A program made the translations under genes and the position numbers. The notes beneath the pieces were generated by a model that made no database searches, had not been told where the DNA came from, and was given only the letters and a program-made list of their open reading frames with translations. A stretch of DNA of 64,000 nt from Chamaelirium japonicum (lineage: Eukaryota; Streptophyta; Magnoliopsida; Liliales; Melanthiaceae): NCBI GenBank assembly GCA_947650365.1, contig OX393553.1, forward strand, positions 38,981,449 through 39,045,448, read 5' to 3'. Below, piece by piece: positions 1 to 64,000 of the stretch (positions are counted from its first letter, which is position 1; each line of letters begins with the position of its first letter).

Positions 1-1230
1 ATATTTGTAGGGACCATAGCTAATATAGTAAAGTATGATGTCCTACTTCTAATATTGCAAAATAATTAAGGACATAGATCTATTTTGTTTTTTTTCTGTT
101 GGAAAACATATTTATGTTATTCTTAGTAGGTAATAGATACGAATAATGGAAAGAAAAATTAATTAGGTCAAGATTTGTACAAAAAAAACAAAGTTTATGT
201 TTCTACACCAATTTTAAAAGATTGGTGCTTGGTTAACTATCAGACAAAAATTATTATCAAAATTTTCCATGGTCCTTTTTATCTTAGTGGGATAAAACTT
301 AGATGATGACGATAATAATGGCTTCATAAAGAAAAATAATGGGAGACTTAGTGAACGGTTCCTGACTTTAGATCGGTTTAGGGGGAAAGATAGCCAACAA
401 GATGGACCAGGTCCCTCCCGAAAAGGAAAAGCAACTAGAGCAAGTCCCAACTGTGAATTTTATCCCTTTTAAATGATCAAACTATCCCTTATAGCATGCT
501 CCTCTGTCCTTGTCGCTATAGTACTCAATCTACGGATTTGCTACAGTGACTTCAATGTAGCATTTTTTTTTTAATTTTGGGACACAATTTTACGAGAAAA
601 AAAAAATTGCTACAGTGATTTCACTGTAGCAAAAGAATAACAATCTAAAATCAATGTAGCAAATGTTACTCTCTAATAGCGAAATGTTACTTTTCGTAAA
701 GAGTAACATTTTGGGCAATAAATATTAATGTTTGCTACAATGTAATCGATCACTGTCGTATTTTTATAAAAAAAATCTCTTTTTTTTTAAAAAAAAAGAC
801 TACAACAAAATCATTGTAGCAAATGTTACTTTGAAATAACGAAATGTTACTCTTTATAAAGAGTAACATTTTGGTATGAAGGGTAACATTTCATTATTTT
901 CATAAAATAATAAAATTGTGATAGTGAAATGTTACTCTTTAATAACGACATGTTATTAAAGAACAAGGGTAATGTTACTTTTTAATAATGCAATGTTATT
1001 TTTAGCTATTACGAAATGTTACTCTTTAATAACGAAATGTTACTCATTATTTTGTAATAATTTTGTAATAATAAAATGTTACTCTTTAATAACGAAATGT
1101 TACTTATTATTTCGTGTAGTAACGAAATGTTACTCTTTAGTAACATTTCAGCTATAATGTAATCATTGTCACAATTTCATCTATTTTTTTGGACTGTAAC
1201 TGGAATTGTAACTATTTGCATAAAAAAAGA
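1..1230. other. AT-rich intergenic DNA with ATGTTACTC-type repeats
   Basis: No coding region is recognised. From about 660 to 1150 the motif gaaatgttactctttaata recurs many times in both orientations, a degenerate short-period repeat. Two short hairpins of the form GCTACAGTGA..TCACTGTAGC lie at 540-561 and 609-630. The reading frames here are short and made of the repeat. Confidence 0.7.
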
Positions 1231-1236
1231 ACAAGG

Positions 1237-1448
1237 GTAATGTTATTTGAACAATCTCCATCGACAAAACACATTGACAAACCAGACCCCACCCATGAAG
1301 TTGTGGCGGGGCCCAAGGCTCAATGCTTAAAGTTGATGTGAATGTATATGCATTGAGCCCTCTAAATGTTCAACTCACTTGGGCCCCGCCACCACTTCTT
1401 GCGTCTGAGCTCAATGCTGATTTTTTTAGATTGTTCGAGTAGCATTAC
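1237..1448. mobile_element. Foldback MITE, copy 1 (GGCGGGGCCC family)
   Basis: The ends form an inverted repeat: gtaatgttatttgaacaatc at 1237-1256 against its near-complement at 1429-1448. Inside, gtggcggggccca near the left is mirrored by tgggccccgccac near the right. A shorter relative lies at 52,974-53,120. The length (212 bp) and lack of coding capacity fit a MITE. No convincing target duplication was found, so the superfamily is open. Confidence 0.55.
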
Positions 1449-1854
1449 TCAATAAATAAACAAATCTTAAAAAATTCATGAAACAGTTAGCCCTAATGGA
1501 CAACTTGATTGACGTGTTCTGCTGATCATAGTCGTCTGATGTTTGGGCTGAATAGCACTTCTTTTTAGCAATTAGCATGGACTAGGGGTGTAAAACGGGT
1601 CGGGCGGGGTGTAAAATACTTCGAGCCGGGTCTAGAGATGTCAAAACCGGATAGGCCTGTCGGGCCAAGGGTATGAGTCCGGGCCCGACCGGTGTATGCA
1701 TATATTAGGAATTTCGGATCAAACCAGGTTTGGACTAAACTAAGATATTTTAATTAGAAATATTTGTATACAATATGTTTGAAACTTTGACATCTAACTA
1801 AGTTAGGGAAGCTATAAGTTTATAACCACCACACCATGTATCTTTTATATCACT

Positions 1855-2080
1855 AGTGCATGCCCGTGCCTGTTGGCACTGTAGCGGGCCGCCTTCAGCA
1901 GCAACACACCTGTCGACATAGCATCGGGCTGCCTTCGGCGGCAAGACACCCACCGGGCATCACCACCCCCACCCACACAGTCATATTCGGTGGCAACATA
2001 CCTAACCACCTTCAGCGGCCACACACCCTCGGCCGCCTTTAGCGGCAACACATCTTAGTTATAGTATATGCATGTGCATG
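1855..2080 (+). repeat. Dispersed CCCGTGCC repeat, copy 1
   Basis: This stretch begins tagtgcatgcccgtgcc, followed by tgttggcactgtagcgggcc and several ggccgcctt(c/t)(a/g)gcggcaa-type units. Clearly related starts occur at 10,272, 27,627 and 28,196. The copies around 2300-2380 and 27,000-27,060 also share a tail with repeated gtctagtcag. The family may be Helitron-like, but no TC start or CTRR hairpin end was established. Confidence 0.5.
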
Positions 2081-2477
2081 TCGGCACTCGAACGTGAACA
2101 AGGTTTTTTTTTTTTGAGGGGGGGGGGGGGGGGGGGGGGGGGTGGCGATCTTACCGGCATGAGAGGGGGGCGTGAAAGGAGGGGATCACTATTTCCTAAT
2201 TTGGGGTTGGGGTATGAACATGTTTTTTTTTTTTAGATGAGCTGGATTTTTTTAGAAATTTGTATTACCGATTCTCTCTATGTTTCTTTGTTAGTCTTTA
2301 TCAGTTTAAATGTTTTGTCTAGTCAGCATGTGTGTTTTTGTCTAGTCAATGTTTTATTTTGTCTAGTCAGTACAATACCGCCGTGCCATGTTTTATTGTT
2401 TTTTTTTTTTTTTTTTTTTTTTGAGAACCCCTCCTAACGGAGGGAGGGTTTGGCGGACCCCAACCAGAAACCATTAA

Positions 2478-5400
2478 TCACTCAAGACAAAGTCTGTTAC
2501 AAAAAATGGCAGCCTCCGCCCCAAGCTTATCCCTCCAAGGCGCTATCCAAGCGCGGAAGAAAGAGATCACCGAAATCCGCAGCTTATCCTGCCCTGCCGA
2601 CTTACCAGAGAAAATTCTGCTATTCCGCTCGAGCCAAATAACCCAGAGTATCGCCATGGCCAAAACGTCCCATGGCTTCCGAATCGCCACCGGAATTCTC
2701 CTCCTCCTCCAAGAAGTCCAGAGCCCTCTAAGGGACCGGGGATGCGAAGAAAGACCTGCCATGCTCTCGAAATGATCCCATAGAACCCTCGCGAAAGGGC
2801 ACCCAAGCAGCAGGTGCGATGTAGTCTCCTCCTCCGAGGCGCAGAATGTGCAGGAAGCATCTGTTGTCTGTGGGTGGTGACGCCTAATCAGATTGGCCTT
2901 CGTCAGAATCTTATTCCTCGAAGCCAACAAGGAAAAAATCTGAACCTTAGAGAGAGCCTTGGACTTCCATATAGCCTTAGACGGGCCGTGCCTCTGCACA
3001 CGTGGGAGGAGATGATCGTAGAAGGATCTAACCGAGAAAAGTCCTGAGGAATTTCCGCTCCAACGAACCTCATCCTTGACCGGTCGGAACGAGGCCGCCT
3101 GGAGAATCAAATGGAGGTCCCGAAGCTCACGCTGACCGTCATGGTCTAAGGGAGAAGCGAACCGCAAGCGCCATTCAATAGACCCACGCCTCCTACTAGC
3201 CTGGGACCGGACTGAAGCTCCTTTGTTCCGGACCATCGCGAAAAGAGCTGGGAAGAGATGCTCCAGAGGTCTGTCCCCCAGCCAAGTATCCCTCCAGAAT
3301 CTGATATCTCTCCCATCACCTAGCACCAGAGTAGTGGCCTCCCTGTACAGATCCTTGACCTTGAGAATGCCCCGCCAGAAATGGGATATCCGGCCTGATA
3401 ATCGACCCCGCGCCTACAGAGGGGAGAACCGCCTAAAGTACTTAGCCAATATGACATCTCTCCAGGAACCCCCAGTTCCCTGCTGCAATCTCCACCACCA
3501 TTTTCCCAGCATGGAAATATTAAATCTACGAAGATCCAGAACTCCCAGACCACCCATCTTCTTTGGGAGGCAAACCTGATCCCACCTCATGAGGTTGTAG
3601 CCTCCTGCAGCATCGACCCCATGCCAAAGAAAGGATCTCCGAATCTTGTCAATCCGGTCAATTACCCACGAAGGCAGGTAGTAGAAAGAAAGATAATAGC
3701 AGGGGATAGAAGAAAGGACTGAGTTCACTAGCACCAGCCTGCCACCCGAAGAAAGAAATCTTCCTTTCCAGCCCTCAGCCTCCTCTCTATCTTGAGAATT
3801 AGCTGCTCCCAATCCTCCCTCCTCAGAGCTCTGTCGCTGATAGGCAGACCTAGATATTTCATAGGTAGGGAGGCTACCTTACAGTTGAGAAGTCTAGCAA
3901 GCCCACCACCTGTATCTCCTGAGCCAATATAGTAAAGACTACTCTTCTGGAAGTTGATCTTCAGGCCTGAGGTCAACTCCAGACCGTAAAGAAGAATTTT
4001 GAGGGAGACCATCTGGAAGGGGCACGCCACTGTGAATAAGAGGGAGTCATCAGCATAGTGAAGATTAGACGTAGTCCAACCATGACCGCCCACCCCCCTA
4101 ACCAGGCCCTCGGCATTCGCCTTCCGGACTGCGGCATCAAAGGCGTCCACAACCAAAATGAACAAATAGGGGGATAGCGGGCATCCCTGCTTCAACCCCT
4201 TGTACACCTTGAAGTCCCTGCCTTGCTCCCCATTTATCAAACAAGATAATTTCGAGGAACTCAAAATCTCTCTAATCCAGCTCAGCCACCCACTAGAGAA
4301 TCCTTTAGCCCTCATAAGGTCCAGCAGGAAGTCCCATCTGACTTGATCAAAAGCCCTCTCGAAATCGATCTTCAGCAAAACTCCTTCCTCTCCAGATTCG
4401 CGAAGGTGAAAAATCGCCTCATGCGCCGCTGCTACACTGTCCAATATAAGACGCCCCTTGATGAAAGCGGTCTGGGAGGGGGAGACAAGCAGGGATATGT
4501 TGTCCGCCAGCTTATTGGCGAGGACCTTCGAAATAATCTTGTACAGACAATTTGAGAGGGAGATCGGTCTATAATCCCGAATAGATTCTGCAGAAGATTT
4601 CTTAGGAAGGAGAATTATCCACGAGTGGTTCAAACAATGAAGACGCACCTTCCCGGAGAAGAAGTCCCGCAGTAGCCGGCAGAGATCGCTGGCCAGCATG
4701 TCCCAGTACTCCTGATAGAAGGACATAGGGAATCCATCTGGCCCCGGGGCTCCATCTCCCTTGGACTGAAATACCGCCCTTCGAAATTCGTCGTCAAAAA
4801 AATCTGCATCGATGCTGGAGCCGGACGGCAGCCTCGGGAAGTCCACACCTTCCCAGTCGAAAGAAATACCCGTGGGAGCATCCGACTCCAAGAAAGAAGA
4901 CTTGAAGTAGGAGGTGGAAGCCCCTAAGATGTCCGCCGTGGTCGAAAGCTCTCTATCCTCGTGCCTCAGAGAGGTCAGAAAATTCTTCCTCCTCCTGGCG
5001 TTAGCGACTCTGTGGAAGTAGGAAGTGTTTGCATCCCCCGACATCACCCATTGCTCCTTCGAGCGCTGCCGCCACATCTCCTCTTCCTTCCTCAAAACCA
5101 ACACAAGGCTCTCGTTAAGTTCCTTCAGCCTGACCGACTCCGGAGGTGAAAGGGTGGCCGACTCCCCCTTCACCTCTAGATCCTGAATCTCCGCCAAGAT
5201 GAAAGCCTTCTGCCTAAGAACATTCCCGAAATGGCTCTTGCTCCAGTATTGCAACTTCTTCTTAACGAACCTGAGTTTCCTCACCATGTTCAAGGCCGAA
5301 TTTTCCGTTTGGCCTGCTTCAGACCACCAGTCCGCCAGCATGCTTTTGAATCCGTCCTCCATCGACCAAATTGACTCGAATCTGAATGGAGGCCGGACCG

Positions 5401-6109
5401 GAGCTATCGAGTCGGTCGCCAGGAGGATTGGAGCGTGATCGGAGACGCAAGATGCCAGACCAGTCTGAATCGAACCTGGAAACTGCACATCCCACTCCGA
5501 CGAGATCAAAAATCTATCCAACCTAGCCAAGATGGGATCCTCCCGCTTGTTGCTCCATGTGAAGGTTCGCCCGGTCAGCGGCAAGTCTACCAGCTCCTGG
5601 TGCCTTATGAAAAGGGAGAAAGCCCTCATAGCTGAGGCGTCTCCACCACTGCGAAGCCGCTCCCCCGCACCTCGAGTGACATTGAAATCCCCCGATAAGA
5701 CCCATGGTCCTCGAAAATTGGTCCTGAGCAAGGACAACTCCGTCCAAAAATCATCTCCCCTACTGTGGTCCGTGGGACCATAAACCGAGGACAGCATCCA
5801 CTCCAAGCCATCCAGTCTATTCTGCAACACCAGCGATAGTGAGAAGACTCCAACATTCGTGCTCTTCAAAAGGAAAAGGTCATCGCTGTAGCCTATCAGA
5901 ATGCCTCCTGACGCACCTGTAGCATCCTTAGCTTCCCACTTAGCAATCTTTCTAGTGCTGAGCGAACGGAAAAAATGGCTCGTCGGGTTCTCCCGCTTCG
6001 ATTCCTGGATACAAATGATGTCCACCTCATGGATGGACGCAAAAGAACTAGCCGCTCTCCTCTTCTCAGACTTCCCCAAGCCCCTGACATTCCACGAAAG
6101 AATCTTCAT
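2478..6109 (-). pseudogene. LINE ORF2: endonuclease and reverse transcriptase, frameshifted
   Basis: ORF2 encodes the nicking endonuclease and reverse transcriptase that copy LINE RNA into the genome. The start is taken at the Met of MKILSWNVRGLGKS (6109), the usual beginning of a plant L1 AP-endonuclease; an upstream in-frame Met at 6145 would add 12 residues that do not fit the family. Endonuclease motifs include CIQESK and SGDFNV, then SDHAP near residue 230. The reverse transcriptase has DYRPISL, FERAFD, GLKQGCPLSP and the catalytic YADD. The first frame stays open to 3728. The homology moves to another frame near 3,770-3,790 (SSGGRLVLVNSVL onward, open to 3414) and to a third frame near 3,330-3,420, with the last frame open from 3326 to 2478. 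That part includes GDGRDIRFWRDTW and the zf-RVT region (ending CTFCASEEETTSHLLLGC). At least two frameshifts make it non-functional as it stands. Confidence 0.88.
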
Positions 6110-6530
6110 GCAAACAAGAACACTCCACACCAACCACAACCACACAAGGACTCGCCCGCTCAGGAGTCCAACTTTGCCCTCTTCTCCTCTAGAGCTCTGA
6201 TAGAGTCAAGAAAAAATCTCACACTATCTAACTCAGGAGTAGTGATAAACCCACACTTTCTAGCTATGTCCAGAATTACATCATCCTCCAAAAAAGATAG
6301 GGGGAGGGACACAGAAGGATCAGCCTGGTCCATGTCTAGAAGACGCATCTTGGACCGAACAAGAGCCTGCGCCAGCCGAGGGTCGTCCGAAGAGCGCTGC
6401 AAAATCTGCCGGAAGCTCCTCCTTGCAGAACAGCAGTAGGGGGTACGTGCGCTCCCTCAAACGAAAAAATGCCGACATTATGAAAAGTGCCCAGCTCTCG
6501 ATTATAATCCAAACCTGCGTCCTGGGAGAA

Positions 6531-7886
6531 TTACTGCAGGGAAGGCGTACCTGGCTCCTGGCTGCTGCTCGCCTCACCTCCCGCCGGACCCATCCCTGCA
6601 GATGGCGGACCAGGGAACCTCGGAGGCCCGGTGGACGGCTGCCGGAATCGAGTGGGCTGCGGCGAGACCACCGGCAGACCGAATCCCGGAGGAATCACCG
6701 GCTCTCCAGAGGGCATACGGTCCCCGAAGCCATGATCCAGAGGAGGCAGGTGCCCAACAGGGGGAGGAGGGAGCGAAGTGCAGTCCCCTAGCAACTGGGT
6801 GGATAGCCGGACCCTGAAGACTCCGCATCCATGGGCAAACTGGATCGAAGGGGGGATGAGGATCGGCTCGTAACAGAGCATGGTCGCCTGGCAGAATCGG
6901 CGATGGGAGATTGAGGGGAACACGTTATGGCACTCGCGCACCTCGCCGTAGGGGCTGAGCAGCGTCCGCAGCGAGCCTTCCCCCCAGGCGTCAAAAGGGA
7001 GCCCGAAAATTGTGACTCGCAAAGCTGTCCTCCGCCGCCGCGAGACCGCCCCGGACATCTCCTCCCAAGGTCGGAAGGAGACGGAAACTGCTCCCAGATC
7101 CCTCACCCCCCGACCTACCTCGATCTCCAGAAATTGCCGGAATGGGAATTCCACAAGGAACTCGCCATTCCCAATTTCCTGGGTAGGCCACTCCCACGAC
7201 CCCTGCCACACGTGCCTGAGGTGACCGGAAAGTTCCGCCGCCGTCACCGCCTTCCGGAAGACCCGACATACCCCTGAACGATCCAGGATCTCCATCATCT
7301 CCCCCCTCCGAGGGTCCACCGGCAGCTCCCTGGATGATCCTGAGCCCGCCGAGGAACCAGTCGAGCCAGACGAACGGGCCATCCCGCACCGGTGTGAGGT
7401 GTGACCGACCTTCCCACAGGCGAAGCAGACAAGTGGGTTACGGCAGGCGGTGACAACGTGGTCGCGCTCTCCACACCGATGACAGCGACGGACCTGAGAA
7501 AGACGCCCTCCTCGAAAGGATCTAGAAGATCGCCCGGCCGGAACCCTAGACCCCCCCGAACCGCTCGCAGCCCCCGGAGACCAAGCCGGGCGGCGCACTA
7601 CATCCGCGAAGGAGACTCTCTGCGGGGGTGTTGCTGTAGATGGTGGTTTTGAAACGCCCCCGGGACGCCTATCCCGGGAACGACGTTCCGCCTCCACCCC
7701 TCCAGAAACCCTCCCCCCGAGAGCCCTACCTCCTGAACGAGATGCACCTCGGGAAGCTGAAGACTTAGAGCGGCTATGGGATTCGGGGCATGGGGGACTT
7801 CCCCCTAGATCTCCCCCGGATCTCCCTGGTCTTCGAGGAGCCTCGGGATCGCCCTCTCGCCATCCGCCTCCGGGTTTTTCCTTCAA
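6531..7886 (-). CDS. LINE ORF1: nucleic-acid-binding protein with two zinc knuckles
   Basis: The 451-aa open frame encodes the RNA-binding partner that packages LINE RNA. The first 130 residues are Gly/Ser/Arg/Pro-rich and basic. Two CX2CX4HX4C zinc knuckles follow at about residues 135-148 (CHRCGERDHVVTAC) and 154-167 (CFACGKVGHTSHRC). After them comes an RNA-binding-like domain with VTIFGLPFDAWGEG, which resembles the RRM-like part of plant L1 ORF1 proteins. The C-terminus is Pro-rich. The frame has no internal stop. A separate open frame at 6402-6160 in the ORF1-ORF2 spacer (start MQRSSDDPRLAQAL) is not recognised; it may be a former C-terminal part of ORF1 in another frame. The start Met at 7886 is the first available and could be too long or too short. 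Confidence 0.8.
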   Translation of the reverse strand: MKEKPGGGWREGDPEAPRRPGRSGGDLGGSPPCPESHSRSKSSASRGASRSGGRALGGRVSGGVEAERRSRDRRPGGVSKPPSTATPPQRVSFADVVRRPAWSPGAASGSGGSRVPAGRSSRSFRGGRLSQVRRCHRCGERDHVVTACRNPLVCFACGKVGHTSHRCGMARSSGSTGSSAGSGSSRELPVDPRRGEMMEILDRSGVCRVFRKAVTAAELSGHLRHVWQGSWEWPTQEIGNGEFLVEFPFRQFLEIEVGRGVRDLGAVSVSFRPWEEMSGAVSRRRRTALRVTIFGLPFDAWGEGSLRTLLSPYGEVRECHNVFPSISHRRFCQATMLCYEPILIPPSIQFAHGCGVFRVRLSTQLLGDCTSLPPPPVGHLPPLDHGFGDRMPSGEPVIPPGFGLPVVSPQPTRFRQPSTGPPRFPGPPSAGMGPAGGEASSSQEPGTPSLQ

Positions 7887-8136
7887 TCGCGGGAAGCCGA
7901 GCTGCTCGAAGAGACTCCGTGTGGCGCGGATCGGGGTTTGGGAGGTCCAGATCGGGGCCGGGAATGGCTGGCGGGGTGGGATGCGATCGGATCACAACGA
8001 CGGTGCGGCAGCGACCCGCTCAATCCGACGGGGCGGGCATCCTCTTCATGCCGACGGGCCGGCTCCAGTCCGACGACGCCGTTCTAGCACCAGATCTTCT
8101 TGTCCAATAAGGCACCAAGAACGGAGTCGAGCAGGG

Positions 8137-8330
8137 GCGCACCAGATCTGGTCCGGCGAGATCAAGGAGGAGGCGCACCAGATCTGGTCCGGCAAGGTTG
8201 TCCGGCGAGGTCGAGGAGGAGACGAGCAGGGCGCACCAGATCTAGTCCGGCGAGATCAAGGAGGAGGCGCACCAGATCTGGTCCGGCAAGGTTGTCCGGC
8301 GAGGTCGAGGAGGAGATCTGGTCCGGCGAG
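8137..8330 (-). repeat. Tandem repeat in the LINE 5' UTR
   Basis: Two units of about 94-100 bp start at 8137 and 8231, each beginning gcgcaccagatct. The palindrome ACCAGATCTGGT recurs, with one changed copy (ccagatctagt). Tandem 5' UTR units are common in L1 elements and may carry promoter activity; that role is inferred here. Confidence 0.7.
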
Positions 8331-8876
8331 CACGAGATCCTAAACCCCCATGCTGATTCTCTCTCTCCCCCGACCCTGAAGTTCTTCGGGTGATGTTTCA
8401 ACAGAATCCTTCTCCTGTTGAGAACGATTTGTCTATTGGCTAGATTCTCTGTCGTTTTCTTCAGTTCATGTTTTATTGTTATGTACCAAGTCTATATATA
8501 TATAATAAGTACATAGTAATTGTATCGGGCTCTCGGGTTGGGCTTTCTGGTTTTCTTTTGGGTCGGACTTCGGGCTCAAGGTCGCCCGAGCCCGTCCCAT
8601 GGCCTCTTCTGGTCGGACCGGGTTTGGACAGTTAACTTTCGGATTGGGTTGGGACCGATGGGTTTTCTATTACACCCCTAGCGTGGACCAAGAAGCCGCA
8701 CATGATAGGATGGAAAGCAAACCATGCCTGGACCGTGCGATGCACATAATCCTGCCAATTGGATTCGGATCAACAGAGTCTCAAAGCTGGTATATTTGCT
8801 TCTTTAACCTGCCTCGCGTGATACGATACCATAAAATGGCGAATAGCGAAGGGCACCCCATCGATTTATTCTTTAC

Positions 8877-9316
8877 TCACTCGGGAATAGTGAAGAGCAC
8901 CGGCCGCGAAGCCCTTCTCCACAGCCTGTACCGGAGGCCCGCCGATCCGAATCTCGGGCCGCTCCCGCTGCGGCGGGCAGCAATCCCCTCAAACCCGAGC
9001 CTTCTCTCCACACCGCCGTCTGCACCCGTCTCCAAGCCGGGCCCGCCGCCGCCATCCAACGGCGGAGGCGAAGACATGAACAGATCCTTCAGGGCGTGGG
9101 TGATCAGCCTCTTCTTCTCCACTAGATCCGTCGGGTTCCCTCCAGGGGGGCGCCTTCGGCGAAGCATCCTTCGGAACTGGGTCACTCTGACGAGCGCCTT
9201 CAGGGCTTTCCGGCGAGGGAAGTGGAAGCACGGGGCGCCGCCGGATGCTGCGGGCCTTCTGGGAGTGCTTCTTGCCGTCGCGCAACAGATCGCCAGTAGC
9301 TTGAATTTCATGAAGG

Positions 9317-9323
<7 letters not shown>
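8877..9323 (-). CDS. Hypothetical small basic protein (148 aa)
   Basis: An open frame of 148 codons starts MATFMKFKLLAICC and ends with RPVLFTIPE. It is rich in Arg and Ala in the first half (RRKALKALVRVTQFRRMLRRRR), then has VEKKRLITHALKDLF, a Gly-rich stretch, and a C-terminal LRYRLWRRASRPVLFTIPE. No known domain is recognised. Support for a real gene is indirect. The codons are GC-rich like the host receptor exons, the frame sits just outside the hAT-like element, and a GA microsatellite lies directly before the ATG on the coding strand, as is frequent in plant 5' UTRs. A second Met, four codons in, could also be the start. The plus-strand frame over the same DNA reads into Ser-Leu dipeptides encoded by the microsatellite and is rejected. 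It could still be a chance frame. Confidence 0.4.
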
Positions 9324-9375
<52 letters not shown>

Positions 9376-9402
9376 GCGCTCTCGCTCTTCTCTCTCTTCT
9401 CT

Positions 9403-9444
<42 letters not shown>

Positions 9445-9479
9445 CTCTCTCTCTCAAATTATCTCGTATATTTAGTGTG

Positions 9480-9537
<58 letters not shown>
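9324..9537. repeat. (CT)n microsatellites
   Basis: Three CT runs, at about 9324-9372, 9410-9440 and 9483-9537, are separated by imperfect CT-rich sequence. On the minus strand they form GA tracts immediately upstream of the hypothetical gene at 8877-9323. Confidence 0.95.
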
Positions 9538-9539
<2 letters not shown>

Positions 9540-9639
9540 TCTTCTTGGCCTCATGGTTTTAGGGAGTGAAACGAGGATGATGTCTTTGGTTTCACCAACG
9601 AGACGAGGAAAGAAGGGGATGTGACGCGTCGGACTCCTC

Positions 9640-10043
9640 ACAGGAGTTCTCTCTTTTTTTGTATTTTATTTTTTGTTCGTTATGTTATTCATTTATTCTC
9701 TTTTATTAAAAGGAGGATGGGCCACCTTACACCACGTGGACGTAGAGGATTGCCTTAACTCAAGTCACTATCATCAACCTTGAGATGCATGGATAGGGTT
9801 GTAAATTAGTAATGGCAATGGGGCAGGTATGAAAATTGATTTTTATGATTTTTAAATAGGCACGCCTCGAATCCGTCCTGTTTATAAATTAGGAAATTAA
9901 AACCTGAACGGACCGATCAATTGCCATCCCGAGTGTAAATGGGATCGGGCGTGCCTAAAATCTTCGAGCCAGGTCGGTAAAAATCAAACCTAGATGTGCC
10001 CGTAAAGGTCGGCACCGCTGCCAGACCTTCGGCTAAAACAAAG

Positions 10044-10085
<42 letters not shown>

Positions 10086-10270
10086 ATTTTTTTTAAAGAA
10101 TCATTCTTAGATAATGAGGGGGGTTCAGCCTAGACCCCTACCATTTTGTTAGGAAAAGAGACGGTTACAAAGGTAGCAACCAAAAGACAGAAAACAAAGA
10201 CAGAAAACAAAGACAAAAAGATAAAAAAAATATCAAAATATGAGCAACAAAACCGACTCCAAAATATAAA
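9640..10270. other. Intergenic, degenerate MITE-like fragments and (AT)n
   Basis: No gene is seen. Around 9,810-9,935 tggcaatggggcagg and caattgccatccc face each other, which suggests a worn hAT-type MITE without recognisable target duplication. A pure (AT)n run lies at about 10,047-10,078. From 10,130 to 10,250 the sequence is A-rich with repeated agacagaaaacaa. Confidence 0.5.
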
Positions 10271-10271
10271 A

Positions 10272-10534
10272 TAACTAGTAAATGTCCGTGCCTGTCGGCA
10301 CTGCAGCGAGCCGCCTGTCGGCAAAGCAGTGGGCCGCCTTCGACGTCAAGACATCGCTCGGCACTGCAGCAGGGTCATGAAAGGGGGCTCGATATGGGCA
10401 AAAGGATTTTGAGGGAAATAAGATAGGGACGACTAGATTGGGGGGGCGATCTGGACAGTTGTGATAGGGTGCGCGTGAGAGAGTGGAGCAACTGTGGGTG
10501 ATAGAATTTTGAGAGGATTTTCATCGCGCGTTGG
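10272..10534 (+). repeat. Dispersed CCCGTGCC repeat, copy 2 (split by the CACTA element)
   Basis: This begins actagtaaatgtccgtgcc followed by tgtcggcactgcagcg, like copies at 1855 and 28,196. It is interrupted by the CACTA transposon at 10,538. On the far side, 26,583 to about 27,080, the sequence resumes and ends with gtctagtcagcacaaaaccg, matching the tail of copy 1 near 2370. The CACTA insertion is therefore younger than this repeat. Confidence 0.55.
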
Positions 10535-10554
10535 GTACACTACAACAAAGAGGG

Positions 10555-11285
10555 TCTTTACCGACGGACATTTTTATCACCGTCGGTAATAATACACTTT
10601 TTACCGACGGTGACAATAATATCCGTCGGTATTATAACTTCAATTTTTTAAATTTTTTTTGCATATTTATTACCGACGGTCAAATAGTATTCGTCGGTAC
10701 AATTATTTATACCGACGGTACATATATGTACCGTCAGTAATATACTTTATACCGACGGCTTCATAAAGACCGTCGGTAAAATGTCATGACGGAACTCAGC
10801 GTAAAAACCAAGTCTCTGGAAAAAATAGAACCCTGAGTTTCGTCGGAGATTGTTACCGACGGACTTTATATTTCCGTCGGTATAAATATTTATACCGACG
10901 GAGATTATATGGCCGTCGGTACGATACCGACGGTAATTAAATATCCGTCGGTAAAATTGTCCCGACGAAACTCAGGGTAAAAACCGAGCCTCTGGAAAAA
11001 AATGGAACCCTGAGTTTCGTCGGCGGTTTTTACCGACGGACTAAATATTTCCGTCGGCATAACTAATTATACCGACGGAAATTATATGTCCGTCGGTACA
11101 ATACCGACGGTAATTAAATATCCGTCGGTAAAATTGTCCCGACGAAACTCAGGGTGAAAACCCGAGCCTCTGGAAAAAATGGAACCCTGAGTTTCGTCGC
11201 TGATTTGTACCGACGGACATTATTATACCGTCGGTATAAAGTAATTATACCGACGGAAATTATAGTTCCGTCGGTAAAAACTCCT
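10555..11285 (+). promoter_or_regulatory. CACTA left subterminal repeats
   Basis: More than twenty copies of taccgacgg or its complement ccgtcggta occur in both orientations. Three hairpins are superimposed about 177 bp apart (near 10,788, 10,963 and 11,141), with arms cgacgaaactcagggt and accctgagtttcgtcg. In En/Spm the equivalent repeats bind TnpA, which brings the two ends together and controls the promoter; the same role is inferred here. Confidence 0.8.
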
Positions 11286-11545
11286 TACTTATCCACCACA
11301 GCCTGCACCCTTTTCTTTTTGTGTTTCGACTCCGGCGCGCGCCCCTCTCTCAATCTCTCTCTCTCTCTCATCGACCCGACCCCCCGGCGACCCCGTCCCC
11401 CTCCGGCAGCCCCGCGATCCCCTCCGGCCACCCATCCCCCTCCCGGCCACCCATCCCCCTCCCGACCTCCGCCCCTCCCCGGCCTCCCGGCCCTCTCTCT
11501 CTCTCCCCGGCCTCCTCCCCCCCTCCCCGGCCTCCCTAGCAGCCT

Positions 11546-11582
<37 letters not shown>

Positions 11583-11729
11583 CACCTGTCTCTCTCTCTC
11601 TCGATCTAAACCCCCCCTCCGGCCGGCCACCCATCCCCTCCCTTGCACCTCCGGCCACCCCTCCGCTTTCTCGCGCCACCGACTACGACACCCATCCTCC
11701 TCCTTCTCGAGGCCTGCCGACCATCGCTG
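11286..11729 (+). other. Probable 5' UTR exon and leader of the CACTA genes
   Basis: The sequence is C-rich with CT microsatellites and has no long frame of its own. It ends in the strong splice donor CGCTG|GTGAGC at 11,729/11,730. A fitting acceptor, tatagccag, ends at 12,743, eleven bases before the transposase ATG. The same donor could in principle also join the acceptor tttcag at 17,927 before the second gene, as in En/Spm, where one primary transcript gives both proteins. The transcription start is not determined. Confidence 0.5.
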
Positions 11730-11759
11730 GTGAGCTCCTCCTCCTCCTCCCTTTCCCCC

Positions 11760-12000
11760 TTCGGTTAATTTGTGGTAATATATTGTGGTAATTTTTATTT
11801 AGGTAAAATCACAGGAATTAAATATAGTGTGGTATTGTGGTAATATATTGTGGTAATTTATTTAGGTAATATATTGTGGTAATTTTTATTAGGTAATTTA
11901 TTGTGGTAATTTTTATCTTGTGGTAATATATTATGATTTACAACAATACCATAATTTGTGGTAATATATTTGTGGTAATATATTGTGGTTAATTCCCTCA
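11760..12000 (+). repeat. tgtggtaat low-complexity repeat inside CACTA
   Basis: The unit ttgtggtaatatattgtgg recurs several times. Related repeats (gtggtaatatttgataa) lie near the other end of the transposon at about 25,960-26,090. The function is unknown. The stretch falls in the proposed first intron. Confidence 0.7.
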
Positions 12001-12014
12001 TTTGGTAATTTTTA

Positions 12015-12229
12015 CACTGTTTTAAAACTCGCCGAGTCGACTCGAAACTCGGCCGAGTTAACTCGACTCGGCTGAGTTTCGATCCGACTCGGTCCAAAAC
12101 TCGAGTTTCGATCCGACTCGGCTGAGTTTCGATCCGACTCGAGTTTTGTCGGGTTTTAGCCGAGTTGTCGTGTCTACTCGACTCATTAAGGTTTCGAGTC
12201 GAGTCGAGTTTTCATGTTTTAAAACATTG
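12015..12229. mobile_element. Small MITE nested in the CACTA element
   Basis: The ends cactgttttaaaac (12,015) and gttttaaaacattg (to 12,229) form an inverted repeat. attttta flanks both sides (12,008-12,014 and 12,230-12,236). The interior is made of CGAGTCGACTCG-like motifs, so it folds on itself. The 215-bp length fits a MITE; a 7-bp duplication does not decide the superfamily. Confidence 0.6.
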
Positions 12230-12753
12230 ATTTTTATCCTATCAAAACTGAATTGAATGGGGGGCAAAATGTAGTTTTTAGACTAGGGTGAGCGTCGGTT
12301 TTGTCGGTCGGTTTCGGTGTGGGTTTTGTCGGTTATATTTTTTTCGGTTTACGAAAAATCAAGATCGAAACCGAAACCGAAATGGTCGGTTTTTGTCGGT
12401 TCGGTGTGATATGAGGTATGCTAAAGCCATAAATCTACTCGAGCGATAGAGAGAACCGTCAGACCCCAAGTGTTTACTTGATGAGGCTCCCTGACTTGTT
12501 GACTTACTGTCGCATAACTTTGGTGCTATGCCTAGCATTCGAACTATCAGCAGTTCAAATGCTGGCCAGCAACCCTAGGTTTACTATGTGACTAGTCTAC
12601 TCATCATAATACACTCATCCATTAGGGATGTGGATGGCCTGTAGAAGTTTTGGTTCGGTGTTCCATACCCAGGAACCGAAACCGAAATTGTGCGGAGTCT
12701 TATAACATTGTTTGAAATTATATGTCAGGTGTTGTATAGCCAGATAGACGAAG

Positions 12754-15700
12754 ATGTCTTCGATCGATAAGAGTTGGATGCGTAATTCGAATCGCATGAG
12801 CCAAGAGTACAGAGAAGGAGTCAGGAAATTTCTGGATTTTGCATTTGAGCGTCTTGCACCGCTTGATGGAAAAATTGTGTGTCCCTGTATAGACTGCGGA
12901 AGGGTGATTAGGAAGGTTCGAGAGGAATGTGAGGTTGATCTGGTAATGCGTGGCATTGACGTTACCTATACCCGTTGGTTCTCGCACGGTGAGGAGCTAG
13001 ATGCAGTCCCCATGGCAGCTCACGGTGAAACTTCAAACACAGTGATCGCTGATGATAATATTAATACAGACGATGACGATGACATGCAGGGTATGATACA
13101 TGATTTGCAAGGTGGAATAGGCACGGAAACACCGTCAGGTGATCAGCCCAATATCGAAGCGGACAAGTTCTACAGATTGCTTAAAGATGCCGAACAACCT
13201 CTATACCCGGGGTGTGAGAAGTTTTCAAAACTCTCTTTCACTGTAAAGCTTCTTCATTTGAAGTGCCTCAATGGTTGGAGTAATAAGTCATTTAATATGT
13301 TGGTAGAGTTGCTGAAAGAGGCTTTTCCTATGGGTGAGACAGTACCGAAATCATTCTACGAGGCGAAGAAGACAATTAAAGATCTCGGTTTGGGTTATGA
13401 GAAAATTGATGCATGCGTGAACGATTGTATGTTGTACCGGAAAGAGTACGAACATGCGCGGTCATGCCACATATGCGGAGCAACGAGATATAAAGAGACG
13501 GATGCCGAGTCTAGTACCAGTCGAAGGAAGAAAAATGTATCTGCAAAGGTTCTCCTATACTTCCCGCTCAGGGACAGGCTTCAGAGGTTGTTTATGTCAT
13601 CGAAGACTGCTGAGCACATGAGGTGGCATGCACGAGAACGTACAGATGACGGGATTATGAGACATCCGGCCGACTCTCTGACGTGGAAAGATTTTGATCA
13701 TACATATCCTGAATTCGCATGTGAAGTTCGCAACGTCAGGTTAGGGCTTGCTAGCGATGGCTTCAATCCCTTTGGGAATATGAGTGTGTCGTACAGCATT
13801 TGGCCAGTTGTCCTAGTTCCATACAATTTGCCTCCCTGGATGTGCTTAAAAAAGCCATACACAATGCTCTCCTTGCTCATTCCCGGACCCAGGTCGCCTG
13901 GTAATGATATTGACGTTTACTTGCAGCCGTTGATTGAGGAGTTGAACGAGTTATGGGAAGTTGGGGCCGATACGTATGATGCCTCGTTGCGCCAGAATTT
14001 TCGGATGCATGCGGCACTTCTATGGACCATCAACGATTTTCCTGCATATGCCAACTTATCCGGGTGGAGTACTAAAGGAAAATTGGCGTGCCCTACATGC
14101 AATAAGGAGACAGATTCATTACGATTGAAGAACGGAGGCAAGTTCTGTTATATGGGCCATCGAAGATTCCTTGTTGACGGCCATAAGTGGAGGCAGAACA
14201 AAAGAGCTTTCAACGGCAAGAAGGAACTTGCAAAGGCCCCGGAGCAGCTTTCGGGGGTAGAAGTCTTGTGCGAATTGGATCAGCTTGATGCCGTGACACT
14301 TGGAAAAGGTAAAAAGAAGAGAACGCATGAAGATTCTACGCGTGAGCATAACTGGAAGAAGAAGAGTATTTTCTTTAAACTACCGTACTGGAGCAGCCTA
14401 CTCTTGCGGCATAACTTGGATGTCATGCATATTGAGAAAAATGTGTGTGACAACATTATAGGAACACTGCTGAATCTCGACGGTAAGACGAAGGATAATC
14501 TTAAATCTCGTCTCGATCTTAAGGAGTTGGGCATCCGAAAATCACTTCATCCCCAAGAGATTGGGGATAAGTATGTGTTGCCAGTTGCATGCTACACCAT
14601 GAGCTCACAGCAAAAGGCAGCCTTATGTGCATTCCTACGGTCTGTGAAAACGCCAGACGGTTATTCTTCGAATATCGCACGATGCGTGCAAGAGAACGGC
14701 CGGAAGTTGTCTGGATTAAAGAGCCACGATTGTCATGTTCTTATGCAGCGATTGTTATCTCTTGCTATACGTGGGAATTTAACCGAAGAGGTGTCCGGTC
14801 CGTTAATTGAGCTCAGCACTTTTTTCAGACAGTTGTGCTCGAAGGTACTTAGAGTGGACCAACTTGAACAGATGGAGAGGGATATTGCGCTCACATTGTG
14901 CAAGTTAGAGATGATATTTCCACCTTCATTCTTTGATGTCATGGTGCATTTGACCGTTCACTTGGCAAATGAGGCCAAACTCGGCGGCCCAGTTCATTAC
15001 CGGTGGATGTATTTTATCGAGAGGTAATCGTCTCGTCTCATTCGCACAATGTATTTGATCGTTCTTGATATATTCATACAAATATTTTTTTCTCAAATTA
15101 GGTACTTGCGAACATTGAAATCATATGTTCGTAATAAAAGTCGTCCGGAGGGATCAATTGCTGAAGGATACCTAGCAGAAGAATGTTTAACATTCTGCTC
15201 AAGATACCTACATGGTATAGACACGCGATTCAATCAACTTGAGCGGAACTATGACGGTGGTCCAATAGACTTCGATGGGGGTCTGTCTATATTTGCCGAA
15301 ATGGGTAGACCTGTAGGAGGAGGCAAAACCCGTCGATTGTCTGTAGATGAGATTCAACAGGCACATATGTATGTGTTGCGCCAATGTGATGAAGTGTGGC
15401 CATTCATTGAGTAAGCATTTTACGATCATTTACTCATTCTTTCAGTCCATTCATTAAGTATATGTGCTAATTATAATCTAATTCATAACCGGTAAAACAG
15501 GAAGCATAAAGCCATCATTAATAATCGGGGTATTCGAAATGCTCCCCAAATTCATGATCGTGAATTCCCATCGTGGTTCGAGAAACACGTAAGTATTCAC
15601 ATCATTACTGAATTTCATTGACATCCATTACCGAACAATAATTATGTGTTCATATCATGAATGTCGTGTGGTTATTATAGGCACAGGAGCTGCACGACAA

Positions 15701-16355
15701 CCACGATCCGCTGATGAATGAGGATCTCTGGCGCTTATCTTGTAGTCCTTTGCAAGACGCAATATCGTACGATGGTTATATCGTGAACGGTTATAGATTT
15801 CGGACGAAAGATAGTGAAAAATCACGAAGAACCCAAAATAGTGGGGTTGTCGTCAACGGTGAGCAAGAAGAATTAGAAAATATCGACTTCTACGGCGTCC
15901 TCAACGAAATTCTCGAGATTAAATTCCTTGGCCAAAATCGGATCGTATTATTCAAATGCGATTGGTATGATGTTAATAATCGCGGGACTGGTTATAATGT
16001 CGATAAATACGGTTTTATCAGCATCAACACTGCCAAGAGATTGAATACCCAATATGAAGATCCATTCATTCTTGCCTCTCAAGCGCAACAGATATTTTAT
16101 GCACCGGATAATACCTCTCCAGGTTGGCAAATTGTAGTCAGGTCACCACCCAGAGATTTTTACGACATGGGAGACAAGGATGCGGGGGTCGTCGATGATG
16201 ATTTGGATGCATACCAGAATGATGAGATAATCATTGTCGACGCAGTGCACGACGAAAATGAAGATGTCGACAATATAAACTGGACAGCGAATGCAGATCA
16301 AATAATAGAAGAGGGAAGCGATGAGAGTGACAGAGATGAGACAGAAAATGACTAG
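12754..16355 (+). CDS. CACTA transposase, TNP2/TnpD type (4 exons, 1113 aa)
   Basis: This is the catalytic transposase that cuts and reinserts the CACTA element. Exons are 12,754-15,023, 15,102-15,410, 15,501-15,588 and 15,681-16,355. All introns are GT-AG (gtaatc...attag, gtaagc...acag, gtaagt...atag) and the coding length of 3342 nt keeps one frame. Residues 1-90 match the transposase-associated zinc-binding domain (CPCIDCGRV, then YTRWFSHGEE). The TNP2 core follows, with CHICGATRYKE, DGFNPFGNMS, WPVVLVPYNLPPW and PCTCNKE-like cysteine motifs (ACPTCNKET). DUF4218 comes next (GLKSHDCHVLMQRLL and PVHYRWMYFIER, continuing in exon 2). Exon 4 carries the DUF4216 region (FYGVLNEILEI, VLFKCDWYDV) and an acidic tail. 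No internal stop or frameshift is seen. The start is the first Met fitting the family (MSSIDKSWM). Expression is probably driven from the CT-rich leader at 11,286-11,729. Confidence 0.9.
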
Positions 16356-16452
16356 ACCGTATGTAAATCAAATTGTTTCATATTTAAATCATACTATTTC
16401 CACGATTCATATGTAAATCATACCGTTTCATATGTAAATCATACCGTTTCAC

Positions 16453-17760
16453 CGATTTACGATCCGACCGATTCACCGATTTAGAGTCTAAGAGTTGGAA
16501 AATCATAAGTTAGCGTGTTTCGGATATGAAATAGGTTTCGATTCGATCGGATCGTCATCGGATCGGCATCCGATAATTCGAAGTTGGAATTATTTCGTAT
16601 TTCGGACTTGCGAGCGGGTTCTAATTGGATATTTGACCAATTTACGCTCCGATTCACCGATTTAGAGTCTAAGTGTTGGAAAATCATAAGTTAGCGTGTT
16701 TCGGATATGAAATAGGTTTGGATTCGATCCGATCATCATCGGATCGGCATCCGATAATTCGAAGTTGGATTTATTCCGTATTTCGGACTTGCGAGCGGGT
16801 TCTAATTGGATATTTGACCAATTTACGCTCCGATTCACCGGTTTAGAGTCTAAGTGTTGGAAAATCATAAGTTAGCATGTTTCGGATATGAAATAGGTTT
16901 GGATTCGATCCGATCGTCATCGGATCGGCATCCGGTAATTCGAAGTTGGAATTATTCCGTATTTCGGACTTGCGAGCGGGTTCTAATTGGATATTTGACC
17001 AATTTACGCTCCGATTCACCGATTTAGAGTCTAAGTGTTGGAAAATCATAAGTTAGCGTGTTTCGGATATGAAATAGGTTTGGATTCGATCCGATCGTCA
17101 TCGGATCGGCATCCGATAATTCGAAGTTGGATTTATTCCGTATTTCGGACTTGCGAGCGGGTTCTAATTGGATATTTGACCAATTTACGCTCCGATTCAC
17201 CGGTTTAGAGTCTAAGTGTTGGAAAATCATAAGTTAGCGTGTTTCGGATATGAAATAGGTTTGGATTCGATCCGATCGTCATCGGATCGGCATCCGGTAA
17301 TTCGAAGTTGGAATTATTCCGTATTTCGGACTTGCGAGCGGGTTCTAATTGGATATTTGACCAATTTACGCTCCGATTCACCGGTTTAGAGTCTAAGTGT
17401 TGGAAAATCATAAGTTAGCGTGTTTCGGATATGAAATAGGTTTGGATTCGATCCGATCGTCATCGGATCGGCATCCGGTAATTCGATGTTGGAATTATTC
17501 CGTATTTCGGACTTGCGAGCGGGTTCTAATTGGATATTTGACCAATTTACGCTCCGATTCACCGATTTAGAGTCTAAGTGTTGGAAAATCATAAGTTAGC
17601 GTGTTTCGGATATAAAATAGGTTTGGATTCGATCCGATCGTCATCGGATCGGCATCCGATAATTCGAACTTGGAATTATATTCCGTATTTCGGACTTCCG
17701 AGCGGGTTCTAATTGGATATTTGACCACTTTACGATCCGATTAACCGATTTAGAGTCTAA
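16453..17760 (-). repeat. 181-bp satellite array, left arm (about 7 copies)
   Basis: Head-to-tail units of 181 bp run in the orientation opposite to the array at 19,690-25,690. Unit marks on the plus strand are tttagagtctaagtgttgg and cggatcggcatccg. Most units here are of the A type, with the palindrome GATCCGAT-GACG-ATCGGATC intact. The array lies between the transposase stop and the second gene, followed by AT-rich tttcatatgtaaatca repeats to 17,927. Repeated 68-codon frames are a by-product of the unit, since 181 is not a multiple of three. Confidence 0.93.
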
Positions 17761-17927
17761 CTGTTTCATATTGTTTCATATTGTTTCATATTGCGAGCGG
17801 GTTCATATTGTTTTATATTGTTTCATATGTAAATCATACTATTTCATATATAAATCAAACTGTTTCATATTGTTTCATATGTAAATCTTAAATCTTACTG
17901 TTTCATATGTAAATTAAATTGTTTCAG

Positions 17928-19627
17928 ATGGCATCACGGTCATATGTTCGTAGAGGCAGAGGCAGAGGCAGGGGTGGGGTAGCTCAGAGCGCTCCGGCTG
18001 CCACCCCAGGGTCCGAGGCTGAGCCGTCCGGATCTGGTAGTGCTGTTCCTCTCTCCACACCAGCTCCTGCTGTGGTCACAGCCTCCGGAGCTTTGAGCAG
18101 TGCTCAGCACTCGGCTGCAGCGTCTACGCCCACAGGTAATGTTTAGATCTAAAGTTTTATACATGTTGTAAATACTTCTTCAGTACTGATGTATATTTTA
18201 TTTGCAGGGTCGACCAGGTACGTAGGCGACCGGGGCGTGACGACGGCCCGGCGCTTGTCGGCCTTACGCGAGCCGCTGTCCCTACAGTGGAGCGGCCATA
18301 CCTTTGTGGGCGAGAACGCTTCTGACGCCGCCACGTGGGTCGGCATGATAGTACGGGAGGAGAGGAATGCCCCGATTGTGGGGTTAAGGGGGTGGAAGAA
18401 CATTGATGCATCCTATAAGGAGAGGATGTATCAGCAGTTTTTGGTACGTTAGTTTCATTAAAGCATTTTAGAATAATATCGTACTTCTTTATAATTTGAT
18501 TTGATAAAATGACTTGTTTCTAAATTGATTTTACAGGAGAAATTTAAATGGGAGAACATGGAAACCGACACCCATCGGGAGGACTTGTGGAAGACGATGG
18601 GTGAGCGGTACAGGGATTACCGTCACGAGCTCTACAAGCTCTACGGTTACTTGGTCGGCCAGCCGGCTGAGGAGGTACAGGCTGCGGCTGGGACGAGAGA
18701 CGCGCCACCGCTATACATTCTACAGTTTTTGGTCGCTCACTGGGCCACCCCTAACTTTCAGGTATAATTATAATTTTGTTGATTCGTACTTGTTTTAATG
18801 TTATACTAAAAATTTGTATTGATGTTTCAAAATTTAATCGATTGCACAGAATAAATCTGCTATAGGCAAGCAGAATAGAAGTGCCTCGACGACACCTGCT
18901 CCAGTGAAGGGGAGGACCTCCATGCCCCAGCTTGCCCAGCAGCTGGTAAATGATACAAACATTGTTATTATTTAAAGCTCTATACATGTTATATTAACTC
19001 GTCTATTTATTTTATATGTCCAACAGACACAGTCCTTGGGCCACGAGCCTAATAGGATTGACCTTTTTGAGGCCTCTAGGAGGCGGCGTATCGATGGGGC
19101 ATTTCTGGACGACAGGGTTGCCTCGCAAGTGGTAAGTAATTAAATTACTGTTAATATATTCTTATACATATGCCATAAAATATCATTGAATATCATTGGT
19201 TGTTTTTATATAGGAGAGGATGCGACTTATGGTGACCCCGTCGGGCGAGGCCGGCTCCTCCTCCAGCTCAGTATCTGTCGACTCAGCGATGGATACTGTG
19301 CTGAGACCTGCCACGCACGGCCGTGTCCTCTGTACGGGCCTTGGAGTCACGCCCTCCTCCTACTTTGGACGAGAGGGTATGCGCTCGAGGGCACGGGACA
19401 CCCAGACCGGTGCTATCACTCAGCTGCAGTCTGCGCTAGACGCGGAGCGAGAGCAGAGGCAGGCCCTCGAGCAGAGGATAGAGGCGAAGCGAGAGCAGAG
19501 GCAGGCCCTCGAGCAGAGGGTTGAGGCGGAGAAGAAGGCCCTCGATGAGGAAAGAGAAGCTCGCAGGGAACTGGAGCGTAAATTTAATGAATTCATAAGC
19601 CGGTCTAGCGGTGGCTCATCCTCATGA
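17928..19627 (+). CDS. CACTA second protein, Ptta/En-Spm (TnpA-like) type (6 exons, 427 aa)
   Basis: This is likely the accessory DNA-binding protein of the transposon, the counterpart of TnpA that binds subterminal repeats. Exons are 17,928-18,135, 18,208-18,443, 18,537-18,761, 18,850-18,945, 19,027-19,131 and 19,214-19,627. All introns have GT-AG ends, and the 1284-nt coding sequence stays in one frame. The N-terminus is basic and Gly/Arg-rich (MASRSYVRRGRGRGRGG), then Ala/Ser/Pro-rich. Exons 2-5 carry the plant transposase (Ptta/En/Spm) domain: GWKNIDASYKERMYQQF, KFKWENM, the LFEASRRRR segment and DDRVASQVVERM. The last exon encodes a coiled coil with two near-identical Glu/Arg/Gln repeats (EREQRQALEQR), probably for dimerisation. 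The start follows an acceptor-like tttcag, so a 5' UTR intron is likely. A second donor (atcag|gtactt) lies just after the stop. Confidence 0.87.
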
Positions 19628-19689
19628 TCAGGTACTTACTAATCTTTATAATATTAGCAAAAAATATGAATCTTACTAATTTGAGTTTT

Positions 19690-22600
19690 GATCATATTAT
19701 CACACTTATGATTTTCCAACACTTAGACTATAAATCGGTAAATCGAATCGTAAATGGTCACTCTCTCTCTCATGGTAATGATGTAGCCTCTGTTTTTCTT
19801 TTAAATACGGAATAATTCCAAGTTCGAATTACCGGATGCCGATCCGATGACGATCGGATCGAATCCAAACCTATTTCATATCCGAAACACGCTAACTTAT
19901 GATTTTCCAACACTTAGACTCTAAACCGGTGAATCGGAGCGTAAATTGGTCAAATATCCAATTAGAACCCGCTCGCAAGTCCGAAATACGGAATAATTCC
20001 AACATCGAATTACCGGATGCCGATCCGATGACGATCGGATCGAATCCAAACCTATTTCATATCCGAAACACGCTAACTTATGATTTTCCAACACTTAGAC
20101 TCTAAACCGGTGAATCGGAGCGTAAATTGGTCAAATATCCAATTAGAACCCGCTCGCAAGTCCGAAATACGGAATAATTCCAACATCGAATTACCGGATG
20201 CCGATCCGATGACGATCGGATCGAATCCAAACCTATTTCATATCCGAAACACGCTATTTATGATTTTCCAACACTTAGACTCTAAACTGGTGAATCAGAG
20301 CGTAAATTGGTCAAATATCCAATTAGAACCCGCTCGCAAGTCCGAAATACGGAATAATTCCAACTTCGAATTACCGGATGCCGATCCGATGACGATCGGA
20401 TCGAATCCAAACCTATTTCATATCCGAAACACGCTAACTTATGATTTTCCAACACTTAGACTCTAAACCGGTGAATCGGAGCGTAAATTGGTCAAATATC
20501 CAATTAGAACCCGCTCGCAAGTCCGAAATACGGAATAAATCCAACTTCGAATTATCGGATGCCGATCCGATGATGATCGGATCGAATCCAAACCTATTTC
20601 ATATCCGAAACACGCTAACTTATGATTTTCCAACACTTAGACTCTAAATCGGTGAATCGAAGCGTAAATTGGTCAAATATCCAATTAGAACCCGCTCGCA
20701 AGTCCGAAATACGGAATAATTCCAAGTTCGAATTATCGGATGCCGAGCCGATGACGATCCGATCGAATCCAAACCTAGTTTATATCCGAAACACGCTAAC
20801 TTATGATTTTCCAACACTTAGACTCTAAATCGGTGAATCGGAGCGTAAATTGGTCAAATATCCAATTAGAACCCGCTCGCAAGTCCGAAATACGGAATAA
20901 TTCCAAGTTCGAATTATCAGATGCCGAGCCGATGACGATCCGATCGAATCCAAACCTATTTTATATCCGAAACACGCTAACTTATGATTTTCCAACACTT
21001 AGACTCTAAATCGGTGAATCGGAGCGTAAATTGGTCAAATATCCAATTAGAACCCGCTCGCAAGTCCGAAATACGGAATAATTCCAAGTTTGAATTATCG
21101 GATGCCGAGCCGATGACGATCCGATCGAATCCAAACCTATTTTATATCCGAAACACGCTAACTTATGATTTTCCAACACTTAGACTCTAAATCGGTGAAT
21201 CGGAGCGTAAATTGGTCAAATATCCAATTAGAACCCGCTCGCAAGTCCGAAATACGGAATAATTCCAACTTCGAATTACCGGATGCCGATCCGATGACGA
21301 TCGGATCGAATCCAAACCTATTTCATATTCGAAACACGCTAACTTATGATTTTCCAACACTTAGACTCTAAATCGGTGAATCGGAGCGTAAATTGGTCAA
21401 ATATCCAATTAGAACCCACTCGCAAGTCCGAAATACGGAATAATTCCAAGTTCGAATTATCGGATGCCGAGCCGATGACGATCCGATCGAATCCAAACCT
21501 ATTTTATATCCGAAACACGCTAACTTATGATTTTCCAACACTTAGACTCTAAATCGGTGAATCGGAGCGTAAATTGGTCAAATATCCAATTAGAACCCGC
21601 TCGCAAGTCCGAAATACGGAATAATTCCAACTTCGAATTACCGGATGCCGATCCGATGACGATCGGATCGAATCCAAACCTATTTCATATCCGAAACACG
21701 CTAACTTATGATTTTCCAACACTTAGACTCTAAATCGGTGAATCGGAGCGTAAATTGGTCAAATATCCAATTAGAACCCACTCGCAAGTCCGAAATACGA
21801 AATAATTCCAAGTTCGAATTATCGGATGCCGAGCCGATGACGATCCGATCGAATCCAAACCTATTTTATATCCGAAAACTTATGATTTTCCAACACTTAG
21901 ACTCTAAATCGGTGAATCGGAGCGTAAATTGGTCAAATATCCAATTAGAACCCACTCGCAAGTCCGAAATTCGGAATAATTCCAAGTTCGAATTATCGAA
22001 TGCCGATCCGATGACGATCCGATCGAATCCAAACCTATTTTATATCCGAAACACGCTAACTTATGATTTTCCAACACTTAGACTCTAAATCGGTGAATCG
22101 GAGCGTAAATTGGTCAAATATCCAATTAGAACCCGCTCGCAAGTCCGAAATACAGAATAATTCCAAGTTCGAATTATCGGATGCCGAGCCGATGACGATC
22201 CGATCGAATCCAAACCTATTTTATATCCGAAACACGCTAACTTATGATTTTCCAACACTTAGACTCTAAATCGGTGAATCGGAGCGTAAATTGGTCAAAT
22301 ATCCAATTAGAACCCGCTCGCAAGTCCGAAATACGGAATAATTCCAAGTTCGAATTATCGGATGCCGAGCCGATGACGATCCAATCGAATCCAAACCTAT
22401 TTTATATCCAAAACACGCTAACTTATGATTTTCCAACACTTAGACTCTAAATCGATGAATCGGAGCGTAAATTGGTCAAATATCCAATTAGAACCCGCTC
22501 GCAAGTCCGAAATACGGAATAATTCCAAGTTCGAATTATCGGATGCCGAGCCGATGACGATCCGATCGAATCCAAACCTATTTTATATCCGAAACACGCT

Positions 22601-25600
22601 AACTTATGATTTTCCAACACTTAGACTCTAAATCGGTGAATCGGAGCGTAAATTGGTCAAATATCCAATTAGAACCCGCTCGCAAGTCCGAAATACGGAA
22701 TAATTCCAAGTTCGAATTATCGGATGCCGAGCCGATGACGATCCGATCGAATCCAAACCTATTTTATATCCGAAACACGCTAACTTATGATTTTCCAACA
22801 CTTAGACTCTAAATCGGTGAATCGGAGCGTAAATTGGTCAAATATCCAATTAGAACCCGCTCGCAAGTCCGAAATACGGAATAATTCCAAGTTCGAATTA
22901 TCGGATGCCGAGCCGATGACGATCCAATCGAATCCAAACCTATTTTATATCCGAAACACGCTAACTTATGATTTTCCAACACTTAGACTCTAAATCGGTG
23001 AATCGGAGCGTAAATTGGTCAAATATCCAATTAGAACCCGCTCGCAAGTCCGAAATACGGAATAATTCCAAGTTCGAATTATCGGATGCCGAGCCGATGA
23101 CGATCCGATCGAATCCAAACCTATTTTATATCCGAAACACGCTAACTTATGATTTTCCAACACTTAGACTCTAAATCGGTGAATCGGAGCGTAAATTGGT
23201 CAAATATCCAATTAGAACCCGCTCGCAAGTCCGAAATACGGAATAATTCCAACTTCGAATTACCGGATGCCGATCCGATGACGATCGGATCGAATCCAAA
23301 CCTATTTCATATCCGAAACACGCTAACTTATGATTTTCCAACACTTAGACTCTAAATCGGTGAATCGGAGCGTAAATTGGTCAAATATCCAATTAGAACC
23401 CACTCGCAAGTCCGAAATACGGAATAATTCCAAGTTCGAATTATCGGATGCCGAGCCGATGACGATCCGATCGAATCCAAACCTATTTTATATCCGAAAA
23501 CTTATGATTTTCCAACACTTAGACTCTAAATCGGTGAATCGGAGCGTAAATTGGTCAAATATCCAATTAGAACCCACTCGCAAGTCCGAAATTCGGAATA
23601 ATTCCAAGTTCGAATTATCGAATGCCGATCCGATGACGATCCGATCGAATCCAAACCTATTTTATATCCGAAACACGCTAACTTATGATTTTCCAACACT
23701 TAGACTCTAAATCGGTGAGTCGGAGCGTAAATTGGTCAAATATCCAATTAGAACCCGCTCGCAAGTCCGAAATACGGAATAATTCCAAGTTCGAATTATC
23801 GGATGCCGAGCCGATGACGATCCGATCGAATCCAAACCTATTTTATATCCGAAACACGCTAACTTATGATTTTCCAACACTTAGACTCTAAATCGGTGAA
23901 TCGGAGCGTAAATTGGTCAAATATCCAATTAGAACCCGCTCGCAAGTCCGAAATACGGAATAATTCCAAGTTCGAATTATCGGATGCCGAGCCGATGACG
24001 ATCCAATCGAATCCAAACCTATTTTATATCCGAAACACGCTAACTTATGATTTTCCAACACTTAGACTCTAAATCGGTGAATCGGAGCGTAAATTGGTCA
24101 AATATCCAATTAGAACCCGCTCGCAAGTCCGAAATACGGAATAATTCCAAGTTCGAATTATCGGATGCCGAGCCGATGACGATCCGATCGAATCCAAACC
24201 TATTTTATATCCGAAACACGCTAACTTATGATTTTCCAACACTTAGACTCTAAATCGGTGAATCGGAGCGTAAATTGGTCAAATATCCAATTAGAACCCG
24301 CTCGCAAGTCCGAAATACGGAATAATTCCAAGTTCGAATTATCGGATGCCGAGCCGATGACGATCCGATCGAATCCAAACCTATTTTATATCCGAAACAC
24401 GCTAACTTATGATTTTCCAACACTTAGACTCTAAATCGGTGAATCGGAGCGTAAATTGGTCAAATATCCAATTAGAACCCGCTCGCAAGTCCGAAATACG
24501 GATTAATTCCAAGTTCGAATTATCGGATGCCGAGCCGATGACGATCCAATCGAATCCAAACCTATTTTATATCCGAAACACGCTAACTTATGATTTTCCA
24601 ACACTTAGACTCTAAATCGGTGAATCGGAGCGTAAATTGGTCAAATATCCAATTAGAACCCGCTCGCAAGTCCGAAATACGGAATAATTCCAAGTTCGAA
24701 TTATCGGATGCCGAGCCGATGACGATCCGATCGAATCCAAACCTATTTTATATTCGAAACACGCTAACTTATGATTTTCCAACACTTAGACTCTAAATCG
24801 GTGAATCGGAGCGTAAATTGGTCAAATATCCAATTAGAACCCGCTCGCAAGTCCGAAATACGGAATAATTCCAACTTCGAATTACCGGATGACGATCGGA
24901 TCGAATCCAAACCTATTTCATATCCGAAACACGCTAACTTATGATTTTCCAACACTTAAACTCTAAATCGGTGAATCGGAGCGTAAATTGGTCAAATATC
25001 CAATTAGAACCCGCTCGCAAGTCCGAAATACGGAATAATTCCAAGTTCGAATTATCGGATGCCGAGCCGATGACGATCCGATCGAATCCAAACCTATTTT
25101 ATATCCGAAACACGCTAACTTATGATTTTCCAACACTTAGACTCTAAATCGGTGAATCGGAGCGTAAATTGGTCAAATATCTAATTAGAACCCGCTCGCA
25201 AGTCCGAAATACGGAATAATTCCAAGTTCGAATTATCGGATGCCGAGCCGATGACGATCCGATCGAATCCAAACCTATTTTATATCCGAAACACGCTAAC
25301 TTATGATTTTCCAACACTTAGACTCTAAATCGGTGAATCGGAGCGTAAATTGGTCAAATATCCAATTAGAACCCGCTCGCAAGTCCGAAATTCGGAATAA
25401 TTCCAAGTTCGAATTATCGAATGCCGATCCGATGACGATCCGATCGAATCCAAACCTAGCTATTTGATATCCGAAACACGCTAAGTTATGATTTTTCAAC
25501 ACTTAGACTCTAAATCGGTGAATCGGAGCGTAAATTGGTCAAATATCAAATTAGAACCCGCTCGCAAGTCTGAAATACGGAATAATTCCAAGTTCGAATT

Positions 25601-25690
25601 ATCGGATGCCGATAATTCTACGATCGGATCGAATCCAAACCTATTTCAAAATCGAAACACGCTAACTTATCATTTTTTAACGCTTAGACT
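19690..25690 (+). repeat. 181-bp satellite array, right arm (about 33 copies)
   Basis: Units start with tgattttccaacacttagac at, for example, 19,899, 20,080, 20,441 and 20,622, and so on to 25,488, spaced 181 bp apart. Exceptions are two 174-bp units (from 21,708 and 23,330) and one short unit near 24,771 (170 bp). A-type units (gatccgatgacgatcggatc) dominate near the second gene and B-type units (gagccgatgacgatccgatc) the middle and far part, with scattered A units. The first and last units are diverged. The whole array can be an intron in the 3' UTR of the second gene. Confidence 0.95.
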
Positions 25691-25742
25691 CAGTTATAGA
25701 TATAAACCATTTTTTTAACAAATACATGTTAATTGCAGGAGC

Positions 25743-25866
25743 AGGGCGGCGTCAGGGGATCGATGAGAGCACCAGCGTTGGTGGTGGGCGGGCGTGGTTG
25801 AGATAGGGCGGCGTCAGGGGATCGATGAGAGCACCGGCGTTGGTGGCGGGCGGGGGTGGTTGAGAT
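25743..25866 (+). repeat. 62-bp tandem duplication
   Basis: Two near-identical copies of a GC-rich 62-bp unit (start agggcggcgtcaggggatc) lie at 25,743 and 25,805. The block directly follows an acceptor-like ttaattgcag ending at 25,738, so it may be part of the last, non-coding exon of the second CACTA gene. Confidence 0.75.
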
Positions 25867-26109
25867 AGGACATGTATCATCTCTCAGTTCTGGATTGTGT
25901 AAATATTATTTTGTAATATATGGTTATTTTTTGTTCTTGTCTATAATTGTCGGCCGAGAACTGTGGTAATATTTGATAATTTGCTGTAATTTTTTATCAA
26001 TTTAGGTAATATTTTATAAATTGTGGTAATATTTGATAAATTGTGGTAATATATTGTGGTATTGAATCACAGGAATTAAATAACATTATTTAGGTAAATT
26101 TATTAAAAA

Positions 26110-26570
26110 AAAAAAAATACTTATTACCGACGGAAATTAATTATTCCGTCGGTAATAATATTTTTATTTTTTTTAAATTATTAATGATTTGCCGACGGCA
26201 TATAATATCCGTCGGTAATATATATAGTATTACCGACGGTTATATGAATTTGGTCGGTAATATATATATTATTACCGACAGTATGAAATATACCCGTCGG
26301 TAAAATGGTTATATATTACCGACGGATTCTTATATTTCGTCGGCAATACTAAATTATATTAGTTTTAAATTGATTAAATATTACCGACGGCGTTAATATT
26401 ACCGTCGGTATTAATTATTATTACCGACGGTAATATTTGGTCCGTCGTATTGTTTTCCCCGACGCCTTCTTTCCCGACAGCAAGCGACGGAAATACCTTC
26501 CGTCGCTATAGAATATTACCGACGAAATTTTAATATTACCGACGGATAGTGTCCGTCGGTAATAACTGTT
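26110..26570 (+). promoter_or_regulatory. CACTA right subterminal repeats
   Basis: More than ten ccgacgg/ccgtcgg motifs in both orientations lie within 460 bp of the right end, mirroring the left end. They are the expected binding sites for the TnpA-like protein encoded at 17,928-19,627. Confidence 0.8.
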
Positions 26571-26633
26571 TTTTTTGTAGTGGTAGCTGGGTGCGAATGG
26601 ATCTAGACAGCTATGATCTCTTGCTTGTGCGTG

Positions 26634-26635
<2 letters not shown>

Positions 26636-26689
<54 letters not shown>

Positions 26690-26970
26690 CCCACAGTTGC
26701 TTTTAAATTTCCTCTAAATTTTCTGAAATCTCTCTTAATCCTATCTCTCTCACCCCGTCTCTCTCTTTCTCTCTCTTTATCTCAGACTTTCTCTCTCTAA
26801 AACCGAACTTCTCTATCTCCCTTACCAGATCTGAAAACGTGCTATCTCTCTCTCTCTCTCTCTTTCTTTCCCTCTGATCAAGGAGAGAGAGAGAGAGAGA
26901 TCAGGGGAAGAGAGAGAGAGAGAGAGAGAGACAGGGAGAGATCGAGGGAAGAGAGCGAGAGATAGACGAG
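26636..26970. repeat. (GA)n and (CT)n microsatellites
   Basis: A GA run at about 26,636-26,690 is followed by CT-rich sequence, a CT run near 26,845-26,865 and more GA runs to about 26,970. No gene is evident; frames here are Arg-Glu or Ser-Leu dipeptides. Confidence 0.9.
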
Positions 26971-27084
26971 GAGAGATTGGGGGAAGAGAGGTTTTTTGTC
27001 TAGTCAGCTTGTCCTAGTCAGTTTTTTTGTTCCGTTTTGTCTAGTCAGCACAAAACCGATGTCCCTTTTTATATAGATATATAC

Positions 27085-28190
27085 ATACTTACATTGTATA
27101 TAAAACGAACATATTTACCACCAATGTTTTAAAAAACACAAAGTATATCTAATGCGGTGAAGCGGTGGTGAAGTTCTACAACGCTGAGGCGAAAGGCGGA
27201 CATTTAGGCAGGTGCCCAGAGACTAAGATGTAAGAAATTTCATAGAACATTTTACTTTATAAGTTATATTATCTACAATGTTTTCATTGTCATCCTTCTT
27301 TTAGGAGTTCACAATGCACGAGGGGTGCCGCTATCATCATTCTTTCAAGTAGTCACAGTGGGCTAAGGGAGCCACTATGCAGTAGCAACACCGTAGTATA
27401 CTAGTTAAAGAAGAAAAATATGAAGATAAAAATGAAAAACATGAAGAAGTTGAAGAAGGGAGACATGAAGCTTATAGTGACTGCATCTGACGATCAAATC
27501 GATGGCCTTTCTCCTTTGGACGCCGAAGAAAGTGAACCTAACTTAGGCAGTGCGGTCTAAGGCTACCAAGGCGGATGCCCGAACCACTTTTTAGAGTAGT
27601 GTTCACCACAGCTATATTAAACTACTAGCAATGCACGTGTTTGTCGGCACTCGGATGGCGGCCGAACGCTTTCGACGAGGGCGCCCACATTCGATAGGGA
27701 CATCAAAATTCATTTTTAAGCGGCCATTTGACATAAAAACTCTTTCGACGTGGAACAGAAACACCAATGTTTTCTAATCTAATGAAGTGTTCGATTGGAA
27801 AAGAAAATTACAAAATCAAAATATTTTTCAGATAATCCGACCTAATGAGATATTTCAGCATCAGGCATTGCTACAGAAGATGATGGAATTAAATATTTTA
27901 CTACAAAACAAAAAAATTGCAATATAAAACAAAAAATTTAAAAACATACTCACAAACACATATGTCGCTGCATGAAACAAAATTCAAACCCTCTCTATAT
28001 ACATGAAAAAGGAAAAAAAAACACTTAGATAAAAAATAAAATATAAACACACATACAAACAAAGAGGAAAACAAAATGTAAAACAAAACAATCTACATGT
28101 AAAAGAATAAAAAAAAACAAAACACTTGGAAAACAAATAAGTTGAAATAAAACAACCTTGATTCCACCTTTTAAAATATGATCTGATTTA
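27085..28190. other. AT-rich intergenic DNA
   Basis: No gene is recognised. A fragment like the CCCGTGCC repeat starts near 27,627 (ctagcaatgcacgtg). The A-rich stretch at 27,900-28,150 gives only low-complexity frames. Confidence 0.6.
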
Positions 28191-28195
28191 TTTAT

Positions 28196-28440
28196 CATGC
28201 CCGTGCCTGTTGACACTGTAGCGGGCCGCCTTCGGCGGCAATATACCCACCAGGCATCGCCACCACCACCTCCAACGTATTTATTTGGTGGCTGAGGATC
28301 ATCGGTTTAATTGTAGTTTTGGCCGATTCCTTTTTGTCTTTGTTCTTTTTGTGATAAAAATGTAATTAACTCAAAGTTCCTTTTTGTGGTAAAGTTGTAA
28401 ATAACACAAACGGCCTTAACATGGTATATAGATTATATTT
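28196..28440 (+). repeat. Dispersed CCCGTGCC repeat, copy 3
   Basis: This begins atcatgcccgtgcc followed by tgttgacactgtagcgggcc, almost the same as the copy at 1855. It then has ggcggcaatatacccacc and a T-rich part with ctttttgtctttgtt. Its right limit is uncertain and is taken near tatatagattatattt. Confidence 0.5.
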
Positions 28441-28449
28441 AATTAGTAA

Positions 28450-30690
28450 TATATATATATATATAATAAAATAAAGTAGGATTTGTGACTGGATAAAGAA
28501 CCAGTAGGATTGGTTTTGCGAGTCGGATTAATAGGATGAGTGTATTTTGTCTTTACTAATTATCAATATCCCTTAAAAATATGTAATTAAAATGCTACCA
28601 CTACATAAGACAAATTCCATAAATTCTTGGTAGAAATAGAAACTCGCGGCTAATATGGTTTGCCTTCAGTCCTTCAGGGCTGCTTTTTTTTTTCTCACTT
28701 TAATTAATGCACTGAAATCCTACTATAAATTAAGCAGCGCTTGGTGCACATATCACCTAAATAACTTCACACGCTCTCAAATGTAACTCGGGCCCACATA
28801 TCCTTGGTTGGGTTAAAGGATGGGTTCGTTGGTATGACCTAAATAACTTCACATAGTCACAAATGTAACTCAGGCCCACATGTCCCTTGGTTTGGTTATT
28901 AGAAAAATATGCATTACATATTATCTTTATTGTTTATCATTATGCCAAAATTATAAATAAATAACAAATACACTATTATTAAAGTAAACGGGAGTAGACC
29001 ATACAATCAACACTTAAAGAACGTATTAAATACGTTTTCTCTAAAGTGTTATTCGCCCCCTCTCTCAAAGTGAGATTGATGTAGAGTTATTAGTGAATCG
29101 CTCTCATGATAAGATAAGCCTTTGTAGTTCTACACTAAGCAAAAAGCGAAGAAACCACTATTGGAACTCAGACACACTTGAACAATTCTGGCAGATAATT
29201 GCTTATAGGAAAAGAGAGAGATAGGCATTATTTCATAATATCTTTTCAGGGCTAGTATGGGTCTTCTTTTATAGAACTTGAGGCACCCCTCGATTGCCAA
29301 TGAGATGCACTAATTCACCAACCAATTGTTGGGATTGGTATGCCCTATATGCCAATTCCAGCATGCCAGACACTTGATTAAGGTCTTGTCACCAAAACTC
29401 ATATACATTGTGCATGAGATGCATAAACCCACTAAGTCCATTTAGTATGGTTGAGGTAACTCATTTATGTGGATGAGATCTAATACAAGAGATATGTAGT
29501 TACTATACATATTTATATAGGTTCATAGTCGGTCGCTAGACTGGACGTACATCTAGTATGTAATGCTGTAACACCCTAACATTCTCGTTAGAGAGAGATG
29601 ACATACCTCGATCGGTCATAGGTATGAGATACTAAGTCAGGTGGTGTTGATGCATTTAGAATGCATTGAAAGAATCAAGAGAGAAAATCAGTCTTGTTAA
29701 CTGTCTATATAAGACTAGGACCTCTACTGCTAGTTGGCTAAAACCAAAATCCTAGGATTTGTTGTGAACCCATAGTTTGGTGTTCTCTACTTTAACCAAC
29801 CAAACAGTACGGTCTATTGCAGTTCTAAACCTGGATAGATTGGGTGATTTACATTAGACTCTACGAAACACAAATAGTTTGTAGGAATTTCATATTCCCC
29901 TAAGGGAACTAGGTGTCTCCTTGAGTGGCTCTCATGAAGTACTGATCACTAGGGGTGGCAACCAATAATCAAAGTAAGATGGTGATCACTAGGCCATGAG
30001 AGACCAGGACTCAAGTGGGCGAACTAAATCAAGAAGGACAGTCATTACTGATTCCGATTAATTTCACGAATATCGGATTGAAAGGGTTCAACTGCAACAT
30101 AGCAGGGTAAGGGTACTTGCGTAAATATACAAATAACCTTAAATGTAAAGGAAAAATTTGGCTGAGGAGGTCGCCCGACTTGCAAGACAGGAAAATCACG
30201 ACAACGGTTGGCTCCGTGAGGAGAGCAGACCCTCCGACGCTTAAGTCAATGAATGTTCGAAATAGGAAGTCCAGAATCTGGAAAGGGGCTAAATTTTAGA
30301 GTTTTTGAACTTATACTTTGGAACCTTGGGTTGTACCTTTATAACCTTTTCTGACCATAGGAGGCAGACACATTGCCTTCATTCCTGCACTTTCTACACT
30401 TCTGCGTCAGCCCACATGAGCCCTTAATGGGTCCTGTCGTCTAGCCCACCAGGCGGTGGCCTGAGGCCACGATGGGGGGATGGACCGATCTTGTCTGCGC
30501 CAGGTGGATGCTCTGGAAAGCTCTAGTCAGAGATATTCCACATCGACTCCCTACCACGAACTTGGCCCACATATGTATACGTAGCTCCACGGGGGTGGTG
30601 GCATCTGTCGATCTATCACTGCAGAGAGTACACGAGATCGTCAAGATGCCTGAAGGTGACGAGCGGGCTCGCTCACAAGGATGTGAAAGA
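28450..30690. other. Intergenic DNA, possible LTR-derived stretch
   Basis: No coding region is recognised. Sequence from 29,338 begins tgttgggattggtatgccc and reads like an LTR of a plant retrotransposon, but no partner LTR or certain end was found. From about 30,120 the base composition becomes GC-richer, leading into the repeat-rich stretch before the gypsy-type fossil. Confidence 0.4.
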
Positions 30691-30789
30691 TCGGCGAGCT
30701 GATCGCGCGTGATCTCGGTATCCGAGCTCACGGGCGAGCTGATCGCGGGCGACGTAGACATCCTTCATAGCTTCCTATAAGCAACAGGT

Positions 30790-31275
30790 GATAACTCATG
30801 GACGAGCTGATCGGGTGTGACCTGGTTAGGTGCGGACTGGTCGTGGGCGAGCTGATCGCGTGCGAACTGGTCGTGGGCGAGCTGATCGAGTGCGGACTGA
30901 TCATGGGCGAGCTGATCGCATCCCAATCCGCGGGGTCTGTGTTAAGACACCATTTCAACTTTATAAAGACTACGATCGCCTTTTGGTCGTGGGCGAACTG
31001 ATCGCGTGCGAATAAGGCGAGTTCTTGAGCTAATTGCAGGTGATGATTGACCGCGGACATGCTGATCGCATGCGGATAAGGCAAGCTCTTGAGCGAACTG
31101 CAGGTGATGATTGACCATGGACGAGCTGATTGCATGATGATAAGGCGAACTCTTGAGTGAGCTACATGTGATGATTGACCACGGACAAGCTGATCGTGTG
31201 CGGATAAGGCAAGCTCTTGAGCGAACTGTAGGTAATGGTCGACCATTGGTGAGCTGATCGCGTGCAAGCTGGCCA
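30790..31275 (+). repeat. GAGCTGATCG tandem repeats, about 33- and 64-bp periods
   Basis: Between 30,790 and 30,925 a unit of about 33 bp built on gggcgagctgatcg(a/c)gtgcg recurs. From about 31,010 to 31,275 a 64-bp unit (gataaggcaagctcttgagc and then gatgattgaccacgg) occurs about four times. It precedes the gypsy-type fossil and may be its long leader or LTR. Confidence 0.75.
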
Positions 31276-31699
31276 CCTTACATTGGGATCTTCTTCATGA
31301 GGCGATCTTCTCGCGGGGTGAGCTAATCACATGTGATAAACATAACGATTGATGTCAATCACCTACCCGCTACCCGCCATCAAACGGTATTGTCATATAC
31401 GTGCCCTTTGGCGTCCGTGCTTCACGTTTCCACCATGCTAGGTGGAATTCTTTGGGGGAGCTGACTCTTCGATCAGCGCGCGAGCTAATCGTGGGTGATC
31501 ATGGATATGCATGGCAGGCGCTTGAAGGCGACCTCAAGCACCAAGATGGTAGGCTAGTGCCAATTTTCGGGCACCATCATTACCCCCTCCCGGATGGGCA
31601 AGTGTCCAGCATGGCCAAAGGCCATTCGAGAGCTGAACAAGGACGTCACCCGAAAACTATGTCGCCGATGGCTTCATAAGCTGTGAGGATCCGTATCTT

Positions 31700-34140
31700 T
31701 CCCGTCATCTCTCATTAATGTGGCGCAGGATCAAGACCCAAGGAGTCAGACATTATCATGTGGCATTAAAGGGCTATGTATGGCGTCGTGACACGCATCA
31801 TGTATTAGTTGGTTAGAAAATCAATCATGATTCTGATAGACGGAACCCTGCCGACGTCGTCTCTGTCCTCGCGCACACATGAGGACGCATGGCGATTTGC
31901 GAACGGGGGAGGGGAGCCATGATGTCGGCCACCTCTGTAGCGCCTCGCACGTCGCGTCGCGCATTGAAACCCTTGCCGCTTCACCTACCTTCAATGACCC
32001 TATACATAGGGGGTGGGTGAGTCTTTACTCACCTTTACTGTGAAAGAGCTCTCCCCTTCAGATCGCCTTTGCAATCTTCTTTTTTTTTAGTTTAATGGCG
32101 ACCTCCTCTACTCCTGGTGTTGTCTTGGCGACCTGCATGGCCGAGCCCTTTCCGGCCATTCCCTTGTCGACGGCTCCTCCCCTCGACGAGCCTATGGGTG
32201 AGGTCAATCTCTCTCTGGGAGGCAAGGTCCCTGTGCCGCAGAGCGAGCCAGCGGTGGTCTTGTTCAAAGATGCGGACGGCGAGCCCGTTCCCGAGAGCCT
32301 GCATGAAGTCGTCAATATCCCTCCCAATCTCTTGTTTGCCCCCATGCCGCTCTCGGGAAGGCCATCCACTCGGACCATAGTCTCAATGGGTCTATTATGG
32401 TCCGGGCTTAGGCTCCCCTTGATCCATCTAGCCGGCGAGCTTCTGGAGTTGGCGGGGTTGTGCATGCGCAACTCACGGGAAACTCCTGGGGATTCTATAC
32501 GAACTCTCCTAGCTCGAAGATGCCCTCAACATGAAGATTTTTCTCTCCTACTTGCTAAAGACGTGGTTCCTGCAGGCGGGCACCATCTACAACGACATCG
32601 GCTGCAGCGTCTATTATCTCGTCGGAGACTTGACAAAGTAATTCCTTTCTAGTCTATCAAGAATAAGGACCGATATTGGAAGGTGTTCCTGTTTGTGGTT
32701 GCTGGAGGGTGGCAAGGACGACAGACGGGCATCCCCTCTCATCTGGGAAGGCCGCCGAAGTCCGTATTCCTGGAGATCTCTCTCTATCGAGCTGGTGGGA
32801 GGAAGAGTATCACCTCTTTGCGGGAGCAATTGCTCAACGCCGCGATTCTAGACTTCTTGGGAGAGCGGACTCCCGAGAAGATAATATCACCGAACTTCGC
32901 GTTCTAGCTCAGGGACGCAAGGTCGGGGGCGATCTCCCTAAAGAAGAAGGTTGCTCGGAAGAAGCAGCCGCTCCTCCTAAGTCTGGGACGAACAAGGGAG
33001 CAAAGAGCGCTGGGGCTCCCGGTGACAACCCGTGGAAGAAAGCGGGTAGGAAGCGAGCTCCCCCCATCAACATTGCCGATACCCTACGGTTGATCAATGA
33101 GCCTGACAATGTTCCATTGCCGCCTTCTCGCAACGGCTCCGCCCCAGGTCAGCTACCAGCTCCCCTCATTCCTCCTCTCGCTACCTCGACTATAGTCTCC
33201 ACCGCGGGCCCCGCTCAGGAGGCGCCTGTAGTCTGACAAAAAGCTTACCCTGGTCGAGCCCGACGACCTTGCATCGAACTCCTGCTCTCCACCGCAGAGG
33301 TGGAGTCCGGGATGGCACAGACTCTGATGCGGGATTTTCCCGGCGACCCCTTAGTGCCCCTCTTTGTTGCAGTGATGATCCTCAAGATGGAGGCGAGAAA
33401 GAAGAGGAGGCAGGTCGCCAAGTCAAACCCTCGTGCTACGGGGGGACGCGACAACTCAGTCCGTCTCGCCCAGGAGAAATTTGCGAGGGTGCTTGCAGAG
33501 AGGAAGAGGAACGCCCTTCGTGAGGCATGGTTGGTATCCGACGCTAACTCGAGCTCGAACGATAAGGATTCCAACCCTCAAGATCAACCGCGCCTAGCCG
33601 CCGCGAGCTCGGCCTTTAGGGCACCCACCTCCTCCCGAAGTTGAGACGCATTGCTTTGCGCGACCTCCTTCACGTTGACCGCCCCTTGAAGCTCATTGGC
33701 TGCTCGGCCATTAGCCTCCTCCACCACGACCAACCTCTTCGTCAAGGTGGAGACTTGCTAGCGTAGCCCGGTCACCTGCTCCTCCAGCTCAGCAGAGCGA
33801 TCAACCTTGTGGAGATGATGAATGTATTCGTCCAGTCGACGCTCAGAGCCTAGGAGGGTGCCATCCTACAGAGCAATGAGATCTCGCCCAACAGAGTGGG
33901 CATTCTCGGCTAAGGCTTTGGCCCTCCTCTCCATTTGAAGAAATGAAACAACAATTTCAAAGGCTGAGAGGGGAGGGAGGTAAAGAGATCGCGGATTACC
34001 TCTACGAGTCTTTCGCAATGCACCGCGTAGCGGAGTTGGGCGAAGATGTTACGTCCTAGGATCTCGCGCATGTAGTGGGGAGCCCTATCCTCGCCCCCTA
34101 TAGTTGGTTGGGCTCCGGAAGCCCCTGGGTCACCGACGTT
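31700..34140 (+). mobile_element. Fossil of a gypsy-type retroelement (PF04195-like protein)
   Basis: A leader at 31,980-32,090 is followed by a frame starting MATSSTPGVVLATC at 32,095. It includes GLLWSGLRLPLIHLAGELLELAGL, which resembles the plant 'putative gypsy type transposon' domain, and further pieces follow in other frames. Between about 33,600 and 33,950 the minus strand reads like the coiled coil that usually ends such proteins (for example ERRAKALAENAHSVGRDL), so that part appears inverted. The copy is broken in several places. Its ends and age are not determined. Confidence 0.5.
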
Positions 34141-34180
34141 CCATTGCAATGTCGGTATATATATGCTGACATTGCAATGG
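34141..34180. repeat. 40-bp near-perfect palindrome
   Basis: ccattgcaatgtc at 34,141 is mirrored by gacattgcaatgg ending at 34,180, around an AT-rich centre (tatatatat). It could form a strong hairpin or cruciform. It lies at the end of the gypsy-type fossil. Confidence 0.85.
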
Positions 34181-34319
34181 TAAGTCAGCCTGCATCTACC
34201 GCTTGATGACCAGATGGAGGTTGGGGATGAGGGTAAAATTGGAGAAAAAAAAAATTAAGTTTACTTGGGTGCCATCACTAATTCCATGGGAGCAAGTAGA
34301 TGAATCCTTCCACATATAG

Positions 34320-34493
34320 GGAAAATTTTTCAACACATCCTACGTACGCTACAACCATGGGGCCCACCGCAATTCAAGAGATATGGGGTAGCAGCTCCAG
34401 CACATGGGGGGTAGTGGCCCCTAGCACTTAGAGCGTCCTGATAGGCTCTGGGCAATGGTTGTAGCGTAAGCAGAATGTGCTAAAAAAATTTCC
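34320..34493. mobile_element. Mutator-like MITE (174 bp) with 9-bp target duplication
   Basis: Perfect 9-bp copies of cacatatag flank the element at 34,311-34,319 and 34,494-34,502, as Mutator-like elements make. The ends ggaaaatttttcaacacat and atgtgctaaaaaaatttcc are inverted repeats that continue inward (gctacaaccat against atggttgtagc), about 40 bp in all. There is no coding capacity. Confidence 0.8.
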
Positions 34494-34499
34494 CACATA

Positions 34500-35015
34500 T
34501 AGATGGTTGACACGAATATCTGAGTACATTAATTCATGATCATCGTAAATCAAAACGATATAAATAAGCATAACTTTGCATTCAGTTATCAGAATCTATA
34601 TTATGCACCAATTCAGAAAGGAGGGCAAATGTCCACCCACACACACACACACCCACAAAAAAAATCATTTTGATGTCGTTCGGCCGATTCTTTTTATAAA
34701 ATTTATTATTTTTGAATTTTGACACGTTTTATTTCAGCATTTTTTACCTTTTGAGAGCCAGTTATTGGGTCAAGAGAAATTTAATTACTATTTTAGTAAA
34801 CTCTATTTTTTTTTCTTTTTAGCTATTTAATTTAGTAATTATGGTTTTGTTATATAAATCCTTGCTGCGGCAGAGAAGCCTGAAATTATCAATGGAACAA
34901 GATATCTCTCTTTCGTTTTTTTTTTGTTTTTTTTTTTTCTTTCTATTGTTCTTGGTAATCTGTGAAGTCAACACTGCCATAAATGTTCTTGTTCTTTGAA
35001 TTTTGTATAATGCCT
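34500..35015. other. Intergenic and 3' flank of the receptor kinase gene
   Basis: AT-rich sequence with a short (CA)n tract near 34,640. The part next to 35,016 is presumably the 3' UTR of the receptor kinase gene on the minus strand. No other gene is seen. Confidence 0.6.
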
Positions 35016-37796
35016 TCATACGCTAGTATCCGGCGTCGTCGACCTGCTCCCCCATGGAGCCGCGACGGAATCCGGCGAAAAAGGCAGTGGCACATTCTTC
35101 GGCAACCCGGCATCCGCCCTCGCCGGAGCGTCGGCCTCCGACGCCTTCTCCTCCTTGAGCCCCCCACTCTGTATCCACCTCAACTCCTCGAGCACCTCCT
35201 TTATCGGAGGCCGCATCTCCCTGTCCCCCTGCAAGCACCTGAAGGCCAGCTCCGCCACCAGGGTGATCATCCTCTCCTTCTCTGCATCCGACCGAAACCC
35301 GAGTCCCGGGTCGACCAACTGGTCCAATTCACGGCTCTGGATCCTGTTGATCGCCAGACTAGCCAGATTGATCTCATTCCAGCTCCGGCCGATGTCCACG
35401 GCCGGCTTCGACGAAATGAGCTCCACCAGCACCACCCCGAAGCTGTAGACATCGCTCTTGTCGGTGAGCTGGTAGCACTGGTGGTACGCGGGGTCGACGT
35501 ACCCCGGGGTCCCCTGCGGAAGGGTGGAGACATGGGTGGCGTCCAGGGGGAAAAGCCGCGACAGCCCGAAGTCCCCGACTTTCACGTGGAAGCCGTCGTC
35601 GAGCAGGATGTTGTTGGTCTTGACGTCCCGGTGGATGATCTGGGGCTCGGCGGCGTGGAGGTATGTGAGCGCGTCGGCGGTCTCGATGGCGATGCCCATC
35701 CGGACGGGCCACGCGAGGCCGCCCTCCACCACGCGGGGGCCGTGGAGGTGGTCTGCGACGGTGCCGTTGGACACGAACTCGTAGACGAGGAGGAGCTCGC
35801 GGCTGTGGCGGGAGGTGCAGCCGTAGAGGGTGACCAGGTTCTTGTGGCGGAGGCCGGACAGGATGTCAACCTCGTTCATGAACTGCTCGACGCGCTTGCC
35901 GTTGCTCTCGTAGAGCCGCTTGACGGCGACGGTGCGCCCATCTCTCAGCTTGCCTGCAGAGGATCAGAGCTTCAGTTTGTGCCAGTAAGCTCTATTACAT
36001 GTTAACCTATTGGAGGGAAAGAAAGATTTGAATGAATCAGGTTTGGATGCCGATTTTGGTTGGCCAAGAATAGGAAATTTGCCGGATTTTGATCTATTTG
36101 TTAAAAAAATGTCGATCAACGATCGGTATGTTATAAAAAAAATTTGGAAATGGATGAAGCAAGATGGAATTTATCATTGAACAAGAAGGAATCTTTAACT
36201 TAAATGAGATTAGAGGTTAATTTTTAGTGAAATTGTCCAAACAAAAAAAAAAGGAATGTCGAATTTCCATAAAATTTCAGTCATTTCGGTGTCGAACAAA
36301 AATTTGGTATCCAAATTTCAGACAATATCTATGGTGGATCCTCAAGAAAGAGAGATCTCAATCATTTCATATCATATTTGTCAACAATTGATTCCATGCT
36401 CTGAAATAGGCCTGAAAACAAGAGGAATTGAATTACCTTCATAGACGGTGCCAAACCCACCATCGCCGAGCTCCCTGGTCTCATCAAAGCCATTGGTGGC
36501 GTTATCGAGCTCGTCATAGGAGAAGATGTGGGTGCGGAAGTTGGCGCCGCCCAATTCGGGGTACTTCGTGGAGGATGGGTCGATGAGGATGTTGGAGGAG
36601 GTGGAATGCTTCCGTCGCTTCTTGCGCTGGTACCAGAGAAGGCACATGAGGAATGCTGCGGTGAGGACGGTGCCTCCAACGCCAACGCCTACTCATAGAA
36701 CAAGGTAATCATGTTTACATGGTGATAAGATGAAAGCCTTTAAGAAGGAAATTGTTAGGGATAGGAGGAGCATGCTTTGTTTACCTATTAAAATATTCTT
36801 CACATTGCTCATCCCTGTTGCATTTAAGTAACAACCATCACATGAAGAGGTTAGTGCAGAGTTCAATTGATAACTAGTACTTCAAATGAACTTTCAAGCC
36901 AAACTAAGATGTTTTGCAGAATCAATTAGTTAAATCAAGTAGATCAAGGTCTAGATATCAATAAAATCATCATGATTCCTAGTTTCATAAGAATTTTTTT
37001 TTAAAAAAAATTATTTTTTCTCAAGAAAAAAAAAAGAGAAAACGAGAAACTTTGATGATGGAGATCGAGAGCTACTTTGCGTAGGTGAGCATCTGGTGCC
37101 GCATGTACACTTGGAAACTCCTGCGGTGCTATCGGTACCGCAATTGTATCTTATTTGGCAGTCGAAGCAGTCCGAATGAAGTGTCGTTTGCGGTGTGAAA
37201 TCAGCAGAGCGCAGGGAGAGGCCGTCACTATCTCCCCCAAATAACAACTTCCACTCAAAAGAAGGGGGGTGAGGGGCCAAGCCGTAACCAGGATGATCGC
37301 CCGGCTGGTCGTCCGAGCTACGCCAATACTGGAGAGTGTAATTGCGGCAGGGAGTGGAGTAATAGAGTTCACTGAAGGTATCATGGGAAAAATTATAATC
37401 CTTCAGCTTGCAATTGAAAAAGTACTGACTGAAGCTTGGATATCGAACAACATGGGTATGATCAAAAGGAGGGAAGGGAGCTGCGAATTCGTAAACAAAG
37501 TTGCAGTCTGATCTCCGCAAGCGATTGCTGAGAACCTGATCTTGAATCGTGATTGTTTTTTCGCTATATGAGATGGTTTTCACTGCATAGAAGGGCTCAT
37601 TCCCCCGGAACTGGATCATCGGAAGGAAATCGATGCATTGGATCATGTAAATTCCTCTGCGTTGAAGATCGGTCGTGAAAGGGTACCTGATTTCAATGGT
37701 GGTATTTCCACATGGTAGCTCAATTGGACATGAGCAATCAAGATTGGGGAGAACGAAGACGAGGAGGAAGGCGTAGTAGGAGAAGGGAAGAGCCAT
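35016..37796 (-). CDS. LRK10L/WAK-like receptor protein kinase (3 exons, 637 aa)
   Basis: This is a plasma-membrane receptor kinase of the LEAF RUST 10 DISEASE-RESISTANCE LOCUS-like group. Exons on the minus strand are 37,796-37,076, 36,691-36,437 and 35,953-35,016. Both introns are GT-AG and phase 1, and the 1914-nt coding sequence has no stop before the end. Exon 1 encodes a signal peptide (MALPFSYYAFLLVFVLPNL), a GUB_WAK_bind domain beginning CSCPIELPCGN with IRYPF, and a WAK-associated C-terminal part with CFDCQIRYNCG. Exon 2 has the transmembrane helix (GVGVGGTVLTAAFLMCLLW), a basic KKRRKH stop-transfer and the start of the kinase (GDGGFGTVYEG). Exon 3 has AVKRLYE, HRDVKTNNILL (an RD kinase), DFGLSR and GTPGYVDPAY. 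The residue usually acidic in the last motif (DPE/DPD) is Ala here. Such proteins act in stress, ABA or pathogen signalling, but the ligand is unknown. Two kinase-less relatives lie upstream at 39.8-40.7 and 52.0-52.8 kb. Confidence 0.93.
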
Positions 37797-37834
37797 AGGA
37801 GATTAACACACTTGAGTTCCGCAACCTAACCTCA

Positions 37835-37842
37835 CTATATAA
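37835..37842 (-). promoter_or_regulatory. TATA box of the receptor kinase gene
   Basis: The minus strand reads TTATATAG about 40 bases upstream of the ATG at 37,796. The position implies a very short 5' UTR, or a start codon close to the transcription start, so the assignment is tentative. Confidence 0.5.
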
Positions 37843-37849
37843 GAAGATG

Positions 37850-39180
37850 ACAAGCTCTCCAAAGCTCTTTCCTTAACCAAAGAAGAAATGAAAGATAGTG
37901 TCTAAACCCTTCTATAGTTGTTGGACATCTAAAGTCTAAAGTTGCAGACATTACTTGCATGACCAACTGTTGACTTGGGCTAATGGACTAAAATTCAGTG
38001 GGAAGGCAAAAGGGTTTGGCATCCTCTTGTAGAATCTTGTACTAAAAAGAGAATTTTCCAATTACTTTCCATTTACTCATTCAACAAGTAATCATTAGAT
38101 CAGAGGAAAAATTGAAGACTTGGGTCAAGGTCTTCAGGATTTTCCTTGAAGGAACATCCAAGGATCATATATAATCAAGGACTATTGCCAGATCTGAATT
38201 GATATAACAGTGGACTTGACCCACAAAATGTTCTTATGGTGTTCAAAGTTCCATTCATACTAGGCCTGTCAATAGAGCGGATCTTGATCCGAAACAGGTC
38301 CGAATACCCCGGATATGGTAATAGAATTTTGATATGAGATCCAATAAAAATTGATCTGATTAGATTCGAAGCATATTCGAATCAAATCTGGGTTTACCCT
38401 TATCCGATTCGATCAAGATCCGATCCGAATACCCCTTTAACATAAGTATGGAACCGTATCTAAGACATTATGATATTAAGGGTTTAGATTTAAATGATCA
38501 TTAGATTTCACTATATACCTCTTATATGTTCCTATTTTCTCTTTCATTAATTATTATTCTTTGTGCTCTTATATAAATGAACATTTCATAATCAATAAGA
38601 AAGAAATTTTTTTAAAAAAAATTGTTTTGAATCCTTAATTTGAGGATGACTTATTAATTTTCCATTTTTGTGCTTTCTAAATAGATGTTCGGATTCGAAT
38701 CTCGGATTATCCATCAGATTCGGACTCAAACTAAAGAAATCAATATACATCGGTTATTGGATCGGATTCGAATCGAATTCTTAATCAAATTGGATTCGAA
38801 ATTACCTGGATTTGGTTCAAATCCGACGAATCACCAACCCAAATCTATATATTGGAGAACTTATGTGAGATAAATGTAATTTTCCCTTAGTACAAAAGAA
38901 AATCAAACGAGGAAGAAGAAAGGGAGTTATTAGTTTAAGGCCCTTCTAGCTAACCCTGTATTACCTACCGTAAACACTTGTCTCTTGCGTTTCGCATTAA
39001 GTTTTCTTTCACTCCCTTTTTTTTTTTAATGTTCATTTTACCCCTCAATGATTTATTTATATATTTATTTTGCTGGGCTTTATATATGAGAATCAATCCC
39101 ACAAGGTTAGAGGAACAATTCAGTAATAGCACATGTACAGCAGCTATAGTGAAATCACTGTAGCAACTGATTGGTTACTC
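37850..39180. other. Intergenic DNA with degenerate GGATTCGGATC-type MITE
   Basis: From 38,263 (taggcctgtcaatagagcgg) to about 38,850 the sequence is full of cgaatccgat/gattcggatc motifs. Its start is like the ends of the element at 39,186-39,684. No matching right end or target duplication is seen. A hairpin gctatagtgaaatcactgtagc lies at 39,143-39,164. No gene is recognised. Confidence 0.5.
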
Positions 39181-39185
39181 TGATG

Positions 39186-39684
39186 TAGGCCTACCAACGG
39201 GTTGGATTCGATCCGGATCAGGGGATATCTGAATCCGATCCGATTATGAATATGCCTAATCTAAATCCAATCCGATATCCGACGGATCTTAGAAATCTCA
39301 ATCCGAATCCATATCTGACGCATAATCCAAATCCGAATACCATTTACATTGTTAATCGCACTCAGACCCGACTCCAATACCCCCATCTCCTTCCCCACTG
39401 GCTCCCACCCCACTATGAAGAACACACTTTTTTTTAAAGCTTTTCTGTCTTGCAGTCAACGTGCCTTAGTGATTCAGCTTTGCACACGTGGCATGCAGAG
39501 GAAAATACATACAGCATTAAGCTTACTTTCAATCGGATCGGGTCAGGGTGATCTGGATTCGATCCGATTATTAATCGAATCGGGTCAGATCATTTTTAAT
39601 CGAATTACGGCCTGAAAAAACTAATACCAAACCCGAGGTTATCGGATCGGATTCAGATGATCATCCGATCCATCGACAGGCCTA
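39186..39684. mobile_element. Degenerate hAT-like MITE
   Basis: The left end taggcctaccaacggg and right end gatccatcgacaggccta are complementary over about 15 of 20 positions. Inner parts are rich in ccgatccg and cggatcgg. The 8-bp flanks do not match, so it is either old or its limits are slightly off. It lies just downstream of the ectodomain exon at 39,838-40,660. Confidence 0.5.
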
Positions 39685-39837
39685 CTGTACGCTGCCCGAA
39701 TTAATACTTGGAATTGCTACAGTGATATTACTGTAGCAGTAAAAATTGTTGTAGGGACTGTAACTCAAGAGGATATCCCAGAAAGGGGTTTTGATTAAGT
39801 CTCCCAGAAGAAACTGTTGGTTGAGAGAAGCGCCTAC

Positions 39838-40660
39838 CAGCAATGGGCTGCGTAGCTCTCTGGAGCAGAGCGCAGCTGCCGAACGGCGAGGTAGCGTTGG
39901 GACAGAAGCAGGTGCGCGCATCAGGGGAGCCGGCGTCGTACCCGCAGACCCCACCGGACGCGACGCAGCTGCCGCACCAGTCCTTGCCGACGGCCCACGC
40001 CACCCCGAACCCCTCCCCCATCGCGTCCCCGAACTTCGCCCCCCTCTTCAGGGAACCCACAGCCGCCTCACACGTCGGCACGACCCCGACGGATCCGCAG
40101 CTCCCTTTCAGCTCCGACAGGAACGCCGGATCCCCCTTCTCCTCCAGCGTGTAGTACGAGTACCGCGGTGGACCGCAGTCGATCTGCGTGAGCTTCGGCA
40201 CGTGGAGGCTGCAGTTGAGGTAGAGGGTGAGGTTGAGATCGTCACCGGCGTAGTCGAAGAGGGAGAGGTTGAGGGCGGGAGCGGTGCGGGTCTGCGGCAG
40301 GCAGGGGTTTCCGGCGAGGATGGGGTCGGCGACGGTGAGGACCTGGTTCGAGTAGTAGATGCCCTTCACTTGGTAGGGCTGGTCGCCGCCCATGTCGATC
40401 ATCAGCATGGAAGCGGCTTCGTCGCAGGCGAGGCGGAACCCGGGGTAGCTGCAGTAGTCGGGCCTGGCGGGCGAGCCGAAGGGGAAGGAGACGCTATAGG
40501 TTCGGCCGCCGCAGGGGTGGGGAGTGGGTGGCAAGCAGTCCCAGTACTTGGTGTTGTTGGGTTCGGAGATCGAAGGAGGGACCATAAGAGCAAGAAGGGT
40601 GAGGAGGAGGAGGAGGACATGGGGAAAGGGTTGGCCTCCATTGCTGCACGTGTGGGTCAT
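39838..40660 (-). pseudogene. LRK10L/WAK-like ectodomain exon without its own kinase (B)
   Basis: The exon encodes a secreted or extracellular wall-binding module. The start is taken at MTHTCSNGG (40,660), which gives a signal peptide (VLLLLLTLLALMVPP). An upstream in-frame Met at 40,741 would place the hydrophobic segment too far in. The GUB_WAK_bind part starts YWDCLPPTPHPCGG with VSFPFG, and the WAK-associated part ends GKDWCGSCVASGGVCGYDAGS and CFCPNATS. A donor gctg|gtaggc at 39,838/39,837 ends the exon in phase 1, exactly as exon 1 of the complete gene at 35,016-37,796. No transmembrane or kinase exon follows before that gene. It may be a truncated duplicate, a kinase-less secreted protein (open to a stop at 39,728 if unspliced), or an alternative first exon for the downstream kinase. 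Confidence 0.75.
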
Positions 40661-40744
40661 CGCCACGAGTCTCAGAAGGAAGGAAGAAGAAGAGAAGAGG
40701 GGAACGAGGAATGAACTTTGAACAAATTGATTTATTCTCAAGGG

Positions 40745-42690
40745 TGTATACTCAAAAAATCATATTTTAATATTATTAAAATAATCATGTATGTATAGTA
40801 TTTTTACCTAAGTTAATCTTGATGAGAGACTTTCACAATATTCTAGTTTTATCATTTTCTTTCTTCCTCTTTCGTAATCTTCCGCCACCAATGTTGGCAT
40901 GTTCAACTCGTTGTCTGCCTCCGACCTGATCCTTATCATCTATCTCGGCCACGGCAGATTGAGTATTCCCGAGTGATTGTATTCAACCACTGGACGCCGA
41001 GTTTCTCTACATCGCATTCGGCCAATGGAGGCCGAGTGCTTCTACAGTCCATTCGACAATTGGAGGCTTAGTGATCGGCGGTGATTGAGTGCCAATATAG
41101 TGCACTCAGTCTCCTCCGACCGAAAGAGTTGTAGAAGTAATATATCTGAAATGGCAAAGTATAAGGAGAAGGAAGGACAGGGAGAAAGAGGAAGAAAGAG
41201 TATGAAGTAGGAGGTGGTCCCGGTGGTGGGGTCGGTATGAATTTAAATACCAAATGGGTGGTGACCTGCACGAGATCGATGACATGCACTGACACCTACG
41301 AGTTGGTGAGTCAGAATCAGAAGTTTCTTTCTTTCTCCTTCTCGCTAACCACTAATAATATTCTATTTTATAAATAAATAAATATATGGACTGGTTTGCC
41401 AAAGTCTTCATGGAATGTTTCCAATCAAACTTTTTTGGTAATAATAATATTAGACAATACTAGCCGGCTATCTATCAATTTTATTTTAAACTTTTTGAGT
41501 TCATACTTCATAGGCCCCAGTCCTCTTCTCCAATACTTACACGCCACCTCACCAATCTCTCTCTCTCTTTAGGCAGTCCAAAGTGTTGGGCATATCTTTG
41601 TCCTATTATAGCAAAGCACATTGCAAGTGACACTACGGAATCTCCTTCTAGCCCTAGAAATCCTTTGACCCCAATACCCAAAATAAATAAATAAAATTTA
41701 AAAATAATTCCTTTCACCCGTTCTCTGATTATTTCGTATAAAGGTTTTCCCTTAAACAACCACCTAAGTCCTACAAAAAAAAAAAAAAAAAAAGAAGGGG
41801 GTCTTAGTGAGCCTTTTCTGACAAAGAGAACCTTAAAGTTTAAGGGCCTTGAAATGTTGTGGATAAATTATCCTTTATTGTATTTTAAATTTTTTTTTTG
41901 GCATGTCATCGAACCACCTAACCGACCACTAAACTGCTCGTCGCAGCTAGAGCTATTCACCGCCGCCGAACCACCAAACTGAAGCTAACCATAACCCTGA
42001 GATTTACAGGCCATGGGATGAACCATAAACCTAGGATCCTCCACCAAACCAAACGTCACAGTCGAAGCTGCTCGGTGCCGCCTCTGCTGCTCGCCATCGC
42101 TACCGAAGCTATTGGCTGCTGCCCCCGCCGCCTCTACTGTAATCGCCGCCGCCGAAGCTGTTCGGAAGAGATGGGAAAAGAAACCGGAGGTAGTTTCAGG
42201 TTTACCAAAAAAGACAGGAACCTTCGGCTAAATGAAACTTTAAGGTGTCCTGTTCATGGGATAGATCTGTTGTCAAGGACCTCAACACATTACCCTATAT
42301 AAAAACAGCACCTAAGTCTGATGTAATGCCTAAACTACTATAGGTAGCTTTTAGATTTATTTTATGGTTTCCTACACTCGTGAAGTAGGTTGCGAATGTA
42401 AATTTTTATTTAGATGGATGATTTTTCTCTTTTAGTGGTAAAACAATGTCACTTGTCCCTCCCCCCGGTGTCACTAGCAGTACTGTCATCACTGTCGACT
42501 GCAGTTGGCCACTTGGTCTTTGGTAAGCACTAGTAGGGGTCCGCCTAACCCCCTCCCATAATGTGATGCTAATTTCTCTCTCAAAAAAAAAAACAATTTG
42601 ATTACTTGTAGCAAAAGAGTAACAATTTGTAAATAGTAACAATCCGATAACAAAGAGTAACAATTTGATATGGTAACAAACATTAATTAT
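40745..42690. other. Intergenic DNA
   Basis: No gene is recognised. AT-rich sequence alternates with a GC-richer part (42,018-42,300) whose frame (MNHKPRILHQTK) matches nothing known. Repeats of gagtaacaattt occur at 42,610-42,680. Confidence 0.5.
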
Positions 42691-42695
42691 AGATT

Positions 42696-44804
42696 TGTGG
42701 GCACCGAAATTAACCCTCGGGTCAAACCCGACTCGCACACGTAAAACAGGCCCGCACACAACAGCCCACGGGTCGAACCCGACTCGCACACGCAAAATGG
42801 GCCCGCACTCAACGGCCTTCGAGTCGAACCCGACTCGCACACGCAAAATGGGCCCGCACTCAACGGCCCGCACGCAAAACTTGGCCCGCACACAACGGCC
42901 CGCACGCAAAACTGGCCCGCACACAACGGCCCGCATGCGAAACTTGGCCCGCACACAACGGCCTGCATGCGAAACCTAGCCCGCACACAACGGCCCGCAT
43001 GCGAACTTAGCTCACAACGGCCCGTAAATAAAAGGCGGCTGACCCAAAGCAAACGGGTCCCACCGGACCCGCAGCTCGAACACAAAGAGGGGGCCCACCG
43101 GCCCCCCCTTCATAGAAAACCGTGCCCCCCTCCTTTTGGGAGGTGGGGCCAGCCATAAAGGACGAGAAAAGAAAAAGAAAAAAAAAAGAAGAAGAAGAAA
43201 AGAAAAAGAAAAGAAAGAAAATCCAAACCGCCTCGATGCGGGGGGAGGTGGCGTGGACGTCTACACAACCGTAGATCCACGACGATCCCTCGATCCGACG
43301 GACAAGATGACGTCGTGTCGCCATCCGATCCGAAAGTGCAAAGATGACAACTCAATATTCAAAGATCAAGTCACATCTTGCCCGTAACCACCCCAACTAA
43401 AAAGGAGGGGATCGAGTTTGTTTCCCCAAATAAAGGAACAATATTTTGATGGTTATGGGGGGAGATATTGGATGAAACAAAAAGATTTCAGCCATATCTC
43501 TCCCAACCGCCCCCCTTTGCCTATAAATAGAAGGGGTGGGGGAAGGCATAAAAGGTCAGAAAAGCTGAAGATGAAAGGGCTCTGCAAGAGAAGCTCCAAC
43601 GTTTGAAGACCGAAGGCTTCACGAGGCACGGCAAGCACGTCCTACAGGAATCCTTGGCCCTTCAAGTCCTCATCAACGTGAAGACCTTGCACTCGAAGTT
43701 CAAAACGTCGACTCCTTGCACGAAGAAGAAAGCTTGGAGAGAAGACCCGAAGTCGTCACCATCCCGACTTCTCCAACGATCTTCATCAACTCCGAAGACG
43801 CCATAAACAAAGGCCGAAGAAAAAGATCGAAGCCGACAACACCCGTCGTCTTCAACAAAGACGTCGACTCCTCGCACGAAGAAGAAAGCTAGGAGAAGAA
43901 GGCCTGAAGCCGGTGCTACCCCTGCCGTCTTCGTCAACAAAAGCCGACGTTACAACCGTCGTGCGGAGATCGGTGCTACCCCTACCGTCTTCATCAACAA
44001 AAGCTGACGCTACAACCGTCGCACGAAGATCGGTGCTACCCCCGCCGAAAAGCCAAGCCGACGCCACAACCGTCGAGGAAGCCGGAAAAATAAAGAAGCC
44101 TTGAAGAAGTAGTCATCGCCGTTCGAGAAGAAGATCGAGTCAAAGCTAAAGCCAAAGCCAACGCAAGAAGCCAAAGCGAACGCACCGGTACAGCCCGCGC
44201 CAAAGCAACGCACGTGCCAAAGCCAAGCAACTACGACGGTCACGAGCAAAACACCGCACGTTCTAGCCGATACGACGCGAAGTCTGGAAGAACTAAAGCA
44301 TCGCAAGCCTCTACCCGCCTACGTTCAAGCACAAGCGCCAAAGCAAAGCAAACGCCAGAGCCACGCCAAAGCCACGCCAAAGCCGAAAGCTAAAGCCAAA
44401 GCCGACGCCAAAGCACGATCAACGCCACGAACCGACGATCAAGGACGCCGAGGTCTAGCAAGGATCGAGGAAGACACAAAGACCGAGGAACGAAGCCCAA
44501 AACCCCCCTAGCCGAGAAAGCGCGAAGCACGGACAGGACAAAATCAATGGCCGATATTCCTTAGCCTCTCAAGAAACCCTCACCCTGTAAAGACCTCTGT
44601 CCTGGGCAACCCCTTCAGAGCTCTCGCACGAATACCACGTGGAGACGCGGATCAAAGGGACCCTCCAGAGGATCTCTCCCACAATCTCCTGATCAAATAT
44701 TCGTCGCACCCGGACTCGCCACCCCCGAGCCCCCGGGTCCCGGCCAATCTATAATCTCGTGTGATTCGCAATAAAGACGACCCGTATCTTTTTCTGCGCA
44801 CACA
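42696..44804 (+). mobile_element. Solo LTR (about 2.1 kb) of an LTR retrotransposon
   Basis: The sequence starts TGTGGGCACC and ends GCGCACACA, with agatt on both sides (42,691-42,695 and 44,805-44,809), a perfect 5-bp target duplication. A TATA box (cctataaatag) near 43,518-43,530 and a polyadenylation-type aataaa near 44,770 fit an LTR on the plus strand. There is no internal region or second LTR, so it is probably the product of LTR-LTR recombination. Inner repeats include cccgactcgcacacg (42,720-42,850) and a unit around ggtgctacccctgccgtctt (43,910-44,050). The parent family is not recognised. Confidence 0.75.
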
Positions 44805-44809
44805 AGATT

Positions 44810-45725
44810 GATTGTAGCTTATAATAATATATGTCTGATTACAATATAATTTTTTGTGACAAAAAATGTATCTAATTGTGTCAAATAAAGTCAATTTTAT
44901 CTCGCACACAAAGAGTAACAATTCGGTAAAAAAAAGTAACTATTTGTTTGTTTGTCAGAATAAATACTTTTTGATGAAAATATACACACACAAAAAAAAA
45001 TATTTTTTTGTGGTTTTAAATCGAAGGTCTTGAGTGGTTTCAATTATTTTTTGTGTAAGAAAACGTTCAAGTTCACTTGATGGTAGGAATATAAATTTGA
45101 TAAACTTTGGCTAGGTATTGTTGCCCTTTTTTTTTTTTTGGATTGGTAGGATTTTCGGAGGGACCTAATGGCATACAGAACTTGCATGGGACTTATTGTA
45201 AGTAGATTCTTTTGTCAGGGACCAATCACTAAGTTCCCCAAAAGATTTTGACGTGAAGGCCTTACCGCAAAAGGCTTGGGGATGTCTATCTCAGCGCACG
45301 TTACAAAGCCATGGGGATACCTATTTTGGTCCTCATCCCTTATATGATGTACATTATGGTCCCAGTAACCTACAGTTGGAAACGGTAGTCGACGGTTGCG
45401 TGCCACATGACACTAAGGGCATCGCATTCATCATGGTTAAGTGTGATTCACGGTGGGGCCCGATGGCAGACATATGAATCACACTTAGTCTGATGGCTGC
45501 AATGAAATTAGTACCATGTGTCGTGCACCGATGGACTACCGTCCCAACTGTAGGTCACTAAAACCGTAGAGGATTCAAACTCATTATAATCAGTCATTCA
45601 AGCATCAATGAAAGTCAAGCTTTCTCGCCTATGCTTCTCCTCAAAATCTTTCACATGGTACCATAGCCAAAACCCATGGGTAATTAACCACTCTACCTCA
45701 TAACCTCATTAATCTCCTCATCCAC
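44810..45725. other. Intergenic DNA
   Basis: No gene or clear repeat is recognised. Short frames at 45,215-45,477 have no resemblance to known proteins. Confidence 0.5.
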
Positions 45726-45727
45726 AC

Positions 45728-46138
45728 TTAGGGCTACAAACGAGCCAAGCCAAGCTTTGATCTGTTTGAGCTTGGCTTGTTTATTAAACGAGCCGAGACA
45801 TCGGACTTGGGCTTTGCTTATTTAATAATCAAGATTAGTCGAGCCGAGCTGAGCCTTGGTTTGCTTGAGCTTGGCTCGTTTATTAAACTAACCTAGCTTT
45901 CAGACTAGGCTTCACTCAATTAGTGATCAAATAATCTCGAGCGGTCTCTTATCGAGCTTGTTGCTAAACTCCAGAAACAGTCAAAAGTGTAGACTATATA
46001 TGTTAGGTCTATTCACACCTTTTATTAGCCTCTTGCTCACGAGCCCTAAACAAACATGTTTGTGAGCCCAACTGAGCCGAGCTTTAGTCTGCTTGAGTTT
46101 GGCTCATTTATTAAATAAGACTAAACTCTAGGCTTGGG
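45728..46138. mobile_element. Partial hAT-like MITE rich in gagccaagc motifs
   Basis: This begins ttagggctacaaacgagcc, a common start of plant hAT MITEs, and contains many gagcttggctc(g/a)tttattaaa units. Its right part is interrupted by a second element at 46,139 and continues briefly after 46,588 without a recognisable end. Confidence 0.45.
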
Positions 46139-46588
46139 TAGGGGGTGGCAATGGGTCGGGTCGTGTCGGGTTGATGTCTTGCTAGTGTCTTGTCCAAAAC
46201 CCCTAGACCCGGACCCGACCCGTTTAACTAATCGTGTCTAGATCCTAAACCCGTACCCGACCCGCTAATAAACAGGTAGACCCGATAAGACCCGTTTACC
46301 ACCCGGGTCGATCTATTCAGTTAACCCGATCCGACCCAATCCGACTCGACCCGACCTGACCCGAAAGGCCAGCTGGTATTATATATTATAGTATCAGATT
46401 GCGGGTAGACCCGACACGACCCGTTGAATACTAAAGGGTCTTCCCGGGTCTACCGTATCCAGACCCTAAACCTAGAACCGACCCGTTTATTAAACGGGTC
46501 TATCGTGTCGACCCGTTTACGACCCAAACCCGTTTAGCTCTGACCCAGACCCGCTAACTTCGTGTCGGGTCCGAAATTGCCAGCCCTA
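46139..46588. mobile_element. hAT MITE (450 bp) with perfect 8-bp target duplication
   Basis: The left end TAGGGGGTGGCAAT and right end ATTGCCAGCCCTA form a terminal inverted repeat. ggcttggg flanks both sides perfectly (46,131-46,138 and 46,589-46,596). The interior is made of gacccgacccg/cgggtcgggt motifs. It is inserted in an older MITE of the same superfamily. Confidence 0.85.
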
Positions 46589-46619
46589 GGCTTGGGCCTG
46601 GATCGATTAGTAATCGACC

Positions 46620-47749
46620 GTGCTCCCCAAATCCAATGTAGCCTATTTGATAGGTATTTAGGGTTTCTAGAACCAATGATGACCGTATAGACTCCCACAG
46701 AACGAAGGTCAATAATGTCGTCCATATGTCTCTCCTGCATGATGAAATCGTTATCGAGCAGAATAACCTGCGGTTGAGATCCGATTTTGAGGAAAGGAAA
46801 AGTAGTCAATAGATGTTGATGCTGATTTTGAGCCCCATAGCCACCATTTCTCATGGGTCCCCATTAATGTTGAGCTGACTGGGAAAAGCTTGTGCTAAAG
46901 GAGGAAAGGTGCACTCTGACCTCACCGGCCTGGTGGTGTTGGCGCATTTAGAGTCGTAGTGTGTTTTTGGCACAACTTTACTAATTTGACAACTTGGACA
47001 AAACGCTGTAAGTATCGAGTTGTAACTACGTCTTGAGTCCTAGTCCCTGAGTTTCAGAGAACTAGTCCAAATGGAGCTTCATAGAAAGATACATACGAAA
47101 GAATCTATGTTCAAGCTTCATCATGCCTTTTAGAACGTCTTTTAAGGATGAAGGTAGTAAAGGACTTAGCGAATTTAGATAGTCCTTGATACATTTGCTG
47201 GAGGCATTAGCGCTAGCCGATGCATACTGTGTGCAATGGGTCAAACCAACATGTACATGCATTGGTTTTATTGATTATACTTTTATCATGTTTTGTGCAC
47301 ATAGATATCTGTGGTTAGTCCGAGTCCGTGGACCAGCATTGTGAGCGATACTCACTTAGAAATCTCTAAGTGTAGAATCGGTCATAGGGTTGTCTGAACG
47401 ATTGTTTGGACCGAGTCTTGATATCTTCCGAGCAAAGGTTCAGACACCTAGGTGAAAACATCCGAACAACCATTCGACGCTTTTGTGTCAAATCAAACTT
47501 ATCATAGTTCATCTGGAACACTTTGGCTGGTTTTCACAGAGAGTTCGAACCATCGTTCGAACTGCCAAGAGCTGGTAACAGACTTCTGAGTCTAATGTCC
47601 GAACGAATATTCGCACTCCCAAGCTTGGTCATCGAAACACTGGTTTGGACGGTAAATAAATTTTCGGAACTAGGCCCATCGTACATCCACTATGCTCTCT
47701 TAATCCTTTAGAGAAATCCCATATTGGGATGTGTTCTTCAAGTGGAAAA
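46620..47749. other. Intergenic DNA
   Basis: No gene is recognised; frames are short and unlike known proteins. Confidence 0.5.
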
Positions 47750-47752
47750 TAA

Positions 47753-47993
47753 GGGGGTGATTGGCATGCAGAACAGTTGTTCCACTGATTCTCATCCGGA
47801 TGAGGGTATTCTAGTAAATCAACTTTTTTAGTATTAATTTAGTGGATCAATATGCGGTTTGGCAGAGAAACTGGTGGAACAATAAAATCTCGTTCCCAAT
47901 TCTTCAGTCCACCAGAATAAATGCTAACTATTAAATTTGAAATCCGGGACCAAGAATAGAAATGGGAGGGTCGGGAACGATGCCAACACCCCC
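47753..47993. mobile_element. Tourist-like MITE (PIF/Harbinger), copy 1
   Basis: The ends GGGGGTGATTGGCAT and ATGCCAACACCCCC form an imperfect inverted repeat, with the TAA target duplication on both sides (47,750-47,752 and 47,994-47,996). It is 241 bp long, non-coding, and the same family as 51,666-51,912. Confidence 0.75.
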
Positions 47994-47999
47994 TAAAGA

Positions 48000-48505
48000 T
48001 CTCCATCTATGATTTTTATGATTTCTCTTTTCGGTCTCTCTTAAATTTTATTACCGATTTCTTTAGGGAGATCAATCTAGGGCTTTCATATTATATGCAT
48101 TGATTTCCCATCTATAGAAAACCCTAGGAGCCATCACCCATCACTATCTTCTATATTTGAGGGTGTTCGGACACTTAGAGGGCGAATCCTCCTTTGAGGG
48201 AGAGATAATGGTCAGTCGGTGGACCATAGCTGCTATGTGTTAGCGGAGATTGGCCAACGTATCCGTGGAAAGGCAAGGCGACGTGAGGCTACATAATCAT
48301 TGGATTGGGTGAGTCAAGTCTTATAACCTCTAACCTCACATAGTGCATAATCCTAGCAAGGGTTAGGGGTGGAGTAGGGAATCACTTAAAAATCTCTCAT
48401 GCCATTCTTAATGCTTCTTTGATTATTTCTTTACACTTGAGAAATTTTTAGAATTATGAGCTAGAAACTCACAAGGAAATTAAAAGATAAAATACATCTA
48501 ATTAT
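48000..48505. other. Intergenic DNA between a MITE and the copia fossil
   Basis: AT-rich sequence without a recognised gene. No LTR matching the following Ty1/copia fossil was identified. Confidence 0.45.
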
Positions 48506-48509
48506 ATTT

Positions 48510-51400
48510 TTATTTGGGTATATTTAGTCGTTCCACCTATTCACCCCCTCTAGGTGTTTTTGTTCTATGCGCTTCAGTATCGTCTGCGCAATTTCATGTG
48601 GGTTCTCTTACTGCCTTAGGTTATGTATCAGAGTCTCAACTTAAAAGCTTTTTTCCATCTAGAGCATTAGGGCAAGTCTCCTTATCATATTTCTCTTTTT
48701 GTATAGGCGGTAAGCTAGCTAAGCACTCAACCCTTCCTTTCTCTTCTAGTTCGTCTATGTCATGTCATCCTTTTGACTTAATATATTCCGACTTTTAGGT
48801 CATTTTCCTCCATGATTGGTTTTCAATATTATGCAGCTTCATTGGAATACTCTTGATACACTTGGATCTAGCTTCTCTGCAATCTCTCAAAGATTGTCAA
48901 TATCAACCACATCTTAACCAGTACTATAATTCACACTCAGTTTCATACTTGCATCAAGGGTTTCAGGTATGATTATACCCATGAGTATCTTTCCTCAACA
49001 ATGTGCTCCCTCCTTTAGTCTTAGGAAACCCTTTTTCACTAATCATGTTTTCGGACTCATGAGCATAACGAGGTTTGCTTAGAGAAAACAACGTTATATC
49101 CTAGAGATGGCTCATGCTCAACTTCTCTCCTCCTCGGTTTTCCATACATTCTAGCAGAGGCTATATTTACCTATGTCAACCTTATTAACATTACTTTCTT
49201 TTGTATCCTCTCTGACGTATCTCCTCACGAGCGTCTCTACTTCACTCCACTGGACTACAACATGCTCCACATGTATTACTGGTGCACATGTTTTGTCCTT
49301 ATGTTACCCCATGAACACAACACGTTATCTTTTCGATCAGCTAAGTAAGTTCTCTTGGGGATCAGTTCTGAGCACAAGGGGTATCATTGTTATGATCTCT
49401 AGGCTCGCCATCTTCGCCTCGCTCACCATGCTTCGTTTATCAATTATACTCTATATTACTCTCTATTAAGTTTCAAGATCTCACTTTCTTGAGATTTCTC
49501 ATGCTCCCTCATTAGAGACTCTCCCTCTTGAGACTTCTCATGCTTCCTCCTTCGAGCCACTCCCTCTTAAGTCACCACTAGTATCTTTCTCAACCACAAT
49601 TACTCCTTTTGCTCCCTTTTTTTAGTATCTACCTTATGCGACTATTGCTTCTCCTTTTGTCTCTCTCTTTTTCTTCTCTGACAATACTTGTCCTGCGTTA
49701 CCTACTTGTCCACGTATCTTTCCTTTTTACGAGAGTGACTCCACTGGTACTTTGTTAGCTCCAACGGGATCACCTCTGGCTGATGTGGATCCTAATTCCC
49801 TCCCCACTACCCCTAGCGTGAGTGCTTCCCACCTAACCATTTCAGTTAATCTCTCGACTGCTTTGGCTTTGATGCAGTCACCACATACTCACCCTAGTTT
49901 CATGCATATCTCATTGCCCTTCCATTGACAGAGAGCCATGATCCTACCACAAGGCACTTTAGTCCCCCTAGTGGCAACATTCTATGATAGAGGATTTTCA
50001 GGCTTTTGAGCAGACACAAACAAGTATAGAGCTTATCAGCTACAAGCAGGTTATCAAGATCAAGCTTCGACCAGGTGATTTCATTGAGCAGCACAATGCA
50101 CGCTTAGTTACCAAGGGCATCACTCAGCAGTATGTGATTGACTATGACAAGACTTTTACCCCCATGGCACAAATGGCCATGATTCAGACTCTTCTGATGG
50201 TCGTTGCTACTCGATGTTGGCCCCTTCTTCAGATGGATATGAAGAATATCTTTCTTCGCAATGACTTGTCTGAGGTTATCTACATACAACCTTCTCAAGT
50301 TTCAGCACTCATTCTCAGCACATTGCCATTTTCGCCGAGACATCTATGAACTCAAACGGGCTCCTCAAACCTGGTTTAAGCATTTTCGTTGTGCAGTTAT
50401 AGAGACCGATTTAGTCCAGAGCTCTTAGGATCATTATCTGTTTGTGTGGTTCTCACCGTAGGGCCAAGCTATCAATTATGTAGATGATATGATCCTTACA
50501 GGTGGTGACTCGGGTGCTATAGTCTCGCTTCAATAGTATCTCCAGAACAGTTTCAGATGAAAGATATTGGTCATTTGCTTTCTTGGCCTTGAGATTGCTC
50601 AGGACGAGCGAGGGATTCTGCTCTCCTAACAGTATGTCGCTAATATCCTTAGCCGAGTTGTGTTTTTCGATGATAACACTGCTGACACTCCACTCGGGTT
50701 TTATGTGAAGCTCCGACCTACAAACGATGAGCCTCTTTCGAATCCTACACGGTACAGAGAGATTGTTGGTCAGCTGGTCTCTACATCATTAGACCAGATA
50801 TTGCCCATGCAACCAACAAAGTCAATCTGTTTGTCAATGAGGCCCCTCGCTTTGCTCACTACGGTGCACTATGCAGATTCATCGGTACCTTCGAGGCATT
50901 GTCACTCGGCTACTCTTTTGTCCTCTACTTCATCTTTGGTTTTATGTGCCTACTCTTATGCTGACTGAGCTGGGGATCCGACTACTTACTGCTCGACCAC
51001 TGTTTACTGCATGTTTCTTAGATGTTCTCTTATCTCATGATGCATCAAGAAGCAGAAGGTTGTTTCTCTCTCCAACACCGAGGCTGAGTTCAGGGTCATG
51101 GTCACCACCACCAAGGAGATTATTCACATGCAGCGTTTCCTTGGAGATTTCAAAGTTGAGATTTCTCGACCCACAGCTTTTCACTGTGATAATCAGAGTG
51201 CTATACAGATTGTTACTAACCCAATTTTTCATGAGAGGACGAAACAAGTTAAGATTGATTACTACTTCTCTCGACAACACTATGAGACTCGGGCTCTCTC
51301 TCTTCCTTATGTTTTTCTGCATACTAGATCACTAACTTCTTTACAAAGTCACACCCAACTCCTCGGTTCCGGTTTCTTGTTAGCAATCTCTTGATGTTTT
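48510..51400 (+). mobile_element. Ty1/copia retrotransposon fossil
   Basis: Recognisable parts in order are the pre-integrase/integrase start (GGKLAKHSTLPF, HPFDLIYSDF near 48,700-48,800), reverse transcriptase (LVTKGITQQY and FTPMAQM near 50,100-50,180, YVDDMIL near 50,480) and RNase H (DNQSAIQIV, FHERTKQVKIDYYF near 51,190-51,270). The copy is heavily worn, with many breaks, and no LTR pair was found. It is probably old. Confidence 0.8.
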
Positions 51401-51457
51401 GATCCACCGTGAGTTTGAGAGGTTGTGTTAGTCATATGTATAGCCTAGTTTTGCATA

Positions 51458-51569
<112 letters not shown>

Positions 51570-51665
51570 GTCTAAACATAATAATCATTGAAGAAGAAAT
51601 TTAATTCTCCAAAATATGAGCCATCCAATCTATGTGAGTGATCATCGATCTTGGACGTGATTTAA

Positions 51666-51912
51666 GGGGGGTGTTTGGCATCATTCTAGAACCATCCGTT
51701 TCTATTCCCACTTTTAAATTTTAAAAGTAATGGAGAGTATTTGTTCCGACGGAATTACGGACTTCTGGTCAATAATATATCACTCATTTCTAGTTTCTAC
51801 GCTAACTAGAATGTTGAACCATCCAATCACATTAGAAATAGTAATCGATGAGAATACCCTTTTCTGGATGGGGATTAAGCAAAAGAGGTGATCCTCATGC
51901 CAAACACCCCCC
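51666..51912. mobile_element. Tourist-like MITE (PIF/Harbinger), copy 2
   Basis: The ends GGGGGGTGTTTGGCAT and ATGCCAAACACCCCCC are perfect 16-bp inverted repeats, with TAA on both sides (51,663-51,665 and 51,913-51,915). At 247 bp it is close in size to the copy at 47,753, and its better preserved ends suggest it is younger. It lies just downstream of the ectodomain exon at 52,018-52,762. Confidence 0.88.
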
Positions 51913-52017
51913 TAATTCTCCAAAATCCTCAAAAGCTCAATAAATTGGACTGAAAACGAAGAACGAAGAGAATGAGATACGAGAATCAGAGCGAAGGATC
52001 GAGAAATCCGCGCATAC

Positions 52018-52762
52018 CTGCTGACGAACAAGTCCCGAGCTCCAAACCGTTGCGGCAGTAGCAGGTCCGGTCATCAGGAGCGCTGTAGTTGTACCCGCAG
52101 ATCCCACCGGAGTTCACGCAATCCCGGCACCACCCTTTGCCCGGCATCCACCCCAAGGTGAACCCCTCCTGCAGCCCCTCCCGGAAGCCCAGCGCGCCAT
52201 CCGCCATCAGATCCGCCGCCGTCCGGTTCACCGGAACCACTACAGTCGAGCTGCAACTCTCCGACAACCCGGGCAAGCTCCGGTTGCCGACCACGAAGTA
52301 GGAGCCAGAAAGGCAATTGATGCCGTAGACCGCCGGCAGCGCTGGGATCTTAGAGGAGGCGTTGCAGCCGATGAACACGGTGAGGGTCTGGTAGCGGTCG
52401 GAGGACCAAAAGAGGGCGGGGTCCACTGTGGTGTTCTTGTACGGCCTCGGGCAGGGTCGGGCGGTGAGGTTGGTGTCGACGACGGTGAGGAGGTGGTTCA
52501 GGTAGTCGACGTCCATGACTTGGTACCCGTCGTCGCCGATATTGATGGTCATGGTGGAGTTGTAATCGGTGCAGGTGAGGAGGAAGCCCGGGCTTCCGCA
52601 GTAGTCGTGCCGGGTGGATAATCGGAAAGGGTAGGAGATTTTGATGGTGCGGTTGCCGCAGGTGAACGGGGCAGCGGCGCAATCCAAGAATGGCTGGTAG
52701 GTGCCGGCGGCGTCGGCGGCGAGGAGGAGGAGGAGGAGGAGGAGGAGGAGGAGAGATTGCAT
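52018..52762 (-). pseudogene. LRK10L/WAK-like ectodomain exon without its own kinase (A)
   Basis: The exon encodes a signal peptide that is an unusually pure leucine run (MQSLLLLLLLLLLLAADAAG), encoded by a GAG/CTC microsatellite. The GUB_WAK_bind region (FLDCAAAPFTCGN, ISYPF, DYCGSPGF) and WAK-associated region (GKGWCRDCVNSGGICGYNYS, CYCRNG) follow. The Met at 52,762 is chosen because it gives the signal peptide directly; an in-frame Met at 52,876 adds 38 residues. The exon ends at 52,018 in the donor cagcag|gtatgc, phase 1, as in the other two family members. No kinase exons follow within 11 kb on this strand, where only MITEs and a copia fossil lie. It is either a truncated duplicate or the first exon of a gene disrupted by insertions. 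Confidence 0.75.
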
Positions 52763-52912
52763 GATCAACGGATACACTAACAGAGGAGATCGAGTTTGAA
52801 CTGGTTCTACTTGTAAAAATGGATTTGCTCTTCCCTTCTTCATAACCATTGGTACTGTTTGACCTTCAACGGTCAAAGGGATGGAAGAATCAAAGGTTCA
52901 TCATCGGGTTGT

Positions 52913-52913
<1 letters not shown>

Positions 52914-52960
<47 letters not shown>
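52914..52960. repeat. (GA)n microsatellite
   Basis: A run of more than 20 GA dinucleotides upstream of ectodomain exon A, in its probable promoter or 5' UTR region. Confidence 0.95.
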
Positions 52961-52962
<2 letters not shown>

Positions 52963-52973
52963 GAGGAGTAATT

Positions 52974-53120
52974 CTATTTGTACAATCTGCATCGACAGAC
53001 TAGACCCATGAAGTGGTGGCGGGGCCCAATTTAGTTCACACCAACCACTCCGCCCTGGGCCCCGCCAACACTTTATGGGTCTGATTTGTCAATCTGTGTC
53101 GATAGAGATTGTACAAATAG
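52974..53120. mobile_element. Foldback MITE, copy 2 (GGCGGGGCCC family)
   Basis: The ends ctatttgtacaatct and agattgtacaaatag are a perfect 15-bp inverted repeat. The inner parts are also mirrored (agtggtggcggggccca against tgggccccgccaacact), so most of the 147 bp can fold into one hairpin. It is related to 1237-1448. No sure target duplication was seen. Confidence 0.65.
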
Positions 53121-53129
53121 TATGGAGAG

Positions 53130-53557
53130 AGAAAGAGAGAAAGGAACTTCTAAAAAGTAAAAAGATCCCGGTGGTGGTCCCTAAAAATAAAAGAAGTTCG
53201 TGATGGAACCAACGAGCTTTTGGTCTTGTGGTACTTCCTCTCTCTCTCATGTTGGCCAGGTTTCATGTTCCACTCCTGGTGTGGGCTGTGCAAAACGATA
53301 CCTCATACTTTTGCCAATGGCAGTTAGATGCTCTTACAAATCCTGGTCGGCGATGTCATGTTCACGAGATTATGGAATTAATAAATAGCAGATGCGGCGG
53401 CCTCCCCCAATTGAATCTACAGACCTTTTTGAGCCCTTGTACTAGAGCCCAGTCCTTTGAGCCCTAGCGCTAGAGCTAAATTTTTCTCAAGGGCACCATG
53501 GTGCATTGTTTGTGCGTGCTAATCATAGTCATTGATGTCATGTTCATCTTGGTTGCA

Positions 53558-53560
<3 letters not shown>
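53130..53560. other. Intergenic DNA
   Basis: No gene is recognised; a short frame at 53,228-53,467 matches nothing known. Confidence 0.45.

Positions 53561-53622
<62 letters not shown>
53561..53622. repeat. (CT)n microsatellite
   Basis: A run of about 30 CT dinucleotides. Confidence 0.98.
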
Positions 53623-53623
<1 letters not shown>

Positions 53624-53760
53624 ATGGATAATTTGTCCTTCTGTTGATAGTAATATTTACCATCCAGAAGGAAAGAAAAAACGGAGTCTTTGACTAAAGA
53701 AATGCGTTGAGAAACGGCAGATGTATAGAACCTTTCAACGAGATAGTGCTTTTTCAAATC

Positions 53761-56484
53761 TGATGTGATTCGACTTGGGCCCAAGCTTATTGGCTCACCC
53801 GAAGGCCCATCCTAGCCTGCCATAGATGGATAAGGCAGGATATCTCTTATGATATCTTTTAATATCTTTTAGATTTAAGATCTTTATTTTAGGCAAGTTG
53901 TTAGGATAATGATTGGCTTTTAAATTTGTTGCCATTTTTATCTTTTCTTTTAGCCTATTTAAAGGCCCCCATTGTAACCATTGAAAGGAGATGATTATGA
54001 ATGAAAATTGATGGCGGATGCCTTCGTTGGCTCATGGATTTGAGTCCCCACCTTGTATCCTGATGGATTTCAGGCCCCCTCTCGTCTAAGCTTCTAGTCT
54101 TTTCTTCTCTGTCACAGTTCTTACCCCCTCTGCCACTTCCTCTCGGTGATTCCGTATCACTAGTTATCTTTTACAAAGAAAATACCAAAAATATTACATC
54201 GCCTTCATCAACCGCTCTTGGACGACGTGCGCCTGCATCAAGTTGGTATCAGAGCTTCGGGCTTCGTGGCGTTACTGCACCACGAACGATCTTCGCTTCG
54301 ATCGCCGTCGTCCATCGTCATCGTCGTCGTTCCGTCGTCACCATCCTCACCGAGTCGTCATCTTCTTCTGGTACGTCGCCCTACAATCCCAACAAAAAAG
54401 AGAGAGAGAGAGAGATCAGATCTATTGAGAAAAAAAAAAAAAGAGAAGAGAAAGGAGAACCCCTTCAACCGAACCCCTCTCCTTTGCCGCCCGCCCGTCC
54501 ACTGCAAGCCGACCCTTCCTCTCGCTCCACCCGCTGATCCGCCATCCCTATTTCGTGCTCCCGCGCACCCCGCAGCAAAAAAAAAAAAATCAATCTGCCA
54601 TCAGATCTGTGATCGCAGCAGAAAAAAAAGGAAAAGAAAGAGTAGAAGGAAAGAAGAAAAGGAAAGAAAGAAGAAAAGGGAAGAAAAGGAAAAAGGAAAG
54701 AAGAGAGAAAGGAGGAAGAAACATACCTGTGTGTTGCTGTCTACAGCTGCAACCGGCCCCTTTTTTTGCTCCCAGCTGCAGCCGCCGGCCCCTTTGCTCC
54801 TTCCCTACCTGCCAACAAAACAAATAAAGCAAAAAAAAAAAAACCCTAATCCGACCCCCCTTTGCCCCCTTTCTTTTTCCCCAATTCACCCTCCACCACA
54901 ACCCTTAGATCCCCATCCAACAGCCCTCAAATCCCCACCCTTTCTACTTTGCTATTGTGCACTTAAGTGCTGAACCCGAGTTGAATTCGGATCCAACCCG
55001 TTTACAAAAACAGACCCGATAAGACCCTACAACTTCAAAAACCCATATCTTTCTCATTTTTTTATCCGATTTGGACGTTCTTGGTACCGAATCGAAGCCC
55101 TTTTCGAGCTCTACGCGTCCATACCATTAGCAGGAATTTTCAGTAAACCAGTAATTACAGATTTCCAGATTTACCCCTGGACCACTCTTCTACCATTGTG
55201 GCATGGATACCAAGGTGCAAGGGTTGCTTCGTTGTCATCAAAGGAACAAATCCATCTACGAGTACACTTCAGCGTTCTATCGGCGCATGATCCGCTATAG
55301 TTTTTCAGAGACAGATTTCTTGGCAGTGGTACTGTACGTTAGAGGACTCCGCTCCGACATAAAGGGCCAGTTTTCACCTAGATCTTGGAGGGATCTGGAC
55401 GAAGTCTATGAGATAGCTTGTGGGATAGAACGGGAGCTACAGCAAATGGACTCACCTCTAGCGGCCTCCACAGATGAGTCTTCACCTCCAGCACTTCCAG
55501 CAGAGCCCCCACCACCGACAGAGCTTCCTCCAGTTGTATCTTCGGCAGATCCATCAACTCCAGTACCACCACCAGCAAACGAGCCCCCTCTAGAGGATCT
55601 TCTGCCGCCTGCCATGCTACCACCTACTGCAGATTCTTTCGAGGAGGTCTCTCTAGCCGAGCTTCGACATATTGATTTTCTTGGGCTGAACCGACTATTG
55701 GTGCCTACAGTGTTTGTTCAGCTCTACCTCCGTTCAGGCGAGCCGATGTTCGAGCTACTGCAGCGGTCTGATATTACTATCCGGCTCGATCGTCTACCCC
55801 AGCATTGCTTTGGTGTGTGTTTCTCGATCGATGGCAGTGATACCTTCTCATGGGACCCCGGTGGTAACTTCGGTGTAATGAGGCATCATTTGTTGGGCCT
55901 CCACCATCAGCTCCTGACGACAAATACCACATCGGCGAAATCCTCGATGATGATTGCGCTTTACCGTATGAACTCGTGGGCGAGTTCTTCGCAGCGGAAG
56001 CGAATGATGTGATCCGACTTGGGCCCAAGCCCGTTGGCCCACCCGAAGGCCCATCCTAGCCTGCCATAGATGGATAAGGCAGGATATCTCTTATGATATC
56101 TTTTAATATCTTTTAGATTTAAGATATTTATTTTAGGCAAGTTGTTAGGATAATGATTGGCTTTTAAATTTGTTGCCATTTTTATCTTTTCTTTTAGCCT
56201 ATTTAAAGGCCCCCATTGTAGCCATTGAAAGGAGATGATTATGAATGAAAATTGATGGCGGATGCCTTCGTTGGCTCATGGATTTGAGTCCCCACCTTGT
56301 ATCCTGATGGATTTCAGGCCCCCTCTCGTCTAAGCTTCTAGTCTTTTCTTCTCTGTCACAGTTCTTACCCCCTCCGCCACTTCCTCTCGGTGATTCCGTA
56401 TCACTAGTTATCTTTTACAAAGAAAATACCAAAAATATTACATCGCCTTCATCAACCGCTCTTGGACGACGCGCGCCTGCATCA
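53761..56484 (+). mobile_element. Non-autonomous LTR retrotransposon, 2.7 kb, looks whole
   Basis: Two LTRs of 480 bp (53,761-54,240 and 56,005-56,484) start TGATG and end CATCA. The 5-bp target duplication aaatc is perfect (53,756-53,760 and 56,485-56,489). A primer-binding site of initiator-Met tRNA type (ttggtatcagagc) follows the left LTR directly. By eye the LTRs differ at about 9 of 480 positions (about 2%), so the insertion is recent, probably of the order of a million years or less at usual plant rates. The interior holds only a gag-like frame and no protease, integrase or reverse transcriptase, so it depends on another element. Confidence 0.88.
55203..56012 (+). CDS. Gag-like frame of the non-autonomous LTR element
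   Basis: The 269-codon frame starts MDTKVQGLLRCHQ. The first 80 residues (IYEYTSAFYRRMIRYSFSETD, LRSDIKGQFSPRSWRDLDEVYEIA) resemble the retrotransposon gag domain of plant LTR elements. A Pro/Ser-rich stretch follows, with a C-terminal part of unknown relation. No zinc knuckle is seen. This is a virus-like relic and is not interpreted further. Confidence 0.6.
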   Translation: MDTKVQGLLRCHQRNKSIYEYTSAFYRRMIRYSFSETDFLAVVLYVRGLRSDIKGQFSPRSWRDLDEVYEIACGIERELQQMDSPLAASTDESSPPALPAEPPPPTELPPVVSSADPSTPVPPPANEPPLEDLLPPAMLPPTADSFEEVSLAELRHIDFLGLNRLLVPTVFVQLYLRSGEPMFELLQRSDITIRLDRLPQHCFGVCFSIDGSDTFSWDPGGNFGVMRHHLLGLHHQLLTTNTTSAKSSMMIALYRMNSWASSSQRKRMM

Positions 56485-56489
56485 AAATC

Positions 56490-57235
56490 TCTCAAAATGA
56501 AATCTGTTCCAAACATATATGCCATGGTTCTAAATTTCACCCTTTTATATACTTTTTCATACCCATACTGATCGAGGGTATTGTGGGGGGATTTATTGGT
56601 TTGGAGCGGTTCAAGTGAAATTCACAATCCAAAGGACAGGCAGATCAGGTTTATGTGGACAAACCTTCTCAAAGTCGTAGGGAAAAAAAACCACGGGGTG
56701 AGGTGAGAAATGCACTATCAAGGCAAACAGGTTACAAACTTTCACCCGAACCCTCTTGCACCCAGAAATGACCGACCTCCCAAATGCCAACCTCTCAACT
56801 CTCTCTCATCGAGAGATTTTCGAAAAGCAAGCGGCAACGCCTCCCTTTCCAGAATTCAGATCTTTTGTTATGAGGGTGTATGTCATTTTTTATAGCGGCT
56901 CGAGATGACAGTTAGAGCACTCTGAGTGAGACGGAAATGATAGCGCGATCTCGTGATTCGCGTAACCGCCTCATGCGTTGAACACGTGTCCTCTTGTGAT
57001 TGCTCCTTCGTGCAGGGGTAGTTACTAGGGCAGATCGATGCATCTTTCCTTTCTGGTCGATCGGAAATCCCAAGACGTGAGCTGCCCATCCATAACCGTC
57101 GCCCAGTCAAGATTTTCGAGTGTCACTGTTGGATAATGTTGGTGCGTAATCTTTGGGCCAAATCCTCATGTGAATATCAGAGCTATACTTGGGGCGCAAA
57201 AGGAGGGATTCCCCTCCTGATCTGTTTTCATCTTG
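56490..57235. other. Intergenic DNA
   Basis: No gene or clear repeat is recognised. Confidence 0.45.
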
Positions 57236-57239
57236 ACTT

Positions 57240-57450
57240 TACAGCCACCAAATAGGGACCGATCGGTCGATAGGCTTTGACCGTCCATTCAGTCGACCAA
57301 CGAGTCGACTGGTCGGTCGATAAGTTTCAACCGATTGATTGGTCGACCCTCACGAGCCAACAGGTCGGTCGACACCCATGCGTCGACTAGTCGGTCGGTC
57401 ATTCTAGGTCAGTCGACTCCCATGGGTCGGCCGGTCGGTCACAAGGGATG
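57240..57450. repeat. GGTCGGTCGAC-rich repeat
   Basis: Many short imperfect units of ggtcggtcgac/gtcgactgg occur in both orientations over about 200 bp. Related stretches are often seen in plant LTRs, but no LTR ends were found here. Confidence 0.6.
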
Positions 57451-57459
57451 ACCCTGCTT

Positions 57460-59050
57460 CAGACCCTCCACGTGTTAGCCTCTAATTTGCTCTTCCTATG
57501 TACTTATTCAGGTACACACATGTATTTTGAATTTACCTACAATACCCTTGTGTGCCCTGTTTAAACAGGTCTTACGTTGTGGTTTTGAAAGTTTATTATG
57601 TGGTCCTCACCGATAATTTTCATAAAAAAAATTATATTGGATGGATCCCACCGTTGGTTCGTGGTGCTGTCAAGTTGATGAGGAAATCAAGGGCGATGCC
57701 CCTTCCCTCGGTCATTAGTTCAGCAATAATCGTGTCGAGCACAGTCAGGCCTAATCGGGGAGCAACGGACAGCTGTGATGGAGTATGTAAACCTTTTGAC
57801 TGGTTGAATGGCATTGCTCTTTGAAAAACTAAAGCTGCCACCGGCTATCACCATTGACAGCTATTTGTCTGACGAATAGCTGTTCGTAGGAGAAAGAGAG
57901 ACTTGGTTGCTCATGTAAGGGGAGGTCCAAGGCTATGTCATCCTTATAGTGTCCTTGCCACGCATGTCCCACGTGAAAAGAGGTGTGGAGAGGAGTAGGA
58001 CGAACCGTGTGAGACATAACCATCACAACACCCCCCCCCCTGCGGAATACGCTTGGCAAGAGCACTATCAGGAGAATCTCCTGGAGCGGGTATGGCTCTG
58101 ATACCATGTCAAGTCTTGGACCTCCCCTTACAATCTGGTTTTGTGAGGAGCTGGATATCCAAGGTTGGGTTCTTCACATGGTATTAGAGTTAGGTCTCAC
58201 ACCGTCTCTCATCTATGTGGTCCTATCGCACCCTCTTTATCCCTTCGATCGAAATATTCTTCCTTCCTTCGATTGAGAGACGCTCTGCGTGCCGGCAGGG
58301 GTTGAGAATAGTCTCACATCGATAAAGGGGTGGAAGTTCCATATCATTATATACCGTTGCCTTCTCCCTCTCATCATCGGTTTTGAGAGTCACGAAAATC
58401 GTAGTAATAGGATGAAAACATTTCATTTGGTCAAAAGTTTAGGTGGGAAGTTTGAAAACCTAGTTTTGAATAAAAAGGTAAAACACATACAAAACAATCT
58501 GAATGACTTAAAATAGTCAACCCAAACCGCGGAATCACTGGGATCCGGTAAATGACACCTATCCCCACCCATTCAATCACCCAGCCCTTATGATAGGAGC
58601 CCCCCAGGGTTCTCTCGGAGGCCTATAGATCTCAACAATCCTGAACCATCCAATCGGACAAAAATAACAAGTGTCGATGGCCGGACTCCAAACCAGGGTG
58701 ATACCATGGCTCGGGGTGACTAAGTTAAGGGCTTCAAAAAAAAAAAAAAAAATTGATACAAGAGACCTCATTTGTCTCTATCAATGATAAAACCACACCT
58801 ATTTCCTAAACCCCACCCCATCGATTATATTCAACCAAACCCAAAGTGTTGGGTCGAAAAGAACAACAGTGTCAACAGGCATTAAAGTCTTCCAAAACGC
58901 CTACGTGTCCTGCAGCTGCTAAGACCAGTAGCTCTCCAAGTAAACAAAAGGGTTTTTGTATACATCATCTCATGATAACATCAACAAAGAAAGCATCCAT
59001 GGTTTTCGTATACATTACAATTCGATCCCTCGCTCAGCTTCAACAGTATA
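57460..59050. other. Intergenic DNA with tRNA-primer-like motifs
   Basis: At 58,090-58,110 the minus strand reads acatggtatcagagcc, and near 58,177 the plus strand has acatggtattagagt, motifs shared with retroelement primer sites. The stretch around 57,930-58,200 therefore looks like a short LTR-derived (TRIM-like) remnant without clear ends. A poly-A run lies at 58,737-58,753. The part next to 59,157 is probably the 3' UTR of the DUF1218 gene. Confidence 0.35.
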
Positions 59051-59156
59051 CATTCATCTTTGATTTCACCAGCACTACGTGAAAGCAACTCGATCAGGGG
59101 TGCGCCAAACATGGAAAACATTACACAGAAGACCATGGATCCCAACAGAAACCCAT

Positions 59157-59454
59157 TCAAGCCTTGGAGCTCCCGAGCTCGCCCCGGTCCGGACCGTAGT
59201 CTGTCATTCCCACGCCCCCCTCGTTGCGGTGCCTCACCCATCCTCCAGCGTCGGCCTTGGAGTGGCTCCAGTAGAACAAGAGGGATGCCGCCATCGAGAC
59301 CAGGGCCAGTCCGGCTGCTGCTGCAAAGACCCCCTTCCGCAGCGCAGCGCAGGATGACAGGTCCCGCTTGGAGAAGTAGCCCCAGTACTTCGTGTGGTAC
59401 GCGTTCTTCGCCGATCCTGCCAAGAGGCAGGCCTCTGCCGCGAAAAAACTAAGC
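59157..59454 (-). CDS. DUF1218 membrane protein, last exon (partial gene)
   Basis: The exon encodes the C-terminal part of a plant DUF1218 protein (the family of MODIFYING WALL LIGNIN proteins, four-helix membrane proteins of the secretory system). Conserved family features are FFAAEACLLAGSAKNAYHTKY, SCAALRKGVFAAAA and the hydrophobic last helix ending FYWSHSKA, followed by a Gly-rich tail with stop at 59,157. An acceptor-like tcggcag precedes the exon at 59,455. The N-terminal helices must lie in one or more upstream exons at higher coordinates. None was found up to 64,000, and that interval is filled with copia fossils and a MITE. The gene could have a very long intron, or this could be a stranded fragment. 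Confidence 0.75.
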
Positions 59455-59715
59455 CTGCCGATCATGAACGTACAGATGTGTGGAGTCAGCTTCGGGTGGC
59501 ATTCATCAGACGAATGAAAAATTCATGGGTTGAAAATTTCATTGTTGCAGTTTCTAGCTAGTTTTGAAGAATATCGGTGCCTACTGAACTGTCATACCAA
59601 GGCCTCACTAGCATGATGTAAGGTTCTACGTGCCTTTAAATATGTACTTAAAAGAGTACTATTAGGGAATAATTAAGTGTGCCTAGCTACTTTTGAGTAA
59701 CTTCTTCTTGTTAAA

Positions 59716-61630
59716 AATAAAACGACAAGAAGATAATGCAATGAAAAGACACAAACCTAGTTCTTCATGATCTCTTTGTATGTTGTAGCGTGAAAAGAGG
59801 CTCCCGAATCTGCTACCAAAGATTTGGTGTGGTTGTCAAGAGATACAATCGGAGCATCCTGAATTACCTCAACTGTGTCGTTTGCGGAATCATGCTTTTG
59901 ATCTTTGCTCCCTTTCTTCTTCTCTGGCATGTTCCAATCCCTTTGGAGATGCCCCGTTTTGCTTGCCGCATCTTTGTTCCTCCATGTTTCGATTTGTTTC
60001 TTTCAGATTTTGATCTACCACGATCTGAGCTCCTTTCAAAAGTCCTTCTGCGGCTTTTTGTATTAAAAGTCGATCCCGGTACTTCACCTGATGATTTTCT
60101 GCAGGCTTCCTCAGTTAGAATGACACACACATCATAAAACTTCAATTTCCCTGATCCATAAGAGTCGCTCAACACCATCACTGGACTATCCCAACTATCT
60201 GGTAAACTTGATAAGAGTAGGAGAGCCCTGATTTCATTTTCAAAACTGATACCCTCGAATTCTAGTTGACTTGTAAGTGTGCTATAATCATTGAGATATT
60301 CAGCCAAGTTTCCTCTCTCATTCTCCATGTTGAACAATATCTTAACCAGGAAAACCTTATTTGAGGCAGAGAGGTTTTTGTACATCCTTGATAGATCATA
60401 GGCCTTCCATCATATTTGCCATCATCTTCTCTATGGAGATATTGAAGGCTACAAATGCCACAAGGGACAACCACACTCTCCCTAGGGCTTTCCTATCGAG
60501 TACCCCCAAATCTTCATCAGACATCTTCTCCGGTAACTTTGAACTTCCTCCAAGATGGGGATAGAGGTCCTTTGATAAAGGTTAGATATGCATCCTCCAG
60601 AACCCGAAGTTCGTGTCATTGAACTTCTTGATTTTGATCTTTCCTTCCTCCGTCATCGCCCCCACTCGAACTTCGTGCTCTGATACTAGTTTATTAAGAA
60701 TAAAACAACAAGAAGAATATGCAATCACACAACCAGAAGAACAAATATTTAACGACATTCAACAATTTTTCTATGTCCTCTCTTCACGACCGAATCTACT
60801 ATGCTCCAAGACCACAAAAAAAAGACGGTAAAAGGACTACAGAAGCAAACGGCTAACCATCTATATATACCCCATGCAGTTAGGGGTGGGACTTGGGCGG
60901 GTTGAAGGGTCTGCCCATGCCCAACCTGACCTACACACACCTCAACCCGTTTTCCCCGTGGAACCCGAGGAATGCGTGGAAGCTCAACCCGTGCTTGCCC
61001 ATGTTAATTTGCTCGGGTTGCTCAATTTGCCAAAAAAATGGGCGGGTTGGTCAGGTTGGATGAGTTTAATTTGATCACAATAAATAGAAATATTTGATCT
61101 CTTAAAACCAAAACAAGAAAAACAACGTAATTTATTCTATTAACCAACAATTGCCACCACTACAAAAATATAATCAGCCAACACCACTCACTCTCTCTAA
61201 TTCTCTAAAACATCCATCGAATGGTTGTGGTGATGGATCAACAACAGCAGCCCTACAAACATGTATGCCACTATACTCACCTAGTCAGGTTCCTCGAGTT
61301 CTTCGGGTTGGGAAAGATGATGCCCAAACCCATCCAAATTGAAATCGGGTTGATCTTTTTTTGTCCAAACCTGTCCAAGTTTTTAACCAACTTTGTCCAT
61401 GTTTGTTCATTATTCGGGTTGGGCGAGTCGGGTTCGGGTCAGACCCGCCCAAGTCCCACCCCTACATACAGTTAGGATTTATATAGAACCGCATAAAATA
61501 GTACCGAAAAATAACCCTGAAATAGTACGTACGCCCAAAAAAGCTAACCAAACCATCATGCTCCATCAACATGTTAGTCTGATATACATTATCGACCCAT
61601 TCCCTAATAGCTTTGTTAGATACCCTCACA
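59716..61630 (-). mobile_element. Ty1/copia gag fossil, with a nested hAT MITE
   Basis: On the minus strand a gag frame at 60,385-59,864 (MYKNLSASNKVFLVKILFNM, LNDYSTLTSQL, LLLSSLPDSWD) is typical of copia gag. Upstream lie a primer-site-like agtatcagagc (near 60,680) and an LTR-like stretch up to about 61,630, into which the hAT MITE at 60,881-61,464 inserted. A short piece like the LTR end (aataaaacgacaagaag) recurs near 59,716. The element is incomplete and broken. Confidence 0.65.
60881..61464. mobile_element. hAT MITE (584 bp) with 8-bp target duplication
   Basis: The ends TAGGGGTGGGACTTGGGCGG and CCGCCCAAGTCCCACCCCTA are perfect 20-bp inverted repeats. The flanks catgcagt (60,873-60,880) and catacagt (61,465-61,472) differ at one position. 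The interior contains cgggttgg/ccaacccg motifs and no transposase. Confidence 0.88.
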
Positions 61631-61845
61631 CCCCAAAACCCGGGTCGTAAGGGGAGGTCCACATGGGGTATATTAAGCGGATGATGGGTGCCTCCCTCAC
61701 CGATGTGGGACTATTTGTTAACACTCACCCTCACGCGGAGCACGCGTGGCAAGGATCCTCCCACGCGGAGCACGCGTGGCAAGGCACGATCAGTGGGGAG
61801 CACCCGGAGCAGGAGCAGGAGACAGTGAACTCAACTCTGATACCA

Positions 61846-61985
61846 TATTAGGAGATGACGGTTAGGATTTGGAGAGAATAGAATTCATCTCATTGAGGGA
61901 CTGAAGCCCAATATATATGTACATGTATACACACACAACCCGACCCAATTGTACGTATAACCCGACCCATCTCTATATATTAACA
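61846..61985 (-). repeat. Short LTR-like repeat at the end of the right-hand copia fossil
   Basis: A polypurine tract (tttgagggggag on the minus strand) is followed by tgttaatatatagag at 61,985, the expected start of a 3' LTR. About 140 bp on, a tRNA-primer motif (tggtatcagag) begins at 61,845, which normally follows a 5' LTR. The stretch between may therefore be a complete, short LTR. Confidence 0.55.
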
Positions 61986-64000
61986 CTCCCCCTCAAACTC
62001 ACGGTGGATCATGGACCGAGAGTTTGCCGATAAAATGCTGGAAGCGAGCAATCGTAAGGGGCTTCGTCAGAAAATCAGCAGTCTGCTCCGATGATGGAAT
62101 GAATGGTAAGGAGATGGTGTGGTCGAGAAACTCCTGCCGAACATAGTGACAATTAAACTCAATATGTTTTGTCCGCTCGTGGAAGACCGGGTTGCTAGCA
62201 ATCTGAATAGCACTCTGGTTGTCACAGAAGAGAGGCGTGGGCCCGGATATCACAACTCTCAAGTCGAGTAGAAGGCGGCGAAACCAAACAATCTCTGCGG
62301 TGGTGGAAGCCATAGCCCTGTATTCGGCTTCGGTGCTGGAGCGAGCAACAGACTCCTGTTTCTTGCTTCGCCAAGAAATGAGAGAATCACCAAGGAACAC
62401 ACAGTATCCGGTAGTAGAACGGCGAGTGGCGATATCTCCTGCCCAATCTGCATCGGAGTAGGCACGTAGTACCAACAGAGAGGTGGAGGGAAAAAATAAT
62501 GAGCGGGTGATGGTGCCTCGGAGGTAACGGATAATCCGAAGGACTGCTGCATAGTGAATCGAACGAGGAGCCTGAACGAACTGACTGACAATGCCAACAG
62601 CATGGGCAATGTCTGGCCGGGTCCTAGTGAAGTAAACGAGCATCCCAACCAGCCTCTGGTAGGGGGAGACATCCTGGAGTGGCTCACTATCTGTAGAAAG
62701 AATCTTCAAATAGAGCTCCATGGGTGTGTCAGCAGTGCGAGAGTCAGTAAGAACAACATCAGCAAAGATGCCGGAGATGTACTTGTGCTGGGAGACCAAC
62801 AGACCACGAGCTGACCGGGCAATCTCGAGGCCCAAAAAGTAGCGAAGAGGACCCAGATCTTTCATCTCAAATTGACTCTGGAGGTGGCGCTGAAGGGACA
62901 CTATGGTGGCACTGTCATCCCCGGTGATGATCATATCATCCACATAGAGAAGAAGAACTGCAATACCCTGACTGGAGGAGCGAGTGAACAGGGCATAGTC
63001 AGAGTGGCGCTCAACAAACCCGGCGGCCAGGACTGCACTGCGGAATCACTCAAACCAGGCACGAAGGGCCTGCTTGAGCCCATAGATGGCTCGACGCAAA
63101 CGACAGACGTGACCTGAAAGAGCAGGGACACCCGGTGAAGGAGCCATGTATACCTCCTCTAAGAGATCACGGTGGAGAAATGCGTTGGTCACATCCATTT
63201 GATGTAGAGGCCACCCTCTGAGCAGCTGCCACAGCTAAGAGGGTGCGAACGGTAGTCATCCGAGCCACTGGAGCAAACGTCTCCTCGTAGTCAATCCCAT
63301 ACTCCTGGGAGAAACCACGAGCAACAAGGCGCGCCTTATACCGCTCAATAGACCCATCAGGTCGAGTCTTGATCTTGAAGATCCATTACCAGGAACCACG
63401 CCAAAGGGACAAGGAACCAAATCCCACGTCTGAGTCCGTTGAAAGGCCTCAAGTTCAACTGTCATGGCCTGTCGCCACTCTGGGTGTACAACTGCCTTAC
63501 GGTACGACTGGGGCTCCCAGTGGGTGTGAAGAGCTATAAGAAAGGCCTTGTAGGACGGAGAGTAGGAGGCAACAACAGAATGTCTAGAGGTGTCAGGAGA
63601 AACAGAAGTAAACACAGAGTAACCAAACCTGTCAGGGGAGTAGTCATATCTGTCAGGAGGGTGATGTTTGCGCGAAGGGTGGCGCCGAACAGGACCAGGA
63701 TCCGCGGCCGGAGATATGGGAGCAGCTGCAAGCAAAGTAGTACCAGTGGAGACAGTCTCGGTGGGAGGAACTATAGAGCGACGAACGTAGACACGCGTGA
63801 CAGGTGGTGGTGGTGGTGGAGGTGACAGGAAAAACGGGAGAGAGGGAGGTGGTGGAGACAAGGGAGGTGGAGGTGGAGGTGATGGAGACAGGGGAGGCGA
63901 GGAAGGTAGAGGAGGCTCAACCGGGAAGGTTGGCTTGGGAGCAGGATACGGAAGTAGAAAGGGGATGGTGAGAGGGGGTGACGGCGTAGAAGATGACGTA
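61986..64000 (-). mobile_element. Ty1/copia pol fossil, cut by the window edge
   Basis: On the minus strand the order from the right edge is a Pro-rich linker (near 63,860-63,700), the start of the reverse transcriptase domain (HPEWRQAMTVELEAFQRTQTWDLV), the later part of that domain (DDMIITG near 62,940, FEMKDLGPLRYFLGLEIA) and RNase H (SSTEAEYRAM, DNQSAIQIA, FHERTKHIEF). It is better preserved than the copia fossil at 48.5-51.4 kb but still broken. It continues beyond 64,000. Confidence 0.85.

Follow-up and report, generated by a model that had tools for sequence, protein, structure and literature searches.

The 64,000-nucleotide stretch of the Chamaelirium japonicum genome analyzed here (hereafter the window) contains a transposon whose second gene stands between two arrays of the same 181-bp satellite, set in opposite orientations. 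Such a locus raises the question of whether the opposed arrays do something for the element or simply travel with it. A preliminary description favored the former: if one transcript covered both arms, they could pair into a long double-stranded RNA, and the transposon would be a built-in source of siRNAs able to silence it or its relatives.

A CACTA element with two opposed arrays

The element is an intact-looking transposon of the CACTA (En/Spm) type. It occupies 16,045 bp of the forward strand (10538..26582, delimited by script and by reading), and both of its ends are present, the left beginning with CACTACAACAAAG and the right finishing in GTAGTG. These termini, CACTACAAC...GTAGTG, are CACTA terminal inverted repeats, and the trinucleotide GTA flanks them on both sides as a 3-bp TSD (10535..10537 and 26583..26585). 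As is typical of CACTA elements, short subterminal repeats (ACCGACGG/CCGTCGGT) occur in both orientations at each end, at 10550..11280 on the 5' side and 26115..26570 on the 3' side. Between them lie, on the same strand, the two genes expected of such an element, a tnp2 transposase and a TNPA-like second protein. Gene 1 (12754..16355) has Transposase_21 (PF02992, 2e-102), Transpos_assoc, DUF4218 and DUF4216 domains, found by Pfam on two single ORFs; its predicted exons are 12754-15023, 15102-15410, 15501-15588 and 15681-16355, with the reading frame followed through exons 1-2. Gene 2 (17928..19627; PF03004 Transposase_24, 2.7e-16) has an open frame of 427 aa in six exons (17928-18135, 18208-18443, 18537-18761, 18850-18945, 19027-19131 and 19214-19627).

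Opposed 181-bp arrays do flank gene 2, as the preliminary description had reported. Tandem Repeats Finder places 7.2 forward units (97% matches) at 16468..17765 and 32.7 inverted units (96% matches) on the reverse strand at 19803..25691, the latter being stretched by degenerate unit fragments to about 19706 and 25696. The earlier figures of about 7 and about 33 units hold, and the earlier coordinates were accurate to within 15 bases on the left and 1 base on the right. Its claim of more than 1.2 kb of near-identical sequence capable of pairing is borne out by the self-alignment that it had proposed as a measure of arm identity: the inverted arms in the window extend over 1212 nt with 96-97% complementarity, far beyond chance. 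The placement is not symmetrical, with 7 units opposed to 33, and 1.3 kb to 5.9 kb. Symmetry as a sign of design is ruled out both by this disparity and by what appears to be a single insertion event shared among copies (see below).

Satellite-like arrays were already known inside CACTA elements, as the preliminary description had stated. The CACTA-like element Jozin of Chenopodium quinoa, 16,523 bp long, carries captured satellite DNA (32.5 x 171 bp; 5,550 bp) near its 3' end, and similar arrays occur in further elements of that genome (PMC8978399). The right array of our element resembles it in being made up of some 30 monomers, each of 170-180 bp, close to the 3' end; the difference, apart from a monomer of 171 versus 181 bp, is that the relevant passages of that article describe one array per element and mention no second, inverted one around the second gene. 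A single 3' array in a CACTA element is already known, and it is the inverted second array, at 16468-17765, that is new.

Both arrays lie in predicted introns. The left one would be contained in an intron of 16359..17927 (GTATGT...TTTCAG/ATG, the slash marking the junction), running from the gene 1 stop to the gene 2 ATG; the right one in a 3'UTR intron of 19632..25738 (CAG/GTACTT...TTAATTGCAG/G), whose donor is four bases from the gene 2 stop codon and which is followed by a predicted 3'UTR exon (25739..25930) containing a 62-bp tandem duplication. The splice-site matrices used were approximate. The AG/ATG ahead of gene 2 and the GTAC past its stop were present in 31/31 copies, and the left-intron donor, readable in 22 copies, was GTATGT in 21 of these; the copies being young, such conservation is weak evidence of constraint. 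There are 14 ATGs between the gene 1 stop and the gene 2 start, which implies either that this segment is removed by splicing or that gene 2 has a separate promoter. We infer that both introns may belong to one transcription unit, as in the soybean element Tgmt*, where a tnp2 ORF and a TNP1-type ORF share a unit and precursor and mosaic cDNAs join the first exon to downstream exons (PMC2613891). Tgmt* differs in its length (20.5 kb) and its subterminal motif, and the word satellite is absent from the main text of that article. Since both arrays would be transcribed together in such a putative unit, their RNA could physically pair into a hairpin of about 1.3 kb, which in principle would form in the pre-mRNA with the gene 2 exons as its loop.

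Copies of the pair and the likely source of the left array

We compared 31 copies of the element: that of the window, 19 picked by their satellite, 8 picked by their protein (represented by their inner array ends alone), and the individual copies L028, L029 and L038. The same inverted pair was present in 30 of them with varying numbers of units, the left array ranging from 5.2 to 16.2 units among the window and satellite-picked copies. The preliminary description had called the arrangement unusual; this stands for CACTA elements, for the reason given above, and fails for the locus, which is one of many. The left-junction pattern occurs at 589 sites in the genome, and gene 2 has a mean pairwise divergence of 0.33% among 19 copies at different places, the mark of a recently multiplied CACTA family. 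Among the matches listed, 19 of 38 satellite clusters were fetched and all were the same CACTA as that in the window. None of the 21 copies that showed the end of gene 1, both arms and gene 2 had gene 2 inverted, as could result from recombination between the arms.

Two copies are particularly informative about the origin of the pair. L028 has both left junctions in common with the window, which indicates one insertion event. The exception to the inverted pair is L029, a diverged copy with a match to every gene 2 exon queried, in which the right array is present and the place of the left is taken by a 241-bp stop-to-ATG spacer that is made of 21-bp repeats and bounded by GT..AG. The three-way distances are 2.9, 3.6 and 4.4%, in a comparison that contains no outgroup.

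The source of the left array is suggested by its individual units. The arms are a mosaic of close and less close units. Five left units of the window, L02-L06 (16646..17550, forward strand), match the right units R28, R29, R28, R29 and R31, with 1, 1, 2, 0 and 0 differences per 181 bp, respectively; the full left units at either end of the array are more distant from their best right matches (7 differences for the first and 4 for the last). Since the five stand so near to gene-proximal right units, the left array most likely arose as an inverted copy of this part of the right array, formed once and then multiplied, with the type A units R28-R31 (19941..20663, reverse strand) as its likely source block. 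Farther into the right array is a nine-unit higher-order repeat whose two 1622-bp copies (21569..23190 and 23191..24812, reverse strand) differ at 7 positions. Of the 124 left units compared across copies, 121 have a counterpart in the left array of another copy at 0-1 differences, which places the formation of the left array before the amplification. The left array thus seems to go back to one ancestral event, and its orientation is a single draw with a prior of 1/2 and no evidence of design.

Two further possibilities were set aside. Ongoing conversion between the arms of a copy would bring left units close to their own right array, and only 2/124, both in the window, were closer to it than to the right arrays of the 19 other copies, a weak test in that the competing pool is 19 times larger. 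As to an origin of the satellite in the element's own genes, a BLAST search of the remaining window with one unit gave only weak short matches (best E 0.065). The exact satellite pattern had 0 matches in viral contigs.

Passenger or device

The account that we favor, at a probability of about two in three, supposes that the right-intron array came first, was copied once in inverted orientation into the left intron, and then spread as a passenger with no dedicated silencing role. An autonomous-looking CACTA family would at first have carried the satellite in just one place, the last intron (3'UTR) of gene 2. Then, in a single ancestor, some 1 kb of this array, taken from its gene-proximal end, would have been copied, inverted, into the small intron of 21-bp repeats between genes 1 and 2; template switching during excision-gap repair is the route that we would consider likely. 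Arrays that leave with spliced introns would be tolerated and free to change in length by unequal exchange, and both were presumably carried along as the subfamily grew to several hundred copies. Some observations sit uneasily with this account. L029 is the single copy from which the empty state is known, and the flanking 21-bp repeats would also permit a clean loss of the array there; a useful hairpin would likewise be found in nearly all copies; and the left-intron donor (ACC/GTATGT) is poor, scoring below 2 on the approximate matrices, with three donor-like sites inside the left array and, within the right array at 20534, the sole AATAAA between gene 2 and the end of the element, where transcripts could terminate.

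The proposal that the arms are a silencer deserves the most attention among the alternatives, and we judge it improbable without being negligible. Unspliced or readthrough transcripts would fold into 1.2-1.3 kb of dsRNA, the resulting siRNAs would direct methylation of the arms, and the family would be silenced or restrained in cis and in trans; at the same low odds, the several hundred near-identical copies with their intronic kilobase hairpins would amount to a copy-number brake that arose by one inverted duplication and was kept through the burst. The arms are long and similar enough for dsRNA, as in a hairpin siRNA locus of the Mu killer kind, aligning over 0.77-2.76 kb at 95-97% identity with perfect stretches of 148-382 bp in all 21 copies tested, and the cofold energy of the two window arms is -2174 kcal/mol versus -425 and -293 kcal/mol singly. 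There are also precedents. In maize, Mu killer silences MuDR, and this transposon-derived inverted duplication has been proposed to yield a long hairpin RNA and siRNAs (PMC3440606); more small RNAs map to structured regions of maize transposable elements (PMC10760457); and CACTA transcripts give rise to small RNAs in rice, in the case of miR820 (PMC4211545, citing Nosaka et al. 2012). The parallels are inexact, however, for Mu killer is one rearranged derivative of Mutator whose arms contain transposase sequence, as opposed to a satellite pair in autonomous-looking CACTA copies, and its authors tie silencing to short antisense transcripts unable to form large hairpins, the long hairpin being a possible contribution (PMC3440606); miR820 is a microRNA directed against the host DRM2, as opposed to a kilobase satellite hairpin (PMC4211545). 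Moreover, satellite siRNAs would have no match in the coding exons, and the subfamily that amplified is precisely the one that bears the hairpin, which therefore did not halt its own spread.

The substitutions that the copies have accumulated bear on the same proposal. Changes in gene 2 are compatible with neutrality (35 nonsynonymous and 10 synonymous unique ones, against an expected ratio of 2.75; p=0.61), and they are for the most part C>T/G>A (47 of 54), a dominance that points to methylated copies and counts in favor of a silencer. The left arm nevertheless has no excess of CHH C>T changes (2/2282 site-copies, versus 15/9120 in gene 2 and 22/6144 in gene 1), a comparison of low power among copies that were picked by similarity in that very arm; the small flank on its right gives CG 0/76, CHG 2/152 and CHH 2/456. 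The first 440 bases past gene 2, at the start of the right intron, counted in 17/19 copies, would favor the silencer with a CHH value (6/1411; CG 7/952, CHG 3/374) above that of gene 2, on an alignment shifted by unit gains; this shift, beside which 27/43 of the changes there are other than C>T, led us to set the count aside. The indirect evidence is thus lukewarm, and a built-in siRNA source is not supported so far.

The remaining explanations are considerably less probable. Pairing between the introns that flank the gene 2 coding exons might loop these exons out, giving circular RNA or skipping of gene 2, with the ratio of transposase to TNPA-like protein set by an arm length that does differ among copies. 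Reverse-complementary flanking introns are mentioned together with plant circRNAs in the literature, but in L029, where the left arm is missing, every gene 2 exon queried still has a match, and splicing would have to compete with the pairing of such long introns; we regard such a device as quite unlikely. The independent capture of each array from a genomic satellite, with opposition by chance, is no more plausible. Satellite capture has the quinoa precedent, yet particular variants recur between the left units and specific gene-proximal right ones, in matching order if L04-L05 duplicates L02-L03, and the fetched clusters all proved to be this CACTA, though free arrays may exist elsewhere. As for an inversion or collapse in the assembly, long near-identical arrays are hard to assemble and exact unit numbers may be wrong, but thirty loci on many contigs have the same orientation with differing unit numbers, and a copy with about 3% divergence has both left junctions in nearly the same form, which makes such an artefact very unlikely indeed. 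The inverted pair is most likely a passenger structure.

A natural series of putative intronic hairpins

Whether inverted repeats within the introns of an active transposon feed silencing is a question usually approached by inference, and this family provides a natural series with which to address it. Several hundred young left-junction copies, arms of varying length (5.2 to 16.2 left units in the copies examined) and one or more copies with no left arm make possible a comparison of small RNAs and methylation across copies. If the arms prove inert, then intronic kilobase hairpins can be tolerated throughout a transpositional burst. The family also shows how satellite arrays can spread between the introns of a CACTA element and change their orientation.

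The CACTA element, its genes and its predicted introns

Both arrays of the 181-bp satellite lie inside one CACTA element that spans 16,045 bp and has its two termini: it begins with CACTACAAC at 10538 and ends with GTAGTG at 26582, GTA flanks each end, and subterminal ACCGACGG/CCGTCGGT repeats occur at both. Just interior to the two subterminal regions (11770-11990 and 25960-26055) are TGTGGTAATA-type repeats in the same orientation. Gene 1, whose full exon join is a prediction, encodes a tnp2-type transposase (Pfam PF02992, 2e-102, plus Transpos_assoc, DUF4218 and DUF4216). Gene 2 has six predicted exons and a stop-free reading of 427 aa with PF03004 (Ptta/En/Spm family, 2.7e-16); the names TNPA and TNPD and the En/Spm splicing pattern are general background. 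The window also holds, on the minus strand, LINE-like retrotransposon remains (2478-7991; RVT_1, Exo_endo_phos, zf-RVT, weak DUF4283) and two wall-associated-kinase-type genes or fragments (37011-37802 and 51986-52897; GUB_WAK_bind, WAK_assoc), and at 30830-31265 tandem repeats of 64 bp and related ones (GAGCTGATCGCGTGCGGATAAGG...).

The preliminary description placed about 7 left units opposite about 33 right units around a Ptta/En-Spm gene, with near-identical arms of more than 1.2 kb whose identity self-alignment should measure. This arrangement was confirmed: 7.2 units at 16468-17765 and 32.7 units of opposite orientation at 19803-25691 enclose the PF03004 gene, and the measured arm pair is 1212 nt with 96-97% complementarity. 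Degenerate unit fragments carry the right array out to ~19706 and ~25696, and this array has had its own expansion, separate from the left, as in two nine-unit blocks with 7 differences in 1622 bases. The occurrence of satellite-like arrays within CACTA elements was rightly said to be known already: the quinoa element Jozin (16,523 bp) has 32.5 x 171 bp of satellite near its 3' end (PMC8978399), an array of the same kind as the window's right one. A satellite family with monomers derived from a CACTA transposase fragment has also been published (PMC7320549). Among the titles and abstract openings listed, in a literature with few subscription journals, we found no description of a second, inverted array around a CACTA gene 2.

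Gene 1 has its stop at 16355 and gene 2 its ATG at 17928; the left array occupies the interval between them, and an AG stands immediately 5' of this ATG. The right array is flanked by a donor CAG|GTACTT at 19632, four bases 3' of gene 2's stop codon, and by an acceptor (25738) that a GC-rich predicted exon follows. This predicted 3'UTR exon contains a 62-bp tandem duplication (25743-25869), a length that is not a multiple of three. With approximate matrices, the acceptors of the two putative array introns score 5.3 and 6.7 and the right donor 4.1, all inside the range spanned by the eight intragenic introns (-1.0 to 5.3 for donors and 0.2 to 9.5 for acceptors), and the left donor scores <2. 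Three donor-like sites scoring >4 in the left array, and the sole AATAAA from gene 2 to the element's terminus (20534, within the right array), could upset a simple two-intron picture. There are 14 ATGs between the genes, so gene 2 requires either left-array splicing or its own promoter. For soybean Tgmt*, cDNAs document a single transcription unit across both ORFs, with a first exon spliced to downstream exons (PMC2613891); by analogy, one pre-mRNA would contain both arms.

Copies across the genome

A two-unit satellite query was searched against the 1.52 Gb genome, and 38 clusters, the window's own apart, were chosen by eye among the matches listed; the first 19, ten kb each, plus the window gave 20 copies. 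Every one has a forward left and an inverted right array, and no opposite-orientation unit was counted within either array of these 20. Left-array length is 7.2 units in 14 of these copies; two others have 5.2 units, and single copies have 6.2, 9.2 and 16.2 units. The longest array, in L022 (G000:C7:25162242-25172241), has grown to give an arm pair of ~2.8 kb. The remaining left array is truncated in L025 (G000:C3:89838986-89848985), a deletion derivative in which gene 1 is gone and first-intron sequence (window ~12717) joins the left array directly at a short shared TTTGA. Right arrays are complete in six copies (21.2 to 33.1 units) and extend past the fetched stretch in the other 14.

Since this sample was satellite-chosen, ten further copies were picked via the gene 2 protein: eight near-identical ones, each represented by 3.1 kb that reaches into both arrays at their inner ends, and, among the exon-6 rows listed, the two with the greatest divergence. 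Nine carry the inverted pair, the exception being L029. The left 3' junction pattern occurs 589 times at <=2 mismatches (reversed control, 0), and by-eye comparison over contig 1 and the part of contig 2 that was listed placed it as expected in 18 of 19 exon-6 matches. The nineteenth, L038, has a left array of 6.2 units without a matching junction, so that 589 is an undercount. With L038 included, 30 of 31 copies carry the inverted pair.

Origin of the left array

In the diverged copy L029 (G000:C164:216600-226599), the spacer between the genes is 241 bp of satellite-free 21-bp repeats (ACC, then GTATGT...TTTTAG), and an inverted right array of at least 29 units is present. L028, ~3% from the window, has both left junctions in common with it. 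In the window, left units differ from gene-proximal right units by very few bases (L02-R28, 1; L03-R29, 1; L04-R28, 2; L05-R29, 0; L06-R31, 0), and unit order is the same provided that L04-L05 duplicates L02-L03; L01 and L07, the outermost full units, lack a close counterpart on the right, the nearest ones being 7 and 4 differences away. The L029 state, the junctions shared with L028 and this near-identity suggest as the simplest history that the right array was present first, that its proximal end would have been copied once, inverted, into the other intron, and that the element with both arrays was then amplified. It is possible instead that L029 lost a left array, as the distances (window-L028 2.9%, window-L029 3.6%, L028-L029 4.4%) carry no outgroup. 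Among the 21-bp repeats that follow the left array on its right, a solitary 12-base satellite piece, GCGAGCGGGTTC, lies at 17791-17802; it occurs in L028, is absent from L029, and is probably a remnant of the copying. The 20 copies contain 124 full left units: 121 show 0-1 differences from a left unit of another copy, and two, both in the window copy, are nearer to their own right array than to the much larger pool of right arrays in the other 19; there is no clear sign of continuing exchange between arms in this set.

Hairpin potential and decay

The best arm pair measures 0.77-2.76 kb with 95-97% identity in all 21 copies tested, with perfect stretches of 148-382 bases, and the window's arms have a predicted cofold energy of -2174 kcal/mol; a hairpin is thus possible wherever both arms share one transcript. 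Mu killer (PMC3440606), miR820 (PMC4211545) and structured maize TEs (PMC10760457) offer parallels in function but are no relatives of this element.

In 19 copies (L025 excluded), gene 2 has a mean pairwise divergence of 0.33%, and it departs from the majority base by 54 substitutions, 47 of which are C>T or G>A. Deamination of the kind left in young, methylated transposons is strongly indicated, and the excess suggests that these copies are methylated. Unique coding changes (35 nonsynonymous, 10 synonymous) match the no-selection expectation (p=0.61); among the 20 copies the frame is open in 17 and interrupted in two, L025 being outside the test.

An arm targeted by hairpin siRNAs should accumulate more CHH decay. 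C>T changes in the left arm (14 of 19 copies, of equal length, query stretch excluded) were CG 11/2352, CHG 3/840 and CHH 2/2282; in gene 2 (19 copies) CG 17/3534, CHG 15/3667 and CHH 15/9120; and in gene 1 (16 of 19, three dropped for shifts) CG 11/2304, CHG 6/1376 and CHH 22/6144. The left arm has no CHH excess over either gene, in a comparison of low power among copies chosen by similarity in that arm. At the beginning of the putative right intron the CHH figure was higher, 6/1411; it was set aside because 27 of the 43 changes there are other than C>T, which points to units being out of register. The missing footprint and the success of the subfamily carrying the pair both stand against a strong self-silencing role. 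The inverted orientation by itself has little weight, since a single event had an even chance of inversion. For any small-RNA test, L029, with no left array, is a useful comparison copy. We take the inverted pair to be most likely a passenger, presumably tolerated because its arrays are predicted to be intronic, formed once and multiplied with the element.
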